This document shows positions 1 through 64,000 of a stretch of 64,000 bases of DNA, one piece after another. The stretch spans positions 124,001 through 188,000 of the forward strand of contig NZ_VSSS01000014.1 of assembly GCF_008123425.1 (NCBI RefSeq), given 5' to 3'. Below the pieces are notes generated by a model. That model saw nothing but the letters and a program-made list of their open reading frames with translations, did no database searches and was not told the origin of the DNA. Origin of the DNA: Bradyrhizobium rifense. GTDB taxonomy: Bacteria > Pseudomonadota > Alphaproteobacteria > Rhizobiales > Xanthobacteraceae. How positions within the stretch are numbered: the first letter of the stretch is position 1; the number at the start of each line of letters is the position of its first letter. The translations under genes were made by a program, and so were the position numbers.

Positions 1-2
1 CG

Positions 3-134
3 AAGGCCGCCGTTCGCAAGATCATCGAACAGGTCGGTTATTTCCCGGTCGACCTCGGCGCGCTCGATGCGGGCGGACCTCTGGCCTCGCTGCCGTTCGG
101 TTCGCTTGCGGCCGTCAATTTCATCAAGACCTGA
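3..134 (+). CDS. C-terminal end of an F420/NADP-reductase-like dehydrogenase (5' truncated)
   Basis: Only the last 43 codons lie in the window, ending in TGA. The residues EQVGYFPVDLGALDAGGPLA followed by NFIKT resemble the tail of COG2085 proteins, Rossmann-fold NADPH-dependent F420 reductase-like oxidoreductases. These characteristically end with a G(F/Y)xPVDxGxL segment and a short helix. The nucleotide-binding part is upstream of the window, so substrate and cofactor cannot be judged. It is convergent with the IclR gene that follows on the other strand. Confidence 0.55.
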   Translation, partial: KAAVRKIIEQVGYFPVDLGALDAGGPLASLPFGSLAAVNFIKT

Positions 135-172
135 CATTCGATGATTCTCGCCAGAGCCGCTTCGGCAAGCAG

Positions 173-955
173 CTAGTCGCGGCTTTCGATCTTGCCGCCA
201 AGCGCCTGCGTCGCGCTGGCGGCGCTGGCGAGCAGCGCCTTCACCTGATCGCTCGACGGCTCGACCTTCATCGAGGCCCGGGTGCCGGCGAGGCTCAGTG
301 TGAAACGAACATCGCCATTCCAATCCACGATCGGCGCCGCGATGGAGACATAGCCGGTGAGGTCGGATCGGACGATTGTCGTATAGCCCTTTCGCTTCAG
401 CTCACGGCTTGCATCATCCCTGAATTTTCCGGCATCGACTTTGCCGCCGAACACGGCCTCCCATTCCTGCGTGATCAGATGCGCCGTCAGGTTTGGCGGT
501 AGCCGGGCGGCGTAGATCTTCCCCGCTGCAGAACTCAGCATCGGGATCAGTCCGGTGCGAAATTCGAACGCGCCGCGCTGGTCGCCGTCCTGCTTGAACA
601 GGCTGAGCGGGCCGTCGTCGGTCCATGTGGTGACGGCCGCGCTTCGCCGCGTGATGTCGCGCAGATTGGTGACCTCGCGGCGGACGATCTCGAAACCGTC
701 GATCTGCTGGATTGCGCTGACGCCGAGCGAGAGCGCCGCAGGCCCAAGGCGATAGTGGCCCGGCTTCTCGTCCGCCGCGGCGAGCCCGATCCTGACGAGG
801 CTCACGAGATAGTTATTGGCGGCGCTGGTCGTCAGGTCCGCCAGCGGCGCGATGTCCTTCAGCGCCATCGCCTGCTGACTGCCCTGCATAACATTCAGAA
901 TCCGAAAGGCAATTTCCACCGACTGAATGCCGCGGCGCGGCTTCTTCTCCTGCAT
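173..955 (-). CDS. IclR-family transcriptional regulator
   Basis: A 260-residue protein with the IclR layout. Residues about 8-70 form a winged helix-turn-helix that begins RGIQSVEIAFRILNVM and includes the recognition segment LTTSAANNYLVSLVRIG. An effector-binding domain follows from about residue 85 to the end, with the conserved small-molecule pocket region around FRTGLIPMLSSAAGKIYAA. IclR proteins are cytoplasmic and usually sense an aromatic or carboxylate catabolite. The gene is divergent from the VOC/monooxygenase operon at 1070, so it is the likely regulator of that operon. A palindrome sits between the two genes. The effector is unknown. Confidence 0.9.
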   Translation of the reverse strand: MQEKKPRRGIQSVEIAFRILNVMQGSQQAMALKDIAPLADLTTSAANNYLVSLVRIGLAAADEKPGHYRLGPAALSLGVSAIQQIDGFEIVRREVTNLRDITRRSAAVTTWTDDGPLSLFKQDGDQRGAFEFRTGLIPMLSSAAGKIYAARLPPNLTAHLITQEWEAVFGGKVDAGKFRDDASRELKRKGYTTIVRSDLTGYVSIAAPIVDWNGDVRFTLSLAGTRASMKVEPSSDQVKALLASAASATQALGGKIESRD

Positions 956-987
956 CTGCTTCCTTCGACCGGTTCAGTTAATCGAGA

Positions 988-1051
988 TTGACACAAACGA
1001 AAGTCGCGAGCACTATACAACAATAAAATATGTATTCAACAGTATTGAATA
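988..1051 (+). promoter_or_regulatory. Promoter and IclR-type operator upstream of the VOC/monooxygenase operon
   Basis: A perfect TTGACA -35 hexamer lies at 988-993, with a weak CACTAT -10 candidate at 1011-1016 (17-bp spacer). Downstream is a perfect 7-bp inverted repeat, TATTCAA at 1033-1039 and TTGAATA at 1045-1051 with a 5-bp spacer. It ends 18 bp before the VOC start codon. IclR proteins bind short palindromes of about this size, and the divergent regulator at 955 is the natural candidate. Binding is inferred. Confidence 0.45.
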
Positions 1052-1069
1052 TGAGGGAAGGAGACGGAA

Positions 1070-1426
1070 ATGCCCCTCGGTGCCATCCGCAGCATCTACA
1101 CGGTCGCCAACGATATGGATCTCATGCAGGCCTTCTACGCAGAGGCGCTGGAGCTCCCGCTGGCATTTCGGGATCGCGACCAGTGGTGCCAGTTCAAGAT
1201 CGGGCAGCTCGCGTTCGCGCTGAGCTCACCATCCGAAGCGGCCACCGGCGCGCGCGGGAGTGTGGTCGTGTTCGGCGCGACCGACGTGGCTCAATTGGCG
1301 CAGCGGATCGAGCGGCTCGGTGGGCTGCACCTGTCGAGCCGCGACATGGGTTCGCACGGCAGCGTCGCGACGTTCGCCGACCCCGAAAACAATCTGTTCC
1401 AGATCCACGTTCGGCAAAGCACCTAG
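1070..1426 (+). CDS. VOC (glyoxalase/bleomycin-resistance fold) family protein
   Basis: A 118-residue single-domain VOC protein. The N-terminal module is IYTVANDMDLMQAFYAEAL, the classic first beta-alpha unit. The C-terminal module ends in GSVATFADPENNLFQIH, the usual PDGNxxEL-type metal-site region with E/Q ligands. VOC proteins of this size act as dimeric metal-dependent lyases, isomerases, dioxygenases or binding proteins. The start is preceded by GGGAAGGAGACGGAA, a strong ribosome binding site. It is the first gene of an operon with a flavin monooxygenase and flavin reductase, which suggests a step in breakdown of a xenobiotic or aromatic. The exact reaction is not assignable. Confidence 0.8.
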   Translation: MPLGAIRSIYTVANDMDLMQAFYAEALELPLAFRDRDQWCQFKIGQLAFALSSPSEAATGARGSVVVFGATDVAQLAQRIERLGGLHLSSRDMGSHGSVATFADPENNLFQIHVRQST

Positions 1427-1471
1427 CTGCGGCCGCGTATCAATCGTGCCACCTGAGAAAGGATATTCATC

Positions 1472-2500
1472 ATGAAGTTCGGCGTCTTCGATCAGAACGA
1501 CCGCTCGGGTCTGCCGCTAGCCGAGCAGTACGAGAACCGGCTTGCGCTCGCCGAGCTCTATGATCGGCTCGGCTTTCACTGCTTCCACATGAGCGAGCAC
1601 CACGGCACGCCGCTGAGCACGACGCCGTCGCCCAGCGTATGGATGGCGGCTCTGTCGCAGCGGACCAGGAGATTGCGGCTATGTCCGCTGGTCTATCTGT
1701 TGCCGACCTACAATCCCGCGCGTCTCTATGAAGAGATCTGCATGCTCGATCATTTGAGCGGCGGCCGGTTCGAGTTCGGGATTGGGCGCGGCGCCTCGCC
1801 GCACGAGCTCGACGCGCTCGGGATCGAATCCGCGAAGGCGGCGAAGATGTACGCGGAGGCCTTCGAAGCGATCCAGCGCTGCTTCGCGCAGGACTCGGTC
1901 ACGACGACAGGCGAGTTCTGGAGCTTGAACGATTACGCGGTGGAAATGAAGCCGCTCCAGCGTCCGCATCCGCCGATGTGGTACGCGGTCGGTTCGCCCG
2001 ATTCCGTGGTCTGGCCGGCGCGCAACGGCATGAATGTGGTCTGCGGTGGGCAGGTGTCCCGCGTGCGCGCGATTTCCGATCGTTATCGCGAGGAGATGGC
2101 TGCCGCCGGTCTACAGGGCAAAGCCTCTCCCCTCATCGGCGTCAATCGCTACATCATCGTCGGCGAGACCGACCACGATGCCCACGAGCTGGGTCGAAAG
2201 GCCTGGCCGGCGTTCTACGAAAATTTCATCAAGCTCTGGCGCAAGCACGGGACGCAGCCGGTCAACGCAAAACTGCCGCCCGCGTTCGACCAGCTCGTCG
2301 AATCCGGCCATGCGATCGCCGGCTCCGCCCGGACGGTCGCGCAAATCCTGTCCGACCAGGTCGCGCTCGGCGGGCTGAACTACGTGATCGGCAGCTTCAT
2401 GTTCGGAACCATGCCGCACGCGGAAGCCGCGGCCTCGATCCGCCGCTTCGCCGAACAGGTGATGCCTGCGGTGAAGGCGGCCGAAGCGGTCGCCGCATGA
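1472..2500 (+). CDS. Luciferase-like (LLM class) flavin-dependent monooxygenase
   Basis: A 342-residue TIM-barrel flavoprotein of the bacterial-luciferase superfamily. Visible landmarks are the SEHHG motif near residue 42 and LSGGRFEFGIGRGASPHE near residue 100, the conserved flavin/phosphate region. The C-terminal region resembles LuxA-type group members. Such enzymes use reduced FMN supplied by a partner reductase to insert oxygen into a substrate. The next gene starts 36 bp downstream and has a flavin-reductase domain, so the two form a two-component monooxygenase. The start is preceded by AAAGGA. The substrate is unknown. Confidence 0.88.
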   Translation: MKFGVFDQNDRSGLPLAEQYENRLALAELYDRLGFHCFHMSEHHGTPLSTTPSPSVWMAALSQRTRRLRLCPLVYLLPTYNPARLYEEICMLDHLSGGRFEFGIGRGASPHELDALGIESAKAAKMYAEAFEAIQRCFAQDSVTTTGEFWSLNDYAVEMKPLQRPHPPMWYAVGSPDSVVWPARNGMNVVCGGQVSRVRAISDRYREEMAAAGLQGKASPLIGVNRYIIVGETDHDAHELGRKAWPAFYENFIKLWRKHGTQPVNAKLPPAFDQLVESGHAIAGSARTVAQILSDQVALGGLNYVIGSFMFGTMPHAEAAASIRRFAEQVMPAVKAAEAVAA

Positions 2501-2535
2501 GTGCACAAAACGGGTGAACGCTAAGGAGGTGGAAG

Positions 2536-3636
2536 ATGGCTGATGCTCCTCTGTTCGACAACCGCGACCTGCGGCGCGTGCTCGGAACCTTTGTCACCGG
2601 CGTGACAGTGGTGACCACGACCGATGACGAAGGCAGATTCCATGGCGTCACCGCCAACTCCTTCAGCTCGGTGTCGCTTGATCCGCCGCTGGTGCTTTGG
2701 AGCCAGGCGGTTAAAAGTCATAGCCACCCGGCGTTCCTCAGGGCGGAACGCTTTGCCGTGAACATCCTCGCCGAGGATCAGATCGAGCTGTCACAACGGT
2801 TCGCAAAATCTTCTCATGAGAAGTTCGCCGGCATCGACGTCGATATCGGCGCCAGTGGCGTGCCGCTGCTCCGCGATTGCAGCGCCAGGCTCGAGTGCCG
2901 GGTCGTGTCGCGGGTGCCGGGCGGCGACCACACCATCTATGTCGGCGAGGTGCTTGCGATCGACCGCGCCGAACGCAAGCCGCTTGTCTTCGGCAACGGT
3001 CAATATCTGCTGGCTGATCCCCACGATATGGCTGACGGCGCATTGTCGCCCGGCCGCAAGCAGGCGCAACTCGCCGCGATGCGGCTCGGCACCCGCGCGA
3101 TCGCGCGCCTTGCGAACCAATTCGACGAGACCATGGCGCTCGCGGTCTGGGGCACACACGGTCCAACCATCACCCATTGGGAGCCGGCGTCCGCGCCCGT
3201 CAGCGACGCGCTTCCCGTCGGATTGATATTGCCGGTCACCTCGACCGCAACCGGCCTGGCATTCGCCGCGCATCTTGCGCCTGAGGCCATCGCGCAGACG
3301 GGCTGGCCCGGCGAGGTCGCCATGTCCGACGCGGGTGATTGGGAGCTGCGTCTCGATGACGTCCGGCGGTCGGGACTCGCGAGGCAGGGGCTGGAAACCT
3401 TCTACCGTAGCGAGACCGTGATCAACGCACTCAGTGCGCCGGTGCTTGATGCGAGCGGCCAGGCGGTGCTGGCTCTGACCGCGGTCGGCGAGGCGAGCCG
3501 GTTTCGCGCGGATCTCGACGGCGTGTTCGCCCGCGCCCTTCGGCGGAGTGCGAAAGATCTGTCCCGCCGCCTCGGCTACCGCTCCGACGATGCGCTCGAG
3601 CCGGCCAGGCGGCTGGAGCTGGCTGCTGGAGCTTGA
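2536..3636 (+). CDS. Flavin reductase fused to an IclR-type effector domain
   Basis: A 366-residue two-domain protein. Residues about 10-160 form an FMN-binding flavin reductase of the HpaC class, with FVTGVTVVTTTD and VTANSFSSVSLDPPLVLWS. Residues about 170-350 look like an IclR effector-binding domain without its DNA-binding half. Matching landmarks are the MALAVWGTHGPTI strand, GLILPVTSTATGLAF, then the end RRSGLARQ and INALSAPVLDASGQAVLALTAVG. The first domain should supply FMNH2 to the monooxygenase upstream, and the second probably senses the substrate or a product. The ribosome binding site AAGGAGGTGGAAG is near ideal, which fixes the start. The fusion could make FMN reduction substrate-gated; this is inference. 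Confidence 0.85.
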   Translation: MADAPLFDNRDLRRVLGTFVTGVTVVTTTDDEGRFHGVTANSFSSVSLDPPLVLWSQAVKSHSHPAFLRAERFAVNILAEDQIELSQRFAKSSHEKFAGIDVDIGASGVPLLRDCSARLECRVVSRVPGGDHTIYVGEVLAIDRAERKPLVFGNGQYLLADPHDMADGALSPGRKQAQLAAMRLGTRAIARLANQFDETMALAVWGTHGPTITHWEPASAPVSDALPVGLILPVTSTATGLAFAAHLAPEAIAQTGWPGEVAMSDAGDWELRLDDVRRSGLARQGLETFYRSETVINALSAPVLDASGQAVLALTAVGEASRFRADLDGVFARALRRSAKDLSRRLGYRSDDALEPARRLELAAGA

Positions 3637-3639
3637 TCG

Positions 3640-5400
3640 ATGGCACCATTATCCGCTCTCGACACCGAACTTCTTACGCAGGACCTGCCCGGGCTTGCGC
3701 AGGTGGCCGTTGCGTCGCCGGTCTATTCCGGACAACGGGGGCAGATCGAATATCGCGTCGCCGGAGACGCGCGCAATCCCGCAGTACTGATGCTTCACGG
3801 GCTCGGCTCCAGCTCGGCCGGATACCGCGCCCAGCTTGCCGGCCTGTCGCGGGATTTTCATGTGATTGCCTGGAATGCGCCGGGCTTTGGCGGCAGTTCG
3901 CCCATCCACGGACAAGATGCGGGCATCGATGACTACGCGGACGCCGTGGAAGGGCTGCTGCGTGCGCTCCGGGTGCGGCGGCTTGCCGTCCTGGCCGGCA
4001 GCTCCTGGGGGAGCGTCGTGGCGCTGGCCTTCGCACGGCGCTATCCAGCGCTCGTCGACAGCCTCGTTCTTTCAGCCCCCAACGTCGCCAGAGGTCATCT
4101 CGTCGGCGACGCCCGCGCGGCCGAGCTCAACGCCTGGCTTCGCACGGCGGATATCGACATTCCGGTTTCACGCGCGGCCATCGCGGACAAGTTGCTGGCG
4201 CCAGACGCGCCACCGCAGGTCAGGCAGCATGTCGAGCGTTTGCGCGACGCCATGACGACCGAGGGCTGGCGACAGGCGATACAATCGCTTTTCACCATCT
4301 CAACGCCGGACATCATCTCCACAGTGCGGTGCCCGATGGCCATTCTCTCCGGCACGCTCGACCAGGTCGCGCCACATCGGGATCACGCGGCGCGGCTGCT
4401 CGCCGCGGCGCCTTCCGCGACGTCGCACCAATTCGAGGCTTGCGGTCACATGCTCAAGCTCGAGGCGCCCGCGAAATGCGGGCGTGCCGTTGCGATCTGG
4501 GCGATGGGTGCGAGCATCGGCGGCGGGATCGCACTTCTTGCTGGAGGAGCCATTCTTCACCTGGTCGGCGAGAACGGGGCCTATGTCGTGCCGGTGCTCG
4601 GGATCTCAATTCGCTCGTGGCAGCTCGTCATGATTGCCTGTGGCGTGATTGCGCTGCCCGTTGCCCTGCTCGTTTTCACGTTCCCGGAGCCGGCAAGACG
4701 ATCAGCCGGCTCAAGCAAATCTGTCGCGTTCAAGGAAGCTCTCGAGGCGATCCGTGGCCGACGGCTGATCTTTACGCTGCTCTTTCTGGCCAATGCTTTG
4801 ACGATCATGCTGTCGGTGGCCTATTCATCCTGGATTCCCGCGTTTCTCGGGCGAGTGTGGAAGATCCCGGCAGGCGAGATCGGCCTAACCTACGGTCTCA
4901 TCGTGCTGTTGCTCAGCACCACGAGCCAACTCAGTGCGGGTTTTCTCGTCGACTGGGTCTACCGGCGGTATGGCCTGGCCGGTATCCCGGCGCTCGGAAT
5001 TGCGATTTGCGCGTTGATCTTCGTGCCGGCCGTCTTGGCGCCTGCCGCCGGTTCTATCTCCGCGACCTGGTTTCTGCTGGCCGCTTTCAATCTCCTGGCC
5101 GCGAGCCTTTTCACCATCGGCACCTCGACGATCGTGCATCTGTCGCCAGGCTCGGTGATCGGGAAAATCACGGCCGTCCATTTCGCGTGGGTCGGCATCA
5201 CGGGAACGGCGGTCGCGCCGACGCTCGTTGCTGTGATCGCCGATCGACTATTTGAGGGAACGCAGAGCGCTCTCGGCTCCGCGCTATCAACTGTCGGCGG
5301 TGGGCTGGCGATAGCCGGAGGGCTGTGTCTTCTCGCTGTCTATTGGCAGATGCGTCCCGGCCGTGACGTGCCATCGCTTGTTCCCGAGCGCGCGCGATGA
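3640..5400 (+). CDS. Alpha/beta hydrolase fused to the C-terminal half of an MFS transporter
   Basis: An open frame of 586 codons joins two unrelated proteins. Residues 1 to about 279 are an alpha/beta hydrolase with MLHGLGSSSAG (oxyanion loop), nucleophile elbow GSSWG (S122), acid D241 and H270 in CGHMLKLEAP. Right after that histidine, where a hydrolase would normally run 15-20 more residues, the chain becomes RAVAIWAMGASIGGGIA. This continues as the later helices of a major-facilitator permease to the end. The first third of the MFS protein is missing. The join lies near 4474-4485. The simplest reading is an in-frame deletion that fused two adjacent operon genes. Hydrolase activity may survive, but transport probably does not. 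Confidence 0.8.
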   Translation: MAPLSALDTELLTQDLPGLAQVAVASPVYSGQRGQIEYRVAGDARNPAVLMLHGLGSSSAGYRAQLAGLSRDFHVIAWNAPGFGGSSPIHGQDAGIDDYADAVEGLLRALRVRRLAVLAGSSWGSVVALAFARRYPALVDSLVLSAPNVARGHLVGDARAAELNAWLRTADIDIPVSRAAIADKLLAPDAPPQVRQHVERLRDAMTTEGWRQAIQSLFTISTPDIISTVRCPMAILSGTLDQVAPHRDHAARLLAAAPSATSHQFEACGHMLKLEAPAKCGRAVAIWAMGASIGGGIALLAGGAILHLVGENGAYVVPVLGISIRSWQLVMIACGVIALPVALLVFTFPEPARRSAGSSKSVAFKEALEAIRGRRLIFTLLFLANALTIMLSVAYSSWIPAFLGRVWKIPAGEIGLTYGLIVLLLSTTSQLSAGFLVDWVYRRYGLAGIPALGIAICALIFVPAVLAPAAGSISATWFLLAAFNLLAASLFTIGTSTIVHLSPGSVIGKITAVHFAWVGITGTAVAPTLVAVIADRLFEGTQSALGSALSTVGGGLAIAGGLCLLAVYWQMRPGRDVPSLVPERAR

Positions 5401-5450
5401 GGGGACCGTTTCTGGAATCACAATATCAACATGTTGAAGGGAGGTCGAAA

Positions 5451-6239
5451 ATGCAAGTGATCAGGTTCGAACAGAAAGACTCGGTCGGTCATATCGTACT
5501 CGCCAATCCGCCGAAAAATCTCATTGCATCGGACTTTTCGGACTCGCTCAAGCAGGCCGTCCACGAAGCCGGCGAGGCTGACATCAGGGCATTGCTGGTG
5601 AGGGCGGAAGGCCCCCATTTCAGCCAGGGCGGCGATGTGCTCGATTTCCTGGAGAAGAACGCCAGCCAGTTCCGGACCTTCATCGCCGAATGCAATCAGT
5701 CGTTCCGCGCCATCGAGGCCTTGCCGATTCCGACCGTCGCGGCCGTGCGTGGATCCGCATTCGGCGGTGCCTTCGAGCTCGCACTCGCCTGCGACTTCAT
5801 CGTTGCGGCCGAAGACGCGGTGTTTCGCTGTATCGAGGCTTCGGTGGGATCTGCGCCCGTCGCCGGCGCGGTGCAGCGACTGGCGGAGCGGATCGGCCGT
5901 TCGCGCGCGGCCCGATACGCCATGCTTTGCGAGCCGATGTCGGGTGTCACCGCCGGCGAATTGGGTATCGCGATCATGGTGAAGCCCGCGGATGATGTCG
6001 AAGCGGCTGCGCTGAAATTCGCGCAGGATCTGTCGACCGGTCCGACGCGCTCATATGCCGCCATACGAACCCTGCTCAAGGCCTGGTCGGGCGGCGGCAT
6101 ACCGTCCGCCGATGCGATGATCCTGGATATCACCATGGCGCTCCACAGCTCCGAAGATGCGAGGCGTGGACGCACGGCGCGGGCTGAGGCCATCAAGAAG
6201 GGGATCGAGCCGCCGAAGATCGTCTTCACCGGCCGATGA
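5451..6239 (+). CDS. Enoyl-CoA hydratase/isomerase family protein
   Basis: A 262-residue crotonase-fold protein. The oxyanion-hole regions are visible as LVRAEGPHFSQGGDVLDF and VRGSAFGGAFELALACDFIVA. The family hydrates, isomerises or cleaves acyl-CoA thioesters. A longer in-frame start at 5397 overlaps the upstream stop as ATGA. The ATG at 5451 is preferred because it follows AAGGGAGG and begins directly with the family's first strand (MQVIRFEQKDSVGHIVLANP). One of the usual two catalytic glutamates is not obvious, as the second helix reads ASVGSAPVAG. It is the last gene of the monooxygenase operon, pointing to degradation of a CoA-activated intermediate. Confidence 0.85.
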   Translation: MQVIRFEQKDSVGHIVLANPPKNLIASDFSDSLKQAVHEAGEADIRALLVRAEGPHFSQGGDVLDFLEKNASQFRTFIAECNQSFRAIEALPIPTVAAVRGSAFGGAFELALACDFIVAAEDAVFRCIEASVGSAPVAGAVQRLAERIGRSRAARYAMLCEPMSGVTAGELGIAIMVKPADDVEAAALKFAQDLSTGPTRSYAAIRTLLKAWSGGGIPSADAMILDITMALHSSEDARRGRTARAEAIKKGIEPPKIVFTGR

Positions 6240-6270
6240 TGGAACGTCTCGCAGAACGCGGGAGAGAAAC

Positions 6271-6287
6271 GGCGGCATCGAGCCGCC
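6271..6287 (+). terminator. Hairpin after the monooxygenase operon
   Basis: A perfect 6-bp GC-rich stem (GGCGGC at 6271-6276, GCCGCC at 6282-6287) with a 5-base loop starts 32 bp after the enoyl-CoA hydratase stop. The following TGTCGTCTTTC is only partly U-rich, so termination may be weak. The rest of 6240-6450 shows no convincing gene. Confidence 0.4.
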
Positions 6288-6450
6288 TGTCGTCTTTCAC
6301 AAGTCCAACCAGCGCTGCCGGTACCTGCTGCTGGACGGAGCCCTGAAGCGGACATTCTGCTGGCCAAGAGCGGAATCGAAATTGAATGCCTGCTGGTGCT
6401 CAACGATGAAGCCCACACCTGCGATGTTGCGCTCTCCGGAAGGCCAGATC

Positions 6451-6487
6451 TGTGCAGCTTACGAAGGGATTATTCAAATCACGCAAG
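6451..6487. promoter_or_regulatory. Tandem XylS-like operator pair upstream of pqqA
   Basis: Two 17-bp half-sites start exactly 20 bp apart: TGTGCAGCTTACGAAGG at 6451 and TATTCAAATCACGCAAG at 6471. Read on the minus strand, the right copy is TGCG-N6-GAATA, close to the known XylS half-site TGCA-N6-GGNTA. The 20-bp phasing puts both copies on one DNA face, as expected for a dimeric AraC/XylS protein. The pair ends 93 bp before the pqqA start. Similar pairs occur at 7966 and 10472. Confidence 0.6.
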
Positions 6488-6580
6488 TTAAGAATCTCAA
6501 GCGATCCGCGGCGCCGCCCTTAGTGTATGTTAGAGGCACGGCAATCGCGCCGTATCCTCGTTGAAGCGTGTGGAGACCTC

Positions 6581-6664
6581 ATGATCGCCTGGAAAACGCC
6601 AAAAATCGTCGAAGTGCCTGTGGGAATGGAAATCAACATGTACGCATGTGCGGCGCGGAAGTAA
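6581..6664 (+). CDS. pqqA: Coenzyme PQQ precursor peptide PqqA
   Basis: A 27-residue peptide that begins MIAWKTPKIVEV and continues VGMEINMYACAARK. It carries the PqqA signature W-x-x-P, then G-M-E-x-x-x-Y. The Glu17 and Tyr21 pair with E-x3-Y spacing is what PqqE cross-links to build pyrroloquinoline quinone. A GGAGA ribosome binding site lies 6 bases before the ATG. No pqqB, C, D or E gene is in the window, so this is an unlinked copy whose maturation genes must be elsewhere. It lies near a PQQ-dependent sugar dehydrogenase and shares an operator type with it. That suggests a cofactor precursor supplied on demand. Confidence 0.9.
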   Translation: MIAWKTPKIVEVPVGMEINMYACAARK

Positions 6665-6714
6665 CCATCGCCCGTGTGCCAACTCTGAAAAGGTGGAAGT
6701 TGGTCGTTTGCTCT

Positions 6715-6731
6715 GACAGGCTCGTCCTGTC
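6715..6731 (+). terminator. Possible terminator after pqqA
   Basis: A perfect 6-bp hairpin (GACAGG, CTCGT loop, CCTGTC) lies 50 bp downstream of pqqA. It is nested inside a wider GGAAG/CTTCC pairing and followed by CCTTTTTGC near 6750. It fits termination of a short monocistronic pqqA message, but the T-run is offset from the inner hairpin. Confidence 0.35.
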
Positions 6732-6871
6732 GGCAACGGTCCTTCCGCCTTTTTGCATTGATTTATCCATCCGCTGCCCGGCGTCGGTCCCATGCTTCGC
6801 GTGATCGTTCTCGGAGCTGCAGCGGGAGGCGACCCCAGGTCGGTCTTTTCGCACTGCTGGTCAAACGAATC

Positions 6872-7861
6872 TTAGCGCGTCCGCATGAGCATCTCGGAAG
6901 GATAGTGGCCAAACCGCGCATGATATTGCGCGGCGAAGCGCCCCATTTGCGTGAAGCCCCATTTGAGTGCCACTTCGCCGACGGGCAGTCTGTTCTCCGA
7001 CAGAGACAACTCCGCGCGGACCGCGTCTAGTCGGATCTGGCGCAAATATGCCGCCGGCGTTGCGTCTTTGAACGTCCGGAATCCCGCTTGCAATGAGCGC
7101 ACGCTGATGCCTGCAGCCTCGGCGATGTCAATCATGGTCAGCGGCTGATGCATGTTGGCGTGCATGAAGTCGACGGCCCGCCTGACATACCGCGGGGCCG
7201 CCTGGAGCCGGTCGCGGTTCAACCGGAAGCTCAGGCGATGCGGCACGTGCTCGAAGATCAGTCGCAAAGCCGATTCAACGAGGAGCGACATCGCCAAAGG
7301 TGAACGCTCGGAGAGTCGTGCATCGAGCACGCCCGACGCGATGGTTTGCGCAAGCAGATTGAAGGTCGCACCTGCGCCGGTCGAAAGATCCAGGATCGGT
7401 GTGAGATCAAGCCTGCTCAATTTCGCGGCGTCGAACGTTGCCGAAAGCACCCTGGACACGGCTTCGACGTCAAACATCAGTGTGACGCTAGCGTACTCGC
7501 CATCGACGCAGCGCAGCTTGATGTGGTGCGACAGGGACGTGGGTGCGAGCAATGCGGTGAGTGGCGGTGCCGTCGACGCCCTCGTTCCTATTGTCGCGTC
7601 AGCAACTCCGGCAATTGGCAGGATGATGCTGAGATGTTCATCGTTCGCCCTCTTTGTCACGGCCCAATCGGCAGTGTATCTGTTCCTCCGAAACACGCCG
7701 AGTCCGGGCCAAACCGCGACATCCGACTTCCAGCGAAAGCTTTGGCGCGGACTTGGTGGTGACGCCTTGAACGTCGGAACTTGCGAATGAAAGGTTGCGA
7801 GTAAATCTTCGAACGCGGTGCCGGAAAGGGCGGCGGGTGCGTAGAAGGGATCGTGTTGCAA
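6872..7861 (-). CDS. AraC/XylS-family transcriptional activator
   Basis: A 329-residue protein. The N-terminal ~200 residues resemble the AraC_binding_2 ligand domain of XylS/FeaR-type activators. The C-terminal ~100 residues carry the double helix-turn-helix: IDIAEAAGISVRSLQAGFR, then PVGEVALKWGFTQMGRFAAQY and the ending FGHYPSEML. Such activators bind direct repeats upstream of catabolic promoters when they sense a carbon source. Three candidate operator pairs surround it, one in its own upstream region at 7966-8002. It is probably the shared regulator of pqqA, itself and the PQQ dehydrogenase/lactonase operon. The ligand is unknown, perhaps a sugar or alcohol. Confidence 0.88.
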   Translation of the reverse strand: MQHDPFYAPAALSGTAFEDLLATFHSQVPTFKASPPSPRQSFRWKSDVAVWPGLGVFRRNRYTADWAVTKRANDEHLSIILPIAGVADATIGTRASTAPPLTALLAPTSLSHHIKLRCVDGEYASVTLMFDVEAVSRVLSATFDAAKLSRLDLTPILDLSTGAGATFNLLAQTIASGVLDARLSERSPLAMSLLVESALRLIFEHVPHRLSFRLNRDRLQAAPRYVRRAVDFMHANMHQPLTMIDIAEAAGISVRSLQAGFRTFKDATPAAYLRQIRLDAVRAELSLSENRLPVGEVALKWGFTQMGRFAAQYHARFGHYPSEMLMRTR

Positions 7862-7965
7862 GATGATTTGCTCGCTGCGCTGACTAGCTGGTTACAGTTT
7901 CCGCACGCCTAAACCGGCATTTCAAGCGATCGCCGCATTGCATTGAGGCTTTTGGAAGACCGGTC

Positions 7966-8002
7966 TATCCGGTTTACGCAAGGCCTATTCAAATTACGCA
8001 GG
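7966..8002. promoter_or_regulatory. Tandem XylS-like operator pair upstream of the araC-type gene
   Basis: Half-sites TATCCGGTTTACGCAAG (7966) and TATTCAAATTACGCAGG (7986) start 20 bp apart. On the minus strand, the direction of the regulator gene at 7861, they read TGCG-N6-GAATA and TGCG-N6-GGATA. The second matches the XylS GGNTA box exactly. The position, about 105-140 bp upstream of the regulator start, suggests autoregulation. Confidence 0.6.
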
Positions 8003-8069
8003 CCGGGGGCTGGACGCAACTCCAAGAATCCCCTTCCACGGCTTGGCCGACCCGACCGGAAGGTCGAGT

Positions 8070-8918
8070 TCAGCTGGATGGCGAGAAGCCATAGAGCTCC
8101 GCCGGATTCTCGACCAGGATGCGCTGGCGGACGGCCTCGTCAGGAGCCCAGTCGAACAGGAGGTCGAGCAACGCCGCATCGTCCGGCAGATCCTGGACCG
8201 AAACGTGGGGCCAATTGCTGGCCCAGATCATGCGCTCCGGCACAGCTCTGATAGCAACTGTCGCCAGCGCGCCTACGTCTGGATAGAGTGGGGCGCCGGC
8301 CTTCGAGGTCTCATAGGCGCCCGCCAGCTTCAGCCAGGTCCGGCCACGGTCGATCAGATGAAGGATGGTCCGGAAACCGGGATGCTCGACCGGCACCGGC
8401 TCCAGGAACTTGCCGACATGGTCGATGATCAGCCTGCAAGGCAGCCGCTTCAACATCGCCTCACGTTCTGACAGCAGGCGGCCATCCATCTGCAATTGGA
8501 TGAACCAGCCGAAGTTGGTGATGCGGGACGCGACCGGCTCCAGCGCGTCCCAAGGCAACGGACCGCCCGGCAGCATTTGGAAACGCGCGCCGCGAATGCC
8601 GGCGTCGGTCAGCTGCTGCAACTCGGCATCGCTGGCGTCCGGCCCGACGATCGCGACGCCGCGAGTCCTGTCGAGCCCGAGGGCCGCGATCGCCTCGACG
8701 GTACAGCTGTTGTCGGTGCCATAGGCAGTTGGCTGCACGACCACCGCACGGGTCAAGCCGAGGCGGCGCTGCACGGCGTCGATGTAGGCCGCGACGTTGG
8801 CCCAGGCCGGGCCGGGACCCGTCGCGGTCGGGGCCACAGGCTTGGTCGGGTCAAAGATATGAATGCGGCTGTCGCAGGTTTCGGGCGGAGCGATCAGTCG
8901 CGGTGGGGCCGCAGGCAT
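8070..8918 (-). CDS. Amidohydrolase-superfamily lactonase-like protein (COG3618, LigI/GLI type)
   Basis: A 282-residue TIM-barrel protein of the 2-pyrone-4,6-dicarboxylate lactonase / D-galactarolactone isomerase group. Landmarks are CDSRIHIFDP at the N-terminus, RAVVVQPTAYGTDN, GARFQM, RLIIDHVGKF and MIWASNWPHV near the C-terminus. The first histidine of the usual HxH pair is arginine (RIH), consistent with the metal-independent lactonases of this group. It lies 162 bp downstream of the PQQ sugar dehydrogenase on the same strand. A sugar oxidised to a lactone and then opened or isomerised is therefore a plausible pair of steps. The exact lactone is not assignable. Confidence 0.78.
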   Translation of the reverse strand: MPAAPPRLIAPPETCDSRIHIFDPTKPVAPTATGPGPAWANVAAYIDAVQRRLGLTRAVVVQPTAYGTDNSCTVEAIAALGLDRTRGVAIVGPDASDAELQQLTDAGIRGARFQMLPGGPLPWDALEPVASRITNFGWFIQLQMDGRLLSEREAMLKRLPCRLIIDHVGKFLEPVPVEHPGFRTILHLIDRGRTWLKLAGAYETSKAGAPLYPDVGALATVAIRAVPERMIWASNWPHVSVQDLPDDAALLDLLFDWAPDEAVRQRILVENPAELYGFSPSS

Positions 8919-9029
8919 GGCATTTTTTCTCCTGACCGAGAGGAATCAGATCCGCCCTGTCCATCGGTCCGCGTTGACGGGGCCCGGCGGAATCTCGCCG
9001 TGCACCAGGGGCTGTATCGTATCACGTAA

Positions 9030-9066
9030 GGAGGCTGCGGTCGCCGGTTGGGCAACCGCAGCCTCC
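9030..9066 (-). terminator. Strong stem-loop after the PQQ dehydrogenase
   Basis: A perfect 12-bp inverted repeat (GGAGGCTGCGGT at 9030-9041 and ACCGCAGCCTCC at 9055-9066) with a 13-base loop begins 14 bp after the dehydrogenase stop codon at 9081. No long T-run follows, so it may stabilise the upstream message or partly terminate before the amidohydrolase gene. Confidence 0.6.
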
Positions 9067-9080
9067 CGTTTCACGACACG

Positions 9081-10337
9081 CTACTTCTTGCTGTAGCTGA
9101 TGCGATAGATCGCACCGGCCCAATCGTCAGCAACGAGGATCGAGCCATCCTTGGCAAGGATGATGTCGTTAGGACGGCCGAGATAGCCCTGGTCGCCTTC
9201 GAGCCAGCCGGAGGCAAACACTTCCTGCTTGGGGTTCTTGCCGTCGGGCCCGACGATCACGCGCACGATGCGCGCGCCCTGGTACTTGTGCCTGTTCCAG
9301 GAGCCATGCTCGGCGATCAGGATGTTGTTCTTGTACTCGGCCGGAAATTGATCGCCGGTATAGAACTTCATGCCGAGCGGAGCGATATGGGCACCGAGAT
9401 TCAGCACCGGCGGCGTGAACTCCGAGCACTTGTGACCCATCGCGAATTTCGGATCCGGTGTGTCGCCCTGGTGGCAATAGGGGTAGCCGAAATGCTCGCC
9501 CATCTTCGAGATCATATTCAGCTTGTCGCTAGGCAGCTCATCGCTGAGCCAGTCGCGGGCGTTTTCGGTGAACCAGTAATTGCCGCTGCGCGGATCGACG
9601 TCGCCGCCAACCGAGTTGCGGACGCCGAGGGCGTAAACTTCCGCGTTGCCGGTCTTGGGATCGACGCGGCGGATCTGCGCGACGCTGGTCGGCGGAATGC
9701 CGACGTTGAAGGGAGGTCCGAACGGCAGAAAGAACCAGCCATCCTTGTCGACCGCGATGTACTTCCAGCCATGTGCGGCATATGACGGCATGTCGTCATA
9801 GACGACCTTGCCCTCGCCGGGATTGTCGAGCTTGTTTTCGATGTCGTCGTAGCGGATCAGCTTGTCGACCGCGATGACGTAGAGCGCACCGTCCTTGACG
9901 GCCAGACCCGTGGGCATGTTCAGGCCCTTGAGGATGGTCTTGACCTCTTTCTTTCCGTTGTTGTCCTTGATGGCATAGACGTTGCCGAGGCCGAACGAGC
10001 CGGCGAACAGAGTGCCCTTGTCGCCCCAGGCCATTTGTCGGGCCGCCAACACGCCGCTGGCGTAGACCTCGATCTTGAAGCCCTCCGGCAGCGTGATCTT
10101 CTTTACGATGTTGGCGAGCTCGGTCTCCGATGCACCGGTCGGCGGGCCGGATGGCGGCACGAGACCTTTCTGTTGCGCGTTCTCGTCGCCAAGGTACCAG
10201 TCGTCCGGTGGATGGGTCCAGAATTCCTTGGTGCCGGAATCGTAGTGTTTGAGCTCGTCAGCGCGTAGCGGGCCGCCCGCCGCAACCAACGACACAAATG
10301 CGAGTGTCTGCACAATGCGAGTTAAACTTGAAGCCAT
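9081..10337 (-). CDS. PQQ-dependent sugar (sorbosone-type) dehydrogenase, periplasmic
   Basis: A 418-residue beta-propeller quinoprotein of the glucose/L-sorbosone dehydrogenase family. The chosen ATG at 10337 follows AGGAG and starts a clear Sec signal, MASSLTRIVQTLAFVSLVAA, cleaved before ADELK. An upstream in-frame extension to 10478 would destroy that signal and is rejected. Family landmarks include GMKFYTGDQFP, NNILIAEHGSWNRHKYQGARI and the end RPNDIILAKDGSILVADD. The enzyme would oxidise an aldose or related sugar in the periplasm, passing electrons to the respiratory chain and needing PQQ. An operator pair shared with pqqA lies about 135-170 bp upstream. Confidence 0.88.
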   Translation of the reverse strand: MASSLTRIVQTLAFVSLVAAGGPLRADELKHYDSGTKEFWTHPPDDWYLGDENAQQKGLVPPSGPPTGASETELANIVKKITLPEGFKIEVYASGVLAARQMAWGDKGTLFAGSFGLGNVYAIKDNNGKKEVKTILKGLNMPTGLAVKDGALYVIAVDKLIRYDDIENKLDNPGEGKVVYDDMPSYAAHGWKYIAVDKDGWFFLPFGPPFNVGIPPTSVAQIRRVDPKTGNAEVYALGVRNSVGGDVDPRSGNYWFTENARDWLSDELPSDKLNMISKMGEHFGYPYCHQGDTPDPKFAMGHKCSEFTPPVLNLGAHIAPLGMKFYTGDQFPAEYKNNILIAEHGSWNRHKYQGARIVRVIVGPDGKNPKQEVFASGWLEGDQGYLGRPNDIILAKDGSILVADDWAGAIYRISYSKK

Positions 10338-10772
10338 CGTTTCACTCCTGGAGGACAAAACCGCTATTGTTTTCGATCGAGCGATTTTCGTTGGCCTACG
10401 ATGAGGCGCCTCTCTTATATCACGCGGAGGCGAGCCCACGATCGAGCGTGCTCGATTTAGAAGGCGAGTCCTATTCAATTTGCGAAGTGACTATTCAAAC
10501 TGCGCAACCCAGGACGCAGATGATGGTACACCGACCGAGAGGCGAGCTCTCCGGGTGCACAACGTGACAATGATCTTGAACCGCAGCCCGATCTTGTCGA
10601 ATCGTGGCACGGAACTCGCGCACGTCGCGAGGATTGACGCTATAGCGGCGTCGGGGGCGTGATCTGTCGCCGCCGTCATTGCGATCCCGCACGAGCGTCT
10701 CCACACGCAGGTCGTTTGCGCGCCCGTCTTAGGGGCGGAAAATCCCAACTGGATCTTGTCGCCCTTGGTCGT
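10338..10772. other. Gene-poor stretch between the PQQ dehydrogenase and the molybdenum hydroxylase
   Basis: Apart from the operator pair at 10472-10508, I see no supported gene. A minus-strand frame of about 69 codons (10495-10704), METLVRDRNDGGDRSRP onward, has no recognisable family, no ribosome binding site and overlaps the operator. I treat it as non-coding or a remnant. Confidence 0.5.
10472..10508. promoter_or_regulatory. Tandem XylS-like operator pair upstream of the PQQ dehydrogenase
   Basis: Half-sites TATTCAATTTGCGAAGT (10472) and TATTCAAACTGCGCAAC (10492) start 20 bp apart. On the minus strand, toward the dehydrogenase, they read GAATA-ended boxes with TTCG and TGCG first halves. 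The spacing and orientation copy the pair at 7966, which ties this operon to the AraC-type gene at 6872-7861. Confidence 0.6.
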
Positions 10773-13161
10773 TCAATGCGACTCGCCCGCGCCGTGCGGG
10801 CGCAGCAGATTGTTTGTCCAGGCTTCGGCGATGTGGGGCAGGGAGAGAGCTGGCTTTTGGTCGACGAGAAGCTCGAGCACCCGCGGCGGAGTTAGTGGCA
10901 GCTCCCGGATCGGTTTTCCGATTGCGTTGGCGACGGCACAAGCCACGGCGGCTGCGACATTCAGGATCGGAACTTCGCCGGCGCCCTTCGTTCCGAGCGG
11001 ACCGATCGACGGCGCACCTTCGTACAGATTGATCTCGACCGGCACGACATCGAGGGCCAGCGGCACGCGGTAGGTCTCGAAGCCATTTTGACGGACGCGG
11101 CCATTGCTGCCGATCGTCACTTCCTCATGCAGGGCATAGCCCAATCCTTGCACAACGCCGCCCTGGATTTGGCCATGGATCGCGCGCGGGTTCAGCGCGC
11201 GACCAACGTCCTGGACGACGCGGTAGCTCAACACCTCGACGTGTCCTGTCTCTGTGTCGACGGCGACCTCGCAATCATGGACGGCGAAGACGGGGATGTC
11301 GATCGCGTCGATGAAATGACCGGCGACGCAGCCGGGCATCGCAGGCACACCGGCTCCTGTGAAGGCGCCGGTGCCGGAGATCGGGCCAATCTGCACCTGG
11401 GCGCGGGCCGCAACTTCGGAGATCAGGCGGCCGGAGCCGGGCGCTCCGGCAATTTCAATTCGCCCGGAGCGCATGACCAGATCCTCGGGCGCGGCCTCGA
11501 TCATCTCGGAGGCGACTTTCAGCAGCTTTGCTCGCACCTCTTGCGCCGCCGACAAGCTGGCTGCACCGAGCGAGACAGTGGTTCGGCCGCCTCCGACGCC
11601 GACGTCATAGCCGGCGGCATCCGTGTCGGCTGCGCGGACGATCACGTTGCCAGGGTTCAGGCCGAGCGTGCCGGCCACGATCTGAGGCAGAGCTTGCATC
11701 ATGGAGCCTGACCCGATCTCGACGCCCGATGTCACCAGCGTTGCCGTCCCATCGGCATTCATGTTTACGGTCGCGGCCGAAGGACCGACAAAGACGAACC
11801 ATGTGCCGACAACGGTCGCGCGTCCATGGCGCCGGCCGTCGGCGCGCCCGGGCGGCGTTGCGGCGGCATCACGCATCGTGTCCATTCGCTCGAGCATCGG
11901 GCCAAGCACGTCACCCTCGAACACCTGGCCGGTGGCGCCGAGATCGCCGTCGCCGAGCACGTTGCGGCGGCGGAAGGCGAGGGCATCCATGCCGATCCGG
12001 GCCGCGATTTCGTCGGTGTGCCGCTCGAGCGCAAAGGTGTTGTAGACGCCGTTGCAGGCGCGGAAAGCGCCGTTCGGGGCGGTGTTAGTATAGACCGCGC
12101 GCGAGACCAGCCGCACCGCGCCAAGGGAATAATTTCCGCCGAGCGTGTGAGCGGTCATCGTTGTCAGGAAAGATCTGTTCGCCGCCATATGCGCCGCAAT
12201 CCATCAGGACCACGGCCTCGCGTCCGACGATCTCGCCATCGCGCGTCACCGCCGAGCGTATGCGGATTTCGGCGTTTTCGCGAAAGAGGCAGGTGAGCAT
12301 CTCTTCCTCGCGCGAATTGACCAGCCGGACCGGCCGTCCGCTCGCCCGGGCGAGCAACGCAGCGAACGGCTCGATAGCGAGATCGAATTTGAGGCCGAAA
12401 CCGCCGCCGACGGGCGGCACGGTGACGCGAACCTGGGAAGCCGGCACGCCCAGCAGGCGCGCTGTTGCATTGCGGATGGTCCAGGGAACCTGGGTCGACG
12501 TCTCGATATGGAAGCGCCCGTCTTCATAATTCGCGACCACCGCGCGCGGCTCGAAGGCGACATGGTTCTGGCGGCCGACCCGGAAGCTGCTTTCGATGAT
12601 CTCGACATCGCGCCGGGCAAACGCAGCGTCGACGTCGCCGCGAACAACGGTGGCCTCCCAGGCGACATTGCCTCCGCGGGCACCGCCTTCGAGCAGAACC
12701 TCGTAGTTGCGCCAGTCGGGATGCACGAGCGGAGCGTCCGGAGCAAGCGCATCCGCCATGGTGAGAACCACGGGCAGCGGTTCAATCTCGACGTCAATTC
12801 CAGCAAGCGCGGCGTGAGCCTGCATCAGCGTGTCCGCCGCGATCGCGGCGATCGGCTCGCCGTCGTAGCGGATCACGTCGCGGGCAAAGAGCGGGTGGTC
12901 GGCGATGCCGATCCCGATCATGCCGGGCGCATCGGCGGCGGTCACGACGGCGCGCACACCGGGCATCCGGGCAGCCTTGGTGATGTCGAGACGGGCGATC
13001 CGGCCTGACGGCACGCCGGCGCGCAAAATCGCCGCGTGCAGCATGCCGGGCAGGTAGCGATCGATGGTGTAGCGCGTGCGGCCGCGCAGCTTGTCCGCCG
13101 CGTCGCGACGCGCAAAGTTCATGGTTGCGGAGGCGTTGGACACTTTTGCGTCTCCCGTCAT
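10773..13161 (-). pseudogene. Xanthine-dehydrogenase-family molybdopterin subunit, frameshifted
   Basis: Two overlapping frames encode one large-subunit homologue of about 760 residues. The first (13161 to about 12170) has DKLRGRTRYTIDRYLPGMLH, substrate-channel motif VPPVGGGFGLK and reaches DCGAYGGEQIF. It then runs out of frame. The second (from about 12188 to 10773) resumes with FLTTMTAHTLGGNYS, followed by NGAFRACN and the catalytic-glutamate motif GTKGAGEVP. Removing one T from the minus-strand run CTTTCC (AAA on plus, 12169-12171) restores a continuous reading frame. The gene overlaps the [2Fe-2S] gene by ATGA. A truncated product would lack the molybdenum site. A sequencing error at the homopolymer is the main alternative. 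Confidence 0.85.
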
Positions 13162-13622
13162 GTCGTCGCAAGCGCAAGCAGTGCGGCTTCGATGATGCGT
13201 TCATATCCGGTGCAACGGCAGATGTTGCCCGTCAGAGCGGCACGAATATCGTCGCGCGTTGCCTCGGGGCGGGTTGTGACGAGATGCGTCAGGCTCACCA
13301 CCATGCCGGGAAAGCACATGCCGCATTGGACCGCGTCGCAGGCCTCGAGCGCGACCTGGATCGGGTTCAATCCGCCATTGACGGCAAGACCCTCGACGGT
13401 GCGGATATCGCAGGCCTCGGCGAGCGCGGCCGGCATCAGGCACGACGGGGTGGGCTTGCCGTCGATCAACACCATGCAGGCGCCGCAAAAGCCCTCGCGA
13501 CACACCGGCTTTGCGCCTGTCAGATGGAATTCCTCGCGCAGGATATCGATGAGAGGCGTGATGGGATCGGCAGTGGAGGTGAGGTGATCGCCGTTGACGG
13601 TCAGGCTAAGGCCCATGTTCAT
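13158..13622 (-). CDS. [2Fe-2S]-binding small subunit of a molybdenum hydroxylase
   Basis: A 154-residue ferredoxin-like subunit of the CoxS/XdhA class. It has the plant-type cluster motif CREGFCGACMVLIDGKP plus a later C, and the helical-domain cluster motif CGMCFPGMV followed by GNICRCTGYERI. Electrons pass from the molybdenum centre through these two clusters to the FAD subunit. The start at 13622 (MNMGLSLTVNGD) is chosen because longer frames extend into the preceding FAD gene. It follows that gene by 10 bp. It overlaps the large-subunit gene by four bases, so the three are one operon. Confidence 0.92.
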   Translation of the reverse strand: MNMGLSLTVNGDHLTSTADPITPLIDILREEFHLTGAKPVCREGFCGACMVLIDGKPTPSCLMPAALAEACDIRTVEGLAVNGGLNPIQVALEACDAVQCGMCFPGMVVSLTHLVTTRPEATRDDIRAALTGNICRCTGYERIIEAALLALATT

Positions 13623-13632
13623 CCCCGACGGT

Positions 13633-14487
13633 TCAAGAGCCGAGCGCGGCGGCGGCACGGCGGACGAGGCCGGGCAGGACGCGCACCCGGTACCAGGCAG
13701 GCACGTCGGCACTGTCGCGACCCGTAAATTCACCGGCTAGTCCCGCCGCTGCGTCCGCAGCCTTCGTCGCATTCAGCTTATGTCCGACAAGAGCGTCCTC
13801 GAGGCGCTCCCATCGGCGCGCGACCGGCTCGACTGAACCCACGGAAACACGTGCCGACTGAACATGTCCGGCATCGTCAAGGCTCACGGCAAGACTGACG
13901 ATGGCGGTTGGATAATCTCCGGCCTGTCGCAGCGGCAGGCGGGCGTGAGCGGTCTTGCGACCGCGCCGAGGTACGATGATGCGTTGGAGCAGCCACCCGG
14001 GTGCAAGCGTCGATCTCATTGTCAGAAATTGCTCAAGATCGATCCGCTCCCGGCCGCCTCGGCTTGCGATCTCGACTTCGGCCGCGAGGCAGAGCAGCGC
14101 GGGCACGCAATCAGCCGCGGCAAATGCTGTCGTTGCGAGGTTGCCGCCGATGGTCGCCATCCCGCGGATAGCAGGATTGGCGGAGCGGCCGGCTGCCGCC
14201 GTGAGCACGTCAAACTCCGACAGCTCCGCCAGCGCTGTGGCGAGCGCGGCGTGCGTGACCGCCGCGCCGATCTCGACCACATCGGTATCGACCTTGATCG
14301 CATGGAGCTCTGGAATTTTCCCGATTGCGACGTAACGGGACTTGAGCGGCTCGTGCCGGATTGGGGCGCGCATGATCCAGGTGCCGCCGGCGAAAGGCGC
14401 GGCTTCAGAGCCGGCTTCGTCGAGCGCATCGAGCGCCGCCGGCAGCGAGGGGGCGACGTAGACCGATCCCGAGGTGGGTGTATCCAT
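13633..14487 (-). CDS. FAD-binding medium subunit of a molybdenum hydroxylase
   Basis: About 284 residues of the CoxM/XdhB class. The FAD pyrophosphate-loop motif PFAGGTWIM and the TIGGNLATTAFAAAD motif are both present, with a C-terminal CO-dehydrogenase flavoprotein domain. The start at 14487 (MDTPTSGSVYVAP) is preferred over 14529, which would overlap the hydantoinase gene. It completes the L-M-S set with the small subunit and the frameshifted large subunit. The complex would hydroxylate an N-heterocycle or aldehyde in the cytoplasm. Linkage to HyuA/HyuB suggests a ring substrate oxidised before ring opening. Confidence 0.9.
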   Translation of the reverse strand: MDTPTSGSVYVAPSLPAALDALDEAGSEAAPFAGGTWIMRAPIRHEPLKSRYVAIGKIPELHAIKVDTDVVEIGAAVTHAALATALAELSEFDVLTAAAGRSANPAIRGMATIGGNLATTAFAAADCVPALLCLAAEVEIASRGGRERIDLEQFLTMRSTLAPGWLLQRIIVPRRGRKTAHARLPLRQAGDYPTAIVSLAVSLDDAGHVQSARVSVGSVEPVARRWERLEDALVGHKLNATKAADAAAGLAGEFTGRDSADVPAWYRVRVLPGLVRRAAAALGS

Positions 14488-14513
14488 GGTGTCGGAGCTC
14501 CCGGTTCGATCGG

Positions 14514-16475
14514 TCAGCCTGTGCTCCACTTCGCCACCGAGCGCCGTTCGAACACCTCGCGAAACTGACTTGTGGATTTTGGAAGCAGGGCGCCGGTGCC
14601 CCAGTCGAGGATCACAGCATGCTGGCGGATCACATCGAGCACGCCGATCGCGCCATTGCGATAATTTTCCGCCACGATCTCGGGATCGAGCCGCACATTG
14701 GCGACACGCTCGGCCCTGATTTTGGCGCGAAGCGCCGCGGTCGCGGCCTTGTCGACCTCATATTCGCACAGCTCGGAGTCAACGGTATGTACGACAACGC
14801 CATAATCCTTCGCAGCGCGCTCAACAGAGACATAGTCGTCCTTGATGTCCTCGATCACGAGGGCCGGGTCGCGTTCGAGCGGATCACCGAACCCGCCGCC
14901 GCCGGCTGTCGGGCGCGAGAAGATATCGCCTTCACCGATCGGGACATCCGAGAAGATCGAGCCGAGCCGCTCTTCGGCTTGGCCGCCGGCACGCGTCAAC
15001 GTCAGCCCGTGCGGCATCGACGGCAAGCCGCCCTCGATGCCCCACACCACCGCGCGCTCGCGGTCGCAGATGTAGGAAATCACGGTCTTCTCGGCTTGTA
15101 GCATGCGGGAGGTTTTCACGACCCCGGCGCCGCCGCGCCATTTGCCCGGACCGGGCGAGTCCTTGAGGATTTCGCATTCCGTGGTCAGGATCGGATTGGC
15201 GCGCTCCTGGCCTTCGACCGGTTGCGACATCAGGCCGGTGCCGAAGCAAGCCGTCGTGACATTGCTGCCGTCCTTGCCGTTGCGTCCGCCCCAGCCGCCT
15301 GGCAACCAGTCGTAGAACATGAAGATGGGCTTGTCCGGGCTGCGGGCGTCGAGGCCGCCGGTGAGCAGGTATTCGAGATTGAAGGCGCAGGCGAGCGCAC
15401 GCTCCGGCATCAGCTTTGACCACATCTCGTAGATCGAGTTCATGATCTTCTCGAACGGCATCAGGAAGCCGGTGACGGCGATCGGCCATTTGGCATCGAC
15501 GATCGAGCCTTCCGGCGCGATGATTTCAAAGCAGCGGTAGAATCCGGAATTGAGCGGGAGATCGGGGAAGAAAGTCTTCATGCCGGCTGCAACGGCCGAG
15601 AAGGTCGTGCCGAAGGCCGAGTTGTAGATCGAACCGATGGTCGGATGGCTGCCGGTGAAGTCGTAAATCGCGCGGTCGCCTTTGATCGTCAGCTTGATGC
15701 GGATCGGGATCATGCCTTCGCCGCCGGCGGGATCACGGTCGATGAAGTCGACCGTCTCCCATTCGCCATCGGGCAGGGCCGCGATACGTTGGCGCACCGA
15801 ACGTTCGACATAGTCCTGCACGGCGGCAAGGCCGGTCTCGACCGTGTCCCGACCATATTTGTTGACGAGGCGCAGGATCTCGCGCTCGCAGACCTGGGTG
15901 GCCTGGGACTGCGCCTGGATATCGCCGATGATCGAGACCGGGTCGCGCGTATTCGAGGCGACCAGATGCGCGACGTCCTTGCAAAAGCGACCCTTGTCGA
16001 ACAGGCGTATCGGTGTGATGCGCAGCCCCTCGCGGAACATCTCGCGTGCGGCGACGTCGAATGAACCCGGCACGCTGCCGCCGACATCCGACCAATGGCC
16101 GTTCGACTGGCTGAAGGCGATGATCTTGCCGTCGGCGAAGATCGGTCGGATCAGGCGGACATCCGGGAAGTGCGTGCCGCCGGCGTAGGGGTCGTTGATG
16201 GCGAAGACGTCGCCCTCATGCATGTCACCGTCGAAGAAGCGCATGACGTCCTTGCAGGTGAAATGCAACGTGCCGACATGGACGGCGATGTCCTGATTGC
16301 CTTGCGCGGCGCATTCGCCGTGGGCGTCATGCAGGGCGCTCGAAAAATCGCGGTTGTAGATGACGAAGGAGTAGCAGGTCCGAAGCACCTGCTCGCCCAT
16401 CTGGTCGACGCTGGTGATGAAGGAGTTCTTGAGAACCTCGAAGGTCACGGGGTCGAGCGGGAGATCTCCGGCCAT
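14514..16475 (-). CDS. hyuB: Hydantoinase B/oxoprolinase family subunit
   Basis: A 653-residue HyuB homologue. It starts with DPVTFEVLKNSFITSVDQMGEQVLRT and contains SALHDAHGECAAQGNQDIAVH and INDPYAGGTHFPDVRL, signature segments of the family. With HyuA it forms an ATP-dependent ring-opening amidohydrolase acting on hydantoins, 5-oxoproline or related cyclic amides. In some relatives the pair is an acetone or acetophenone carboxylase subunit set. It follows hyuA by 3 bp on the same strand, and the length is full for the family. Confidence 0.9.
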   Translation of the reverse strand: MAGDLPLDPVTFEVLKNSFITSVDQMGEQVLRTCYSFVIYNRDFSSALHDAHGECAAQGNQDIAVHVGTLHFTCKDVMRFFDGDMHEGDVFAINDPYAGGTHFPDVRLIRPIFADGKIIAFSQSNGHWSDVGGSVPGSFDVAAREMFREGLRITPIRLFDKGRFCKDVAHLVASNTRDPVSIIGDIQAQSQATQVCEREILRLVNKYGRDTVETGLAAVQDYVERSVRQRIAALPDGEWETVDFIDRDPAGGEGMIPIRIKLTIKGDRAIYDFTGSHPTIGSIYNSAFGTTFSAVAAGMKTFFPDLPLNSGFYRCFEIIAPEGSIVDAKWPIAVTGFLMPFEKIMNSIYEMWSKLMPERALACAFNLEYLLTGGLDARSPDKPIFMFYDWLPGGWGGRNGKDGSNVTTACFGTGLMSQPVEGQERANPILTTECEILKDSPGPGKWRGGAGVVKTSRMLQAEKTVISYICDRERAVVWGIEGGLPSMPHGLTLTRAGGQAEERLGSIFSDVPIGEGDIFSRPTAGGGGFGDPLERDPALVIEDIKDDYVSVERAAKDYGVVVHTVDSELCEYEVDKAATAALRAKIRAERVANVRLDPEIVAENYRNGAIGVLDVIRQHAVILDWGTGALLPKSTSQFREVFERRSVAKWSTG

Positions 16476-16478
16476 GGT

Positions 16479-18506
16479 TCACTCCTTCACGCGGATGATG
16501 ATGTTGAGATATTTGTCGACCTCGGCGCTGGCGCCTGGTGGCACGACGGTCGTCGCGTCGACCTGCTCGACGATCGCGGGGCCTTGAAAGGAGAAGCCGC
16601 AGGGCAAGTCGTCGCGCTCGTAGACGGGCGTGTCCAACCCGTTGCCTTCGAACCACACCCTGCGGCGGCCAACCGGCTCAGGGATCACACCGGTCGGTTC
16701 GTGAACGGCGAACTCCGCCTTTGGGACGACGCCGACCGCCTTCAGATTGAGGCGGAAGAAGCTGACCGGGGCGCTGTCGCGGCGGAAATTGTACTCACGC
16801 TTGTGCTCGGAATGGAAGCTCTGGACGAGGTCGGCGATCGCGCCGATCGGACTGGGCGCGTGGACCGCAAGCGACCGCCATTGGCCCCGATACATCATGT
16901 CGATCGATCGCTGGAGCACGATGTCCTGTGGCGCGATGCCTTCGTGGGTGAGCCGGGCGAGTGCGTCCTTCTCCAGCGCCGCGAACTGCGCCTCGATGTC
17001 GGCGGCATCAGCCTCGTCGGCGCCGACCATGCAGCTCTGCGAGAAATCGTGCTGCATGTCGACCAGGAGGCAGCCAAGCGCCGAGGTCACGCCGGGATTG
17101 GGTGGCACGATCACGACCGGGATCGCAAGCTCTCGGGCAACATCTACCCCGTGTAGCGCGCCGGCGCCGCCAAAAGCCACCAGGGCAAAGTCGCGCGGAT
17201 CGTAGCCGCGGCTGATCGAGATCAGCCGTACCGCATCCGACATGTTGGCGTTGGCAACCTTGACGATCGCGTCGGCAGCCTCGTGCAGGCCGAGGCCGAA
17301 CGGCTTTGCGACGCCGTCCTCGACCGCCTGGCGTGCCAGCGCGGGGTCAAGCTTCACCTTGCCGCCGGCGAGATTTGTGCCGAGCCGGCCCAGCGTGACG
17401 TTGGCGTCCGTATTGGTCGGCTGCTTGTTGCCGTTGCTGTAGCAGGCTGGGCCCGGAAAGGCGCCGGCCGATTGCGGGCCGTTGCGCAGGGAGCCGGCCG
17501 AGTCGGTCCAGGCCAGCGATCCGCCGCCGGCTCCGATGGTGAGGACCTCGATGGACGCAAAGCGGATCGGATAGCCGAACTCGATGTACCAATCCTTGGT
17601 GATGCGCGACTGCCCTTCATAGGCCAGCGAGACGTCGGTCGAGGTGCCGCCCATGTCGAGGCCAATGGAGTTGGGAAAGCCGCAGAGGCCGGCGATGTAG
17701 CGGCTGGCGATGGCGCCGGCAGCAATGCCGGAACCAGCCAGGCGTGCTGCGAAATCCTTGACGCTGGCCGGCGTCATGACACCGCCGCCGGTGTGCAGCA
17801 GCAGGAGATCGCGGGTATAGCCCTCATCGGCGAGACGCTCGCCGAGCCGGCTCGTGTAGCTGACTACGACCGGGCTGACGACGGCATTGGCGACCGTGGT
17901 CGAGAACCGCTCGTGCTCGAAGATTTCGGGGAGCACCTGCGAGGAGATCGAGATGGGGATATCGGGCATCTCCTCGACGAGGATATCGCGCATGGTGCGC
18001 TCGTTCGCTCCGTTGAGATAGGCGTTCATGAAGCAGACCGCGACCGCGGCCACGCCGCGACGCTTGAGAATGCGCGCGACGTTGCGCGCGGCCTCGACAT
18101 CGAGAGGCTCGAGCACGACGCCGCCGGCGTCGACCCGTTCCGGCACGGTCAGGCGGTCGCGTCGCGGGACGTAAGGCTTGACGACATCCTTGTAGGTATC
18201 CCAGAGGTCTTCCTTGTTGGCGCGCCGGATCTCGATGGCGTCGCGAAACCCCTTGGTCGTGACCACCGCCGTGCGCGGAAGGCGGCGCGTGATCAGCGCG
18301 TTGGTCGCAACCGTCGTGCCGTGGGAGAACAGTGCCACTTCCGCGAGATCGACACCGGCCTTGGACACACCGCCCATGATCCCGTCGATGGGATCGGGCG
18401 TCGACGCCGTCTTCTCGATGCGGATGAGGCCGGTTACCTCGTCCATGATGCAGACGTCGGTAAAGGTGCCGCCGACGTCGACGGCCACGCGAAGGTTCTG
18501 CACCAT
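16479..18506 (-). CDS. hyuA: Hydantoinase A/oxoprolinase family subunit
   Basis: A 675-residue HyuA homologue with an actin/Hsp70-like ATPase fold. Phosphate-binding motifs are VAVDVGGTFTDVCIMDE at the N-terminus and GLDMGGTSTDVSL in the middle. AFGGAGALHGVDVARE follows later, and the C-terminal region reads SIDMMYRGQW. It supplies ATP-dependent activation to HyuB. First of the hyuAB pair and upstream of the molybdenum hydroxylase genes, so one polycistronic unit hyuA-hyuB-FAD-FeS-Mo is likely. The substrate ring is not identifiable. No third small subunit (HyuC or acetone carboxylase gamma) is adjacent. Confidence 0.9.
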   Translation of the reverse strand: MVQNLRVAVDVGGTFTDVCIMDEVTGLIRIEKTASTPDPIDGIMGGVSKAGVDLAEVALFSHGTTVATNALITRRLPRTAVVTTKGFRDAIEIRRANKEDLWDTYKDVVKPYVPRRDRLTVPERVDAGGVVLEPLDVEAARNVARILKRRGVAAVAVCFMNAYLNGANERTMRDILVEEMPDIPISISSQVLPEIFEHERFSTTVANAVVSPVVVSYTSRLGERLADEGYTRDLLLLHTGGGVMTPASVKDFAARLAGSGIAAGAIASRYIAGLCGFPNSIGLDMGGTSTDVSLAYEGQSRITKDWYIEFGYPIRFASIEVLTIGAGGGSLAWTDSAGSLRNGPQSAGAFPGPACYSNGNKQPTNTDANVTLGRLGTNLAGGKVKLDPALARQAVEDGVAKPFGLGLHEAADAIVKVANANMSDAVRLISISRGYDPRDFALVAFGGAGALHGVDVARELAIPVVIVPPNPGVTSALGCLLVDMQHDFSQSCMVGADEADAADIEAQFAALEKDALARLTHEGIAPQDIVLQRSIDMMYRGQWRSLAVHAPSPIGAIADLVQSFHSEHKREYNFRRDSAPVSFFRLNLKAVGVVPKAEFAVHEPTGVIPEPVGRRRVWFEGNGLDTPVYERDDLPCGFSFQGPAIVEQVDATTVVPPGASAEVDKYLNIIIRVKE

Positions 18507-18660
18507 GCGACTTCCTCATCGAATTGCGATCGCCGATCATATGCAGATCGGCGGCGGCAATTCTTGACGCTGAGCGCAGGAAGATTTGTGCGAGAGAGCA
18601 CCGACGACCGCCGCTTCGGCGCCGGCTGCCTAAAGGTCGGTCAGGCGGGCGAATGAGCCT

Positions 18661-19620
18661 TCAGGGAAGGGCGGTGCGCGCCGCGGCGCGCGCCTCGCTC
18701 GGGGTGCAGCCGAACCGGCTGCGGTAATTCCGGCTGAACTGCGCCTGGTCGCCGAACCCCCACTGGTAGGCGATTTCCGAGATGCTCTTGCGGCAGCCGG
18801 GATCGCGCAGCATGGCGTCGGACATCGACAGGCGTTGGTTCCGGATATAGGCGCAAACGGTGATGCCTTCTCCCTCAAAAACCTGATGCAGATATCTGAG
18901 CGAGATGCCACAGCCGTCCGCGACCATTTGCGGCGTAAGCCGCATATCGTCGAGGCGCGTGCGAATGAACTGCTCGCAGCGATGGAGGTGGCCGTTGCGA
19001 ACGGACGAGGAATGGCCCACCAGCACGCGGTCGTCCGACTCGATCACCATCGCCAGGAGATCGATGAGATGCTTGCCCATCACAGCCCGGGCTGCCTCGT
19101 CCATGTCCGCGATCCGTTCGCCGGCAAGCCGCAGGGTGTCGACGAACAGTGCACCCACGCTGCGGCTGGCGTCGAATTGCAGGGTTGCGAGGCGTTCGGG
19201 GCGGGATATCCGGGCGCGCAGGACGGCGCTTGGGATCTTCAGCACCCAGAGCGCTGCCGGATCATCGTGGCTGAATTCATAGGGAAGATGGCTTCGCTCG
19301 ATCACGAATGCGCCGGGCCGGCACCGGACGTCCTTGCCGTCCTGCTCAAAACGGATTTCGGCGAGCTCCGGGACCGTAATGAGGAAACATTCTTCCCGCT
19401 CGTTCACGAGGTGTCGTTCGCGGCGCCTGTAGAGCAGGCCATTCGAGACATTGCGGGATACTGAGAGCGGGCCCATGGACCAGGCGCCCAGGCTCGCGTG
19501 GAAGTCGCGACCGCCGGGAAAGACGAGATCGAGCGGGAAGTAAGTCTTCGAGACAACGTCCTGCCAGAAATGCCGCCGACTTTGCGAGGGAACATCGCTG
19601 GTCGCATAAGTGGCCTGCAT
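18661..19620 (-). CDS. AraC-family transcriptional regulator
   Basis: A 319-residue AraC protein. The N-terminal AraC_binding_2-like region includes RHFWQDVVSKTYFPLDLVF and the effector barrel. The C-terminal double helix-turn-helix includes LTPQMVADGCGISLRYLHQVF and SISEIAYQWGFGDQAQFSRNY, ending FGCTPSEARA. The ATG at 19620 has a GGAG box 6 bases upstream; an in-frame start at 19668 is possible but weaker. It lies directly upstream of hyuA in the same direction, so it probably controls the hydantoinase/hydroxylase genes. Confidence 0.87.
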   Translation of the reverse strand: MQATYATSDVPSQSRRHFWQDVVSKTYFPLDLVFPGGRDFHASLGAWSMGPLSVSRNVSNGLLYRRRERHLVNEREECFLITVPELAEIRFEQDGKDVRCRPGAFVIERSHLPYEFSHDDPAALWVLKIPSAVLRARISRPERLATLQFDASRSVGALFVDTLRLAGERIADMDEAARAVMGKHLIDLLAMVIESDDRVLVGHSSSVRNGHLHRCEQFIRTRLDDMRLTPQMVADGCGISLRYLHQVFEGEGITVCAYIRNQRLSMSDAMLRDPGCRKSISEIAYQWGFGDQAQFSRNYRSRFGCTPSEARAAARTALP

Positions 19621-19748
19621 GCCGCACTCCGTCCCTGCCGTCGCCCGTTCGGGCCTTGCGCTCTTCATTGCGCCGACCGCTGTGATCGGTCCAAGCTTGG
19701 CGAGGACGACCTGACGGCGTCAAATCGAAATAAGCGGGTGCCGGTATC

Positions 19749-20714
19749 TCAGATTCCGATGGCCTCGTCCGATCGTTGCCGGTGGTCGATGCCGACCGGA
19801 GGACGTGCCGGACCAACGCCCGCCACGGCAAAGCGCATGAAGTCGCGATACGCCTTCGCGGCCTCGGAAAATTGGGTGTCACGGCGCCAGGCCAGTCCAA
19901 CGTCCATGCTGGGCACTTCGTTCTCGATGACGCGGGTCTCGATCCTCTGGCCCTCGAGCGACCAGGGCCGGTAGACGAGATCGGACAGGATCGTAATGCC
20001 CATTCCGCCCGCAACCATGGACCGGACGGCTTCGACGGAGGAGGTGCGGAAGATCGTTCGCGGTTCGAGCGACAAGGCGTTCCAGTAGCGCATCGACGTG
20101 TGGCTGGCTTCGTCGACGGTGAGCATGACGTAAGGGTAGGTCGCGATCTCGGCGAGATGGACGCGCTCGGCGCGTGTCAGGGGATGATCGGCAGCAAGCC
20201 ACAACCGGCGCGGCGACCGCAACAGCGTCTCGCTCGCAAGCATGGCATTGTTGTGCAGGTTCGAGACCAGCATGACCGCAAGATCGAGTGCACCGTCGAC
20301 GACGGCGCGTTCGAGCACGTCACGCGGCGCCTCGTACAGTTCGACCGTGATTCCGGGAAAGCTCGCCTGGAAGCGCATCTGATGGCGCGGCAGAAAATAG
20401 CCGGAAACGGTATAGGTGACGCCGATGCGCACCGTTCCGAACAGCGGGCCGGCAGATATATGCGTCCCGCGGACGGCTTCGGCGACCGAAGCAAGGATCT
20501 GGCGCCCTTGCGACAGGAACCGGCTGCCCTCCATGGTGACGGTCACGCCGGTCGGCGTGCGTTCCAGCAGGCGGGCACAGACGATGGCTTCGAGTTGCTG
20601 GATCGCGGCGGTGACCGCGGATTGCGAGACATTCAGGTCGATGGCCGCCTGGCTGATACGTCCAGTTTCCGCGGCGGCGACGAAATAGCGGATTTGTTTC
20701 AGAGAAACGGACAT
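19749..20714 (-). CDS. LysR-family transcriptional regulator
   Basis: A 321-residue LysR protein. The N-terminal winged helix reads KQIRYFVAAAETGRISQAAIDLNVSQSAVTAAIQQLEA, and a type-2 periplasmic-binding-like effector domain follows from about residue 90. It sits between the AraC gene and the pxpC-pxpA operon, all in one direction. LysR genes usually act on neighbours, so control of the oxoprolinase-like or Liv-type transport operon is likely. The cognate promoter was not identified. Confidence 0.88.
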   Translation of the reverse strand: MSVSLKQIRYFVAAAETGRISQAAIDLNVSQSAVTAAIQQLEAIVCARLLERTPTGVTVTMEGSRFLSQGRQILASVAEAVRGTHISAGPLFGTVRIGVTYTVSGYFLPRHQMRFQASFPGITVELYEAPRDVLERAVVDGALDLAVMLVSNLHNNAMLASETLLRSPRRLWLAADHPLTRAERVHLAEIATYPYVMLTVDEASHTSMRYWNALSLEPRTIFRTSSVEAVRSMVAGGMGITILSDLVYRPWSLEGQRIETRVIENEVPSMDVGLAWRRDTQFSEAAKAYRDFMRFAVAGVGPARPPVGIDHRQRSDEAIGI

Positions 20715-20941
20715 CGCGGTCGATCCGATATTTTGATTTTACCTAACTCACGATCGGTTGAGCGCTGCTTCTCGGCGCGAAAGCTTTCGATGCAACTCTC
20801 GTGCCCAACGGGCGTGCGGGCAACTGGGGGAACAAAATGAGTGAAACGGCGGGTCAGAATGACCAAGCGCCGTAGCATCGGCGCTTGGCGGCCGAGGCGA
20901 GGCCAGATACTGCACTCTTCGGCGCGGAAGCTGCAAGGCGG

Positions 20942-21919
20942 CTACGCCAAAGCACCGCGAAGCTTGCCCAGCAACCCGGCCCGGCTCTTGCGCGCCGCAA
21001 GAGCCTCATCCATCCCGACCTTGACGAACTTCACCGGCGTGTTGGGCTGGAGCTGGCCGATCAAATCCATGTCCGCTGCGATGACCGTGCCGACCATGAA
21101 ATAGCCGCCGCCCGAGACCGCGTCACGGTGCAGCACGATCGGCTCAGTGCCGCCGGGGACCTGGATCGATCCGTAGGGGTAGCAGGCATCGGTGATGTTG
21201 GAGGGGTCGGAACCGGCCCCGAAGGGCGGCTCGCGCGGCACGAATTCGAGCGGCTTGCCGCCCTTGAAGCGGTAGCCGATCCGGTCAGCTTCCGGCGCGA
21301 CCTTCCAGGTGTCGCCGAAAAAACCAACGCCGGCCGTCTCGGTGATGCGGTGCCAGTAAAGCCCGGGCATCACGCGCAGTTCCGTCGGCATCCCTGCCGG
21401 CAGGCCGCGCAGCTCCTTCGCGACTATGCGGCCATCCTTGACGGGTGCGCTGGCCTTGCCGATGGGAAGTTCGTCACCGGCCTCGAGCTTCCGGCCCTTG
21501 AAGCCGCCGAGTGCGCCGAGCGCGTAGGTGGAACGCGAGCCCAGAACAAGCGGCACGTCGATGCCGCCAGCGATTGCAATGTAGCCGCGTGCGCCCTGCT
21601 TGAGGAAATCGAAGGAGAGCTTTTGGCCGCGCTTCACCTTGAAGCTCGTCCAGGTCTCGCGCGGCTCGCCATCGAGCTTCGGCGGCAGCTCGGCTCCAGT
21701 GATTGCGACCAGGGCGTCATCGGTGAATTCGAGCTCCGGCCCCATGAACACGGCCTCGAGGACCGCAGCGCCTTCCTCGTTGCCCACGAGCAGGTTTGCA
21801 GCGGCCAGCGCGTGACGGTCCATGCCGCCGGAGAGCGGGATGCCGATGTGATAGTAGCCGGGACGCCCCAGGTCCTGCACGGTTGTAGCAAGGCCGGGCT
21901 TCAAGACTTTAATTGCCAT
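20942..21919 (-). CDS. pxpC: 5-oxoprolinase subunit C homologue / biotin-dependent carboxyltransferase family
   Basis: A 325-residue KipA/PxpC protein. It starts MAIKVLKPGLATTVQDLGR with the family motif GRPGYYHIGIPLSGGMDRHAL, and has VLHRDAVSGGGYFMVG near the end. The fold is the same as the carboxyltransferase half of urea carboxylase. In PxpABC it helps split 5-oxoproline with ATP. Here it overlaps pxpB by 11 bp, and a biotin carboxylase and biotin carrier lie between pxpB and pxpA. It could therefore instead be the acceptor-side carboxyltransferase of a split biotin enzyme. Confidence 0.85.
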   Translation of the reverse strand: MAIKVLKPGLATTVQDLGRPGYYHIGIPLSGGMDRHALAAANLLVGNEEGAAVLEAVFMGPELEFTDDALVAITGAELPPKLDGEPRETWTSFKVKRGQKLSFDFLKQGARGYIAIAGGIDVPLVLGSRSTYALGALGGFKGRKLEAGDELPIGKASAPVKDGRIVAKELRGLPAGMPTELRVMPGLYWHRITETAGVGFFGDTWKVAPEADRIGYRFKGGKPLEFVPREPPFGAGSDPSNITDACYPYGSIQVPGGTEPIVLHRDAVSGGGYFMVGTVIAADMDLIGQLQPNTPVKFVKVGMDEALAARKSRAGLLGKLRGALA

Positions 21920-22784
21920 GGAGAACCCCCTCGAGCTTGCGATTATAGGCGTCGATGTCGTTGTTGAACTCGGTCAGCGAAAACGAGACATCGCGAATGA
22001 TCGGCGCGAAACGGCCGGCATCGACATCGGCCACGGCAGCGTCATAGGCCGGTCGGTCGATCGGTTTCCATTTCACGATGTCGCCCGGCTTGAACAGGCA
22101 CATGAAGTCGCGCAAATAGCTGATCTTCTGGTTGGGGTCGTAGATCGGCATCGGCGTGATGCCGAACATCTGGTAGCCGCCGGCGCCGCGTACCGAGTAG
22201 ATGCAGCTGAAGCATCCGCCGTGCCCGACGGTGAGCTTCGGCGTGTCCGTGCGCGGGCGCAGATATTTCGGCGCCTGGATCTGCCGCTGGCGTTCCACCA
22301 TCTGGTAGAGGAACGGCAGGCCTGCGACGAAGCCGACCATCGAGACGAACCATGGCGCGCTGGAGTGCGCTTTGATGAAGGCGTCGACCCCGTCGAGCCC
22401 GTTGATGCGCGCAGCATATTCGAGATCGGTGCCGTTCGGATCCTGATGGCGCTCCCGGAAGCGCATCAGGGTCTCGTGCGTCCAGGGGTCATTGTAGAGC
22501 ACGGGGATTTCGATGATCCGCGTCTTGATGACCGGTGCGGATGTTTCAGATGCGGAATCCAGCTGTTTCAGCTCTGCAAGCAGGTCGTCGGGCTTGATCT
22601 GATCCGGATCGAACTTGACCTGATAGGACGCGTTGGCCGGACAGATCTCGGTCACGCCCTTGATCCTGGCGTCGCGCACCGCATTGGTGACGAACAGGCC
22701 CTTGAAGAAGGCCTCCAATGACATGGACTCAGCGACCTCGGCGAAGATGTGCTCATCGCCGCCGTAGGAAAATCGGGTTTGCAT
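21909..22784 (-). CDS. pxpB: 5-oxoprolinase subunit B homologue / allophanate-hydrolase subunit 1 family
   Basis: A 291-residue KipI/PxpB protein. The C-terminal half has the diagnostic HSSAPWFVSMVGFVAGLPFL and GHGGCFSCIYSVRGAGGYQMFGI-like regions, with an N-terminal extension longer than classic PxpB (about 220 residues). It works as a heteromer with PxpC. It lies 43 bp downstream of the biotin carboxylase gene on the same strand. The extra length resembles family members paired with biotin carboxylases rather than the minimal oxoprolinase. Confidence 0.85.
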   Translation of the reverse strand: MQTRFSYGGDEHIFAEVAESMSLEAFFKGLFVTNAVRDARIKGVTEICPANASYQVKFDPDQIKPDDLLAELKQLDSASETSAPVIKTRIIEIPVLYNDPWTHETLMRFRERHQDPNGTDLEYAARINGLDGVDAFIKAHSSAPWFVSMVGFVAGLPFLYQMVERQRQIQAPKYLRPRTDTPKLTVGHGGCFSCIYSVRGAGGYQMFGITPMPIYDPNQKISYLRDFMCLFKPGDIVKWKPIDRPAYDAAVADVDAGRFAPIIRDVSFSLTEFNNDIDAYNRKLEGVLHGN

Positions 22785-22827
22785 GACTAGCGGCCTCCTG
22801 TTGCTGGCGGGGCGGGTTCTCTCGCGG

Positions 22828-24228
22828 TCATTGCGCGACCTTGGCGGTCGGCGATGGCGCTACGGTGCCGAGCGAGGCCGCATGGGTTTCCAGCCATGGC
22901 TCGAGCCAGGCTGTATGAAAGCGTGCGGCCTGAACGTCGGGATCGCGCGCGAGCGCCTGGTGCAGGGTTTTTGTCGTCGCCAGGCCCTCGACGCTGAGCT
23001 CGGCAAGTGCGCGCTGGAGCCGCCGGATCGCGCTTGGCCTGTCCTTGTCGTGCACGATCAGCTTGCCGAGCAGGCTGTCGTAGAACGGCGGCACCGTGTA
23101 GCCCTGATAGAGCATGCTGTCGAAGCGCACGCCTTCACCGGCAGGCACGCTGAGCGCGCTGATTGTGCCGGGGCTTGGGAGAAAGCCTTTTGCAGGATCC
23201 TCGGCGTTGATGCGGACTTCGATCGAATGACCGCGGACGCGAACCTGATCCTGGCGGATGCGAAGCGGCTCGCCGCCGGCAATCCGGATCATTTCGCACA
23301 CGAGGTCGATGCCGGTGACCATCTCGGTGACGGGATGCTCGACCTGGATGCGCGTGTTCATCTCCAGGAAGTAGAATTCGTGGCTGCGGTCGTCATAGAG
23401 ATATTCCAGCGTTCCGGCGCCGCGATAGTCGACGGCCCTGGCGAGCGCGACCGCCGACGAACACAGTCTGTCACGAACGGCCGGTGCCAACGAGGGCGAG
23501 GGAGCTTCCTCCCAGACCTTCTGGCGGCGTCGCTGCAGCGAGCACTCGCGCTCGAAGCAATGGATGACGTCGCGCCCATCGCCGAGGATCTGCACCTCAA
23601 TGTGCCGCGCGCCTTCGATCAGCTTCTCGACATAGAGCCCGCCATCGCCGAAAGCGGCGAGTGCTTCCGCCTGTGCCTGCGGCATCAGGTGATGGAATTC
23701 CTCGGCGGAACGTGCGATGCGGATGCCGCGTCCGCCACCGCCGGCCGCGGCCTTGATCATCACGGGAAAGCCGGTCTTTTCGACCAGTGCGAAGGCTGCG
23801 TCGGCAGAATCCAGCCGTCCAGCGCTGCCGGGGACGGTCGGCACGCCGGCCGCAGCCGCAGCCTCCCGGGCCGCGACCTTGTCACCCATCAGCCTGATCG
23901 ATTGCGCCGTCGGGCCGACGAAGATCAGTCCGGCTGCCTCGACGGCGGCTGCAAATTCGGCGTTCTCGGCCAGGAAGCCGTAGCCGGGATGAATGGCGTC
24001 GGCGCCGGTCGTTCTGGCGGCGGCGAGGATCGTCGCCTGGTTGAGATATGACTTTGAAGCCTGCGGCGGACCGATCTCGATCGACTCGTCGGCAAGCCTG
24101 ACGGCCAGCGAGTCCTTGTCGGCCTTGCTGTAGACCTGGACGGTCGCGATGCCGAGTTCGCGCGCCGCACGAATGATGCGGACGGCGATCTCGCCGCGAT
24201 TGGCGATGAGGAGCTTCTGGATCGTCAT
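22828..24228 (-). CDS. Biotin carboxylase (AccC-like) subunit
   Basis: A 466-residue biotin carboxylase. It starts MTIQKLLIANRGEIAVRI. The ATP-grasp glycine loop AAAGGGGRGIRI, HIEVQILGDGRDVIHCFERECS, the QRRRQKVWEEAPSP region and MNTRIQVEHPVTEMVTGIDLV are all intact. The start at 24228 is chosen because the longer frame from 24264 would overlap the carrier gene. It carboxylates biotin on the small carrier encoded just upstream. Its association with PxpA/PxpB/PxpC rather than AccA/AccD shows that its carboxyl acceptor is not acetyl-CoA. Confidence 0.92.
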   Translation of the reverse strand: MTIQKLLIANRGEIAVRIIRAARELGIATVQVYSKADKDSLAVRLADESIEIGPPQASKSYLNQATILAAARTTGADAIHPGYGFLAENAEFAAAVEAAGLIFVGPTAQSIRLMGDKVAAREAAAAAGVPTVPGSAGRLDSADAAFALVEKTGFPVMIKAAAGGGGRGIRIARSAEEFHHLMPQAQAEALAAFGDGGLYVEKLIEGARHIEVQILGDGRDVIHCFERECSLQRRRQKVWEEAPSPSLAPAVRDRLCSSAVALARAVDYRGAGTLEYLYDDRSHEFYFLEMNTRIQVEHPVTEMVTGIDLVCEMIRIAGGEPLRIRQDQVRVRGHSIEVRINAEDPAKGFLPSPGTISALSVPAGEGVRFDSMLYQGYTVPPFYDSLLGKLIVHDKDRPSAIRRLQRALAELSVEGLATTKTLHQALARDPDVQAARFHTAWLEPWLETHAASLGTVAPSPTAKVAQ

Positions 24229-24244
24229 GGACGCGCGAACCGTC

Positions 24245-24487
24245 TCAAACGTCAATCTCGGCAATTGGCTGGCCGGCCATCACGGCCTCCTCGTTCTCGG
24301 CCAGGAAACGCAGGATCTTGCCCGCCGCGCCAGCCTTCACCTCGTTGAATGATTTCATCACCTCGATGAGCCCGATCGTGTCGTGCTCCGTGATCGTGTC
24401 TCCGTCGGACTTGTAGTCCGGCTTGTCGGGCGCGGGCTTGCGATAGAATATGCCCGGCAGCGGCGAGAATATCTGCTGTGTTGCCAT
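24245..24487 (-). CDS. Minimal biotin carboxyl carrier protein
   Basis: An 80-residue biotinyl domain with little else. It has FSPLPGIFYRKPAPDKP, TITEHDTIGLIEVMKSFNEV and GKILRFLAENEEAVMAGQPI. The attachment lysine is K45 within EVMKS. The usual AMKM motif is changed to VMKS, but the beta-turn lysine after methionine is kept. It lies between pxpA and the biotin carboxylase gene on the same strand, within an operon. Full-length AccB carriers are about 150 residues, so this one is a stripped carrier, as in split urea-carboxylase-like systems. Confidence 0.9.
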   Translation of the reverse strand: MATQQIFSPLPGIFYRKPAPDKPDYKSDGDTITEHDTIGLIEVMKSFNEVKAGAAGKILRFLAENEEAVMAGQPIAEIDV

Positions 24488-24523
24488 GAGGTCCTCCTGG
24501 TCGTTCGTTTCTTCGGGCCGTTC

Positions 24524-25252
24524 TCACCGGGCGGTGAGATAGGGGCGGACGGCCTCGCGAACGGCGTGCGCGATCGCGACGGCATTGGGGGTGTCGGAGT
24601 GGATGCAGATCGAGTCGGCGCCGACCAGCACGTCGTTTCCGGCCACCGACCGGGTCTTGCCTTCATTCACGGCTCGGGTGCACCGCGACGCCGCATCGGC
24701 CGGATCCTTGGCCTCGTGCTCGCGCGTGATGATGAGGCTGCCGTCGGCATTGTAGTCGAGGTCGGCGTAGTATTCGGCGACGAAGGTGTGGCCGCGCCGC
24801 TCGTAGACCATCTGATGCAGCGTACCTTTCATGCCGAGGAGCGGTACCTTGTAGACGTCAGCGGCATCCGCGACGGCCTCCGCGATGTTCTCGCTGCGTG
24901 CGGCCATGCCATAGAGGGCACCGTGCGGCTTGATGTGATTGAGCGGCAGGCCCTCGGCATCCAGGAATGCCTTGAGCGCGCCGATCTGATAAAGCAGGCA
25001 ATTCGTCAACTCCTCGCGGTCGATCTTCATCTCCCGCCGTCCAAAACCCTGCAAGTCCGGGAGTGACGGATGGGCGCCGACCTTGACGCCGAATTGCTTG
25101 GCGAGCTGCACCGTTTTCCGCATGTGATTGAAGTCGGACGCATGGAAGCCGCAAGCCACGTTGGCGACATCGATGTGGGGCATCAGAGCCTTGTCGTCGC
25201 CCATCTTGTAGAGGCCATAGGCCTCGCCCATGTCGCAATTAATCACGACCAT
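24524..25252 (-). CDS. pxpA: 5-oxoprolinase subunit A homologue (LamB/YcsF family)
   Basis: A 242-residue LamB/YcsF protein with MVVINCDMGEAYG at the N-terminus, VACGFHASDFNHM, KVGAHPSLPDLQGFGRREM and NHIKPHGALYG. The start at 25252 follows CAGGAGA; an upstream extension has no support. PxpA is the cytoplasmic TIM-barrel-like partner of PxpBC in 5-oxoproline hydrolysis. First gene of the run pxpA-BCCP-biotin carboxylase-pxpB-pxpC. It follows the Liv-type transporter genes after a stem-loop, which makes import then ring opening of a lactam a reasonable inference. Confidence 0.88.
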   Translation of the reverse strand: MVVINCDMGEAYGLYKMGDDKALMPHIDVANVACGFHASDFNHMRKTVQLAKQFGVKVGAHPSLPDLQGFGRREMKIDREELTNCLLYQIGALKAFLDAEGLPLNHIKPHGALYGMAARSENIAEAVADAADVYKVPLLGMKGTLHQMVYERRGHTFVAEYYADLDYNADGSLIITREHEAKDPADAASRCTRAVNEGKTRSVAGNDVLVGADSICIHSDTPNAVAIAHAVREAVRPYLTAR

Positions 25253-25297
25253 TCTCCTGTTTCCTCTCAACGGCTTGCGTTCGGTCCAAGGGGTGCG

Positions 25298-25331
25298 GCC
25301 GCCCGCAGGTGCGCGAGGCACCGCGGGCGGC
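25298..25331 (-). terminator. Nested stem-loop between the binding-protein gene and pxpA
   Basis: A 9-bp perfect outer stem (GCCGCCCGC at 25298-25306, GCGGGCGGC at 25323-25331) encloses an inner GGTGC/GCACC hairpin. It sits 11 bp after the ABC binding-protein stop on the minus strand. There is no long T-run. It could terminate partly, or protect the binding-protein message as is common for such operons. Confidence 0.55.
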
Positions 25332-25342
25332 GCATTGCCAGC

Positions 25343-26536
25343 TTACTTCGACACCAGATAGTCGACCGGGATCTTCTCCGAGATCGTCCACTGATCGACC
25401 ATCTTCGGCTTGCCGGCCTCGGTGTCGATGATCAGGTAGCGGCCCTGGTTCTGATGGTGGATGTCCTTGTTGAAGGTACGCGGCCCGAACAGCGTAGCCT
25501 CGCTGTTCATCTTTTCCAGTTCCGCGACGACAGCCGGAGCATCGGTGGTCTTGGCACGCTCGACCGCCTTGGCCCAGACGTCGATCAGGACATAGCCGGG
25601 ATAGACGTACTGGCTGGACGGATCGCCACCCGTCACGTCCTTGTACTTCTTGTTGAACTCGTTGACCTTCGGATTGGGATCGTCGCCGTAGATCGAGCCC
25701 TGCACCGGAACGTAGAAATTCGACAGATCCGGAATGGCGTTCAGCCAGTAGCTGCCGTCCATGCTGGAGCCGTTGAGGATCATCGATTTGATGCCGGCGG
25801 CCCGGATCTGCTTGATAGCCGAAACCGCGCCCGGCATCATGGTGCAGACCATGATGGCGTCGGGCTCCTTCGGCAGGCTCTTGATGCGCGTGATCTGGGA
25901 CGCGATCGAAGCGTCATCATTCTTGAAGGTGTCGCTTCCGGCCAGCGTCGCGTCCTTCAGCTTCGGCATCATCCAGTCGAAGCCATCGCAGATACCCTTG
26001 TTGTAGACGGTCCAGCTGTCGAGCAGCCGGTAGAAGCTGCGGGCATTCTTCTTGTTGTAGGCCCATTCCGCCATGGTCGCGCCCTGCACGGCCGCCAGAA
26101 CGGAGCCGGAGAACGAGTAGGGACCGACGCCGGGGATGCCCGCCTTGATCGATTCGGCACAGAGGAAGAACGAGACCTTGCCGGCCGCTTGCGCCTGGAG
26201 CGCTGCCGGCGCGCCGAAATCGTAATCGCAGGAGACGACCACGAGATCCGCGCCCTGGTCGAGCACGGCGAGGCCGGCCTTCGCGCCTTCAGCCTGATCG
26301 GTCTTGGTATCGGCAAAAACCGCCTTGATCTTCTTGCCGAGCAAGCCGCCCGCCTTGTTGATCTCGTCGATGCGGATCATGGCCGCATCTTGTGCCGGCT
26401 TGTCATAAGCCTGCATGAAGCCTGACGCTGCGGTCGCAAATCCGATGACGATCTCGTCGGCTGCTTTGGCCGGTGTGAACCAGAGTGCGGACACTCCAGT
26501 CAGGATGCCCAGTATTCTCGTAAGACGCATAACCAT
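25343..26536 (-). CDS. ABC transporter periplasmic substrate-binding protein (LivK-like, type 1 fold)
   Basis: A 397-residue binding protein with a Sec signal in residues 1-25 (ILGILTGVSALWFTPAKA) and the type 1 periplasmic-binding fold (IDEINKAGGLLGKKIKAVFAD). It belongs to the branched-chain amino-acid/amide (HAAT) group. It is the last gene of the livG-livF-livH-livM-livK run and is followed by pxpA. The ligand is inferred to be an amide, lactam or hydantoin-like compound from the neighbours. Sequence alone does not exclude an amino acid. Confidence 0.88.
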   Translation of the reverse strand: MVMRLTRILGILTGVSALWFTPAKAADEIVIGFATAASGFMQAYDKPAQDAAMIRIDEINKAGGLLGKKIKAVFADTKTDQAEGAKAGLAVLDQGADLVVVSCDYDFGAPAALQAQAAGKVSFFLCAESIKAGIPGVGPYSFSGSVLAAVQGATMAEWAYNKKNARSFYRLLDSWTVYNKGICDGFDWMMPKLKDATLAGSDTFKNDDASIASQITRIKSLPKEPDAIMVCTMMPGAVSAIKQIRAAGIKSMILNGSSMDGSYWLNAIPDLSNFYVPVQGSIYGDDPNPKVNEFNKKYKDVTGGDPSSQYVYPGYVLIDVWAKAVERAKTTDAPAVVAELEKMNSEATLFGPRTFNKDIHHQNQGRYLIIDTEAGKPKMVDQWTISEKIPVDYLVSK

Positions 26537-26558
26537 TCCTCCAGTTGTGCAGTGAAAT

Positions 26559-27632
26559 TCAGTTCAGTTCCTTCATCGCGGTCCGCACCGGGCGTGACAA
26601 ACGTCGCAGCATCGGCCAGCCGCGCCAGGAGAACTCCTGGTTGCGGGTGAGGCCGGTCGGCAGGTACATCAGGATGACGATGGTGATGATGCCGATCGCG
26701 ATCTCCTGGACCCCGTTCGGCAGTGCGACCTTGAGTGCGCCAAGGCTGATGCCCTTCTCGAGGTTGCGGAACAATTCGATCAGCACCGAGATCGTGACGA
26801 CGCCGGTGACGGCGCCGCTGAGGCTGTACATGCCGCCGACGACCAGCATCGACAGGGTGATGAAGGTCGTCCGCAGATAGAAGGCACCGGGGTTGACGAT
26901 GCTCAGGAAGTGCGCGTAGAGCGCACCGGCGATGCCGATGATGAACGCGCTGACCACGAACGCGATCAGCCGTTCGCGGACAATATCGATGCCCGAGGCG
27001 CTGGCGGCAACGGACTCATCGCGTGTGGCGCGAAGCGCGAGCCCGGAGCGGGAAATCGCGTAGAGATAGGCGATCACGATCGCAACTGCGGCACCCAGCC
27101 AGCCGATCCATACGTTCATGGTTGGCGGTATGCCGACGATCGAACCTTGTCCGCCTGTGACCGAATCCCAGTTCGAATAGACGTTGTTGACGACGCCGAG
27201 CAGTCCGAAGGTCGCGATCGAAGCTGCAATTCCAGACAGGCGCATGATGACGCGCCCGACGATGAGCGCGAACAGGGCGGCGAACACGCCCGAAATGGGT
27301 GTGGCGACCCACATCGGCAGTTGCGTGTGCAGCAGCCACGCGGGCAGTCCCTTGAGCGTGATCGACTTCATCACGGGCGGAATCGCGAGCCATGCGGTCA
27401 TGTAGGCGCCGAGGCACATAAAGCTGATGTGACCGAACGACAGCAGGCCCGAATTGCCGACAAAGACGTAGAGGCCGACGACCACCATGATGTTGATGAA
27501 CATCTCGACGGCAGTTCGGTTGAACGCGCGGGTGCCGAACTGGTAGCTCAGGGCGGCCATGACGAGCAGCACGACGATCAGGACGATCGGTGTCAGCATC
27601 GTTTGCCGGATGACAGACGGCCGCTTTGACAT
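26559..27632 (-). CDS. ABC transporter permease (LivM-like)
   Basis: A 357-residue polytopic membrane protein with about nine hydrophobic segments. The LivM landmark GNSGLLSFGHISFMCLGAYM is followed later by ISRSGLALRATRDESVAASASGID, the EAA-like loop that contacts the ATPases, and SMLVVGGMYSLSGAVTG. It forms the inner-membrane channel with the LivH-like permease, whose gene is 3 bp upstream. Confidence 0.9.
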   Translation of the reverse strand: MSKRPSVIRQTMLTPIVLIVVLLVMAALSYQFGTRAFNRTAVEMFINIMVVVGLYVFVGNSGLLSFGHISFMCLGAYMTAWLAIPPVMKSITLKGLPAWLLHTQLPMWVATPISGVFAALFALIVGRVIMRLSGIAASIATFGLLGVVNNVYSNWDSVTGGQGSIVGIPPTMNVWIGWLGAAVAIVIAYLYAISRSGLALRATRDESVAASASGIDIVRERLIAFVVSAFIIGIAGALYAHFLSIVNPGAFYLRTTFITLSMLVVGGMYSLSGAVTGVVTISVLIELFRNLEKGISLGALKVALPNGVQEIAIGIITIVILMYLPTGLTRNQEFSWRGWPMLRRLSRPVRTAMKELN

Positions 27633-27635
27633 CGA

Positions 27636-28556
27636 TCAGACCCTCTGCTTGGCGGATTTCGGTGCAAACAGGCCTTGCGGCCGCACCAGAAGGACGACGA
27701 TCACCGCGCCATAGACGAAAGCATCGCGAAAGACGCGCGCGTCGTGCGGCAATGTTGCCTGGAAGACGACGCTGGCCGCGCCAATGATGAAGCCCCCGGC
27801 GACGGCGCCGGGTACGCTGCCGAGACCGCCGATCACCGTGGCAATGAAGGCGATCAGCATGACATTGGCGCCCATGTTGATGTCGGCGGTGCCGGAGATG
27901 GTGGCCAGGATCAATCCGATCGCCGCGGCCAGCATGCCGCTGATGGCAAAGGCCAGCAGGATGACGCCGTTGGCACGGACGCCAAGCATGCGTGCCATGG
28001 TGAAGTTTTCGGCCGCAGCGCGCATCTCGAGGCCATAGCGCGTGCGCTTGAGGAATAGCACCAGCACAGCGAGCGCGGCCAGCGTGATGACGATGGTCAC
28101 GACTTGGAGCATCGGGATGTGGGCGCCGAGAAAATCAACCGGGAGGCCGAGGCTTGGCCACAGCGTGATCGACTTCGGTCGGCTCGAATAGAGCATCAGC
28201 ATCAAGTGCCGAATGACGAATCCAAGGGCGAAGGACGCGATCATCATCGTCGCCGGATTGGTGTTGCGGAAACGGCGGAATACGACGATCTCCGACAGGA
28301 TCGACAGTGCCGCGCCGATCATCAGCAAGAGTGGAATCAGGAGATAGAACGGCAGCATGCCGGCAAATACGACTGCCGTTGCATCGATCGACGGCCATAG
28401 CATTGCGAACACGCAGAAGGCGATGAAGTCGCCATGGGCGAAGTTGACGAGCCGCATGACGCCGAAGATCAGCGCGATGCCGAGCGCGCCCAGGGCATAG
28501 AGACTGCCGAGGCTCAGTGCGTCGAAGATGATCTGCAGAACCGCCGTCATTCTCAA
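27636..28556 (-). CDS. ABC transporter permease (LivH-like)
   Basis: A 306-residue permease with the LivH landmarks LGSLYALGALGIALIFGVM and MRLVNFAHGDFIAFC near the N-terminus. RTRYGLEMRAAAENFTMARMLGV is the cytoplasmic coupling loop and FIATVIGGLGSVPGAVAGG lies near the C-terminus. It overlaps the livF-like gene by four bases, so the two are translationally coupled. Confidence 0.9.
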   Translation of the reverse strand: MRMTAVLQIIFDALSLGSLYALGALGIALIFGVMRLVNFAHGDFIAFCVFAMLWPSIDATAVVFAGMLPFYLLIPLLLMIGAALSILSEIVVFRRFRNTNPATMMIASFALGFVIRHLMLMLYSSRPKSITLWPSLGLPVDFLGAHIPMLQVVTIVITLAALAVLVLFLKRTRYGLEMRAAAENFTMARMLGVRANGVILLAFAISGMLAAAIGLILATISGTADINMGANVMLIAFIATVIGGLGSVPGAVAGGFIIGAASVVFQATLPHDARVFRDAFVYGAVIVVLLVRPQGLFAPKSAKQRV

Positions 28557-29275
28557 TGGTCTCCGAAGCCGAAATAGGCCTGCTTCAGACGTTCGTCCTT
28601 GATCATGTCGGCGGCGGCGCCCTCGAGGACGATACGGCCGCCGCGGATCAGGATCATGCGTCCGCCGGTCATCATGGCGCGCGTCGAGCTCTGCTCGACG
28701 ATCAGCAGCGTCAGCTTGCGCTGCGCCCGTAGCCGCACGAGGATCTCGTAAACCTGATCGATGATCTTGGGTGCAAGCCCCAGCGAAGGCTCGTCGATGG
28801 CCATGATGCGCGGAGCCGTCATCAACGCACGGCCGATGACGAGCATCTGCTGCTGACCTCCGGATAGCATGCCGGCCGCAGTGTGACGGCGATCGGCCAG
28901 CATCGGAAATTCGGCGTAGACGGATTCGAGGTCGCCGGCGATCTTGTGCCTGTCGGCCCGCATGCCGGTGCCGACCTTGAGATTTTCCTCGATGCTCAGT
29001 GCGCCGAAGACGTTGCGTCCTTCCGGCACCAGCGAAAATCCCCGCCGGGCGATGTCCTCCGGCGAGGCGCCCGTCACTTTCGCACCGTCCATGGTGATGG
29101 AGCCCGAGCCCGCCGGCACGACGCCGGCGATCGCGTTCAGCAGGGTCGACTTGCCTGCGCCGTTGGGGCCTGTCACGAACAGAACCTCGCCTTCGGCGAT
29201 CTTCAGCGTGACGCCGCGCAAGGCCGTGAGGCGCCCGTAGCTTACGGTGATGTCGTCGACGGCGAGCAGCGTCAT
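28553..29275 (-). CDS. ABC transporter ATP-binding protein (LivF-like)
   Basis: A 240-residue ABC ATPase. Walker A is GPNGAGKST, the signature is MLSGGQQQMLVIGRALM and Walker B is MAIDEPSLGLAPK, the hallmark LivF form. It has ATG/stop overlaps with both neighbours (29272-29275 and 28553-28556). It energises the same importer as the LivG-like subunit. Confidence 0.92.
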   Translation of the reverse strand: MTLLAVDDITVSYGRLTALRGVTLKIAEGEVLFVTGPNGAGKSTLLNAIAGVVPAGSGSITMDGAKVTGASPEDIARRGFSLVPEGRNVFGALSIEENLKVGTGMRADRHKIAGDLESVYAEFPMLADRRHTAAGMLSGGQQQMLVIGRALMTAPRIMAIDEPSLGLAPKIIDQVYEILVRLRAQRKLTLLIVEQSSTRAMMTGGRMILIRGGRIVLEGAAADMIKDERLKQAYFGFGDH

Positions 29276-30048
29276 GATGCAGCGCCCATCTCGGCCGCGA
29301 GCGCCGGAATCACTTCGTCGCGCTGCGTGCCCATATAGGCGTGCCGGACCGCGTCGCTGTCGCGGATCTGCGCAGGCGCGCCGACTTCGATGATCTCGCC
29401 GGAATCGAGCACGAAGATGCGCTCGCAGAGTTCGAGCACAAGGCCGATGTTGTGCTCGATCAGCAGCACGCCGACGCCGAGTTCGCCGGCGATCCGCCGG
29501 ATGATGACGGCTAGGTCGTGGCTTTCATGCTCGGACATGCCGGCCGCAGGTTCGTCGAGCAGCAGATAGCGCGGCGTGCACATGATGGCGCGGCCGATAG
29601 CGACGCGGCGCTCGTCGGTGTAGGGCAGGGCGCCAGCGATCGTACTGCCGAGGTGCGATATGCCAAGCCAGGTCATCACGCGCTCGGCCTCCGTGATCGC
29701 CTCGCGCCGCGTCTGGCCCATCCCCACGCCCGTGACCTCGAGATTGTCCACGACCGGCAGGTCGCGGAAAAGTCGGCCGGACTGAAACGTGCGCGCGACA
29801 CCCTTGCGTCGCAACTTGTGGGCCGCGATGCCGTTGAGCACCTCGCCTTCCAGATCGACGGTCCCTGTGCCGACCGGCTGGAACCCTGTCAGCACGTTGA
29901 TAAGTGTCGTCTTCCCGGCGCCGTTGGGGCCGATCAGTCCCGTGATGCGTCCCCGCGGTACTGTAAGCGTAACTTTGGACAGCGCTTTCAAGCCTTCGAA
30001 TTGGACGCTGACGTCGCGAGCGCCCAACTCCAAGCCACCGGAAGTCAT
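29272..30048 (-). CDS. ABC transporter ATP-binding protein (LivG-like)
   Basis: A 258-residue ABC ATPase and first gene of the importer operon. Walker A is GPNGAGKTT and Walker B is YLLLDEPAAGMSEHE. The signature region reads ALPYTDERRVAIGRAI, a divergent form of the usual YGxQRxxEIARAL, but typical of some LivG subfamilies. IRIAGELGVGVLLIEHN follows. The upstream region (30049-30140) includes an inverted repeat ATATCG/CGATAT at 30121-30137 that could be an operator. Confidence 0.9.
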   Translation of the reverse strand: MTSGGLELGARDVSVQFEGLKALSKVTLTVPRGRITGLIGPNGAGKTTLINVLTGFQPVGTGTVDLEGEVLNGIAAHKLRRKGVARTFQSGRLFRDLPVVDNLEVTGVGMGQTRREAITEAERVMTWLGISHLGSTIAGALPYTDERRVAIGRAIMCTPRYLLLDEPAAGMSEHESHDLAVIIRRIAGELGVGVLLIEHNIGLVLELCERIFVLDSGEIIEVGAPAQIRDSDAVRHAYMGTQRDEVIPALAAEMGAAS

Positions 30049-30139
30049 CTCAACGCCTTCTCACTCGCCGCCAATCACAAGCGGAGTTTTGCGTTGCGGG
30101 AGACGCTTGTAAAATTCGAAATATCGTTCGCCGATATCG

Positions 30140-30400
30140 GAAATTGTGATGACGCTGACGTTCCGGGAATATTTCGTAGCGGCGCAGCGCCGCGCCGTGG
30201 CGCTCCGGAGCCGCCGCAAGACTCCATCACGAAAATGGTCAGCATGACTTCATCTTCGTGCGAAGCCGACGTGATCGCGCGATACCCATCGAGCCAGGAT
30301 GCCTGGAGCTCAGCCACGGCGGGCTCGTGCTCCATGAAGCTGACGGCGGCTGCAAAGTCGTAGAAGAACCAGGAGAAGCTGCAATCGTCGCGGCGGACGA
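30140..30400 (-). pseudogene. Remnant of an APH/homoserine-kinase-like phosphotransferase gene
   Basis: A minus-strand frame from about 30400 reads DDCSFSWFFYDFAAAVSF then MEHEPAVAELQASWLDGYRA. This matches the C-terminal lobe of APH-fold kinases, where a D-D-C/A-G-x-G-W-x-x-Y-D segment is followed by a helix ending in GYR. Upstream in the same frame is a stop codon (TAG near 30405). The N-terminal lobe, with the catalytic HxD loop, is absent. So only the last third survives, lying between two divergent transporter islands. It looks like decay left by insertion of a neighbour. Confidence 0.5.
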
Positions 30401-30479
30401 ACTCGAGCTACGCTTCCACCTTGCACAGTTTTGCTACAGGCCGGCACGAATTGCGGCAGTTTCCGCTGCAACAACGCGC

Positions 30480-30652
30480 TTGACATAGTATCCGATCTCA
30501 ACGACCGTATCGTGCAAGCGTAGGGCAAGACGGCCCATCAACGCGGTGAGTTCAACCATTTCCAACGCCACGCTTTCATCGCGTGTTTGGTTGGCGGCGA
30601 GGGCGCCCTCGGCTTCACAGCCGACGGGCGCTTTTTTGTTTTGGATCGAGTG
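30480..30652 (+). promoter_or_regulatory. Leader region of the amide operon
   Basis: A TTGACA box lies at 30480-30485 without a clear -10. A GGGC / 6-base loop AAGACG / GCCC hairpin lies at 30523-30536, and a CACGC/GCGTG hairpin with a 7-base loop is near 30569-30585. The region ends in the terminator at 30603-30641, just before the AmiC-like gene. Because the second gene encodes an ANTAR antiterminator, this leader is the natural RNA target. The first hairpin has a six-base loop starting with A, but not the A1/G4 ANTAR consensus. Confidence 0.45.
30603..30641 (+). terminator. Intrinsic terminator in the amide operon leader
   Basis: Arms GCGCCCTCGGCT (30603-30614) and AGCCGACGGGCGC (30619-30631) pair over 11 bp with one small internal loop and a 4-base loop. 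TTTTTTGTTTT follows immediately. This is a textbook rho-independent terminator placed 12 bp before an ORF start rather than after a gene. In AmiR-regulated operons such a leader terminator is overridden when the inducer releases AmiR from AmiC. Confidence 0.85.
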
Positions 30653-31813
30653 ATGACGCAAAAGCGGTATCGAATTGGCGTGATGTTCTCGACGACGGGC
30701 TCCTATAGCGTCGTCGCGCGCTCGATCCTCAATGGCGCATTGCTGGCCTTCCAGGAGGTCAATGCGAGCGGTGGCGACATCGTGTTGGAGCCGGTCGTGG
30801 TCAATCCCTCCGGCGACCTCGCTCGTTATCGTTCGCTCAGCCTCGAACTCCTGGGGTCCGGCGTTCGCCAGGTGGTCGGCTGCTACACCTCGTCGAGCCG
30901 CAAGGAGGTGATCCCGTGCTTCGAGAAGTTCGATGGATTGCTGTGGTATCCGTCTCACTACGAGGGTTTCGAGAGTTCCGATAACGTCATCTACACCGGC
31001 GCCGCGCCGAACCAGCACGTGCTGCCGTTGGTCGATTACCTGGCATCCCGGGTCGGCTCTCGCGCTTTCTGCGTGGGCTCCAACTACATCTGGGCCTGGG
31101 AGAACAACCGCATCTTTCGCGAGGCGCTGATAGCGCGCGGCGGCGCCGTGCTCGCCGAGCGCTATCTTTCGGTCGGCGATACCGAGGTCGACCAGGTGAT
31201 CGCAGCCATCATCGATCAGCGACCCGATTTCGTCTTCAACAATCTGATCGGCACCAGTGCCTATGCCTTCTTCCGCGCGTTCCGTGCCGCCTGCCGAGCC
31301 CGCGGCATCGATCAGGCCGCCGAAATTCCGGTCGCGAGCTGCACGCTGTCGGAGCCGGAATTGCCGGAGATCGGCCCGGACGCGGTCGACGGACACCTGT
31401 CCTCGAGTGTCTATTTCTCTTCGTTAAATTCGCCGGAAAATGCTGCGTTCATTCGCGCCTACACGACGTCCTTTCCGAACGGGCCGGTCTCGTCGGCAGA
31501 TGCTGAATCCTCCTACATCGCCGTCAAGCTGCTCGCAGCGGCATTGTCACAGGCCGGGACTGACGACGCCCGCACGGTGCGCGCCGCCGTGGCCGATCAA
31601 CGACTGCGCGCCCCGCAAGGAGAAGTCCGTATCGACCGACAGACCTTTCATGCCTGGCTCACGCCACGGATCGGCCGCTCGGCCGCCAACGGCCAGTTCG
31701 AGGTGCTGCTGGAATCCCGCGAGCCGATCGCGCCCGATCCGTATCTTGTTCAGTCGTCGCCGCGCTTTGCCAGCGCGATGCGCTCTCCGCTGTTGAAGGT
31801 GGTGCAATCATGA
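30653..31813 (+). CDS. amiC: AmiC-like amide sensor (cytoplasmic periplasmic-binding fold)
   Basis: A 386-residue protein of the same length as Pseudomonas AmiC (385). It starts MTQKRYRIGVMFSTTGSYSVVA without a signal peptide, and keeps the type 1 binding fold: VNASGGDIVLEPVVVNPSG, then VVGCYTSSSRKEVIPCFEKFDGLLWYP. ATG at 30653 is preferred over the in-frame 30587 because the latter would read through the terminator. AmiC binds short amides and sequesters the antiterminator AmiR. It overlaps the next gene by ATGA. Confidence 0.85.
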   Translation: MTQKRYRIGVMFSTTGSYSVVARSILNGALLAFQEVNASGGDIVLEPVVVNPSGDLARYRSLSLELLGSGVRQVVGCYTSSSRKEVIPCFEKFDGLLWYPSHYEGFESSDNVIYTGAAPNQHVLPLVDYLASRVGSRAFCVGSNYIWAWENNRIFREALIARGGAVLAERYLSVGDTEVDQVIAAIIDQRPDFVFNNLIGTSAYAFFRAFRAACRARGIDQAAEIPVASCTLSEPELPEIGPDAVDGHLSSSVYFSSLNSPENAAFIRAYTTSFPNGPVSSADAESSYIAVKLLAAALSQAGTDDARTVRAAVADQRLRAPQGEVRIDRQTFHAWLTPRIGRSAANGQFEVLLESREPIAPDPYLVQSSPRFASAMRSPLLKVVQS

Positions 31814-32475
31814 GCTTCCGACTGCTGCAGAACTTCAAGGGCGGCCGCGCCATCGTCGTCACCCGGCGAGGCGGATGGGAAAGCACGCTCGAAACGACGC
31901 TCGCCAAGCTCGGGGTCTCCACTGAATATCCGGAGATCATCGATGGCCACGCGCAGATCGACGTTGCGAGCTTTCAGGCCGATCGGGACATCCTGTTCGT
32001 CGATGGCGATCTCGAAGGCGCGGTTGCGATCGAGGTCAACCCGGCCTCGCGGCTGCCGCCGGTGCCGGTGATCGGGCTCGTCGGCGTCGAGGCGCCAAGC
32101 CGGCTCAAGGCGCTGGTCAATCTCGGTGCCACCTCATTCCTGCGCAAGCCGGTGCATGGCGGCGCGGTCTATACGTCGCTTTTCATGGGCATCAACCAGT
32201 TCCTGCTGCGCGCCGAAATGTTTGAGCGCCTTCAGGACCTCGAGGAGCGCCGTCGCGGCCGCCGCGCGGTGATCCGGGCCGTCATCCAGCTGATGCAGCA
32301 GGACGGCTTTGACGAGGAGGGTGCCTATTCCCGGCTCCGTCGCGAAAGCATGCGCGCGCGGCAGAACATGGAACTCTATTGCGAGGAGTTTCTGAACAAG
32401 CGGGCGAAGCCGCCCGATACGACGGGCCGCACGACCGGCATCATGCTGCAAGGCGGCGACAAGCAAGCCATCTAG
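31810..32475 (+). CDS. amiR: AmiR-like ANTAR antitermination regulator
   Basis: A 221-residue protein with an atypical receiver-like N-terminal domain (no clear phospho-acceptor pocket; VPVIGLVGVEAPSRLKALVNLGATSFL resembles the alpha4-beta5 face). A coiled-coil helix follows. The C-terminal ANTAR domain of about 55 residues reads RRAVIRAVIQLMQQDGFDEEGAYSRL. ANTAR proteins bind RNA hexaloop hairpins and prevent terminator formation. Coupling to amiC and the leader terminator argues strongly for this mechanism. Confidence 0.87.
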   Translation: MSFRLLQNFKGGRAIVVTRRGGWESTLETTLAKLGVSTEYPEIIDGHAQIDVASFQADRDILFVDGDLEGAVAIEVNPASRLPPVPVIGLVGVEAPSRLKALVNLGATSFLRKPVHGGAVYTSLFMGINQFLLRAEMFERLQDLEERRRGRRAVIRAVIQLMQQDGFDEEGAYSRLRRESMRARQNMELYCEEFLNKRAKPPDTTGRTTGIMLQGGDKQAI

Positions 32476-32485
32476 GAGAAGCAAA

Positions 32486-33727
32486 ATGAGCAAGTCTGTA
32501 TTGCGGGGGCTGCGTGCCGCAGCCCTCACGGGGACGCTTGTCCTCGGATCCACCCTGGCACAAGCGGCCGAGAACCCGATCAAGCTCGGCGTGCTGGAGG
32601 ACCAGTCCGGCGACTTCGCTGCGGCCACCATCGGCAAGGTCCACGCCATCGAGCTTGCCGCCGAGGAAATCAACAAGGCCGGCGGCATCATGGGCCGGCC
32701 GCTTGAGCTCGTTCCTTACGACACCCAATCCGACAACACCCGTTACCAGGAGTTCATGCGGCGCGTGCTCCAGCGCGACAAAGTCGACGTCGTGTTTGCC
32801 GGCTTCTCTTCGGCCTCGCGCGAGGCCTATCGCCCGATCGTCGATCAGTTCAACGGCTTTGCCTTCTACAACAATCAGTATGAAGGCGGCGTCTGCGACG
32901 GCCACATGATCGTCACCGGCGCGGTGCCCGAGCAGCAGTTCTCCACGCTGATCCCCTACATGATGGAGAAGTACGGCAAGAACGTCTACACGCTGGCGGC
33001 CGATTACAATTTCGGCCAGATCTCGGCGGAGTGGGTGCGCAAGATCGTCAAGGAGAACGGTGGCAAGATGGCCGGCGAGGAATTCATTCCGCTCGGCGTG
33101 TCGCAATTCTCGCAGAGCATCCAGAACATCCAGAAGGCCAAGCCCGACTTCGTGGTCACGCTGCTGGTCGGCACTGCACAGGCCTCCTACTACGAGCAGG
33201 CGGCTTCTGCCAACGTCAACCTGCCGATGGCCTCCTCCGTCAACGTCGGCCAGGGCTACGAGCACAAGCGCTTCAAGCCGCCGAGCCTGAAGGACATGTA
33301 CGTCACCACCAACTACATCGAGGAGATCGACTCGCCGAAGAGCAAGGCGTTCTACGCCAAGTTCAAGGCGAAATTTCCGAGCGAGCCCTATGTGAACCAG
33401 GAGGCGGAAAACTCCTATCTCGCCGTCTATCTCTACAAGCAGATGGTGGAGCGGGCAAAATCGACCAAGCGCGAGGACATCCGAAAGGTGATCGCGATGG
33501 GAGATGTCTGCATGGATGCGCCGGAGGGCAAGGTCTGCATCGACCCCAAGAGCCAGCATATGTCGCACACGATCTATCTGGCCAAGGTGGGTGCCGATCA
33601 TTCGATCTCCTTCCCGAAGACCTGGGAGGACATCAAGCCATACTGGTTGGGTGAGGCCGGCTGCGATCTCACCAAGAAGGATCCGATGGCCCAGTACACG
33701 CCGTCGAATCCGCCGCCGAAACCCTGA
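32486..33727 (+). CDS. Urea/short-chain-amide ABC transporter substrate-binding protein (UrtA/FmdD-like)
   Basis: A 413-residue type 1 periplasmic-binding protein. The Sec signal (residues 1-28: LRAAALTGTLVLGSTLAQAAE) is followed by IKLGVLEDQSGDFAAATIGKV. The family landmarks FASASREAYRPIVDQF-like and YNNQYEGGVCD lie in the middle, typical of UrtA and the amide-binding FmdD group. The starting ATG follows AGGAGAAGCAAA. Near AmiC/AmiR and an amidase, an amide ligand is more likely than urea. C-terminal extension is Pro/Lys-rich. Confidence 0.88.
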   Translation: MSKSVLRGLRAAALTGTLVLGSTLAQAAENPIKLGVLEDQSGDFAAATIGKVHAIELAAEEINKAGGIMGRPLELVPYDTQSDNTRYQEFMRRVLQRDKVDVVFAGFSSASREAYRPIVDQFNGFAFYNNQYEGGVCDGHMIVTGAVPEQQFSTLIPYMMEKYGKNVYTLAADYNFGQISAEWVRKIVKENGGKMAGEEFIPLGVSQFSQSIQNIQKAKPDFVVTLLVGTAQASYYEQAASANVNLPMASSVNVGQGYEHKRFKPPSLKDMYVTTNYIEEIDSPKSKAFYAKFKAKFPSEPYVNQEAENSYLAVYLYKQMVERAKSTKREDIRKVIAMGDVCMDAPEGKVCIDPKSQHMSHTIYLAKVGADHSISFPKTWEDIKPYWLGEAGCDLTKKDPMAQYTPSNPPPKP

Positions 33728-33759
33728 CCCGGCGGCTGATCGCTCCGGCCCTCCGGGCA

Positions 33760-33788
33760 CGCCCCGGCGTTGCCGGCGGGCCGGGGCG
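33760..33788 (+). terminator. Stem-loop between the binding-protein gene and the permease genes
   Basis: A perfect 9-bp GC stem (CGCCCCGGC at 33760-33768, GCCGGGGCG at 33780-33788) lies 32 bp after the binding-protein stop. No T-run follows, so partial attenuation or message stabilisation is more likely than full termination. That allows binding protein to exceed permease. Confidence 0.6.
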
Positions 33789-33841
33789 ATCACGGACATC
33801 TGCGGCGGTGACGCCGCGTCTTCCTACAGACTGGTTGGTTC

Positions 33842-34714
33842 ATGGATATCGCGACCCACGTCTTTTCGGCGCTCTATCAATTCGGTGACGCCTTCGCGTT
33901 CCTGGTGCTCTCGGCCTGCGGGCTCGCGGTGATCTTCGGCATGATGGGCGTGATCAATCTCGCCCATGGCGAGTTCATCATGTGCGGTGCGTATGTGACG
34001 GCCGCGACCGCGCATGCGGGCTTGCCGCTGCCGCTGGGCATCCTGGCAGGCACGGTCGTATCCGCGCTCGTCGGCGTCCTGGTCGAGCTTGCGGTCATCC
34101 GCCATCTCTACGACCGGCCGCTCGACACCATCGTCGCGACTTGGGGCCTCAGCCTGATCGCCACGCAGGGCACGCTGATCATGGTCGGATCGACCATGGC
34201 CGGCGTTGGCACGCCGTTCGGCAGCTTTCAAGTTGGTGACTATTCCTATTCGATCTATCGCATCGTGCTGTTCTGCGCCGCGCTCGGCGTGCTGGCCGGG
34301 CTCTACGCGCTGTTCAACTGGACCCGCTTCGGCGTGCTGGCGCGCGCCACCATTCAGGTCCCGCATATGGCCGCCGCGCTCGGGGTCGACACCCGCCTGA
34401 TCTACAGCCTCACCTTCGCCTGCGGGGCGGGACTCGCCGGCCTTGCCGGTGGCCTCTATGCGCCGACCATGACGCTGGTGCCCACCATGGGCGCCACCTT
34501 CATCATGGAGGCATTCGTCACCGTGGTGATCGGAGGCGCAGACGTGTTCCTCGGCACGGCGCCTGCCGGCGGCCTGCTTGCGATCGTGAAGTCGGGGATG
34601 ACGTCCTGGCAAGGGCAGTTATTCGGTCAGATCGGTCTTTTGGTCGCCGTCATCATTGTGGTCCGGGTGCTGCCGAAGGGCATCTCCGGCTTCGTGCTGC
34701 GCGAACGCACCTGA
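33842..34714 (+). CDS. Urea/amide ABC transporter permease (UrtB/FmdE-like)
   Basis: A 290-residue LivH-group permease. It has LVLSACGLAVIFGMMGVINLAHGEFIM near the N-terminus, the coupling loop NWTRFGVLARATIQVPHMAAALGVDT, and VTVVIGGADVFLGTAPAGG near the C-terminus. ATG at 33842 directly follows GACTGGTTGGTTC with no strong Shine-Dalgarno, so it may be expressed less than the binding protein. Confidence 0.9.
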   Translation: MDIATHVFSALYQFGDAFAFLVLSACGLAVIFGMMGVINLAHGEFIMCGAYVTAATAHAGLPLPLGILAGTVVSALVGVLVELAVIRHLYDRPLDTIVATWGLSLIATQGTLIMVGSTMAGVGTPFGSFQVGDYSYSIYRIVLFCAALGVLAGLYALFNWTRFGVLARATIQVPHMAAALGVDTRLIYSLTFACGAGLAGLAGGLYAPTMTLVPTMGATFIMEAFVTVVIGGADVFLGTAPAGGLLAIVKSGMTSWQGQLFGQIGLLVAVIIVVRVLPKGISGFVLRERT

Positions 34715-34729
34715 CGGAGTGATGGCGTC

Positions 34730-35794
34730 GTGACCGGTTTCGTCTCTTTCTTTCGTCGTCTCGAAGGCCCGCAGACCGTCGGTCGTGGTCCGGCCTTCTG
34801 GAGCCTGTTTGCCGTCGTGATGATGATCGCGGTCGCTTATCCGCTGTTCAGCGACGGCTACACGGTCGGCAACACCGTCTACTTCTTCGTCTGGGTGTTC
34901 ATCGCTCTCAGCCTCTGCCTGATCTGGGGCTATGGCGGCTCACTGTCTTTCGGGCAAACCGCGTTCTTCGGCATCGCGGGGTACGGCTACGGCGTCCTGA
35001 CCCTCAATTTCGGTTCGGCCTATGGATTCACATTGGTGGCGCTGGTGGCGTCGGTCGCGATTGCGGCGTTCTTTGCGGCCTTGCTCGGCTACTTCATGTT
35101 CTTCGGACGCATCGCCGGCGTATTTCTCGGCATCGTCACGCTCGCCGTGACCCTGATGCTGGAGCGCTTCATGGCGCAGACTGCGGGACCGGAGTGGCAT
35201 ATTGGTAGCGCGCGGCTCAACGGCTTCAACGGCATGAGCGCGATGCCGCCTCTGACCATCCCGTGGCCGGGCGAACCGATCGTGCTATTCGCCGATGTTG
35301 GGCTCTATTATTTCGTGCTTGGCCTTTTGGTTTTCGTCTATCTGGCCTTGCGCATCCTGATGAACTCGTCGTTCGGCAACGTGATCGTCGCGATTCGCGA
35401 GAACCCGGAACGGGCGGAGATGCTGGGCTACGATGTGCGCAAGTATCAGCTCATCACTTTCGTCATCGGCGCCGTGCTCGCGGGGATGTCGGGCGTGCTC
35501 TACACGGCGTGGGGACAATATATCACGCCGTCGAGCATGGGCATGACGGCGGCGGCGCTGCCGCTGATCTGGGTTGCCGTCGGCGGCCGCAGTGATCTGA
35601 CCTCGACCGTGGTCGGCACGCTGGTCGTGCTGGCGGCATTCCAGGCGCTCACGATCTACGGCAGCCAGTATGCGCTCGTCTTCATGGGTGTGCTGCTGGT
35701 GCTGACCGTCCTCATCGCCCCGAACGGTCTCGTGCTGGGGACGATGAACTGGCTCGGACGGCTCGCCGCGCGCATCACCCAAAGGGCCGGCTGA
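34730..35794 (+). CDS. Urea/amide ABC transporter permease (UrtC/FmdF-like)
   Basis: A 354-residue LivM-group permease that begins at a GTG codon. LIWGYGGSLSFGQTAFFGIAGYGYG is the LivM landmark. NSSFGNVIVAIRENPERAEMLGYDVRKY is the coupling loop, and LPLIWVAVGGRSDLTSTVVG lies near the C-terminus. The stop overlaps the next start (TGATG), so the transporter genes are translationally coupled. Confidence 0.9.
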   Translation: MTGFVSFFRRLEGPQTVGRGPAFWSLFAVVMMIAVAYPLFSDGYTVGNTVYFFVWVFIALSLCLIWGYGGSLSFGQTAFFGIAGYGYGVLTLNFGSAYGFTLVALVASVAIAAFFAALLGYFMFFGRIAGVFLGIVTLAVTLMLERFMAQTAGPEWHIGSARLNGFNGMSAMPPLTIPWPGEPIVLFADVGLYYFVLGLLVFVYLALRILMNSSFGNVIVAIRENPERAEMLGYDVRKYQLITFVIGAVLAGMSGVLYTAWGQYITPSSMGMTAAALPLIWVAVGGRSDLTSTVVGTLVVLAAFQALTIYGSQYALVFMGVLLVLTVLIAPNGLVLGTMNWLGRLAARITQRAG

Positions 35795-36510
35795 TGTCGC
35801 TGCTCGAGCTTCGTAAACTGAACAAGCATTTCGGCGGCCTGCACGTCACCAATGCCGTTGACCTCACGTTGGAGGCGGGTGAGATCCATTGCCTGATTGG
35901 CCCGAACGGCGCCGGCAAGAGCACGCTGTTTCGCCTGATCCTCGGCGAGCACCATCCTGGCAGCGGCGATGTCCTCTTCGCGGGAGAGAACATCACGGCG
36001 CTGAAGGCCTTTGCGCGGATTCGCCGCGGACTGTCGGTCAAGTTCCAGGTGCCTGGAGTCTTCAAGGGCCTATCCGTCCGCCAGAACCTCGAGATCGCCT
36101 TGCAGAGCCGGCATCGCGGCAGGGAACTCGAAGCGGAGATCGACAGACTGCTCGTCTTCCTCGGACTGGCGAGCGAGCAGGCGCAGACGGCCGGCAATCT
36201 TAGCCACGGCCAGAAGCAGTGGCTTGAGATCGGCATGGCGATCAGCTTGAAACCAAGTCTTCTGTTGCTCGACGAGCCGACCGCCGGCATGTCTCCGGAA
36301 GAAACCCACATGACGGGTGAAATGGTGCAGCGGCTCAATGCCGATGGCATGACTGTGCTGGCGATCGAGCACGACATGGCCTTCGTACGCCAGGTTGCCC
36401 AGCGCGTGACCGTGCTGCATCTCGGCCAGGTCTTTGCGCAAGGCTCGATCGACGAGATCGTGGCCGACGAGCGTGTCGCGGCGATCTATCTGGGGCAGGC
36501 TCATGCTTGA
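35794..36510 (+). CDS. Urea/amide ABC transporter ATP-binding protein (UrtD-like)
   Basis: A 238-residue ABC ATPase. Walker A is GPNGAGKST, the signature is LSHGQKQWLEIGMAI and Walker B is LLLLDEPTAGMSPEE. The SHGQKQWLEIG signature is characteristic of UrtD rather than LivG. It is coupled to the upstream permease by TGATG and overlaps the downstream ATPase by 8 bp. Confidence 0.92.
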   Translation: MSLLELRKLNKHFGGLHVTNAVDLTLEAGEIHCLIGPNGAGKSTLFRLILGEHHPGSGDVLFAGENITALKAFARIRRGLSVKFQVPGVFKGLSVRQNLEIALQSRHRGRELEAEIDRLLVFLGLASEQAQTAGNLSHGQKQWLEIGMAISLKPSLLLLDEPTAGMSPEETHMTGEMVQRLNADGMTVLAIEHDMAFVRQVAQRVTVLHLGQVFAQGSIDEIVADERVAAIYLGQAHA

Positions 36511-37231
36511 TAGGCCGCGCAAGGAAGTCATCCTGTCGACGCTGGCTCTGCGCGCCGGCTATGGCGGCAAGCCCGTCCTGCAAGGCCTCGAGATCGAGGT
36601 GCGGGAAGGCGAGATCGTCGCTGTCATTGGACGCAACGGTGTCGGCAAGTCCACGCTGATGAAGAGCCTGATCGGGCTGGTGCCTGCGATGAGCGGCTCG
36701 GTCGTCTATCGCGGCGAGGCGGTGGAATCTCTCCCGGCGTACAAGCGGGCTCGCCTCGGCATGGGTTACGTGCCGCAGGGGCGCGACGTGTTCCCGCGGC
36801 TGACCGTCGGCGAGAACGTCGCTGTCGGCGCCGCGATCAAGGGCAGCGGCATCCCCGAGGCGGGTCGGCGCAAGATCGTCGAGGCGTTTCCGATTCTCGC
36901 CGAGCGCTGGACCCAGCGTGCGGGCACCATGTCCGGCGGCCAGCAACAGCAACTCGCGATCGGGCGAGTCCTGATTGCCGATCCGAGTCTCATCCTGCTG
37001 GACGAACCGTCGGAGGGCATCCAGCCCAACATCGTCCAGGACATCGCACGCAACATGGTCGAGCTCAACCGCAGGACTGGCGTGACCATGATCCTGGTCG
37101 AGCAGAATCTCGACATGATCCGCGCCATGGCGCAGCGCTGCTACGTCATGGACAAAGGCCGCATCGTCGCGAGTCTCGATCGCTCCGCGCTCGACGATGA
37201 GGCGGAGATGCGCCGCCACCTCGCGGTTTGA
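36503..37231 (+). CDS. Urea/amide ABC transporter ATP-binding protein (UrtE-like)
   Basis: A 242-residue ABC ATPase. Walker A is GRNGVGKST, the signature is MSGGQQQQLAIGRVLI and Walker B is ILLDEPSEGIQPNIVQDI, the last being typical of UrtE. The start at 36503 (MLDRPRKEVILSTLAL) overlaps the previous stop. A longer frame from 36434 lies wholly inside the neighbour and is rejected. It completes a five-gene importer. Confidence 0.92.
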   Translation: MLDRPRKEVILSTLALRAGYGGKPVLQGLEIEVREGEIVAVIGRNGVGKSTLMKSLIGLVPAMSGSVVYRGEAVESLPAYKRARLGMGYVPQGRDVFPRLTVGENVAVGAAIKGSGIPEAGRRKIVEAFPILAERWTQRAGTMSGGQQQQLAIGRVLIADPSLILLDEPSEGIQPNIVQDIARNMVELNRRTGVTMILVEQNLDMIRAMAQRCYVMDKGRIVASLDRSALDDEAEMRRHLAV

Positions 37232-37261
37232 AAGCGACGCCTATAACCAAGGAGAACAGCA

Positions 37262-38251
37262 ATGGCCTGGCAAAATGATTCGATTATGGCCCGCAAGGGT
37301 CTCGCCAAGGGCGAGCGCGGCAAGGAATACACGATCACCGAAACCGAGCAAGGCAAGTACCACTATGTCTACGGGCCCTATGTGAAGCCGGTGCTGACGG
37401 TCGATCCGGGCGCCGTCGTCTCCGCCGAGACGCATGACGCGTTCGAAGGCGCAATCAAGCACGAGACCGATAGCCCGTCGAAGATCCTCAACTTCCCGTT
37501 CCTCAATCCGCAGAACGGACCGATCCACGTCAATGGCGCCGAGAAAGGCGACGTGCTGGCCGTTTATATCGAAAGCATCGTGCCGCGCGGGCCGCAGCCG
37601 TGCGGCACCACCGTGGTCATGCCGGACTTCGGCGGCCTGGTCAGCACGGGACAGACCGCGCTGCTCAATCCGGCGCTGCCCGAGCGCGTGAAGAAGCTGG
37701 TGATCGATGCCAAGACCGGAACGAAGTGGAACGACAAGATCACGCTTCCTTATGAGCCGTTCATCGGCACCATCGGCACCTCGCCGGAGATTGAGGCGAT
37801 CTCGTCGCTGGTTCCGGACTATTATGGTGGCAACATGGACCTTCCCGATGTCGGTGTCGGCGCCGTCATTTACCTGCCGGTCAACACCAAGGGTGCGCTA
37901 CTTTATCTCGGCGACTGCCATGCCGCACAAGGCGACGGCGAGCTCTGCGGCGTCGCCATCGAGCATCCGACCGTGACCACAGTCCAGATTGACTTGATCA
38001 AGGGCTGGACCATTGCGTGGCCACGGCTCGAGACGAAGGAGTTCATCATGACCATTGGCTCGGCGCGGCCGATGGAGGATGCCGCCCGCATCGCCTATCG
38101 CGAGCTCTGCCGCTGGATGGCGGCCGACTACGGCTTCGACGAGATCGACGCCTACATGCTGCTAACTCAGGCCGGACGCATGCGTGTCGGCAACATGGTC
38201 GATCCCAAATATACGCTCGGCGCCTCCATCAAGAAGTCCTTTCTCGTTTGA
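37262..38251 (+). CDS. fmdA: Acetamidase/formamidase family amidase
   Basis: A 329-residue FmdA_AmdA protein. Landmarks are GAEKGDVLAVYIESI, VMPDFGGLVSTG, PFIGTIGTSP, GGNMDLPDVGVGAVIYLPVNTKGALLY and GDCHAAQGDGELCG. All are metal-dependent amidase family segments. It would release ammonia from formamide, acetamide or a close relative in the cytoplasm. The start follows AAGGAGAACAGCA. It is placed after the importer and AmiC/AmiR, as expected for an inducible short-amide island. Confidence 0.88.
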   Translation: MAWQNDSIMARKGLAKGERGKEYTITETEQGKYHYVYGPYVKPVLTVDPGAVVSAETHDAFEGAIKHETDSPSKILNFPFLNPQNGPIHVNGAEKGDVLAVYIESIVPRGPQPCGTTVVMPDFGGLVSTGQTALLNPALPERVKKLVIDAKTGTKWNDKITLPYEPFIGTIGTSPEIEAISSLVPDYYGGNMDLPDVGVGAVIYLPVNTKGALLYLGDCHAAQGDGELCGVAIEHPTVTTVQIDLIKGWTIAWPRLETKEFIMTIGSARPMEDAARIAYRELCRWMAADYGFDEIDAYMLLTQAGRMRVGNMVDPKYTLGASIKKSFLV

Positions 38252-38265
38252 GGACCAGCCAGGCC

Positions 38266-40005
38266 ATGCCGCGCATACACATAGTCGCCGCCGTCCAGTT
38301 CGAGCCGACCATGTTCGAGAAGGAGCGCAACATTGCGCGCCTTCTCGATTTCTGCGAGCAGGCGGCGGCTGCCGGCGCCAAGCTGATCGTCACGCCGGAA
38401 ATGGGAACGACGGGCTATTGCTGGTTTGACCGTGCCGAGGTCGCACCGTTTGTCGAGACGATCCCGGGGCCGACCACGAACCGTTTCGCGGCGCTGGCGC
38501 GCAAGCACGCCTGTTACATCGTGGTTGGCATGCCGGAGGTCGATGAGGACGGCATCTACTTCAACACAGCCGTCCTGATCGGCCCCGACGGCGTTGTCGG
38601 TCGCCATCGCAAGACGCATCCCTATATCTCCGAGCCGAAATGGGCGGCGGCGGGCGATCTGCATAATCAGGTGTTCGAGACGCCGATCGGGCGGATCGCA
38701 CTGCTGATCTGTATGGACATCCATTTCGTGGAAACTGCGCGACTGATGGCGCTCGGGGGCGCGGACGTCATCTGCCATATCTCCAACTGGCTGGCCGAGC
38801 GGACGCCTGCGCCTTACTGGATCAGCCGCGCCTTCGAGAACGGCTGCTACGTCATCGAGAGCAATCGATGGGGGCTCGAACGCACGGTACAATTCAGCGG
38901 CGGCAGCTGCGTGATCGCGCCGGATGGGCAGGTGACGGCCGTGCTTGACAAGGGCGATGGAGTCCTGCTGTCCGAGATCGACCTCGACGCCGCCCGCGTG
39001 CGCCGCGTGCTCGGTGAGACCGTGTTCGCGCAGCGACGGCCGGAGCTCTATCCGGAATTGCTCACCGACACATTCAGCTGGAATCCGCGTGACTTCTTCC
39101 GTCTCTACGGTCACGAGCCTTGGCCCGCCGGCAAGACGTCGCAGGTTAGCGTCGCGCAATTTGCGCCTGGTGATGACGCTGCTCAAAATCTGAAGGAGAT
39201 CGAGGCGCACGCGCGCGCGGCAAAAGAGGAGGGGGCGGAGCTTGTCGTCTTTCCGGAGCTGGCAGTGACGGGCCTGACCGATCCCGCGAAGTCGGCGCAG
39301 CCGATACCGGGGCCGGCGACTGCTAGCCTCGGCGAGCTTGCGGCGGATCTTGGCCTCTATCTCATCTGCGGCCTCGCCGAGCGCAGCGACGATCTGGTCT
39401 ACAACAGTGCCTGCCTGGTCGCGCCCGATGGAAGCATCTCCGTCTATCGCAAGACGCATCTGGCGGCCGACGAGCGAAGCTGGGCCACGGCCGGTGACGG
39501 TTGGACCGTCGTTGACACGCCGATCGGCCGCATCGGGCTAATGATCGGTCACGATGCATCTTTCCCAGAAGCGGGCCGGGTCTTGGCGCTACGCGGCTGC
39601 GATCTCATTGCGTGTCCCGCCGCGATTAGGGGGCGCTTCAGTTCGTCGCATGCCGGGACGGAGGTCGAGCAGCCGAAGCCGATTCCGACCGGTCCGGATC
39701 CGCATCATTGGCATCATTTCCGCGTTCGCGCCGGCGAAAACAATTTGTTCTTCGCCTTCGCCAATGTCGTCGATCCCGAGCGCGGCTATCCCGGGTTGAG
39801 CGGCGTGTTCGGTCCGGACACGTTCGCGTTTCCGCGGCGGGAGGCGATCGCGACCGACGCCACGGGCATTGCAACCGCACTGGTCGACACGACCAATCTG
39901 GACAGCGTCTATCCGACCAATGTCGTGCGTCGAAAGGATCTGGTTTCGATGCGCATGCCGCACAGCTATCGTGGATTGGTGAAGGTGACTGCGAACAATT
40001 ACTGA
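38266..40005 (+). CDS. Tandem carbon-nitrogen hydrolase (nitrilase superfamily), second domain inactive
   Basis: A 579-residue protein with two nitrilase-fold domains in a row. Domain 1 (about 1-270) keeps the full Glu-Lys-Cys triad: E45 in TPEMGTTGY, K116 in RKTHPY and C149 in LLICMDIHF. Domain 2 (about 290-575) keeps E331 (FPELAVTG) and K396 (YRKTHLA). The cysteine position is Gly428 in LMIGHDASF, so that domain cannot form the thioester. The longer in-frame extension from 38017 is inside the amidase gene and is rejected. Substrate probably an amide or nitrile. Domain 2 may be structural or regulatory. Confidence 0.85.
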   Translation: MPRIHIVAAVQFEPTMFEKERNIARLLDFCEQAAAAGAKLIVTPEMGTTGYCWFDRAEVAPFVETIPGPTTNRFAALARKHACYIVVGMPEVDEDGIYFNTAVLIGPDGVVGRHRKTHPYISEPKWAAAGDLHNQVFETPIGRIALLICMDIHFVETARLMALGGADVICHISNWLAERTPAPYWISRAFENGCYVIESNRWGLERTVQFSGGSCVIAPDGQVTAVLDKGDGVLLSEIDLDAARVRRVLGETVFAQRRPELYPELLTDTFSWNPRDFFRLYGHEPWPAGKTSQVSVAQFAPGDDAAQNLKEIEAHARAAKEEGAELVVFPELAVTGLTDPAKSAQPIPGPATASLGELAADLGLYLICGLAERSDDLVYNSACLVAPDGSISVYRKTHLAADERSWATAGDGWTVVDTPIGRIGLMIGHDASFPEAGRVLALRGCDLIACPAAIRGRFSSSHAGTEVEQPKPIPTGPDPHHWHHFRVRAGENNLFFAFANVVDPERGYPGLSGVFGPDTFAFPRREAIATDATGIATALVDTTNLDSVYPTNVVRRKDLVSMRMPHSYRGLVKVTANNY

Positions 40006-40026
40006 ACCAGGAAAAGGAATCCGACC

Positions 40027-40788
40027 ATGGATCTGGGACTGAAGGGCGCCAAGGTTCTCATCACGGGAAGCACCAAGGGAATCGGCCGCGCGATCGCCGA
40101 GACATTTGCCGCCGAAGGCGCCAATGTCGGCGTGTGCTCGCGCAATCTGGCCGAGGTCGAGAGCACGACTGCCGCGCTCAAGGCCAATGGCATCGCGGCC
40201 TATGGAGGTGCGGTCGACGTCTCCGATGCGGCAGCACTGAAGGCCTGGGTCGGCGATATGGCGGCCAAGCTCGGCGGCATCGATGTCGTCGTCGCCAATG
40301 TCAGCGCGCTTGCCATCGGGCAGGACGACGAAAGCTGGGAGAAGGAGTTTGCGACCGATATGATGGGTACGGTTCGGCTGGTGAATGCGGCCATGCCCTA
40401 TCTGGAGAAGAGTGCCGCCGGCGCGATCGTCACCATTTCCAGCGTCTCAGGGCGCGAGGTCGATTTCGCCGCGGGTCCCTACGGCACCTTCAAGGCGGCG
40501 ATCATCCACTACACGCAGGGACTGGCCAATCAGCTCGCAGGGAAGGGTATTCGCGCGAACTCGGTCTCCCCGGGAAATACCTATTTCGATGGCGGGGTCT
40601 GGAACATGATCAAGGACAACAACCCCGAGCTCTACAAGACTGCATTAGCCCTCAACCCGACGGGACGGATGGGAACGCCGCAGGAAATGGCCAACGCCGT
40701 GGTGTTTCTCGCCAGCCGCGCGGCCAGCTTCATCACGGGCACAAATCTTGTCGTCGACGGCGCACTCACGCGTGGGGTGCAGTTGTAG
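40027..40788 (+). CDS. Short-chain dehydrogenase/reductase
   Basis: A 253-residue classical SDR. The cofactor motif is TGSTKGIGRA. Catalytic Ser lies in TISSVSGREV, and Tyr and Lys in YGTFK. It has the C-terminal ITGTNLVVDGALTRG. The Asn in the usual NNAG strand is VVANVSAL, so partly changed. It follows the nitrilase-family gene by 21 bp in the same operon. It may reduce or oxidise a carbonyl product of amide breakdown. Substrate unknown. Confidence 0.88.
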   Translation: MDLGLKGAKVLITGSTKGIGRAIAETFAAEGANVGVCSRNLAEVESTTAALKANGIAAYGGAVDVSDAAALKAWVGDMAAKLGGIDVVVANVSALAIGQDDESWEKEFATDMMGTVRLVNAAMPYLEKSAAGAIVTISSVSGREVDFAAGPYGTFKAAIIHYTQGLANQLAGKGIRANSVSPGNTYFDGGVWNMIKDNNPELYKTALALNPTGRMGTPQEMANAVVFLASRAASFITGTNLVVDGALTRGVQL

Positions 40789-40845
40789 GAAAACGTATCG
40801 GCGTTTGCCTCGCATTGGACCTCGATAGCTCAAAACTTGCCCCTG

Positions 40846-41049
40846 ATGGATTGGAGCGAAAGTCATCGCTTGCTCGCCGAGAGCTCTGCCGCGCTTGAGA
40901 CGTACAGCGTGCTTTGGGGAATAGCCGAAAAGACCGGCTTCACAGCGCAGGAGCAAAATGGCGCATACCTCGCCATCATCTTCGAAAACGAGTGCAACGG
41001 CAGGCGATCATGTGCACGTCCGGCGGCTATACTATTTTCGCGGAAATAG
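40846..41049 (+). CDS. Small hypothetical protein, low support
   Basis: A 67-codon frame starting MDWSESHRLLAESSAALETY and containing TGFTAQEQNGAYLAIIFENECN. It has no ribosome binding site and no family that I recognise. The amino-acid composition is plausible for a soluble helical protein. Its start coincides with one copy of the GATGGATTGGAGCGA repeat, so it could instead be chance reading through an att-like sequence. Confidence 0.3.
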   Translation: MDWSESHRLLAESSAALETYSVLWGIAEKTGFTAQEQNGAYLAIIFENECNGRRSCARPAAILFSRK

Positions 41050-41053
41050 TATA
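41028..41053. repeat. 26-bp palindrome
   Basis: A perfect 10-bp inverted repeat, TATACTATTT at 41028-41037 and AAATAGTATA at 41044-41053, around a TCGCGG centre. It is AT-rich in an otherwise GC-rich context, and looks like an operator for a dimeric regulator, such as a toxin-antitoxin or Xre-type repressor. No such gene is adjacent. It may be an orphan operator left by a lost module. Confidence 0.5.
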
Positions 41054-41080
41054 ACGGGGGCGAGTGTGAAGAGGATGTTA

Positions 41081-41164
41081 TAACCAATTGAAATCGCAGG
41101 ACTATCGCTTTTCCGTGGCCCCGATGATGGATTGGAGCGAGAGTTCAGGTTTTTCAATTGGTTA
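41081..41164. other. dusA 5'-end remnant framed by 13-bp inverted repeats (att-like site)
   Basis: In frame, 41100-41140 reads DYRFSVAPMMDWSE, the start of tRNA-dihydrouridine synthase A, then stops within 9 codons. That stretch of dusA is a known integration target for a family of integrases. The remnant is enclosed by a perfect 13-bp inverted repeat, TAACCAATTGAAA (41081-41093) and TTTCAATTGGTTA (41152-41164). A near-copy of the core, GATGGATTGGAGCGA plus AGT, lies at 40845-40863. I infer an attachment scar of a past integrative element. Confidence 0.6.
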
Positions 41165-41409
41165 AAAGGCGGCGTGTGCACGACGTGTGCACCGGGAGAT
41201 CTAGAAGAATCTATTGTGGGCAAGTGTGAAGCCGGTCGTTTTGGACTGATCTGACACGTCCGCAGAAGCCTGATGGTCTAAAGAGTGGCGCCGTAAGGGT
41301 AGGGCATTCGCGTGAGGCTTGGAGTTGATAGCGCCCCTCATGCGCAGAACTCCGTGTTCGGCTGATCGAGAAGAGCAATGTGAACTGCAGTGAGACAAAA
41401 ATTGATGTC

Positions 41410-41437
41410 GGGGGTTCGAGTCCCTCTCCCGCTACCA
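41410..41437 (+). other. tRNA 3'-end remnant (T-arm, acceptor and CCA)
   Basis: The stretch has a T-stem GGGGG, T-loop TTCGAGT, CCCTC, then acceptor strand TCCCGCT, discriminator A and encoded CCA. No matching 5' half (AGCGGGA, D-arm, anticodon arm) precedes it, so it is not a tRNA gene. Such 3'-end copies are left when elements integrate into tRNA genes. It lies 250 bp from the dusA remnant in a region without convincing genes (41165-42017). Confidence 0.65.
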
Positions 41438-42017
41438 AATTTCCACGATTTTGCTCGCGTTGCTTCGATCTTTTGCGATTCGTTTCGCTCAATGGTAGCG
41501 CCTCGTCAGCGGGAAAGGATTCGCCCCTCAAGCTCAGGCGAAAGTTTGGGGGAAAGCGCGACTTGTGCGCGATCAATGTCGATAGTTGCGCCTCCGGGAT
41601 TTGAACTGTCGGGGACGCAGGCAGGCTTTCCGCCTCTCGGGACCCCACCAACGTGCGCACGTCGCCAGCCACAAGGGCCCTCTGCGGTGAGTGCTCTATT
41701 CATCTTGTAGTAATCATGATCCACTCGAAGCGGTCATTGGGCCCGGCGCCGATCTGGACTACTCATTCGAAACGGCAAACAGTGTCTACCCCAATAAGCC
41801 GATACCGGCCGCCCGAAGATAGCGCCAAGTAGGCAAACCAGGACAGATCGAATTCTGTTGCTGTGACAGCCGTCGATTCCGCGAAATCCTCAGAATCATG
41901 GGGCAGGAGACAAAAGGTCCATGAATCTCTGGAAGACCTGGTGCAAGTTGTAGTCTGCGGCGCGCAAGATTGGTGCCTATTCCGGTCTCCGCAGGAAAGA
42001 TGCGAACAAGCCTGGAT
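41438..42017. other. Gene-poor island border
   Basis: About 580 bp without a supported gene. Frames present are short, lack ribosome binding sites and run partly antisense to the tRNA remnant. I see no transposase or integrase fragment. By eye the base composition is less GC-rich than the amide island to the left. Confidence 0.45.
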
Positions 42018-43247
42018 TTAGAATCCACGGTCGATCACAACAATCCCGTTTTGAACAACCATCCTTATGCTGTGTAGGGGAGCCGCAAGGAGGCCGATGT
42101 TGCGTAAAGGGTTTCCTTGGACGACAAGAAGGTCTGCGATTGCTCCCTCGCGGATAACGCCGAGCCTTTCTCTAGCGCCGATCAACTCGGCCGCGGTCGT
42201 TGTCGCACTGGCAAGCACCTCGGTTGGTGACAGAACCTCCGACCGGTACCTAAATTCCTCGTTCTGGTATTCGTGTGTCTCGCCGAGCAGGTCAGTGCCA
42301 TAGGCCATCTTGACGCCTGCATTGCGCAAGATCTCGATGCTCTTGAAGCCCGCAGACCAGACCATGTCGAGCTTGGGCCGGTTTTCCTTCGGCAAGCCCA
42401 GCTTTTCTCCCTCGCGGGCCTGAGCCTCGAAAATGGTCAATGTCGGGACCGCAACTGCACCTGCAACGGCGGCGAGCTTTGCCGTTTCCTCGTCAATGAG
42501 GTTGCAATGTTCTAGGGAATGGACGCCGCACTCGACTGCTCTCCTAATTCCCGCTGCAGTATACAGGTGAGCTGACACGTAGGTGTGCGCATCACGGGCC
42601 TCGCTAACAGCGGCACGCAGCTCATCCTCGGAATAGCCGAACCAATCGATTGGGTCGGTCGGGCTTCCGACGCCGCCGTTGGCCATCACTTTTATGAAGC
42701 GCGCGCCTTGTCGGAGCTCTTCTCTACAGGCGTGACGTACTTGCTCTGGACCGTCTGCGATGCGGCCGAGCGATCCAAATCGACGATCGTTGCGATGCGG
42801 TTCGCGCACATCGTATTTTTGTCGGAAGTCGGTGTGTCCACCCGTCTTGGACAATGCCTTGCCGCAGACGATGAGCTTGGGGCCGGCAATTAGGCCTTGC
42901 GCTTGTGCATCTGCGAGTGCGACAGGGGCGCCGCCAACATCGCGTACCGTAGTAAAACCTCTCTCCAGCATGCCGCGCATGATCGGTACAGTGCGAAGAA
43001 CGGCAAGAGAATCGGGCAGTGCCGCGTTTTGGGCGAGATTCATCATGCTTGCTACGACGTGAACATGGCAATCGATCAGCCCCGGCATCAGGCTTTTGCC
43101 TTTCAAGTCGAAGACCTGGCAATTTTCGGGAACGCGGCCGGAGAATGCAGCATCTCTGATCTGACCGTTCTCAACGTATACGGCACCATCCCGCGCGCCG
43201 AGCTCGGTCGCGTCTACGACAAGCGCATTCTTGAATAAAATCGACAT
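42018..43247 (-). CDS. Metal-dependent amidohydrolase (prolidase/imidazolonepropionase-like)
   Basis: A 409-residue amidohydrolase of the COG1228 type. Metal-site residues are visible in GLIDCHVHV (HxH), the bridging Lys in FIKVMANGGVG, His in YVSAHLY, His in HSLEHCN and Asp in AYGTDLLG. The C-terminal half ends GVIREGAIADLLVVQGNPL. Characterised relatives hydrolyse Xaa-Pro or Xaa-basic dipeptides, or enamides. It is the last gene of an MFS-GAF-amidohydrolase operon beside a hydroxyproline pathway, so a Hyp-containing dipeptide or amide is a plausible substrate (inference). Confidence 0.85.
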   Translation of the reverse strand: MSILFKNALVVDATELGARDGAVYVENGQIRDAAFSGRVPENCQVFDLKGKSLMPGLIDCHVHVVASMMNLAQNAALPDSLAVLRTVPIMRGMLERGFTTVRDVGGAPVALADAQAQGLIAGPKLIVCGKALSKTGGHTDFRQKYDVREPHRNDRRFGSLGRIADGPEQVRHACREELRQGARFIKVMANGGVGSPTDPIDWFGYSEDELRAAVSEARDAHTYVSAHLYTAAGIRRAVECGVHSLEHCNLIDEETAKLAAVAGAVAVPTLTIFEAQAREGEKLGLPKENRPKLDMVWSAGFKSIEILRNAGVKMAYGTDLLGETHEYQNEEFRYRSEVLSPTEVLASATTTAAELIGARERLGVIREGAIADLLVVQGNPLRNIGLLAAPLHSIRMVVQNGIVVIDRGF

Positions 43248-43260
43248 CGGGTCTCTCAGA

Positions 43261-43752
43261 TCAAAGGAAGACTTGTGTCAGGCATTGGCCGTAAAGGCTG
43301 GTCAATGGGCACATGTCTTCCGTGTAGTGATTTTCAATGTCCAAGATGTTTATCGAGCCGATAACCTGTCCTCGCGATAGAATCGGCGTGTTGAGCACAC
43401 TTTCGCACCCAACATCGAATAGCGTTTCATGTTCGGCGAACACGCTCTTGAGATCGGAGCGGTTTCGGCCGACGTAGTGGAGACCTTCGACGAGAACGCG
43501 TTGAGTCCAGTTGCTTGCCTCGATCGGCTTGGTGCCCCCTACGGGGTTGATCTCCGCGTTGCTCGAGTAGAGCCGGCGCATGAGGCCGGCGTTGCGGTCG
43601 ATTTTCAGGAGCGTGAAGAGCTTGTGTCCGAATTCTCGCTGAAAAGCCGTTTCCCCCAGCGTCATCATAAGGCTGGGGTCGGTCGCACGTGCAACAGCTG
43701 CATTGAAGGCTGCCAAGCGATGGAATTGCGTTTCCGTCAGGCCCTTGGTCAC
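43261..43752 (-). CDS. GAF-domain protein
   Basis: A 163-residue single GAF domain with FGHKLFTLLKIDR, RRLYSSNAEINPVGGTKPI, and later LNTPILSRGQVIGSINIL. It starts at GTG and overlaps the MFS stop by four bases. A related but truncated gene lies at 59831. GAF domains bind small molecules. With no output domain here, it may be a ligand-binding or metabolic partner of the amidohydrolase. Function unknown. Confidence 0.75.
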   Translation of the reverse strand: MTKGLTETQFHRLAAFNAAVARATDPSLMMTLGETAFQREFGHKLFTLLKIDRNAGLMRRLYSSNAEINPVGGTKPIEASNWTQRVLVEGLHYVGRNRSDLKSVFAEHETLFDVGCESVLNTPILSRGQVIGSINILDIENHYTEDMCPLTSLYGQCLTQVFL

Positions 43753-45149
43753 GCGCGGAACTCCTCGGCACCCTCGACAGGGAGAAGGGCAGCCGTAAAT
43801 TCCGTGCTCTCGATCTCCTCGAGCGAGCGCCCTTTGGTCGGAATTCCAAGTGTGGTGACAGAGAGTGCGCCTGCGAGCAGGACGGCCGTAGTCATCCCAA
43901 ATACACCCGCAAAGCCGGCGATTGGATAGATGTAGCCCACAAGAATCGGGGAACTGATTGCGCCAATGCGACCGATTGCCGATGCGGTCCCAACTCCTGT
44001 TGCCCGGACACGAGTTGGAAAAACTTCCGGCGTGTAGGCATACTCACCGGCATTGACGCCGTTGATAAAGAACGACAGCAGGATGCTCATAGCCAACACC
44101 TGCTGATCGGTCTGGACTGTGGCCAAGGCAAGAGCCGAAAGTGCCGCGCCAGCCATGTAAGACACGATCGTGTATTGACGGCCGATCCGTTCACAGACCC
44201 AAGCTGCGGAGAAATATCCCGGGATTTGAGCGAGATAGATCAGGATTGAGAAGGAGAAGCTCTTGGTAATCGTCATGCCGCGTTCGACCAGCAGACCGGG
44301 AATCCAGGTAAAGAACAGATAGGAACAGAAGGTCACAGAGAGCCAAAGCAGCCAGGTCATGATCGTTATACGCCGCAGCTTTGGCGACCATAAAACCTTG
44401 AAAGTCTCGCCGAGGCTCGCTGCGGGAGTTGTAACGACCGCCCCCGATGCAGGAACCGGCGGAAGTTTGACGCCGCGTTGCGCGAAATCCGCTTCGATGT
44501 TCGCAACGATAGCTTCGGCTTCTGCGTGTCTGCCGCGGCTTTCCAACCAGCGTGGAGACTCGTAGACCGAGCGGCGCCACCAAAGAACGAGAATGACAGG
44601 GAGAGCGGTCGCCACGATTGCGTATCGCCAACCGTTATCACCCAGCGGGACGATGAAATATCCGATGAGAGCAGCCGTTACGAACCCAAAAGAGAAGAAT
44701 CCTGCGAGCGATGCCGTAAAGCTACCTCGCCGGTTGGCGCTTACGAATTCCGATAGGAATGGGGCGATGATGGCGGCCTCCGCGCCCATCCCAATTCCTC
44801 CAATCACCCTGAGTGCGAAGAAGTGGTGCCAGTTGTTGACGAACGCGCTTACGAAAGCGGAGACACAGAACAGCACGAGCGCCCACATCATGATGTTGCG
44901 GCGTCCATAGCGGTCACCGAGTGCGCCGGCGGTCAACGCGCCGACGAGGAAACCGAAAAAAGTGCTGCTTGCGAGGACACCGGTCTCGACGCTGGTTAGA
45001 CCCCAGAGCGGTCGCACCACCGGCAAGAGGAATGCAATGATGGCGGCGTCGACCGCCTCGAACATGTATCCCAATCCTCCCATCAGGAGGAGCTTGTAGT
45101 GAAAACGACCGAAAGGCAGCCGCTCAAGGCGTTGAGCAATCTGAGACAT
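43749..45149 (-). CDS. MFS transporter (sugar/acid:proton symporter type)
   Basis: A 466-residue twelve-helix major-facilitator protein. Landmarks are LGYMFEAVDAAIIAFLLPVV, GALTAGALGDRYGRRNIMMW (the loop 2-3 motif), and YAYTPEVFPTRVRATGVGTASAIGRIG near helix 10-11. It resembles the AAHS and niacin/aromatic-acid or sugar transporter groups. First gene of the operon with the GAF and amidohydrolase genes. A GntR-like operator core at 45188 and RpiR-like palindromes lie just upstream. Confidence 0.88.
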   Translation of the reverse strand: MSQIAQRLERLPFGRFHYKLLLMGGLGYMFEAVDAAIIAFLLPVVRPLWGLTSVETGVLASSTFFGFLVGALTAGALGDRYGRRNIMMWALVLFCVSAFVSAFVNNWHHFFALRVIGGIGMGAEAAIIAPFLSEFVSANRRGSFTASLAGFFSFGFVTAALIGYFIVPLGDNGWRYAIVATALPVILVLWWRRSVYESPRWLESRGRHAEAEAIVANIEADFAQRGVKLPPVPASGAVVTTPAASLGETFKVLWSPKLRRITIMTWLLWLSVTFCSYLFFTWIPGLLVERGMTITKSFSFSILIYLAQIPGYFSAAWVCERIGRQYTIVSYMAGAALSALALATVQTDQQVLAMSILLSFFINGVNAGEYAYTPEVFPTRVRATGVGTASAIGRIGAISSPILVGYIYPIAGFAGVFGMTTAVLLAGALSVTTLGIPTKGRSLEEIESTEFTAALLPVEGAEEFRA

Positions 45150-45187
45150 ACATCACACTCCCCTTGGGCGCACCTTTGGCGCCAATC

Positions 45188-45198
45188 GATTGGATCCA
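45188..45198. promoter_or_regulatory. GntR-like operator copy upstream of the MFS operon
   Basis: GATTGGATCCA at 45188-45198, inside AATCGATTGGATCCAATTG, matches 11 bases of the motif at 49576, 49702 and 53591. It lies 39 bp upstream of the MFS start codon and suggests that the same GntR protein also controls this operon. Confidence 0.5.
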
Positions 45199-45243
45199 AT
45201 TGCACTCAGAATATTGGCCCTCGACCTGCCGCTTCGACGATTC

Positions 45244-45361
45244 TGCAAAATTCTTTGCAAAAAGGGGGCGCCGGTATTTATTTTCGGCTGGAGCAGTATG
45301 CCATCTGCAAAAATAATTGCAATATGACTCGCCGATGACAAAAGATACAAAAATCGTTGCA
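45244..45361. promoter_or_regulatory. Three phased palindromes between the MFS operon and the rpiR gene
   Basis: TGCAAAATTCTTTGCA at 45244 and TGCAAAAATAATTGCA at 45306 are 16-bp palindromes with the form TGCAA-N6-TTGCA. A weaker copy, TACAAAAATCGTTGCA, lies at 45346 (13 of 16). Their starts are 62 and 40 bp apart, near whole helical turns. They flank the start of the divergent RpiR regulator, the likely binder. Confidence 0.55.
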
Positions 45362-46246
45362 AGACCGGGGCTGAATGGGCGGCCGGTTGAGGATTGGCTC
45401 CGCGCGCTTGCTGCCAACAAGGTTCCGTCGAAAGCGGTTCACCACGTTCTGGACGCAGTCATCACCAATCCAGAGCTTGCATCCTATGCCTCCACGTCTG
45501 AGATGGCGGGGGCTTCGGGCGTCAACGTCGCTACCGTTACGCGGAGTGCTCAATCCTTCGGATTCTCGGGCTGGCCGGAGTGGCGTCAGGAGATCCGCGC
45601 TCGCTATCTCGGCCTCTTGAGCGCACCTGAGCTTGCGGTTGTTCACGAAGCTTCATCAACGCAAGCGCCCTTTGACGCGACTATAGGCAAGCATATTGAG
45701 CACCTGGCTGCCATGAAGCGGGCGATCGATCGATCGGTCATCCTGGATTTTGCAAAAGCTATCTCATCGGCGAAGCGACGCCTTATTGTTGCGTCGGGAA
45801 GCTTTGCTGCGGTCGGAAGAACGTTAGCTCACCATGCAGGAGTGGCTGGCTATCGATGCGAGGTTCTGGACGATACAGTCGTCCTGACCAACGCACTCGC
45901 TGATCTAACAGACAGAGATGTCCTCATTCCGATAACGTTTTGGCGATTGTACAACTCATCCATCGCCGCTGCGCGCGAGGCAAAACGTCGAGGTGCACCC
46001 GTTTATCTGATCTCGGACCAATTGGTCTCGCCGATCGCTGAGCTCGCGGACCGGATCTTGGTGGTCCCATCTGAAGGTGCCTCGTTCTTTCCTTCGATCG
46101 TACCCAGCCTCTCGATCGTCGAAAGTGTGTGCGCTCAGCTTGTGAAGCTGGACCCAGAGAGAAGCGCGAAAGCAATCGCTGCCGCAGAGAAGCAGTGGCA
46201 GGAGTTTGATCTCCTGCACTTCAATTCCCCGAAGTTCCAACCCTAG
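45335..46246 (+). CDS. MurR/RpiR-family transcriptional regulator
   Basis: A 303-residue protein. The N-terminal helix-turn-helix reads STSEMAGASGVNVATVTRSAQSFGF, and a C-terminal SIS domain (about 125-275) has RRLIVASGSFAAVGRTLAHH and FWRLYNSSIAAAREAKRRGAPV. SIS domains usually sense phosphosugars or related metabolites. ATG at 45335 is preferred over a TTG at 45317. Divergent from the MFS-GAF-amidohydrolase operon, with phased palindromes between. Confidence 0.85.
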   Translation: MTKDTKIVARPGLNGRPVEDWLRALAANKVPSKAVHHVLDAVITNPELASYASTSEMAGASGVNVATVTRSAQSFGFSGWPEWRQEIRARYLGLLSAPELAVVHEASSTQAPFDATIGKHIEHLAAMKRAIDRSVILDFAKAISSAKRRLIVASGSFAAVGRTLAHHAGVAGYRCEVLDDTVVLTNALADLTDRDVLIPITFWRLYNSSIAAAREAKRRGAPVYLISDQLVSPIAELADRILVVPSEGASFFPSIVPSLSIVESVCAQLVKLDPERSAKAIAAAEKQWQEFDLLHFNSPKFQP

Positions 46247-47259
46247 AGCAAAGCAACGAGATCTTGGTGGAGGGAGCGCGGGATTAACACGCCGTCAGCA
46301 ACGCTTCGCTTCCGGCTTTCGTATCGTCGTTGTGAGGGCAAGCGCGCTCCCTGTGTCGTGATAGCCTCAAACAGAGCCTCCGCTCTGCGAATATGGTGGT
46401 TGGTCGAAACGCCCAGGAATCCAACTGGATCGATGGCGACGATCAGCTCTCCTCCGAGCGGAGACGATTTTCGCCCTGCATCGGCTGCCAACGATTCCGC
46501 GCTCGTCATGTCGCCAATCAGCGGCCCTGCCAGCAACTCAACCATGACAGCCAGTGCGGAGCCTTTGTGTCCGCCGAAGGCGAGCATGGCACCGGCCAGC
46601 GCGTCACCGGCGCTCGTTGTCGGTCGCCCGTCGGTGTCGAGGCCCCAGCCGATCGGAATGGGTTTCCCAACACGATGATGCAGTTCGATCTCACCACGTG
46701 CGACCGCGCTCGTAGCGAAATCGAAAACGAAAGGTGGACCGTCGAGACGCGGCCAGCCGAAGGCAATTGGATTGGTTCCAAAGACGGGCTTCGTGCCCCC
46801 GGCGGGCGCTACCCATGCGTGGCTTGGCGTGCAGGCGAGGGCGGCGAGACCTAGATTCGCCAGGCGCTCGACTTCCGGCCACAGCGCTGCGAAATGAACA
46901 CAGTTATTGATCGCCAGCGCGGCGATACCTGTTTGCTTTGCATTCTCGACGAGCGTGGGAAGCCCCATTTCGAATGCAAGCTGGGCGTATCCGCCCTTAG
47001 CGTCGACCCGCGTCATCGACCGCGCGGTGTTCGAGACTTCTGGAACGGCGTCTCGGACCACATTCCCGCTGGCGAGCGTCCGGGCGCAGACGATCAGACG
47101 GTACACTCCGTGTGAGGTGCAGCCGTCGCGTTCGCTCGCCACGATCGTTTCGGCGACTGCAGCTACATGGTCGGGCGCGAGGCCATAGTGCGACAGGATG
47201 CGCCTGGCAAGGTCGCGAACCTGATCGAGCGACATGCGGACGGCGTCGGTTTGGCTCAT
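46243..47259 (-). CDS. LDH2/malate-dehydrogenase-family oxidoreductase, likely cyclic imine reductase
   Basis: A 338-residue NAD(P)-dependent member of the LDH2/MDH2 family (ERDGCTSHGVYRL near the N-terminus, then VDAKGGYAQLAFEMG and GHKGSALAVMVELLAG). In hydroxyproline and trans-3-hydroxyproline operons the family member is Delta1-pyrroline-2-carboxylate reductase, which I favour here. Malate, lactate or ureidoglycolate dehydrogenase are the alternatives. Start 47259 (MSQTDAVRMSLDQ) avoids overlap with the epimerase gene, which lies 28 bp upstream. Confidence 0.75.
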   Translation of the reverse strand: MSQTDAVRMSLDQVRDLARRILSHYGLAPDHVAAVAETIVASERDGCTSHGVYRLIVCARTLASGNVVRDAVPEVSNTARSMTRVDAKGGYAQLAFEMGLPTLVENAKQTGIAALAINNCVHFAALWPEVERLANLGLAALACTPSHAWVAPAGGTKPVFGTNPIAFGWPRLDGPPFVFDFATSAVARGEIELHHRVGKPIPIGWGLDTDGRPTTSAGDALAGAMLAFGGHKGSALAVMVELLAGPLIGDMTSAESLAADAGRKSSPLGGELIVAIDPVGFLGVSTNHHIRRAEALFEAITTQGARLPSQRRYESRKRSVADGVLIPRSLHQDLVALL

Positions 47260-47287
47260 TGTGCACTCGATCAACTGAAGACGCTGT

Positions 47288-48289
47288 TCAGGCCAACTGG
47301 AAACCGTGAGCGAGCGGGTCACGATCGTCGACGTAGATGGTATTGTGGCCAATCACGCGGGCCCAACCTGCAACGCTGGGCAGGATTGCCGGCTTTGAGC
47401 CGACTGAAGTCTCGCCCTCGACGCGACAATTGAACATGGTGCCTATGATACTTTCATGGACGAAATTGTCTCCCGCGGCCAAGCGCCGGCGTGCCACGAG
47501 TTGCGCCATGCGAGCGGAGGAGCCTGTTCCACACGGCGATCTATCGATGGCATGGTCTCCGTAGAACACGGCGTTGCGCGCGTCTGCTTTTGGCGATTTT
47601 GGCTTGTCGCACCACATGACGTGGCTGACGCCGCGGATGCGCTCGTCCTCCGGGTGTACGGGCGCCAGAGCTCGCTCCGCGGCGGCGCGCACCAACGGGC
47701 TCAACCGCTTGATTTCGTCAGCCGACATTCCATCAAGGCCCAACCAGTTGGCCTGAGGTTCAATGATCACGTAGAAGTTTCCGCCGTAGGATAGGTCAAC
47801 GACGATTGAACCCAGGCCGGGTACGTTCAGGGTGACGTCTTGTGCGTGAAGGTAACTGGGCACGTTGAAGAGCCTGACCTCCTCAACGTACTGTCCGTTC
47901 TTGAGGTATTCGATCGCCACGCGGCCGGCCGGCGCCTCGATCGCGAGGCGTCCTTCTTCCTTCGGAACGACGAGGCCTTCCTCGATTGCTGCCGTTACCG
48001 TTCCGATCGTGCCATGGCCACACATCGGCAGACAGCCGCTGACCTCGATGAAGAGCACGCCAACGTCGCAGTCATCGCGAGACGAAGGATACAGGATCGT
48101 TCCGGACATGACATCGTGTCCGCGCGGTTCAAACATGAGTGCGCGCCGGATCCAATCATAGTCCCTGACAAAAATCTGACGCTTCTCGGCCATTGAAACC
48201 GCGGGCAGGAGGGGACTGCCGCCTGCAACGACACGAACCGGGTTTCCGCAAGTGTGAGCGTCGATGCAGAAGAATGTGTGGCGTGCCAT
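47288..48289 (-). CDS. 4-hydroxyproline 2-epimerase (proline racemase family)
   Basis: A 333-residue proline-racemase-fold enzyme with both catalytic cysteines: C90 in LPMCGHGTIG and C252 in DRSPCGTGSSAR. Two cysteines point to a racemase or epimerase rather than the Ser/Thr-type dehydratases. It would interconvert trans-4-hydroxy-L-proline and cis-4-hydroxy-D-proline in the cytoplasm, the first step of the pathway. It follows the oxidase/dehydrogenase gene by 15 bp. The epimerase choice over proline racemase rests on the neighbours. Confidence 0.88.
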   Translation of the reverse strand: MARHTFFCIDAHTCGNPVRVVAGGSPLLPAVSMAEKRQIFVRDYDWIRRALMFEPRGHDVMSGTILYPSSRDDCDVGVLFIEVSGCLPMCGHGTIGTVTAAIEEGLVVPKEEGRLAIEAPAGRVAIEYLKNGQYVEEVRLFNVPSYLHAQDVTLNVPGLGSIVVDLSYGGNFYVIIEPQANWLGLDGMSADEIKRLSPLVRAAAERALAPVHPEDERIRGVSHVMWCDKPKSPKADARNAVFYGDHAIDRSPCGTGSSARMAQLVARRRLAAGDNFVHESIIGTMFNCRVEGETSVGSKPAILPSVAGWARVIGHNTIYVDDRDPLAHGFQLA

Positions 48290-48304
48290 GGCGCAACTCT
48301 TGGC

Positions 48305-49555
48305 TCAGTTGAAGCGAGATATGGAATAGGGTGAGAGATTGATCGAATCAGGGCGCCCCTTGACCAAATCCGCGACGATCCGGCCTGTTGTGGCGGCTTG
48401 AGTCAGGCCGAGATGCCCGTGGCCAAACGCATAAATCACGTTCGGACAACGCCGAGCTCTGCCGATCACCGGTAGGCTATCCGGGGTCGCAGGTCGATGG
48501 CCCGCCCAGGCCGTCCCGCCGCGCGGGTTGAGTTTGGGAAAGTAGCGCGAGGCCAATGAAACCAAAGCTTCTGAACGCTTGTAGTTCGCGACTGCATCGA
48601 GGCCACCGAACTCAGCCGCACCTCCGATGCGCAAGCCGATGCTGAGGGGCGTTGCAACGAACTTGCGCTCGGCGAAGATGATCTCACGAGAGATCTCTAC
48701 GCCTGGCTCTGGCAAGGTCGTATTGTAACCTCTCTCACTCTCGAGGAGCACGCGATCGCCCAGCGTCTGGGCGAGAACGCCCGACCAGGCACCAGCGGCG
48801 ACCACGACAAAGTCGCCCGAGAATTCTCTCCCGTCTTCGCAGTACAGCGTGGCTCTTTGTGAATCCTGGGTGACGAAACCTCGTACCTCGCCCGTTAGGA
48901 TCTGAACCCCTCTTTCGCGCATCAGCCACGAGCGCAACCCGTCAACGAGTGCTTTAGGGTCATTGATATGCGACCATTGCGGTGTGAGGATCGCGTTAGT
49001 TATGACCGGGCTGAGCGCTGGCTCGAATTCGCGCGCTTCATCTCCCGATAGAGCGCGTACCTCTATCCCGTGACGGCGTTTGAAGCTCCACTCCTCGGCG
49101 TCGTTCCTGAAAGCCTTCTCGCTCTCGTAAACGGTGAGTGCGCCACGGCGCTGGAGTTCTCCAGAAAGCCCGCACGCGTCAAGCATCGGTTCGAGATCAT
49201 CGTAGACTCGGCTGTTCAAGGCCGAGAGCGCCGCCCCAATACGCTCAACTTCTTCCGGGCGACCCGCGCGTGAAAAGGCCCAGAGCCAAGGCAGAAGTTT
49301 GAGTGCGTGCGCAGGGCGGACCGCGAGAGGGCCGAGTGGATCGAGCAGCCATCCTGGAATCTTGAGGGCAAGGCCTGGCACCGAAGCGGGAACGACTTCT
49401 GTCACAGCAATCCCGGCAGCATTTCCAAATGATGCCTTATCCCCGAGAGGGTCGCGATCCACGACGGTAACGGTCAGATCTTCGGCGGCGAGATGAAACG
49501 CCGTGGATAGCCCGACGACTCCGGCTCCGATCACGATTGCAGATTGCGCTGACAC
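48305..49555 (-). CDS. FAD-dependent D-amino-acid (D-hydroxyproline) dehydrogenase
   Basis: A 416-residue DadA-type flavoprotein. The dinucleotide motif is IVIGAGVVGLSTAFHLA, and the C-terminal region has GTAWAGHRPATPDSLPVIGRA and FGHGHLGLTQAATTG. The GTG start at 49555 follows AGGAGA; an ATG at 49636 would span the operator and is rejected. It would oxidise cis-4-hydroxy-D-proline to Delta1-pyrroline-4-hydroxy-2-carboxylate at the membrane. First gene of the dehydrogenase-epimerase-reductase operon. Confidence 0.85.
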   Translation of the reverse strand: MSAQSAIVIGAGVVGLSTAFHLAAEDLTVTVVDRDPLGDKASFGNAAGIAVTEVVPASVPGLALKIPGWLLDPLGPLAVRPAHALKLLPWLWAFSRAGRPEEVERIGAALSALNSRVYDDLEPMLDACGLSGELQRRGALTVYESEKAFRNDAEEWSFKRRHGIEVRALSGDEAREFEPALSPVITNAILTPQWSHINDPKALVDGLRSWLMRERGVQILTGEVRGFVTQDSQRATLYCEDGREFSGDFVVVAAGAWSGVLAQTLGDRVLLESERGYNTTLPEPGVEISREIIFAERKFVATPLSIGLRIGGAAEFGGLDAVANYKRSEALVSLASRYFPKLNPRGGTAWAGHRPATPDSLPVIGRARRCPNVIYAFGHGHLGLTQAATTGRIVADLVKGRPDSINLSPYSISRFN

Positions 49556-49574
49556 GGCTTCTCCTGACCCATAT

Positions 49575-49716
49575 TTGTAGATTGGATCCACAAAGCTCGT
49601 CAAGCCCTTCAAGGACGGAGGATGCGTTGGCCTCAAGGGTCAAAAATGCCAAATAAACTTCGCCAAAGGCACTCCAGCCCACTTTCAGCAGACTTGACAA
49701 TTGTAGATTGGATCCA
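49575..49716. promoter_or_regulatory. Two GntR-like operator copies between divergent hydroxyproline operons
   Basis: TTGTAGATTGGATCCA occurs at 49575-49590 and again, identical over 16 bp, at 49701-49716. The first is 20 bp upstream of the dehydrogenase start, the second 54 bp upstream of the ABC binding-protein start. With flanks, the left copy forms a TTTGT-N-GAT-N3-ATC-N-ACAAA palindrome, as FCD-type GntR proteins bind. One copy is therefore assigned to each divergent promoter. Confidence 0.7.
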
Positions 49717-49770
49717 TAATGTCGACATTGCCGGATTTACCAAGTCTGCTTTTCAGAGGGAGAGAGCCTG

Positions 49771-50604
49771 ATGTCGCGTCAGAGTTGGGGTCGAGGTGCG
49801 CTGGTATCCTTAGTGCTCGCGGCATTTGCGGGTGGCTCCGCCGCCCATGCGCAGTCCGCGCTGGATAAAATCGTTCAATCGAAGACGCTGCGATGCGGGG
49901 TGCAACTCGATTATCCGCCCGCAGGCTTCCGCAACCAAAAGAACGAGCCTGATGGCTATGATGTCGCTTATTGCAAGGATATGGCCAAGGCCCTCGGCGC
50001 GACCGCGCAGATTATCGAGACACCTTCCTCGGAGCGGATTCCTGCTCTGGTCTCGAACCGAATCGACGTCCTGATTGCGTCTGCGTCGATCACCACGCAA
50101 CGCGCGCTGACTGTGGCTTTTTCTCAACCTTATGTCAGCTACACGAATGTGGTTCTGACCCGTAACGACACTGGCGTCGAAAAATTCGACGACATGAAGG
50201 GGAGGGCGATCGGCGGAGTAACGGGCACGACGACCGAACAGGAGCTCAAGTCTCTCTACGGCGCCTGGAAAGACGCGAAGGGTTCTTACACCGGTTACGG
50301 CTCCGAAGCGGAAAGCTATCTCGCGCTAACGCAGGGGAAGATCGACGGGATTATTCTTGGTAACGCTTCGGCGGGTGCTCTCGTTCGGAGCGGCCAATTT
50401 CCCACCTTGGTGATCAAGGGCGAAGCGCCGACGCCAGCAGATCTTTGCGGCATCGCTGTCCGAAAAGACGACCGAGACCTTTTGAGCTGGGTGCGTGTGT
50501 TCGTCTGGTCGCAGGTAAGGACGGGTCGCTACAAAGAGCTCTATTCCCAATACTTTGGTGGCAGCGAACCTCCATCGCTGAGCGTGCCGGGCGTGGACTT
50601 CTGA
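49771..50604 (+). CDS. Polar amino-acid ABC transporter substrate-binding protein
   Basis: A 277-residue type 2 periplasmic-binding protein. Signal peptide (GALVSLVLAAFAGGSAAHAQS) then LRCGVQLDYPPAGFRNQKNEPDGYDVAYCKDMAKALG, the standard glutamine/lysine-binding entry. YVSYTNVVLTRNDTG follows. It would bring hydroxyproline, proline or a related amino acid to the permeases. The position beside GntR operator copies and the catabolic operon supports this. Confidence 0.88.
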   Translation: MSRQSWGRGALVSLVLAAFAGGSAAHAQSALDKIVQSKTLRCGVQLDYPPAGFRNQKNEPDGYDVAYCKDMAKALGATAQIIETPSSERIPALVSNRIDVLIASASITTQRALTVAFSQPYVSYTNVVLTRNDTGVEKFDDMKGRAIGGVTGTTTEQELKSLYGAWKDAKGSYTGYGSEAESYLALTQGKIDGIILGNASAGALVRSGQFPTLVIKGEAPTPADLCGIAVRKDDRDLLSWVRVFVWSQVRTGRYKELYSQYFGGSEPPSLSVPGVDF

Positions 50605-50662
50605 TCGCAGTGGGGTGGATCGCTTCTCGAGCGCCACCTCACAGGTTTTAGGAGGCGGCGCG

Positions 50663-51325
50663 ATGTTCAATTACACATTCTACTGGTCGATCGTCTGGGA
50701 GAAGTTTCCTGAGTTGCTTCAGGGCGCGCGGATCACGCTTGAGGTCACCATTCTTTCGATGATCTTCGGTACCGCGCTCGCTTTGCCGCTTTCGCTCTGG
50801 CGGCGTGCAAGGGAGGGTGTCGGGCACGCCTTTGCAACTGGTTGGGTTGAGCTGGCGCGAAACACGCCGGCGCTATTCCAAGTGTACATGGTCTATTTCG
50901 GCCTTGGATCCCTCCATATACATCTGCCAAGCTATTTTGCGATGGTGGCGGCACTGACGTTCAACAACGCCGGCTATCTGGCAGAAACCTTTCGAGGTGG
51001 CCTGAATTCGGTGCCGCCACAGCAACTATCGGCCGCACGCTCGTTAGGTATGAGTGCATTTTCGGCGTACGCGTATGTCGTCTTCCCTCAAGTCTTTCAA
51101 GTCGTTTTCTTTCCATACGTGAATCAACTGAACTGGGCGCTGTTGAACAGTTCGCTTGGAATGATTATTGGGCTGCGCGAACTGACTGGAGCAACGCAGG
51201 CGGCGCAGTCGGAGTCATTCCGAACATTCGAATTCTTCATCGTCGCGGCCTGTATCTACTATGTCATGGCCAAAGCGATTGAAACGCTCGCCCAATTGGC
51301 GTCGTGGCGTCTGTTTGGGAGGTGA
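50663..51325 (+). CDS. Polar amino-acid ABC transporter permease
   Basis: A 220-residue HisM-type permease with LLQGARITLEVTILSMIFG near the N-terminus and the EAA loop GGLNSVPPQQLSAARSLGMSAFSAYAYVVFPQ. The ATG at 50663 follows GGAGGCGGCGCG. It forms a heterodimer with the permease encoded 5 bp downstream. Confidence 0.88.
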   Translation: MFNYTFYWSIVWEKFPELLQGARITLEVTILSMIFGTALALPLSLWRRAREGVGHAFATGWVELARNTPALFQVYMVYFGLGSLHIHLPSYFAMVAALTFNNAGYLAETFRGGLNSVPPQQLSAARSLGMSAFSAYAYVVFPQVFQVVFFPYVNQLNWALLNSSLGMIIGLRELTGATQAAQSESFRTFEFFIVAACIYYVMAKAIETLAQLASWRLFGR

Positions 51326-51330
51326 ACGCG

Positions 51331-51990
51331 ATGCAATTCCAGCTGCCGTATTCAGGACTCCAATGGTCGGATCTACCGTATGTCCTCTTGGGCGTCTGGA
51401 ATACCCTCATCCTCACACTTGCCGCCGCTACGTTCGGTACCTTGATTGGCGTCGTGATCGGCTGGCTGAGGCAAGACGTGCCGGTCGCGCGGGTTGTTCT
51501 TGCACCCTACGTTGACGTAACCCGCAGCGTTCCGTTGATAATCCAGTTCATTCTGGTCAATAGTTCCTTCGCGCTGGCTGGCATTCCGCTGGAGCCACTG
51601 TGGGTTGGGGTCATTGTCCTCAGTCTCTACATGGGTGTTCTGACCTCCGAACTGGTCAGAGCCGGGCTTGGCGCTGTGCGGTTTCAGTTGAAGTGGGCGA
51701 GTAGATCGCTCGGCATGAGCTATTGGCAGGAGCTTCGCTATGTCTCCGCTCCACTCGCTCTTCGAACTTTCTTCCCTGGTTGGATTGGGACTGTCATAGC
51801 GCTGACGAAGGATACGGCTCTGGTCAGTGTCGTCGGGTACGTCGAGCTTCTGCGCGCATCGCAAGTCTTGATCAATCGTACGAACGAAGCACTTCTCGTG
51901 CTCGCCGGTACCGGGCTGTTCTACTTCGCCATTTGCTACCCTATCTCACTTTACAGCCGTAGGCTCGAAAGGACCTTCCAGCATGATTGA
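51331..51990 (+). CDS. Polar amino-acid ABC transporter permease
   Basis: A 219-residue HisQ-type permease with LLGVWNTLILTLAAATFG, and the coupling loop LGAVRFQLKWASRSLGMSYWQELRYVSAPLALR. The start follows GGAGGTGAACGCG. It overlaps the ATPase gene by 8 bp. Confidence 0.88.
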   Translation: MQFQLPYSGLQWSDLPYVLLGVWNTLILTLAAATFGTLIGVVIGWLRQDVPVARVVLAPYVDVTRSVPLIIQFILVNSSFALAGIPLEPLWVGVIVLSLYMGVLTSELVRAGLGAVRFQLKWASRSLGMSYWQELRYVSAPLALRTFFPGWIGTVIALTKDTALVSVVGYVELLRASQVLINRTNEALLVLAGTGLFYFAICYPISLYSRRLERTFQHD

Positions 51991-52708
51991 GATTGAGAAC
52001 GTGCGCAAATCGTTCGGTACGCTGGAGGTGCTCAAGGGCATCAACCTGTCGATCGAAAAAGGCGAAGTGCTGTGTCTCATCGGCGGCAGCGGGTCTGGAA
52101 AGTCGACGCTGCTGCAGTGTATCAACGGTCTTCAATCGATCCAGGGTGGTAACATCATCGTCGACGGAACCAACGTGCACGCCCGAGATACAAATCTGAA
52201 CACCCTCAGGCAGAAGCTTGGGATTGTTTTCCAACAGTACAATGCTTTTCCTCATCTCACGGCTCTTGAGAACGTCGCGTTGGCGCCGCGCGTCGTAAAG
52301 AAGCAGTCACGCCGCGATGCGCTCGATTTGGCTCGCGAGCATCTGGACTATGTTGGGCTGGGCAGCAAAGCGGATATGAAGCCGTCCGGGCTTTCGGGCG
52401 GGCAGCAACAACGGTTGGCCATTGCTCGAGCCTTGGCGATGAAGCCTGCTTACATGCTGTTCGACGAGGTAACATCGGCGCTGGATCCAGAACTCGTGGG
52501 CGAAGTCTTGGATACTCTACGCAAGCTCAAAGAGAGCGGGATGACCATGATCGTCGTCACCCACGACGTGGCCTTTGCTCGTGAATCCGGTGACCGCGTC
52601 GCGTTCTTCGACCAGGGGGTGATTTGCGAGTTAGGACCTGCGCGCCAGGTGATCAATGATCCGAAGGAAGAGCGGACCCGCCAGTTCCTGCAGCGCGTGC
52701 TACATTAA
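51983..52708 (+). CDS. Polar amino-acid ABC transporter ATP-binding protein
   Basis: A 241-residue GlnQ/HisP-type ATPase. Walker A is GGSGSGKST, the Q-loop QYNAFPHLTALENVALAP, the signature LSGGQQQRLAIARALA and Walker B MLFDEVTSALDPELV. Completes the importer that begins at 49771. Confidence 0.92.
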   Translation: MIEIENVRKSFGTLEVLKGINLSIEKGEVLCLIGGSGSGKSTLLQCINGLQSIQGGNIIVDGTNVHARDTNLNTLRQKLGIVFQQYNAFPHLTALENVALAPRVVKKQSRRDALDLAREHLDYVGLGSKADMKPSGLSGGQQQRLAIARALAMKPAYMLFDEVTSALDPELVGEVLDTLRKLKESGMTMIVVTHDVAFARESGDRVAFFDQGVICELGPARQVINDPKEERTRQFLQRVLH

Positions 52709-52787
52709 ACCAAAGCCGAAGGACTAAGATGCGCCCCGACGTGGGCTGGTCGCGTGAAGCAACCAGGCGTGGTGCCGAACGCCTTAT

Positions 52788-53462
52788 TCAGGCTGATATC
52801 GAGGACGGCAACTTCGCGGCATCCAAGATATGTTTTCGGAGGTAGTCGACGGCGGTCGGATTTCGTTCCGTGCACAGGCTCAGAAGGTCGCGGTGCTCTC
52901 GCTCGGCTGCGGCGACCGCGCCGGTCATCACGAGTTGAACCCGAATGAAACGCTCGACTTGAATATTGATCCCTTCGAGAACTGATAGCGTCTCTGGCCT
53001 GTTCGCGGGTAAATACAGGCTCCTATGAAACTGCCAGTTCAACTTACCCCATTCGGCCGTGTCCCGGCGTTGATACGCGCCCTCGAGCTGGTTTAGGAAA
53101 TCCTGAGCCGCGGCAGCATCTGAAGGACCGAAGTGCGGTAGTGCGCGTGCAAGAATGTCGCATTCGAGTAGAGCTCGCAGATCGAAGAGCTCGCTGACTT
53201 TTTCCTTCTTCATGGAGGTCACGATCGCGCCCTTGTGGGTCTTAAGCGCGACTAAGCCCTGCCCCTCCAGTTGCCGAAGCGCTTCGCGCACGGGCATGCG
53301 GCTCACTTCGTATTCCTCCGCAATGGCCTCTTGAACGATCGGGTCGCCGTCCTTGAACTCGCCGTTGAGAATTCTCTCGCGCAGCTCAACGGCGATCGCA
53401 TCGGGCAAACTCTGTCGAGCGATAGGATTCACCGATCGCGCTTCGCGGGTAGTCACTTTCAT
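52788..53462 (-). CDS. GntR-family (FCD) regulator, likely controls the hydroxyproline genes
   Basis: A 224-residue FadR/VanR-type GntR protein. The winged helix includes LPDAIAVELRERILNGEF and YEVSRMPVREALRQLEGQGLV. The FCD effector domain (about 85-210) has FDLRALLECDIL and the metal-site histidines in QFHRSLY and EHRDLL. ATG at 53462 follows GGAAGGT; a longer frame to 53618 overlaps the operator. It lies between the ABC and deaminase genes, and copies of one motif lie upstream of all its likely targets. Confidence 0.87.
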   Translation of the reverse strand: MKVTTREARSVNPIARQSLPDAIAVELRERILNGEFKDGDPIVQEAIAEEYEVSRMPVREALRQLEGQGLVALKTHKGAIVTSMKKEKVSELFDLRALLECDILARALPHFGPSDAAAAQDFLNQLEGAYQRRDTAEWGKLNWQFHRSLYLPANRPETLSVLEGINIQVERFIRVQLVMTGAVAAAEREHRDLLSLCTERNPTAVDYLRKHILDAAKLPSSISA

Positions 53463-53589
53463 TACCTTCCGTTCTGAGCCCTCGCTGGCTGAATCCAAAA
53501 AACAGGATCCATGGCCGCTTTCGGAATCACTGCCGTGAAACCTTAGCCCACCTCGTCGTTGGAAGGAAGTAGACATGTAATATAAACTA

Positions 53590-53605
53590 CTGTAGATTGG
53601 ATCCA
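53590..53605. promoter_or_regulatory. GntR-like operator copy upstream of the deaminase gene
   Basis: CTGTAGATTGGATCCA at 53590-53605 repeats the motif of 49575 with one change in the first base. It lies 28 bp upstream of the deaminase start and 128 bp upstream of the divergent GntR start. It could serve both promoters. Confidence 0.65.
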
Positions 53606-53632
53606 GTTGGCCTGTCACAGGAGATGGATCTC

Positions 53633-54544
53633 ATGACGAAGAAATGGACCGGCGTTTTTCCGGCGGTCACCACCAAAATGACCCAAGATGGCAACGTGGA
53701 TCTAACGGCTACTCAGTCCAGCATCCACAGACTGATCAAGGCTGGGGTTTCAGGCGTGATCGTTCTGCCAATGCTTGGCGAAAATGCATCGCTTACGCTC
53801 GCTGAACGAGAATCGGTTATCCGCGCGGCCGCCGAGGTGACGAAAGGTAAAGTGCCTCTCCTGTCCGGCCTGGCTGAAACGAATCTGAGCGCCGCCAAGG
53901 CCAATGCAAAGTTGTATGAGACGGTCGGCGCGCAGGGGCTGATGGTCTTCCCAAGCCTCGGCTACAAAACGGACGATCGCGAGACGGCGGAGTGGTACAA
54001 GGGCATCGCCAGCGCCTCGTCGTTGCCCATCATGATCTACAACAACCCGATCACCTACGGGGTTGATGTAACGCCGGCCGTATTGAAACAGCTCGTCGAT
54101 ACGCCTGAGATCGTATGCGTGAAGGAAGAGACCGGCGACATCCGTCGCGTCACTGATACGTACATCGAACTCGGCGATCGATTCAGCGTTTTCTGCGGCG
54201 TCGATGATCTCATTGTCGAAAGTTCCGCGCTTGGAGTGACGGGCTGGGTATCCGGCATGACGAACGTCTGGCCGGCTGAATGTGTCGAGATCTTTAGCTT
54301 GTGCGCTCAGGAGAAATTCGCAGAAGCGCGGAAGCTCTACCACATTCTGACGCCGTCCTTCCATCTCGATACTCACGTGAAGCTGGTCCAGTACATCAAG
54401 CTCGCCGAGAACCTTGTCTACGGCGCTCCCGAATGGACGCGCGCCCCTCGGATGCCGCTGGTTGGCCCCGAACGTGAACACGTCGTCACCACCGTGAACG
54501 CAGCGATCACTGCTCTGGATCGCCGCGACCGGAAGGCTGCTTGA
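53633..54544 (+). CDS. DapA-family Delta1-pyrroline-4-hydroxy-2-carboxylate deaminase
   Basis: A 303-residue class I aldolase-fold enzyme of the dihydrodipicolinate synthase family. Schiff-base Lys is K164 in EIVCVKEETGD and catalytic Tyr is Y136 in MIYNNPITYG. In hydroxyproline operons this family member converts Pyr4H2C to alpha-ketoglutarate semialdehyde and ammonia, which the next gene oxidises. KDG or glucarate dehydratases are the alternatives on sequence alone. Start chosen at the ATG 10 bases after CAGGAG. Confidence 0.83.
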   Translation: MTKKWTGVFPAVTTKMTQDGNVDLTATQSSIHRLIKAGVSGVIVLPMLGENASLTLAERESVIRAAAEVTKGKVPLLSGLAETNLSAAKANAKLYETVGAQGLMVFPSLGYKTDDRETAEWYKGIASASSLPIMIYNNPITYGVDVTPAVLKQLVDTPEIVCVKEETGDIRRVTDTYIELGDRFSVFCGVDDLIVESSALGVTGWVSGMTNVWPAECVEIFSLCAQEKFAEARKLYHILTPSFHLDTHVKLVQYIKLAENLVYGAPEWTRAPRMPLVGPEREHVVTTVNAAITALDRRDRKAA

Positions 54545-54567
54545 TTCCTTCAGCTTCTGATTATTCT

Positions 54568-54592
54568 CAGGCCCCGACAGTGTCGGGGCCTG
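54568..54592. terminator. Perfect 11-bp stem-loop after the deaminase gene
   Basis: Arms CAGGCCCCGAC (54568-54578) and GTCGGGGCCTG (54582-54592) with a 3-base loop, 23 bp past the stop. No T-run follows on the plus strand, so the next gene may still be partly co-transcribed. Confidence 0.65.
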
Positions 54593-54758
54593 CGTGCGAT
54601 CGGTGAGTTGGTAGATTTGGGAGAGGCAAACTGGCGCAGCGGTTGCCGCCTCAATCAAACAATCCTCCCGGCACTGATCGAATCAGCCGTCCAGCTAGTG
54701 GATGTCAGTGACTGTGGATGGGCCTTCCGCAGACATTTCGTACTGGAGCGTTGTTGAC

Positions 54759-56330
54759 ATGATGATCTCTGGAAATCTCTTGATCGGCGGCAGCGCAAGG
54801 CGCGGCAATAACGGTGCGTTCTTTGGCTTGGATGCGGCTACCGGCGAGCCGCTGGAGGGATCGTTTGGCGGCGCGACGATTGCGGACCTGGAAGACGCAG
54901 CGGCCCTGGCTTGGCAGGCCTTCGGGATCTATCGGCAAACCTCGCTTCACTTGAGAAGCCGTTTTCTTTCGAAGATCGCAGACGAGATCGCGGAGCTTGG
55001 CGAAGACTTAATCTCGCGTTGCATGGCGGAAACCGGGCTGCCCCGAGCCAGAGTCGAAAGCGAAAGGGCGCGAACGGTTGGCCAACTCCGGCTCTTTGCG
55101 GCGGTCGTTCGTGACGGGTCATTTTTAGAGGCGCGTATTGATCCGGGCCAGCCTGACCGCAAACCGTCTCCGCGGCCGGATTTGAGACTCATGAAGGCGC
55201 CACTCGGACCCGTAGCAGTCTTTGGAGCGTCCAATTTCCCGCTCGCATTTTCAGTGGCGGGAGGTGATACGTCGTCGGCCTTGGCGGCCGGCTGCCCCGT
55301 GATCGTCAAAGCACATTCTGCTCATCCCGGTACCTCTGAACTGGTCGGCCTGGCGGTGCGACGCGCGGTCCAAGCCTGCGATCTTCCTGAGGGAGTCTTT
55401 TCCCTCTTATACGATAGCGGCAACGACATCAGTCAGGCGCTTGTCGCCCATCCCAAAATTTGTGCCGTCGGCTTTACCGGATCGCGTAGCGGCGGGAAGG
55501 CTTTCATGAAGATTGCGGCCGCTCGCAATCAGCCCATTCCGGTTTATGCCGAGATGAGTTCTATCAATCCCGTGATCCTTTTCCCCGTTGCCTTGGCTCG
55601 ACGAGGGGCCGCAATCGGGCGGGCCTTCGCAAGTTCGCTCACACTTGGGGCAGGTCAATTCTGCACGAGTCCGGGATTGATCTTGGCCGAACAAGGCAAC
55701 GGACTTGAAGAGTTTATCCGCGGCGCTAAAGACGCATTGTCCGGGATTCCCGCCGCGACGATGCTCACCGATAGAATCCGCAAGAGCTACGGCGCGGCTG
55801 TCGAGCAGCGCGCTGGTCGCCGTGGTGTCGAACTGCTCGCCCAAGGATTGCCTGCATCGGGACGGGCGGCTCAGTCGGTCATTTTTTCCACCGATGCGAG
55901 AACTTTCCTGGCAGGCGTCGATCTGCATGACGAAATCTTCGGGGCGGCATCGCTCGTCGTTCGCTGTACCGATCAAAACGAGCTTGAAAAGGTCGTTCAT
56001 AGCCTTGAGGGGCAATTGACGATCGCGATCCATATCGATCCCGAGGACCACGATTCCGCGCGAAAGATGCTCCCGGCGCTTGAAGGGCTGGCAGGCCGAA
56101 TACTCGTGAACGGGTTTGGCACCGGGGTCGAGGTCGCTCACGCGATGGTCCACGGGGGACCTTATCCCGCCACATCGGACGGACGCTCCACCTCTGTTGG
56201 TTCACTCGCGATCGAGCGCTTCCTTCGACCGATCTGCTACCAAGACACCCCGGACGATCTGCTGCCTCAAGTGTTGAGGGATCGGAATCCTGAATCCGTC
56301 CGTCGAATGGAAAACGGCATATTCGTTTGA
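54759..56330 (+). CDS. Alpha-ketoglutarate semialdehyde dehydrogenase (ALDH family)
   Basis: About 523 residues, the usual length for KGSADH. Landmarks are [36 protein letters not shown]-binding region, [21 protein letters not shown] (general base Glu) and [10 protein letters not shown] (catalytic Cys). The last pathway step makes alpha-ketoglutarate. The start at 54759 (or 54762) matches family N-termini ([11 protein letters not shown]) and has GGAG upstream; an ATG at 54702 would add 19 unaligned residues. Confidence 0.87.
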
Positions 56331-56370
56331 AAAAAGGTTGGATTCCGTCTTTTGTCTTAGGAGAGGCATC

Positions 56371-57341
56371 ATGTCTTGGTCAACGCGTGGCGCGCTCGCT
56401 GCGCTCGTAGGTTTTGCTCTGGGTATCCCAACCGTCGCATTCGCCCAAGTCGAGCTGAAGCTCGGGCACGTGCTCACGTCGGACAGCCACTATCACGCGG
56501 CGGCCGTAGCCTTCGCTGAAGCCCTCAAGTCTAAGACGGCGGGGAAAGTGGTCGTGAAAATCTTCCCGCAGGGGCAGCTTGGAGGCGAAGTACAGGAGGT
56601 CCAGGCATTGCGCATGGGTACGCAGGACGTGCTCGTGACAAGTCAGGCCGCGGTCGTCAACACGATCAAGGAGTGGCAGATTTTCGACGTGCCCTATCTC
56701 TTCGACTCCGTCGATCAGGCAAATAGGGCACTACGCAGTGAGACCGGACGTAAGCTCCTCGACCTCGTCGATCGTCAGGGCATGGTGGGGTTGTCGTGGC
56801 TTTCGTCTCAGCGAAGAAGCCTGTCATGAAGCTTGAGGATCTGGATGGGTTCAAGATTCGCGTCATACAGAGCCCGGGGTTCGTCAAAGCTTACAAGACG
56901 CTCGGAGCGAATCCGGTGCCGCTGCCGTATGGCCAACTGTACCTCGCCCTTCAGCAAGGGGTCGTGGATGGGGCCGAAAGCTCCCCTGAGCTCATGATCC
57001 AGGACAAGTTCGCGGAGGTTTCCAAACACTTTGTCCTGTCACACGTAAATCACATGCCGGTCGCCCTGCTGATGTCCAAGGCGGCATTTGCCAAGTTCGA
57101 CCCGCAGACACAGGCCGCGATCCGTGATGCTGCGCTGGAAGCCTCTGCGGTGCACGAGTCCTCTTATCATAGGCAGTACGACGAGGCTCTTGCGGAACTA
57201 AAGAAGCGCGGTCTCGAAGTCTCTGTACCCGCAGACCTAAAGGAGTGGCAGGCGGCAACTGAAGCGGCGGGCCGGGAGATCGTAGCCGACACGCCTGACG
57301 GCGCAACCTGGCTGGCGGGGCTCCAAGGCGCCAAAAAATAA
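56371..57341 (+). pseudogene. dctP: TRAP transporter binding protein DctP, frameshifted
   Basis: Two frames make one DctP homologue. The first (56371 to about 56812) has a Sec signal and LKLGHVLTSDSHYHAAAVAFAEALK, and reaches GMVGLSWLSSQ. The second starts out of frame with AKKPVMKLEDLDGFKIRVIQSPG and continues to 57341. Family members need about six more residues at the join (SSQ-ERNLFT-AKK), so a small deletion of 3n+1 or 3n+2 bases near 56806-56815 is likely. The protein is probably non-functional unless it is a sequence error. DctQ and DctM are intact. Confidence 0.82.
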
Positions 57342-57886
57342 TGAGCGAAGCAGTAGGATCGGCGGCTATGGCAACGTTCAAGGCGATCATCCTCCGCGTG
57401 GACCGGGCGCTGCTCACCCTCAATCTCGCTCTCGGCGGCACGGTACTCTTTGCGATACTGTGCATCGCGGCACTAGGGGTTCTGTTCCGCTTTGCGTTGC
57501 ATGCCGCTCTGCCATGGGCCGAGGAAGCGAACATGTATCTGTTCGTTTGGTTGACTTGTCTCGGGGCGTCGGTCGCATTTCGACAGCGGTCGCACCCTCA
57601 AGTGGATGCCCTTGTCGTTTTCGGTCCGTCCTGGATCGCATCCATATCGAGCTGGCTGTCACCCCTCGCGCTTATGGCTCTTAGTCTGATTTTTCTGATC
57701 TACGGCGGTCGCCTGGTGGAGTTTATTGGCGAAGAGACCGGCTCGGCGATTCCGCTCTCGATGGCTTATCCGTATGCCTCGATTCCCTATGCGGGGGCCT
57801 GCATGGTCATTCATGCCGTTGCTTTGGTTGTTGAGGGCACTCCGGCAACGTCATCGGCTGCAGTCGACGCTAGAGAAATCGCATGA
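57341..57886 (+). CDS. dctQ: TRAP transporter small permease (DctQ)
   Basis: A 181-residue four-helix DctQ protein with LPWAEEANMYLFVWLTCLGASVAFRQRSHPQVD, the family landmark (WxEE...Fx(W)...G). It overlaps the DctP stop by TAATG and the DctM start by ATGA, so all three are translationally coupled. Confidence 0.88.
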   Translation: MSEAVGSAAMATFKAIILRVDRALLTLNLALGGTVLFAILCIAALGVLFRFALHAALPWAEEANMYLFVWLTCLGASVAFRQRSHPQVDALVVFGPSWIASISSWLSPLALMALSLIFLIYGGRLVEFIGEETGSAIPLSMAYPYASIPYAGACMVIHAVALVVEGTPATSSAAVDAREIA

Positions 57887-59148
57887 TTCCGCTATTTGTC
57901 GCGCTGGCGCTGTTGGCATTTGGAGTTCCCGTAGCGCTTTGCCTTGGCCTAGCTGGTACTCTCGCGCTCTGGCTTGGCGGAGTGAACCTCCTCGTCGTCC
58001 CGCAGCAATTCTTTTCCAATCTGGCGAGCTACAATTTGCTCGCCATACCCTTTTTTATGTTGACGGGTGCGGTTATGGAGCACGCGGGCATGTCGCGGCG
58101 CCTGATCGACTTCGCCCAGGCACTTGTGGGATGGATGCGCGGTGCCATGGGACACGTCACGATCGTGGCTAGCATGTTCTTCGCCGATATTTCAGGCTCG
58201 GCGACGGCCGATACGGCCGCAATCGGATCAATCATGATTCCGGGGATGCAAAGTAAGGGCTATTCGGCCGCATTTGCGACCGCGCTTCAGTCCGCAGCCG
58301 GTTCGCTTGGTCTCCTGTTTCCGCCGGCGATGTGCATGATCGTCTACGCCTATACCGCAAACGTATCGGTCGCGCATATGTTCATGGCGAGCCTTGTGCC
58401 CGGACTACTCGTCGTCGCCTCTTTCATGATGGTCAACCATGCCGTGGCGGTGCGGCGAGGCTATCTCGCGGTGGAAAGCTTCTCGGCGGTGCGGCTGGCG
58501 CGAACCTTCGTACGTGCTATCTGGTCTCTTGGAGCCACTCTCGTCGTACTAGGGGGCATTTTATTCGGCGTATTCACGCCCGTTGAGGCCGGTGTCATCG
58601 CGGCAATCTATGTGATCTTAGTGGGGACGCTCGTGCACCGCGAGCTGCGCCTGTCGCACTTACCGCGTGTCCTCGCTGCGACTTCAGTGAACACGGCCAG
58701 AGTCGCTTTCCTTCTGGGCGTCGCCTTCATCGTCGGAAGATATCTCACCGAGATGGAGGTACCCCACAAAGTTGCTGCGCTGTTCTCGGCGTGGACGAAC
58801 TCGCGCCTGATCTTTCTGCTCTTGGTAAATCTTTTTTTCATCGTGATGCACACGGCCCTTGAGACAATTTCCAGCATTGTTGTGATTGTGCCGGTATTCA
58901 TGCCACTCGCCCTTCAGCTCGGCGTAGATCCGGTGGCATTCGGGGTCGTGTTGCTAATAAATTCTGCTATCGGCATAAACCTGCCGCCCGTCGGCTTCTG
59001 CCTCTATACTGCCTGCTCCATTAGCGGCGTTCGCCTCGAACAAGCGACGCGCGCGATCTTACCTTTCATCGGCGTCCTATTGATTGACTTGGCGCTGGTC
59101 TCGATCTTTCCCGAGATCGCGCTCATGCTCCCGAACCGGATGCACTAA
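57883..59148 (+). CDS. dctM: TRAP transporter large permease (DctM)
   Basis: A 421-residue DctM protein with about twelve helices. Landmarks are LAIPFFMLTGAVMEHAGMSRRLIDFA, FADISGSATADTAAIGSIMIPGM and FTPVEAGVIAAIYVI. The partner binding protein is frameshifted, so uptake by this TRAP system may be lost, leaving the ABC importer. Last gene of the deaminase-dehydrogenase-TRAP group. Confidence 0.9.
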   Translation: MIPLFVALALLAFGVPVALCLGLAGTLALWLGGVNLLVVPQQFFSNLASYNLLAIPFFMLTGAVMEHAGMSRRLIDFAQALVGWMRGAMGHVTIVASMFFADISGSATADTAAIGSIMIPGMQSKGYSAAFATALQSAAGSLGLLFPPAMCMIVYAYTANVSVAHMFMASLVPGLLVVASFMMVNHAVAVRRGYLAVESFSAVRLARTFVRAIWSLGATLVVLGGILFGVFTPVEAGVIAAIYVILVGTLVHRELRLSHLPRVLAATSVNTARVAFLLGVAFIVGRYLTEMEVPHKVAALFSAWTNSRLIFLLLVNLFFIVMHTALETISSIVVIVPVFMPLALQLGVDPVAFGVVLLINSAIGINLPPVGFCLYTACSISGVRLEQATRAILPFIGVLLIDLALVSIFPEIALMLPNRMH

Positions 59149-59228
59149 AGGGCACAATCGGCTTCGTTGCCAAATTCACACGACAATTATGTGCCGTGCT
59201 TCGCCCGACTCGCCTCAGATTGGCGTCG

Positions 59229-59260
59229 TTTCGACAAGTTAAAGAATCAGCTTGTCGAAA
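59229..59260. repeat. 10-bp inverted repeat TTTCGACAAG/CTTGTCGAAA
   Basis: A perfect palindrome with a 12-bp spacer lies 80 bp past dctM. Its right arm extends to AGCTTGTCGAA-type sequence that recurs at 59757-59777 (AGCTTGTCGAAGTGACTCA versus AGCTTGTCGAAATGTCTCA). The two copies flank the AhpD remnant. It may be an operator or an insertion scar. Confidence 0.45.
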
Positions 59261-59271
59261 TGTCTCATTCA

Positions 59272-59746
59272 GCATTCCGTGACCGCCGCAGACCACTCGG
59301 TCAAACGTCTAGATCGGTCTTGTTGAGCGGTTTTCCAGGTGGTATCGGTAACGTTTCCCGAATTGGCAGCCGCCTTCCCGACCAGGCCGGCGAGCGAGTT
59401 GATCTTGGGGTCGCTGTCGGCTTGCCCGTCTGGAGGGCGGTGACCTGCTCTTCGGTCCAGCCGTTCATTTGTGCGAGCCGACCGGCGATGCGAATCATGT
59501 AGCCGTTGCCGACGCCGGCCGCGGACGCGAGAGTCAGGGCCGCACCGACTTTCGGGTCGAAAGTGCCGTGCTCGGTCAGCACCGCGCGCAGCGACGAGTA
59601 CGCCGTGAGGACCGCCGGAGAATGCGCCATCTGGGCATGGAGGTTTGCGGCGCGCCCGCCCGGAGTGGACAGGACGATCTTTTGCAGGAGCGGACGCGAT
59701 GCAGCGGGTGCGTCCTCGACGCGCGGCGCTATGGCTGGGCGTCGAA
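59272..59746 (-). pseudogene. AhpD/carboxymuconolactone-decarboxylase-like remnant
   Basis: The minus strand encodes LQKIVLSTPGGRAANLHAQM, HSPAVLTAYSSLRAVLTEHG and NGWTEEQVTALQTGK, typical of AhpD-like proteins. One base is missing near 59420-59423, after which the second frame continues with DPKINSLAGLVGKAAANSGNV. The C-terminal part is cut off, and the proper start is blocked by a stop at 59749. It is a degraded gene, with no intact copy in the window. Confidence 0.65.
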
Positions 59747-59830
59747 ATCATAGAGTAGCTTGTCGAAGTGACTCAGTTGGCAAATCCTCGGCCCTCATTC
59801 GCCTGGAACAGATTTGTTGGGTAGCTATTC

Positions 59831-60190
59831 ATGAATAGGGAGATGACAGTGTCAGTCTCGCCAATCAGCTCCTTGACTGTGGCCCGCCGCAGTTTATTGA
59901 CGGGAGGGCTGGGGACGATCTTCGCGAAATCGATGTGGGGACGATCTCTCGCCGCCGCGGATACCGATACCGCGTCTGATCCGAGCGCTCATCTGGCCGC
60001 CATAAACGAGCTTGCGCAGGCGGGGACGGAGGAGGGGCAGCCCTACGCTCTCCTGGCCAAGCTCGACCGTGCGTTGGAGCGGGCAGTTGGACATAAGCTG
60101 TTCACCGTTCTCGTCTTGAACGAGGAGGTGGGGCAGAACCAGCGCTACTATTCAAACCAACCGAAGGACTATCCGGTCGGCGGTAGCAAG
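59831..60190 (+). pseudogene. Truncated Tat-signal GAF-domain gene
   Basis: Starts MNREMTVSVSPISSLTVARR with a twin-arginine-like leader (ARRSLLTGGLG), then LAKLDRALERAVGHKLFTVLVL and RYYSNQPKDYPVGGSK, which align with the GAF protein at 43261-43752. After about residue 120 the frame no longer matches and runs antisense into the tetR gene. The second half of the GAF domain is missing. I infer a deletion or insertion joining a GAF gene to the 3' end of tetR. Confidence 0.65.
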
Positions 60191-60234
60191 CAATGGAAAT
60201 CGCTCACGGAGCGAAGCCGACATTGGGCCGGATA

Positions 60235-60939
60235 CTATTGTCGCGCAGCGGGCGTCTCCGCCATGGCGGTCTGCAAGGTGGCCTGCGAAGGCGGGCAGGT
60301 GATCGCAGCCTCCAGCATGTCGAGGATGTTCTCGATGGTGAAGGGCTGGCCCCACAGACGACTGCTCCTGGTATTCCGTGATTCCAGCGCAGCTTCGTGT
60401 GCAGACAGAACCGCGTTGGAATAGATCGCCAACATCGAAAGGCGCTGTTCGACGATGGCCGCGGGTCCGGGCAACATCCGCTTCAGATGATTGACGCACT
60501 CGACGTAGCCGGCGTTCCACCGGTTGTTCAGCGCATCGCGTAGCGTCGTGGGATCGGATGCCTGGAGGTGTGAGATAAATCGGATATAGCCGCGCCACCG
60601 TTCGTCCTCGCCGAGTTCGATGACCGGCATGAACAGGACCAGCATCACCTCGCGAATGCTCGCCGGGCCGCCGCGCTTTTCCATGTCGTCGAGCATTTCG
60701 CGCCGTCGCGCATCGAGCACGGCGGCGCCATCGACCACCATCTGCCGGATCAGCTCTTCCTTGGTCCGGAAGTGATAGTACAGCGCGGCGTTGTTCCGCT
60801 GTCCGGCGGCATCGACAATCTGCTGAACCGTCACGGCGTCGATACCATGGCGCCCGAATAGCATTTGCGCCGCCATCTTGATCTGGTCTTTGGTCTGTTC
60901 CGAGGCGGCGCGGGGCACCGTTTTCATTCTGCTTGACAT
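60235..60939 (-). CDS. TetR-family transcriptional repressor
   Basis: A 234-residue TetR protein. The N-terminal helix-turn-helix reads AAQMLFGRHGIDAVTVQQIVDAAGQRNNAALYYHFRTKEEL, the standard TetR motif, and a long helical ligand domain follows. Divergent from the flavin monooxygenase-esterase gene at 61003 with a perfect palindrome between. Probably represses that gene until an aromatic or ester ligand binds. Confidence 0.9.
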   Translation of the reverse strand: MSSRMKTVPRAASEQTKDQIKMAAQMLFGRHGIDAVTVQQIVDAAGQRNNAALYYHFRTKEELIRQMVVDGAAVLDARRREMLDDMEKRGGPASIREVMLVLFMPVIELGEDERWRGYIRFISHLQASDPTTLRDALNNRWNAGYVECVNHLKRMLPGPAAIVEQRLSMLAIYSNAVLSAHEAALESRNTRSSRLWGQPFTIENILDMLEAAITCPPSQATLQTAMAETPAARQ

Positions 60940-60960
60940 TCAAACCTGCCTGAACCTAAG

Positions 60961-60978
60961 TTAAGTGAAATCACTTAA
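60961..60978. promoter_or_regulatory. Perfect palindromic operator between tetR and the monooxygenase gene
   Basis: TTAAGTGA/AA/TCACTTAA, an 18-bp palindrome with 8-bp perfect arms, is AT-rich, sits 21 bp before the tetR start and 24 bp before the monooxygenase start, and has the size of a TetR dimer site. It would let the repressor control both promoters. Confidence 0.8.
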
Positions 60979-61002
60979 TAGGTCAAGATGAGGAAACGAA
61001 CT

Positions 61003-63159
61003 ATGCGCGTGCTCGTAGCAGGTGGCGGCATCGGCGGACTGGTGACTGCAATTGCGTTGCGTCATCACGGCATCGAGGTGGTCGTCCTCGAACAGGCAGA
61101 AGGGCTGAACGAGGTCGGCGCCGGCATTCAGATCGCCAGCAATGCCGCGATCGTGCTCCGCGAACTGGGGCTCGAAACCGCCATGCAAGCCGTCGGCGTC
61201 AAACCTGAATCCTACGACTATCGCGATCTGCGCACGGGGCGCCTGCTCTATCAGGCGCCGCTCGGCGATGAGGCGGCCCGCCGCTACGGAGCGCCGATGT
61301 ACAACGTCCATCGCAGCGATCTCATTCAGTTGCTGTTCGACGCTGTCCCTGCGGAATCGAAGCGGCTGGGCGCCCGTTGTGTGGCGATCTCGCAGTCCGA
61401 TGACGCGGTCGAGGTCAGGCTGCAGACCGGCGAGACGCTGAAGGGCGACGTATTGGTGGGGTGTGATGGCATTCACTCCGTCGTGCGACAGTATCTGCGC
61501 GGGCAGGAAGAGAAGCATTTCTCTAATATTCTGATGTGGCGCTCATTGATTCCGGCAGAGCGCCTCGAAGGCCTCGAGCTTCCCGAGCGCGGCAACTACT
61601 GGTTCGGGCCTGGCCGCACGCTGATCACCTATTGGGTGCGGCCTAAAAATCTGTACAGCATCCTGGCTTCGGTGCCGGCCGATGAGGTACGCCGCGAATC
61701 CTGGACCGAGAGCGGCGACATTGCCGAAATGCTCCGTTCTTTCGAAGATGCCGAGCCGCGGGCGCGGGCCATGCTCGAGCAGTCGAAGACGGCCTTCATC
61801 ACCGGCATGTACTACCGCGATCCGATCGACAGCTGGAGTTCGGGCCGCGTCACGCTGCTTGGCGACGCGGCACATCCCATGGTGCCGTTCCTGGCGGCAG
61901 GTGCCGGACAGAGCATCGAGGATGCCTGGACGTTCGCGCGCGTCCTGTCCCGACGGCAAGACGACGTCCCGGACGCGCTCCTCGAGTATGAGCGGCGTCG
62001 CCTGCCACGCACGACGCGCATCCAGGCCGGAGCGCGTGCCGCCGTGAAGCTCGTACACGAGACGGACACGGCCCGTCTGCGCAATCGCAATGCGCGCTGG
62101 AAAGGTATGGCGCGCATCGATCCGCTGGCGGAGACGAGCTGGGGTCTGGCATGGGACTACAATGTCGTGAAAGCAGTGGAGGGGGCGCCGGGCGAGGTCG
62201 TCAATGTCACCGGCCTGCGTGAAGGCAAGCGGCTGCAGCGCCCGGAGAGCCAACGCGCCTTCGAGCTCTGGAAATACGCGTTCCGTCCCGAGGACGTGGC
62301 GCGTGGTCATGACGGCCTTCGCGAGGCCTATGATCGCTTCCTGACCACGAACTTCCCGTTGCCCGGCGGCTTCGAGGCGATAGAGGACGAACTCGGCGAC
62401 GTCAGGGCGTTCCGCGTCTCGGCAAAGGAAGCTCACTCCGACAATGTCGTGCTGCACTTCCATGGCGGCGGCTACCTGATCGGTTCGGCCGAGGGGTCGC
62501 TGGAATATGCAAGCAGGTTGGCAACAGCTGCCGACGGGGTTTGCTATACCATAGACTACCGGCTTGCGCCTGAGCATGCTTATCCAGCTGCGATCGACGA
62601 CGCCGTCGTCGCGTATCGTGCATTGCTGGGAAGAGGCGTTCCCGCGAGTTCAATTTTGCTATCCGGCGAATCCGCTGGCGGCGGCCTTGCCCTCGCGCTG
62701 GCGCTCGCACTCCGCACGGCCGGCGATCCCATGCCCGCCGGCATCCTCGCGGTCGCGCCATTTGCCGACCTCACCCTATCGGGCGAGAGCGTCCGTGCGT
62801 TCAATGGAGACGATCCCGCGGCGAACCGCGATCTCCTGACCTTCATGGGAGCGTCGTATTTCCAGGGCCACGAGCCCACGGATCCTCTGGTGTCGCCACT
62901 GTTCGGCGATCTCACCGGCCTGCCGCCGCTTTTCGTTACGGCAACGCAAGGCGAAGTGTTGCTCAGCGACGCCATACGCCTGGCCGAACGCGCGGAAAGG
63001 GCTGGTGTCAACGTGACGCTGCGTCTGGTAGAGGATTCCGTCCATGTTTACACGATCTTTCCCTTCCTCCCCGAAACGGAGAGCACGATGGGCGAGGTCG
63101 CTGATTGGGCGCGGCGGAATCTGCAACGGAGTGCGGCGCACTCGCAAGCCGCGGAATGA
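61003..63159 (+). CDS. Flavin-dependent aromatic hydroxylase fused to an HSL-type esterase
   Basis: A 718-residue two-domain enzyme. Domain 1 (about 1-395) is a salicylate-hydroxylase-like monooxygenase: VAGGGIGGLVTAIAL (FAD/GxGxxG), GCDGIHSVVRQYL (DG) and LLGDAAHPMVPFLAAGAGQS (GD). Domain 2 (about 425-715) is a hormone-sensitive-lipase-like esterase with HFHGGGYLIGS, GESAGGGLALA (nucleophile Ser) and a late His in DSVHVY. The acidic residue in the usual GxxD is E in ATQGEVLLSDA. It uses NAD(P)H and FAD to hydroxylate a ring. Esterase may cleave the substrate ester first. ATG at 61003 follows GAGGAAA. Confidence 0.88.
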   Translation: MRVLVAGGGIGGLVTAIALRHHGIEVVVLEQAEGLNEVGAGIQIASNAAIVLRELGLETAMQAVGVKPESYDYRDLRTGRLLYQAPLGDEAARRYGAPMYNVHRSDLIQLLFDAVPAESKRLGARCVAISQSDDAVEVRLQTGETLKGDVLVGCDGIHSVVRQYLRGQEEKHFSNILMWRSLIPAERLEGLELPERGNYWFGPGRTLITYWVRPKNLYSILASVPADEVRRESWTESGDIAEMLRSFEDAEPRARAMLEQSKTAFITGMYYRDPIDSWSSGRVTLLGDAAHPMVPFLAAGAGQSIEDAWTFARVLSRRQDDVPDALLEYERRRLPRTTRIQAGARAAVKLVHETDTARLRNRNARWKGMARIDPLAETSWGLAWDYNVVKAVEGAPGEVVNVTGLREGKRLQRPESQRAFELWKYAFRPEDVARGHDGLREAYDRFLTTNFPLPGGFEAIEDELGDVRAFRVSAKEAHSDNVVLHFHGGGYLIGSAEGSLEYASRLATAADGVCYTIDYRLAPEHAYPAAIDDAVVAYRALLGRGVPASSILLSGESAGGGLALALALALRTAGDPMPAGILAVAPFADLTLSGESVRAFNGDDPAANRDLLTFMGASYFQGHEPTDPLVSPLFGDLTGLPPLFVTATQGEVLLSDAIRLAERAERAGVNVTLRLVEDSVHVYTIFPFLPETESTMGEVADWARRNLQRSAAHSQAAE

Positions 63160-63243
63160 GAAATGCAGGACGTGTCGCACTCCAAAGCGTAATGACGGCT
63201 CAACCCGATCTGGTCGCCTTTTGGGTGCATCCGCGTTCGAGTC

Positions 63244-64000
63244 TCATATGTGAGTGCCCGCTCTCTCTGACGTGAACGGCAGGTCAGCTCGCCGCAGGGT
63301 TACGATGAGCCCGCTGGACAGCACGGAAATTCCGGCAGCGATCCACAGCGCGAGCTGATAGGTCTGGAACTGATCGTAGATCCTCCCGAACAGTGTCGGT
63401 CCGAACGCCAGGCCGAGTGTGAACGCGACCATGAGAAAGCCGAGTATTCGACCAAAATGTCGAAGCCCGAATGCTCGTGAGGCGATGTAGGTCAGCGCGT
63501 CGACTTCCGCGCCGAGGCCGAAGCCGAGGAATGCGGCCGCAATCATCGCGTTTGCGCCGGTGGCGTTGGTCAGTAGCAGCACGCTGAATGCGACCGCCGG
63601 CGCCAGGAACACCAGCGCGGTCAGATGCGGCGCAAATATCCTGTCGAGTAGCAGCCCGAGTGAGAGGCGACCGACCATCATGGCGAGACCTACGATCGTC
63701 ATGACGAAGGAAGCCTGCTGTGCTGACACGCCTCGGTCCGTCAGAACGAGCGGAAGACTGGTGCTGCCGCCTCCGATCGCGATCGAGATCAGGAAGAATG
63801 CTGCGAACAGCGTCCAGAACGCGCGTCCCGCCAGCGCCGCCCTTACGGACAATCCCGGCGTCTTGTCCTCGTGACCGAGAGTCTTGTCGGTGAGTTGCGG
63901 TGGATCACGCAGGAGAAAGGTGGCGGCGAATGCACCTATCGTGAATACGATGAGCCCCAGGAAAACATAAGCATGGCGCCAGCCGAATTGCGTGATGAGC
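63244..64000 (-). CDS. MFS transporter, 5' end beyond the window
   Basis: The frame is open to the right edge, reading LITQFGWRHAYVFLGLIVF at the start of the visible part. It continues through PPQLTDKTLGHEDKTPGLSV, the central cytoplasmic loop, and MTIVGLAMMVGRLSLGLLLDRIF to the end GADLPF-like tail. About 252 codons are present, covering from helix 5 or 6 onward. It is convergent with the fusion gene, and may carry the same substrate. Confidence 0.85.
   Translation of the reverse strand, partial: LITQFGWRHAYVFLGLIVFTIGAFAATFLLRDPPQLTDKTLGHEDKTPGLSVRAALAGRAFWTLFAAFFLISIAIGGGSTSLPLVLTDRGVSAQQASFVMTIVGLAMMVGRLSLGLLLDRIFAPHLTALVFLAPAVAFSVLLLTNATGANAMIAAAFLGFGLGAEVDALTYIASRAFGLRHFGRILGFLMVAFTLGLAFGPTLFGRIYDQFQTYQLALWIAAGISVLSSGLIVTLRRADLPFTSERAGTHI

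Follow-up and report, generated by a model that had tools for sequence, protein, structure and literature searches.

The window, a stretch of 64,000 nucleotides of Bradyrhizobium rifense DNA (NZ_VSSS01000014.1), carries five contiguous open reading frames on the minus strand between positions 20942 and 25252. Pfam matches place all five in the families named in a preliminary description of this DNA, i.e. LamB/YcsF (PxpA), a biotin carrier, biotin carboxylase (BC), CT_C_D and CT_A_B. PxpA, a candidate ring-opening hydrolase of 242 aa (24524..25252, minus strand), matches LamB_YcsF at 9.8e-90 and NF003814 with 272 bits against a cut-off of 226; its possible start, the ATG at 25252, coincides with the end coordinate given earlier. 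The biotin carboxyl carrier protein (24245..24487, minus strand; Biotin_lipoyl 3.6e-12, NF005457 113.5 bits against a cut-off of 87) is exactly 80 aa long, as previously described, and contains the motif EVMKSF, in which alignment placed K45, predicted to be the biotinyl lysine, at codon 24353..24355 (minus strand). The BC frame (22828..24228, minus strand) encodes 466 aa from the ATG at 24228, which is most likely its start, the open frame extending to 24264, and matches Biotin_carb_N/CPSase_L_D2/Biotin_carb_C as well as NF009471 (782.5 bits against a cut-off of 686). The PxpB-like CT_C_D subunit (21909..22784, minus strand; 291 aa) was assigned from its Pfam match (3e-39), its similarity to urea carboxylase 3va7 (E 7e-15) and trees, while the PxpC-like CT_A_B subunit (20942..21919, minus strand; 325 aa), which carries a urea-carboxylase-type insert, was assigned from its Pfam match (1e-86) and a fold search.

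The set was compared across 99 loci including the window, 97 of them found via the CT_C_D gene and two (L202 and L203) via the carrier; one pair among the 99 shares the same CT_C_D sequence. The survey of the five-gene order found the window's exact arrangement at 83 of these loci. Among the 86 fully flanked loci, defined as those with at least 5.8 kb on either side of the CT_C_D frame midpoint, PxpA was present in 85, the carrier in 85, BC in 82 and CT_A_B in all 86. This recurrence across 99 loci means that the five-gene neighbourhood is not due to chance. The set is also widespread rather than rare: a GTDB scan with the CT_C_D query returned at least 581 stretches encoding some relative, the best 80 of which were examined, and 90 plasmid records matched the query at E ≤ 1e-20. 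The carrier model NF005457 matched 246 of 249 genomes, above its cut-off in 30 only, and was not used as a measure of spread because below-cut-off matches occur in nearly every genome.

The neighbouring genes in the window are likewise on the minus strand. A LysR-type regulator assigned by Pfam (19749..20714) belongs to a gene cluster represented at 71 of the 99 loci. At the other end lie a branched-chain/urea-type ABC substrate-binding protein (25343..26536; Peripla_BP_6 3e-48) and two ABC permeases with two ABC ATPases (26559..30048), named by sequence inspection; Liv-type transporter clusters recur at the relatives' loci, and the variety of transporters suggests varied substrates. The ATP-dependent hydantoinase/oxoprolinase-type subunits HyuA (16479-18506; Hydantoinase_A 1.2e-77) and HyuB (14514-16475; Hydantoinase_B 7e-157) are followed by molybdenum hydroxylase genes (10773..14529), of which the large subunit, in two frames, was recognized by Pfam and the FeS and FAD subunits by gene clusters and inspection. 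Molybdenum hydroxylase genes are recurrent neighbours, and the Thermomicrobium, Diaphorobacter and Rubrobacter records contain genes resembling those of the window. HyuA-type genes occur at 42 of the 99 loci, HyuB-type genes at 42 and both at 40; at 57 loci the stretch examined contains no member of the HyuA cluster. The same two families make up the caprolactamase CapAB and OplAB, a frequent neighbour of the set that opens lactams in an ATP-dependent manner but, unlike the enzyme predicted from the window's five genes, involves no biotin; in the excerpts of PMC11033972, CapAB is reported to require bicarbonate. The caprolactamase equivalog cut-offs were passed by one CapA and one CapB representative, whereas the window's HyuA remained below that of CapA (484 against 1000). 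Class III or omega-amino-acid aminotransferases and aldehyde dehydrogenases are found at a few loci. This gene context suggests that the substrates are probably lactams or cyclic amides.

The lysine of the carrier and the catalytic residues of BC are intact. An alignment of 128 PxpA rows shows the conserved PxpA residues to be kept in the window, which thereby contains the PxpA/LamB_YcsF subunit characteristic of PxpABC, and a PxpA tree places the protein in a subclade with type I PxpAs. The lysine of the biotinyl-site MK is present in all 91 type I carriers found, and the window's carrier is predicted to be biotinylated on K45. Following what we take to be the numbering of the 13 catalytic positions of BC, the window's subunit agrees with E. 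coli AccC at 12, the exception being position 236, where histidine is replaced by arginine; urea carboxylase has asparagine there, and 90 aligned BC relatives deviate only at this position and through a small number of gaps or isolated substitutions. The window combines a BC with catalytic residues, a carrier with a predicted biotinyl lysine and a urea-carboxylase-type CT, three of the features by which biotin-dependent carboxylases are recognized. A gene for the biotin transporter BioY lies near 14 of the 86 fully flanked loci, as compared with none of the 19 pxp loci that lack a BC, and bioB adjoins the Acidiphilium cluster.

The CT_C_D chain departs from ordinary PxpB at a site of probable catalytic importance. 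In the excerpts of PMC5770610, Lys1605 of KlUA is described as the residue that probably serves urea carboxylase as general base; the residue aligned with it in the window is K173 (codon 22266..22268, minus strand). Lysine occupies this site in all 98 type I sequences and in Thermomicrobium (99 of 99) as well as in all 16 urea carboxylases, and subgroup Ib reads PKY in 8 of 8 rows, whereas the 37 other PxpB sequences invariably have arginine. Ten CT_C_D and seven CT_A_B positions are common to type I and urea carboxylase but hardly occur in other sequences, as against four CT positions that type I shares with ordinary Pxp only; P201 of CT_C_D unites urea carboxylase with ordinary PxpB and is not shared by type I. 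A BC also adjoins 11 of the 36 loci with arginine-type PxpB, so lysine alone is not a marker of biotin use; an arginine-type CT_C_D was found at every one of the 11 look-alike loci linked to a BC, L009, L139 and L173 among them.

The CT tree supports the same division, with a 100/99 branch that separates urea carboxylases, type I, Ib and Thermomicrobium from PxpB. This careful tree comprised a hand-picked spread of 28 of the 98 type I rows and omitted five long-branch ordinary PxpB rows (L138, L140, L190, L194 and L200), which a quick tree includes. The window's CT groups with urea carboxylase against PxpB, yet outside the fused enzymes, and judged by this topology the fused urea carboxylase nests among split systems. 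Similarly, the window's CT_C_D scored 74.6 bits on the PxpB equivalog TIGR00370, well below the cut-off of 145.55 that all four ordinary PxpB scanned exceeded (164-356 bits), and the CT_A_B chain reached 233 bits on the urea carboxylase model as against 225 on that for PxpC, a preference that none of the three other PxpC scanned shows. The PxpC cut-off itself (NF045499; 225.4 against 500 for the window) was discarded as non-discriminating: the two PxpC of the same genome score 218 and 290, and among three other PxpC that of E. coli alone passes (592). The single-polypeptide urea carboxylase model TIGR02712 was matched in parts by separate genes (528, 233, 110 and 18 bits against 1303.85), and the Pfam matches of the two CT chains are to CT_A_B or CT_C_D only, not to an AccA/AccD-type carboxyltransferase. 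Of the AlphaFold models, that of the CT_C_D chain, made from a close alignment, was poor (pLDDT 61.5), and that of CT_A_B (pLDDT 73.7) gave 15 fold matches at E<0.001, all chains of this CT family; PxpC and urea carboxylase were not told apart by the fold search. Both CT chains are accordingly assigned, by residues, trees and model scores, to the urea-carboxylase branch and not to ordinary PxpB. Of the earlier PxpA/B/C labels, PxpA stands and PxpB does not.

Compared with urea carboxylase (EC 6.3.4.6, TIGR02712; KlUC 3va7, KlUA 5i8i), the window is alike in BC, BCCP, the unusual CT, the general-base lysine and the insert residues, but its modules are separate chains, PxpA takes the place of allophanate hydrolase, UAAP is absent and the neighbours differ. 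The earlier view that all urea-carboxylase modules are rebuilt as separate chains next to PxpA is borne out. With the PxpABC 5-oxoprolinase (E. coli YbgJKL), whose B. subtilis counterparts are presumably KipI/KipA/YcsF, it shares the PxpA, CT_C_D and CT_A_B families and the adjacency of the genes; however, E. coli pxpABC has no adjoining biotin genes and has arginine at the lysine site, and the window's CT forms a separate clade. Acetyl-CoA carboxylase AccABCD has a homologous BC and carrier, and databases list those of the set under its name, but the CT of the window belongs to the urea carboxylase family and not to AccA/AccD. In P. aeruginosa, we take PA0495/0496 to be PxpB/C-like and PA0492 to be LamB/YcsF. 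Comparable one-operon gene sets are in print, namely pxpBC, accBC and pxpA of S. aureus (PMC11315280) and PA0492-PA0496 of P. aeruginosa (PMC5521831, PMC6249292), and the excerpts of these three papers contain no tested function for either; an experimental study of the five-gene set was not recognized among the papers searched. The preliminary description, which knew of no characterized enzyme with this set, was thus right about the architecture, though the set is not unique.

Few acceptors of biotin carboxylases are known; in the urea-carboxylase branch, the familiar one that accepts through an amide nitrogen is urea. Judged by sequence, all modules of such an enzyme are present, intact and co-conserved in the set. 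We therefore consider it probable, with moderate confidence, that the five genes encode a split, biotin-dependent member of the urea-carboxylase branch, which together with PxpA would act as an ATP-dependent cyclic amidase. Assuming that the chains assemble into a complex, the BC subunit would use ATP and bicarbonate to form carboxylated biotin on Lys45 of the carrier, which would hand it to the CT_C_D/CT_A_B pair. With Lys173 as general base, the carboxyl group would be transferred to the nitrogen in the ring of a cyclic amide, such as a lactam. The resulting N-carboxy amide, imide-like as allophanate is, could then be hydrolysed by PxpA, and the N-carboxy amino acid would lose CO2 to give an omega-amino acid for transamination. 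As HyuA/B are themselves lactam-hydrolase families, the lactam context may be theirs, the five-gene enzyme acting elsewhere.

Such a role, in which the carboxylase serves a non-cyclic amide or ureide or another step, e.g. before or after HyuAB/CapAB on a two-amide ring or after the molybdenum hydroxylase has made a lactam, is unlikely: HyuAB and molybdenum hydroxylase genes often accompany the set and the varied transporters fit varied substrates, but the presence of the LamB/YcsF partner, whose known role is lactam opening, at 85 of 86 fully flanked loci and the 57 loci without a HyuA cluster member speak against it. Less likely still is a split urea carboxylase that makes allophanate from urea, the part of allophanate hydrolase being played by PxpA or a different amidase. 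The CT residues and clade match urea carboxylase, the window's substrate-binding protein has a weak UrtA-type match (51 bits against a cut-off of 493), and a formamidase-family gene lies ~7 kb past the transporter genes. However, the linked allophanate hydrolase and UAAP1/2 of urea carboxylase are missing from the window; AtzF matches reach 293-1324 bits at 11 of 16 urea-carboxylase loci, whereas 4 of the 99 give weak ones (98-154 bits), and UAAP1 and UAAP2 are found at 14 of 16 each but at none of the 99. The characterized PxpABC, moreover, works on a lactam, 5-oxoproline, according to the excerpts of PMC13274462. Least credible is a plain phosphorylating 5-oxoprolinase PxpABC that merely happens to lie in one operon with spare BC and carrier genes of an acetyl-CoA carboxylase, which fits the database names and the excerpts of PMC11315280, where S. 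aureus pxpABC is put in amino acid metabolism and accBC in fatty acid synthesis, but conflicts with the CT evidence (PxpB score, lysine for arginine, urea-carboxylase grouping), the clustering of the window's PxpA with other type I PxpAs, the intact set at most loci, a BC from another lineage adjoining the type I CT at two haloarchaeal loci, and a separate pxpABC set without BC (L008) in the same genome.

Extending the cyclic-amide carboxylase reading, we suggest tentatively, as possible though short of probable, that such sets are widespread lactam carboxylases that activate their substrate by N-carboxylation instead of phosphorylation before ring opening by PxpA, the split, PxpA-linked form being ancestral and its fusion leading to the one-chain urea carboxylase. 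If ring nitrogens are indeed carboxylated, this would add a chemistry for opening stable lactams such as nylon monomers and pyrrolidones, explain the sets named 'acetyl-CoA carboxylase' and '5-oxoprolinase' in many genomes, provide a one-residue marker (lysine/arginine) that splits urea-carboxylase-type chains from ordinary PxpB, and offer a possible origin for urea carboxylase.

A few loci deviate from the common arrangement. At the Paenarthrobacter locus L128, the searches used revealed no BC within 10 kb, and no carrier either; L057 and L127 gave no BC match, and L127 no PxpA match either. In Thermomicrobium, accC is ~9 kb distant. L204, from one of the six genomes with the best carrier matches, has PxpA, carrier, HyuAB and only a partial BC frame, with no CT gene in the following 5.3 kb. 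It is labelled 'RBC' in the PxpA tree, though it is similar to type I loci in PxpA, carrier, LysR and HyuAB.

The window encodes, on its minus strand, a PxpA/LamB_YcsF protein (24524-25252), an 80-residue biotin carrier (24245-24487), a biotin carboxylase (BC; 22828-24228) and two carboxyltransferase (CT) proteins, CT_C_D (21909-22784) and CT_A_B (20942-21919). There is an 11-base overlap between the two CT genes; elsewhere the genes stand 16, 36 and 43 bases apart. The carrier passed model NF005457 and the BC NF009471. CT_C_D, closest among the matches listed to a Bradyrhizobium campsiandrae record (98% identity), reached only 74.6 bits on the PxpB model, below the cut-off of 145.55, and scored higher, 110, on the urea carboxylase model; in a control, ordinary PxpB proteins passed the PxpB model in 4/4 cases (164-356 bits) and gave urea carboxylase scores from none to 28. 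CT_A_B scored 233 bits on the urea carboxylase model, above ordinary PxpC proteins (114 and 171 in the same genome, 167 in E. coli), and 225 on the PxpC model. Its miss of the PxpC cut-off of 500 is meaningless, since two ordinary PxpC proteins of this genome miss it too (218 and 290).

The preliminary description had read these genes as a split biotin-dependent carboxylase, and a survey bore out the five-gene order: PxpA-carrier-BC-CT_C_D-CT_A_B was found exactly, on one strand, in 83 of 99 loci with the window's CT_C_D type (type I). This sample comprises the window, 80 loci from a GTDB genome scan, 14 plasmid matches and four loci from genome searches (two via CT_C_D, two via the carrier), with a Thermomicrobium locus counted among them. 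Seven further loci hold BC and both CT genes only, with just 0.3-1.1 kb of sequence upstream of the CT gene. Among the 86 loci flanked on each side by 5.8 kb or more, PxpA and the carrier were each present in 85 loci, BC in 82 and CT_A_B in all 86; within this set neither PxpA nor BC was found in L127, BC in L057, or BC and carrier in L128, and the Thermomicrobium locus is a BC exception because its accC lies ~9 kb away. The set is common but patchy, as judged from three counts: at least 581 GTDB stretches encode some relative in a scan with the CT_C_D alignment (confirmed by tblastn at E<=1e-3; the best 80 kept and examined), 90 plasmid records match CT_C_D at E<=1e-20, including Alphaproteobacteria, the betaproteobacterium Diaphorobacter, haloarchaea, Paenarthrobacter, Rubrobacter and Thermomicrobium, and 25 of 385 alphaproteobacterial genomes match at E<=1e-40, 20 of them at 67-100% identity (this genome included) and five at 33-37%, the identity range of subgroup Ib. 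Starting from the carrier, a CT pair adjoins it in 5/6 genomes with the best carrier matches. The exception, L204, has PxpA, carrier, LysR and HyuAB genes (3955-12237) resembling type I loci and a partial BC frame of 711 bases; a CT gene was not found in the 5.3 kb that follow, and L204 is a broken or rearranged copy.

The lysine of the carrier MK motif is kept in all 91 type I carriers found. At the 13 BC positions checked, numbered as in E. coli AccC, the window BC departs only at position 236, where R replaces H and urea carboxylase has N; in 90 relatives the departures are this position and a small number of gaps or single substitutions. Of the 86 type I loci, 14 have a BioY biotin-transporter gene at most 5.8 kb away, vs 0/19 pxp loci without BC and 0/8 arginine-type loci (ordinary PxpB) with BC. 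It follows CT_A_B immediately on the same strand in seven of the ten BioY loci drawn, and two representatives passed Pfam BioY. The single BioY gene of this 9.95-Mb genome lies away from the cluster; in Acidiphilium, bioB comes after the cluster.

For K. lactis urea amidolyase, a published account names Lys1605 of the CT domain as the probable general base and K1605A as severely inhibiting (PMC5770610). The window CT_C_D aligns K173 with this residue. Across 152 CT_C_D sequences the site holds K in 98/98 type I proteins, the Thermomicrobium protein and 16/16 urea carboxylases, and R in the remaining 37, which come from 36 loci and include E. coli PxpB; subgroup Ib reads PKY in 8/8 rows. Counting residues present in >=90% of type I and urea carboxylase and <=5% of the other group, ten positions are shared in CT_C_D (Q55, D99, R112, P116, N128, V153, R165, K173, Y174, Y204) and seven in CT_A_B (R229, A235, G236, S240, D244, Y247, S269), several of them in stretches absent from ordinary Pxp proteins. 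Conversely, four positions (Y97, G234; Q253, Y273) unite type I with ordinary Pxp and are absent from urea carboxylase, and P201, not a type I residue, is common to urea carboxylase and ordinary PxpB.

A careful CT tree of 85 rows, rooted by our choice on ordinary PxpB, has a 100/99 branch that sets urea carboxylases, type I, Ib and Thermomicrobium apart from the remaining rows. Among these, the split Thermomicrobium protein groups with fused urea carboxylases (99/97); the sister of that group (97/86) comprises split type I and Ib. Given this outgroup, fused urea carboxylase nests among split, PxpA-linked systems, which makes a single fusion the simplest history. The PxpA tree joins type I and Ib (SH-aLRT 92, L204 included) apart from ordinary PxpA. 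In the BC tree, Ib joins urea carboxylase (95) and type I BC falls in another place; modules have therefore been swapped. All 21 sampled proteobacterial BCs form one clade (support 99), whereas two sampled haloarchaeal BCs belong to another lineage though their CT genes are type I; the same combination is made up there of partners of different sources.

The analysis shows the parts list, the residues and the context, and each catalytic step is inferred. In the best reading, BC would make carboxybiotin on the carrier, the CT pair would N-carboxylate a ring amide, PxpA would hydrolyse the activated ring, and CO2 would be lost spontaneously. This parallels the route in which urea becomes allophanate and is then hydrolysed; PxpA would take the part of the hydrolase. 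A literature search found no experimental study of the five-gene set. We take P. aeruginosa PA0492 to be LamB/YcsF and PA0495/0496 to be PxpB/C-like. Accounts of the PA0492-PA0496 region state the function of PA0493 and PA0494 as unknown (PMC5521831, PMC6249292). A published S. aureus operon with pxpBC, accBC and pxpA is interpreted there as separate functions (PMC11315280), and free-standing CT genes occur in pairs, with no functional data attached in that account, in Lombard and Moreira (PMC3199775). For PxpABC, the assumed roles are phosphorylation of 5-oxoproline by PxpBC and ring opening by PxpA (PMC13274462); a bicarbonate requirement is reported for the caprolactamase CapAB, and use of carboxyphosphate is presumed for OplAB (PMC11033972).

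Neighbouring genes argue against plain urea use by the type I set and for lactams or cyclic amides as probable substrates. Allophanate hydrolase occurs in 11/16 urea-carboxylase loci (293-1324 bits) vs weak matches (98-154 bits) in 4/99 type I loci, and the helpers UAAP1 and UAAP2 in 14/16 each vs 0/99. HyuA-type genes accompany 42 of the 99 type I loci, in ~28 genera, and HyuB-type genes also 42, of which 31 belong to a CapB-like cluster and 11 are of the type seen in the window; 40 loci have both. HyuA shares the CT strand in 37/37 loci where CT was also called (37 of the 42), and lies within 5.8 kb in 33/86 type I loci vs 0/19 and 0/8 in the two control groups; the whole 9.95-Mb genome contains three HyuA genes. 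With one representative each scanned, L087 reached 1243 bits on the caprolactamase alpha model and L062 1106 on the beta model, each above a cut-off of 1000; the window HyuA falls below the alpha cut-off (484 vs 1000). Identified from scanned representatives or, for L130, record annotation, the other neighbours include class III aminotransferases (two clusters, five type I loci each), aldehyde dehydrogenase and glutamine-synthetase-like genes (three loci each) and molybdenum hydroxylase large subunits (clusters of eight and five loci). Close to the Ruegeria TM1040 cluster are genes for GABA transaminase and succinate-semialdehyde dehydrogenase.

The main caution against lysine as sole mark of carboxyl transfer is that BC is also present in 11 of 36 arginine-type loci examined, and biotin linkage has therefore arisen or been retained in at least two lineages. 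A second biotin-linked set of this genome (L009, contig C61, 6545-13018) has two arginine-type PxpB/PxpC pairs, one PxpA, BC and an AccB-like carrier with EAMK, besides a carrier-like protein without the biotinyl lysine (9105-9674). In L177, L180, L188 and L189, BC and carrier motif share a single frame adjoining arginine-type PxpB; the first three also have PxpB and PxpC in one frame, and in L189 the two are separate. Some genomes of subgroup Ib (L219-L225) have several CT pairs, one (G515) with four CT_C_D matches, two adjacent. L221 and L222 encode BC, PxpA and a carrier resembling that of urea carboxylase; other Ib loci lie near amidase, HyuA/HyuB or aminotransferase genes.

Elsewhere in the window, a molybdenum hydroxylase large subunit (10773-13161, minus strand) occupies two overlapping frames; the break, within the MoCoBD_1 domain, is a frameshift or sequencing error. 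A divergent amide- or urea-type island (30587-40005, plus strand) holds two Peripla_BP_5/6 proteins, an FmdA/AmdA-family gene and, named by inspection of sequence, ABC permeases, an ATPase and a two-domain nitrilase-like ORF. The Paenarthrobacter plasmid pYJN5-2 (L128) carries pxpA, a glutamine-synthetase-like gene and an aminotransferase twice. In Agrobacterium rubi (L131, 11934-19844) the cluster is followed by the F420 biosynthesis genes cofC, cofD, cofE, cofH and npdG, and gabT.
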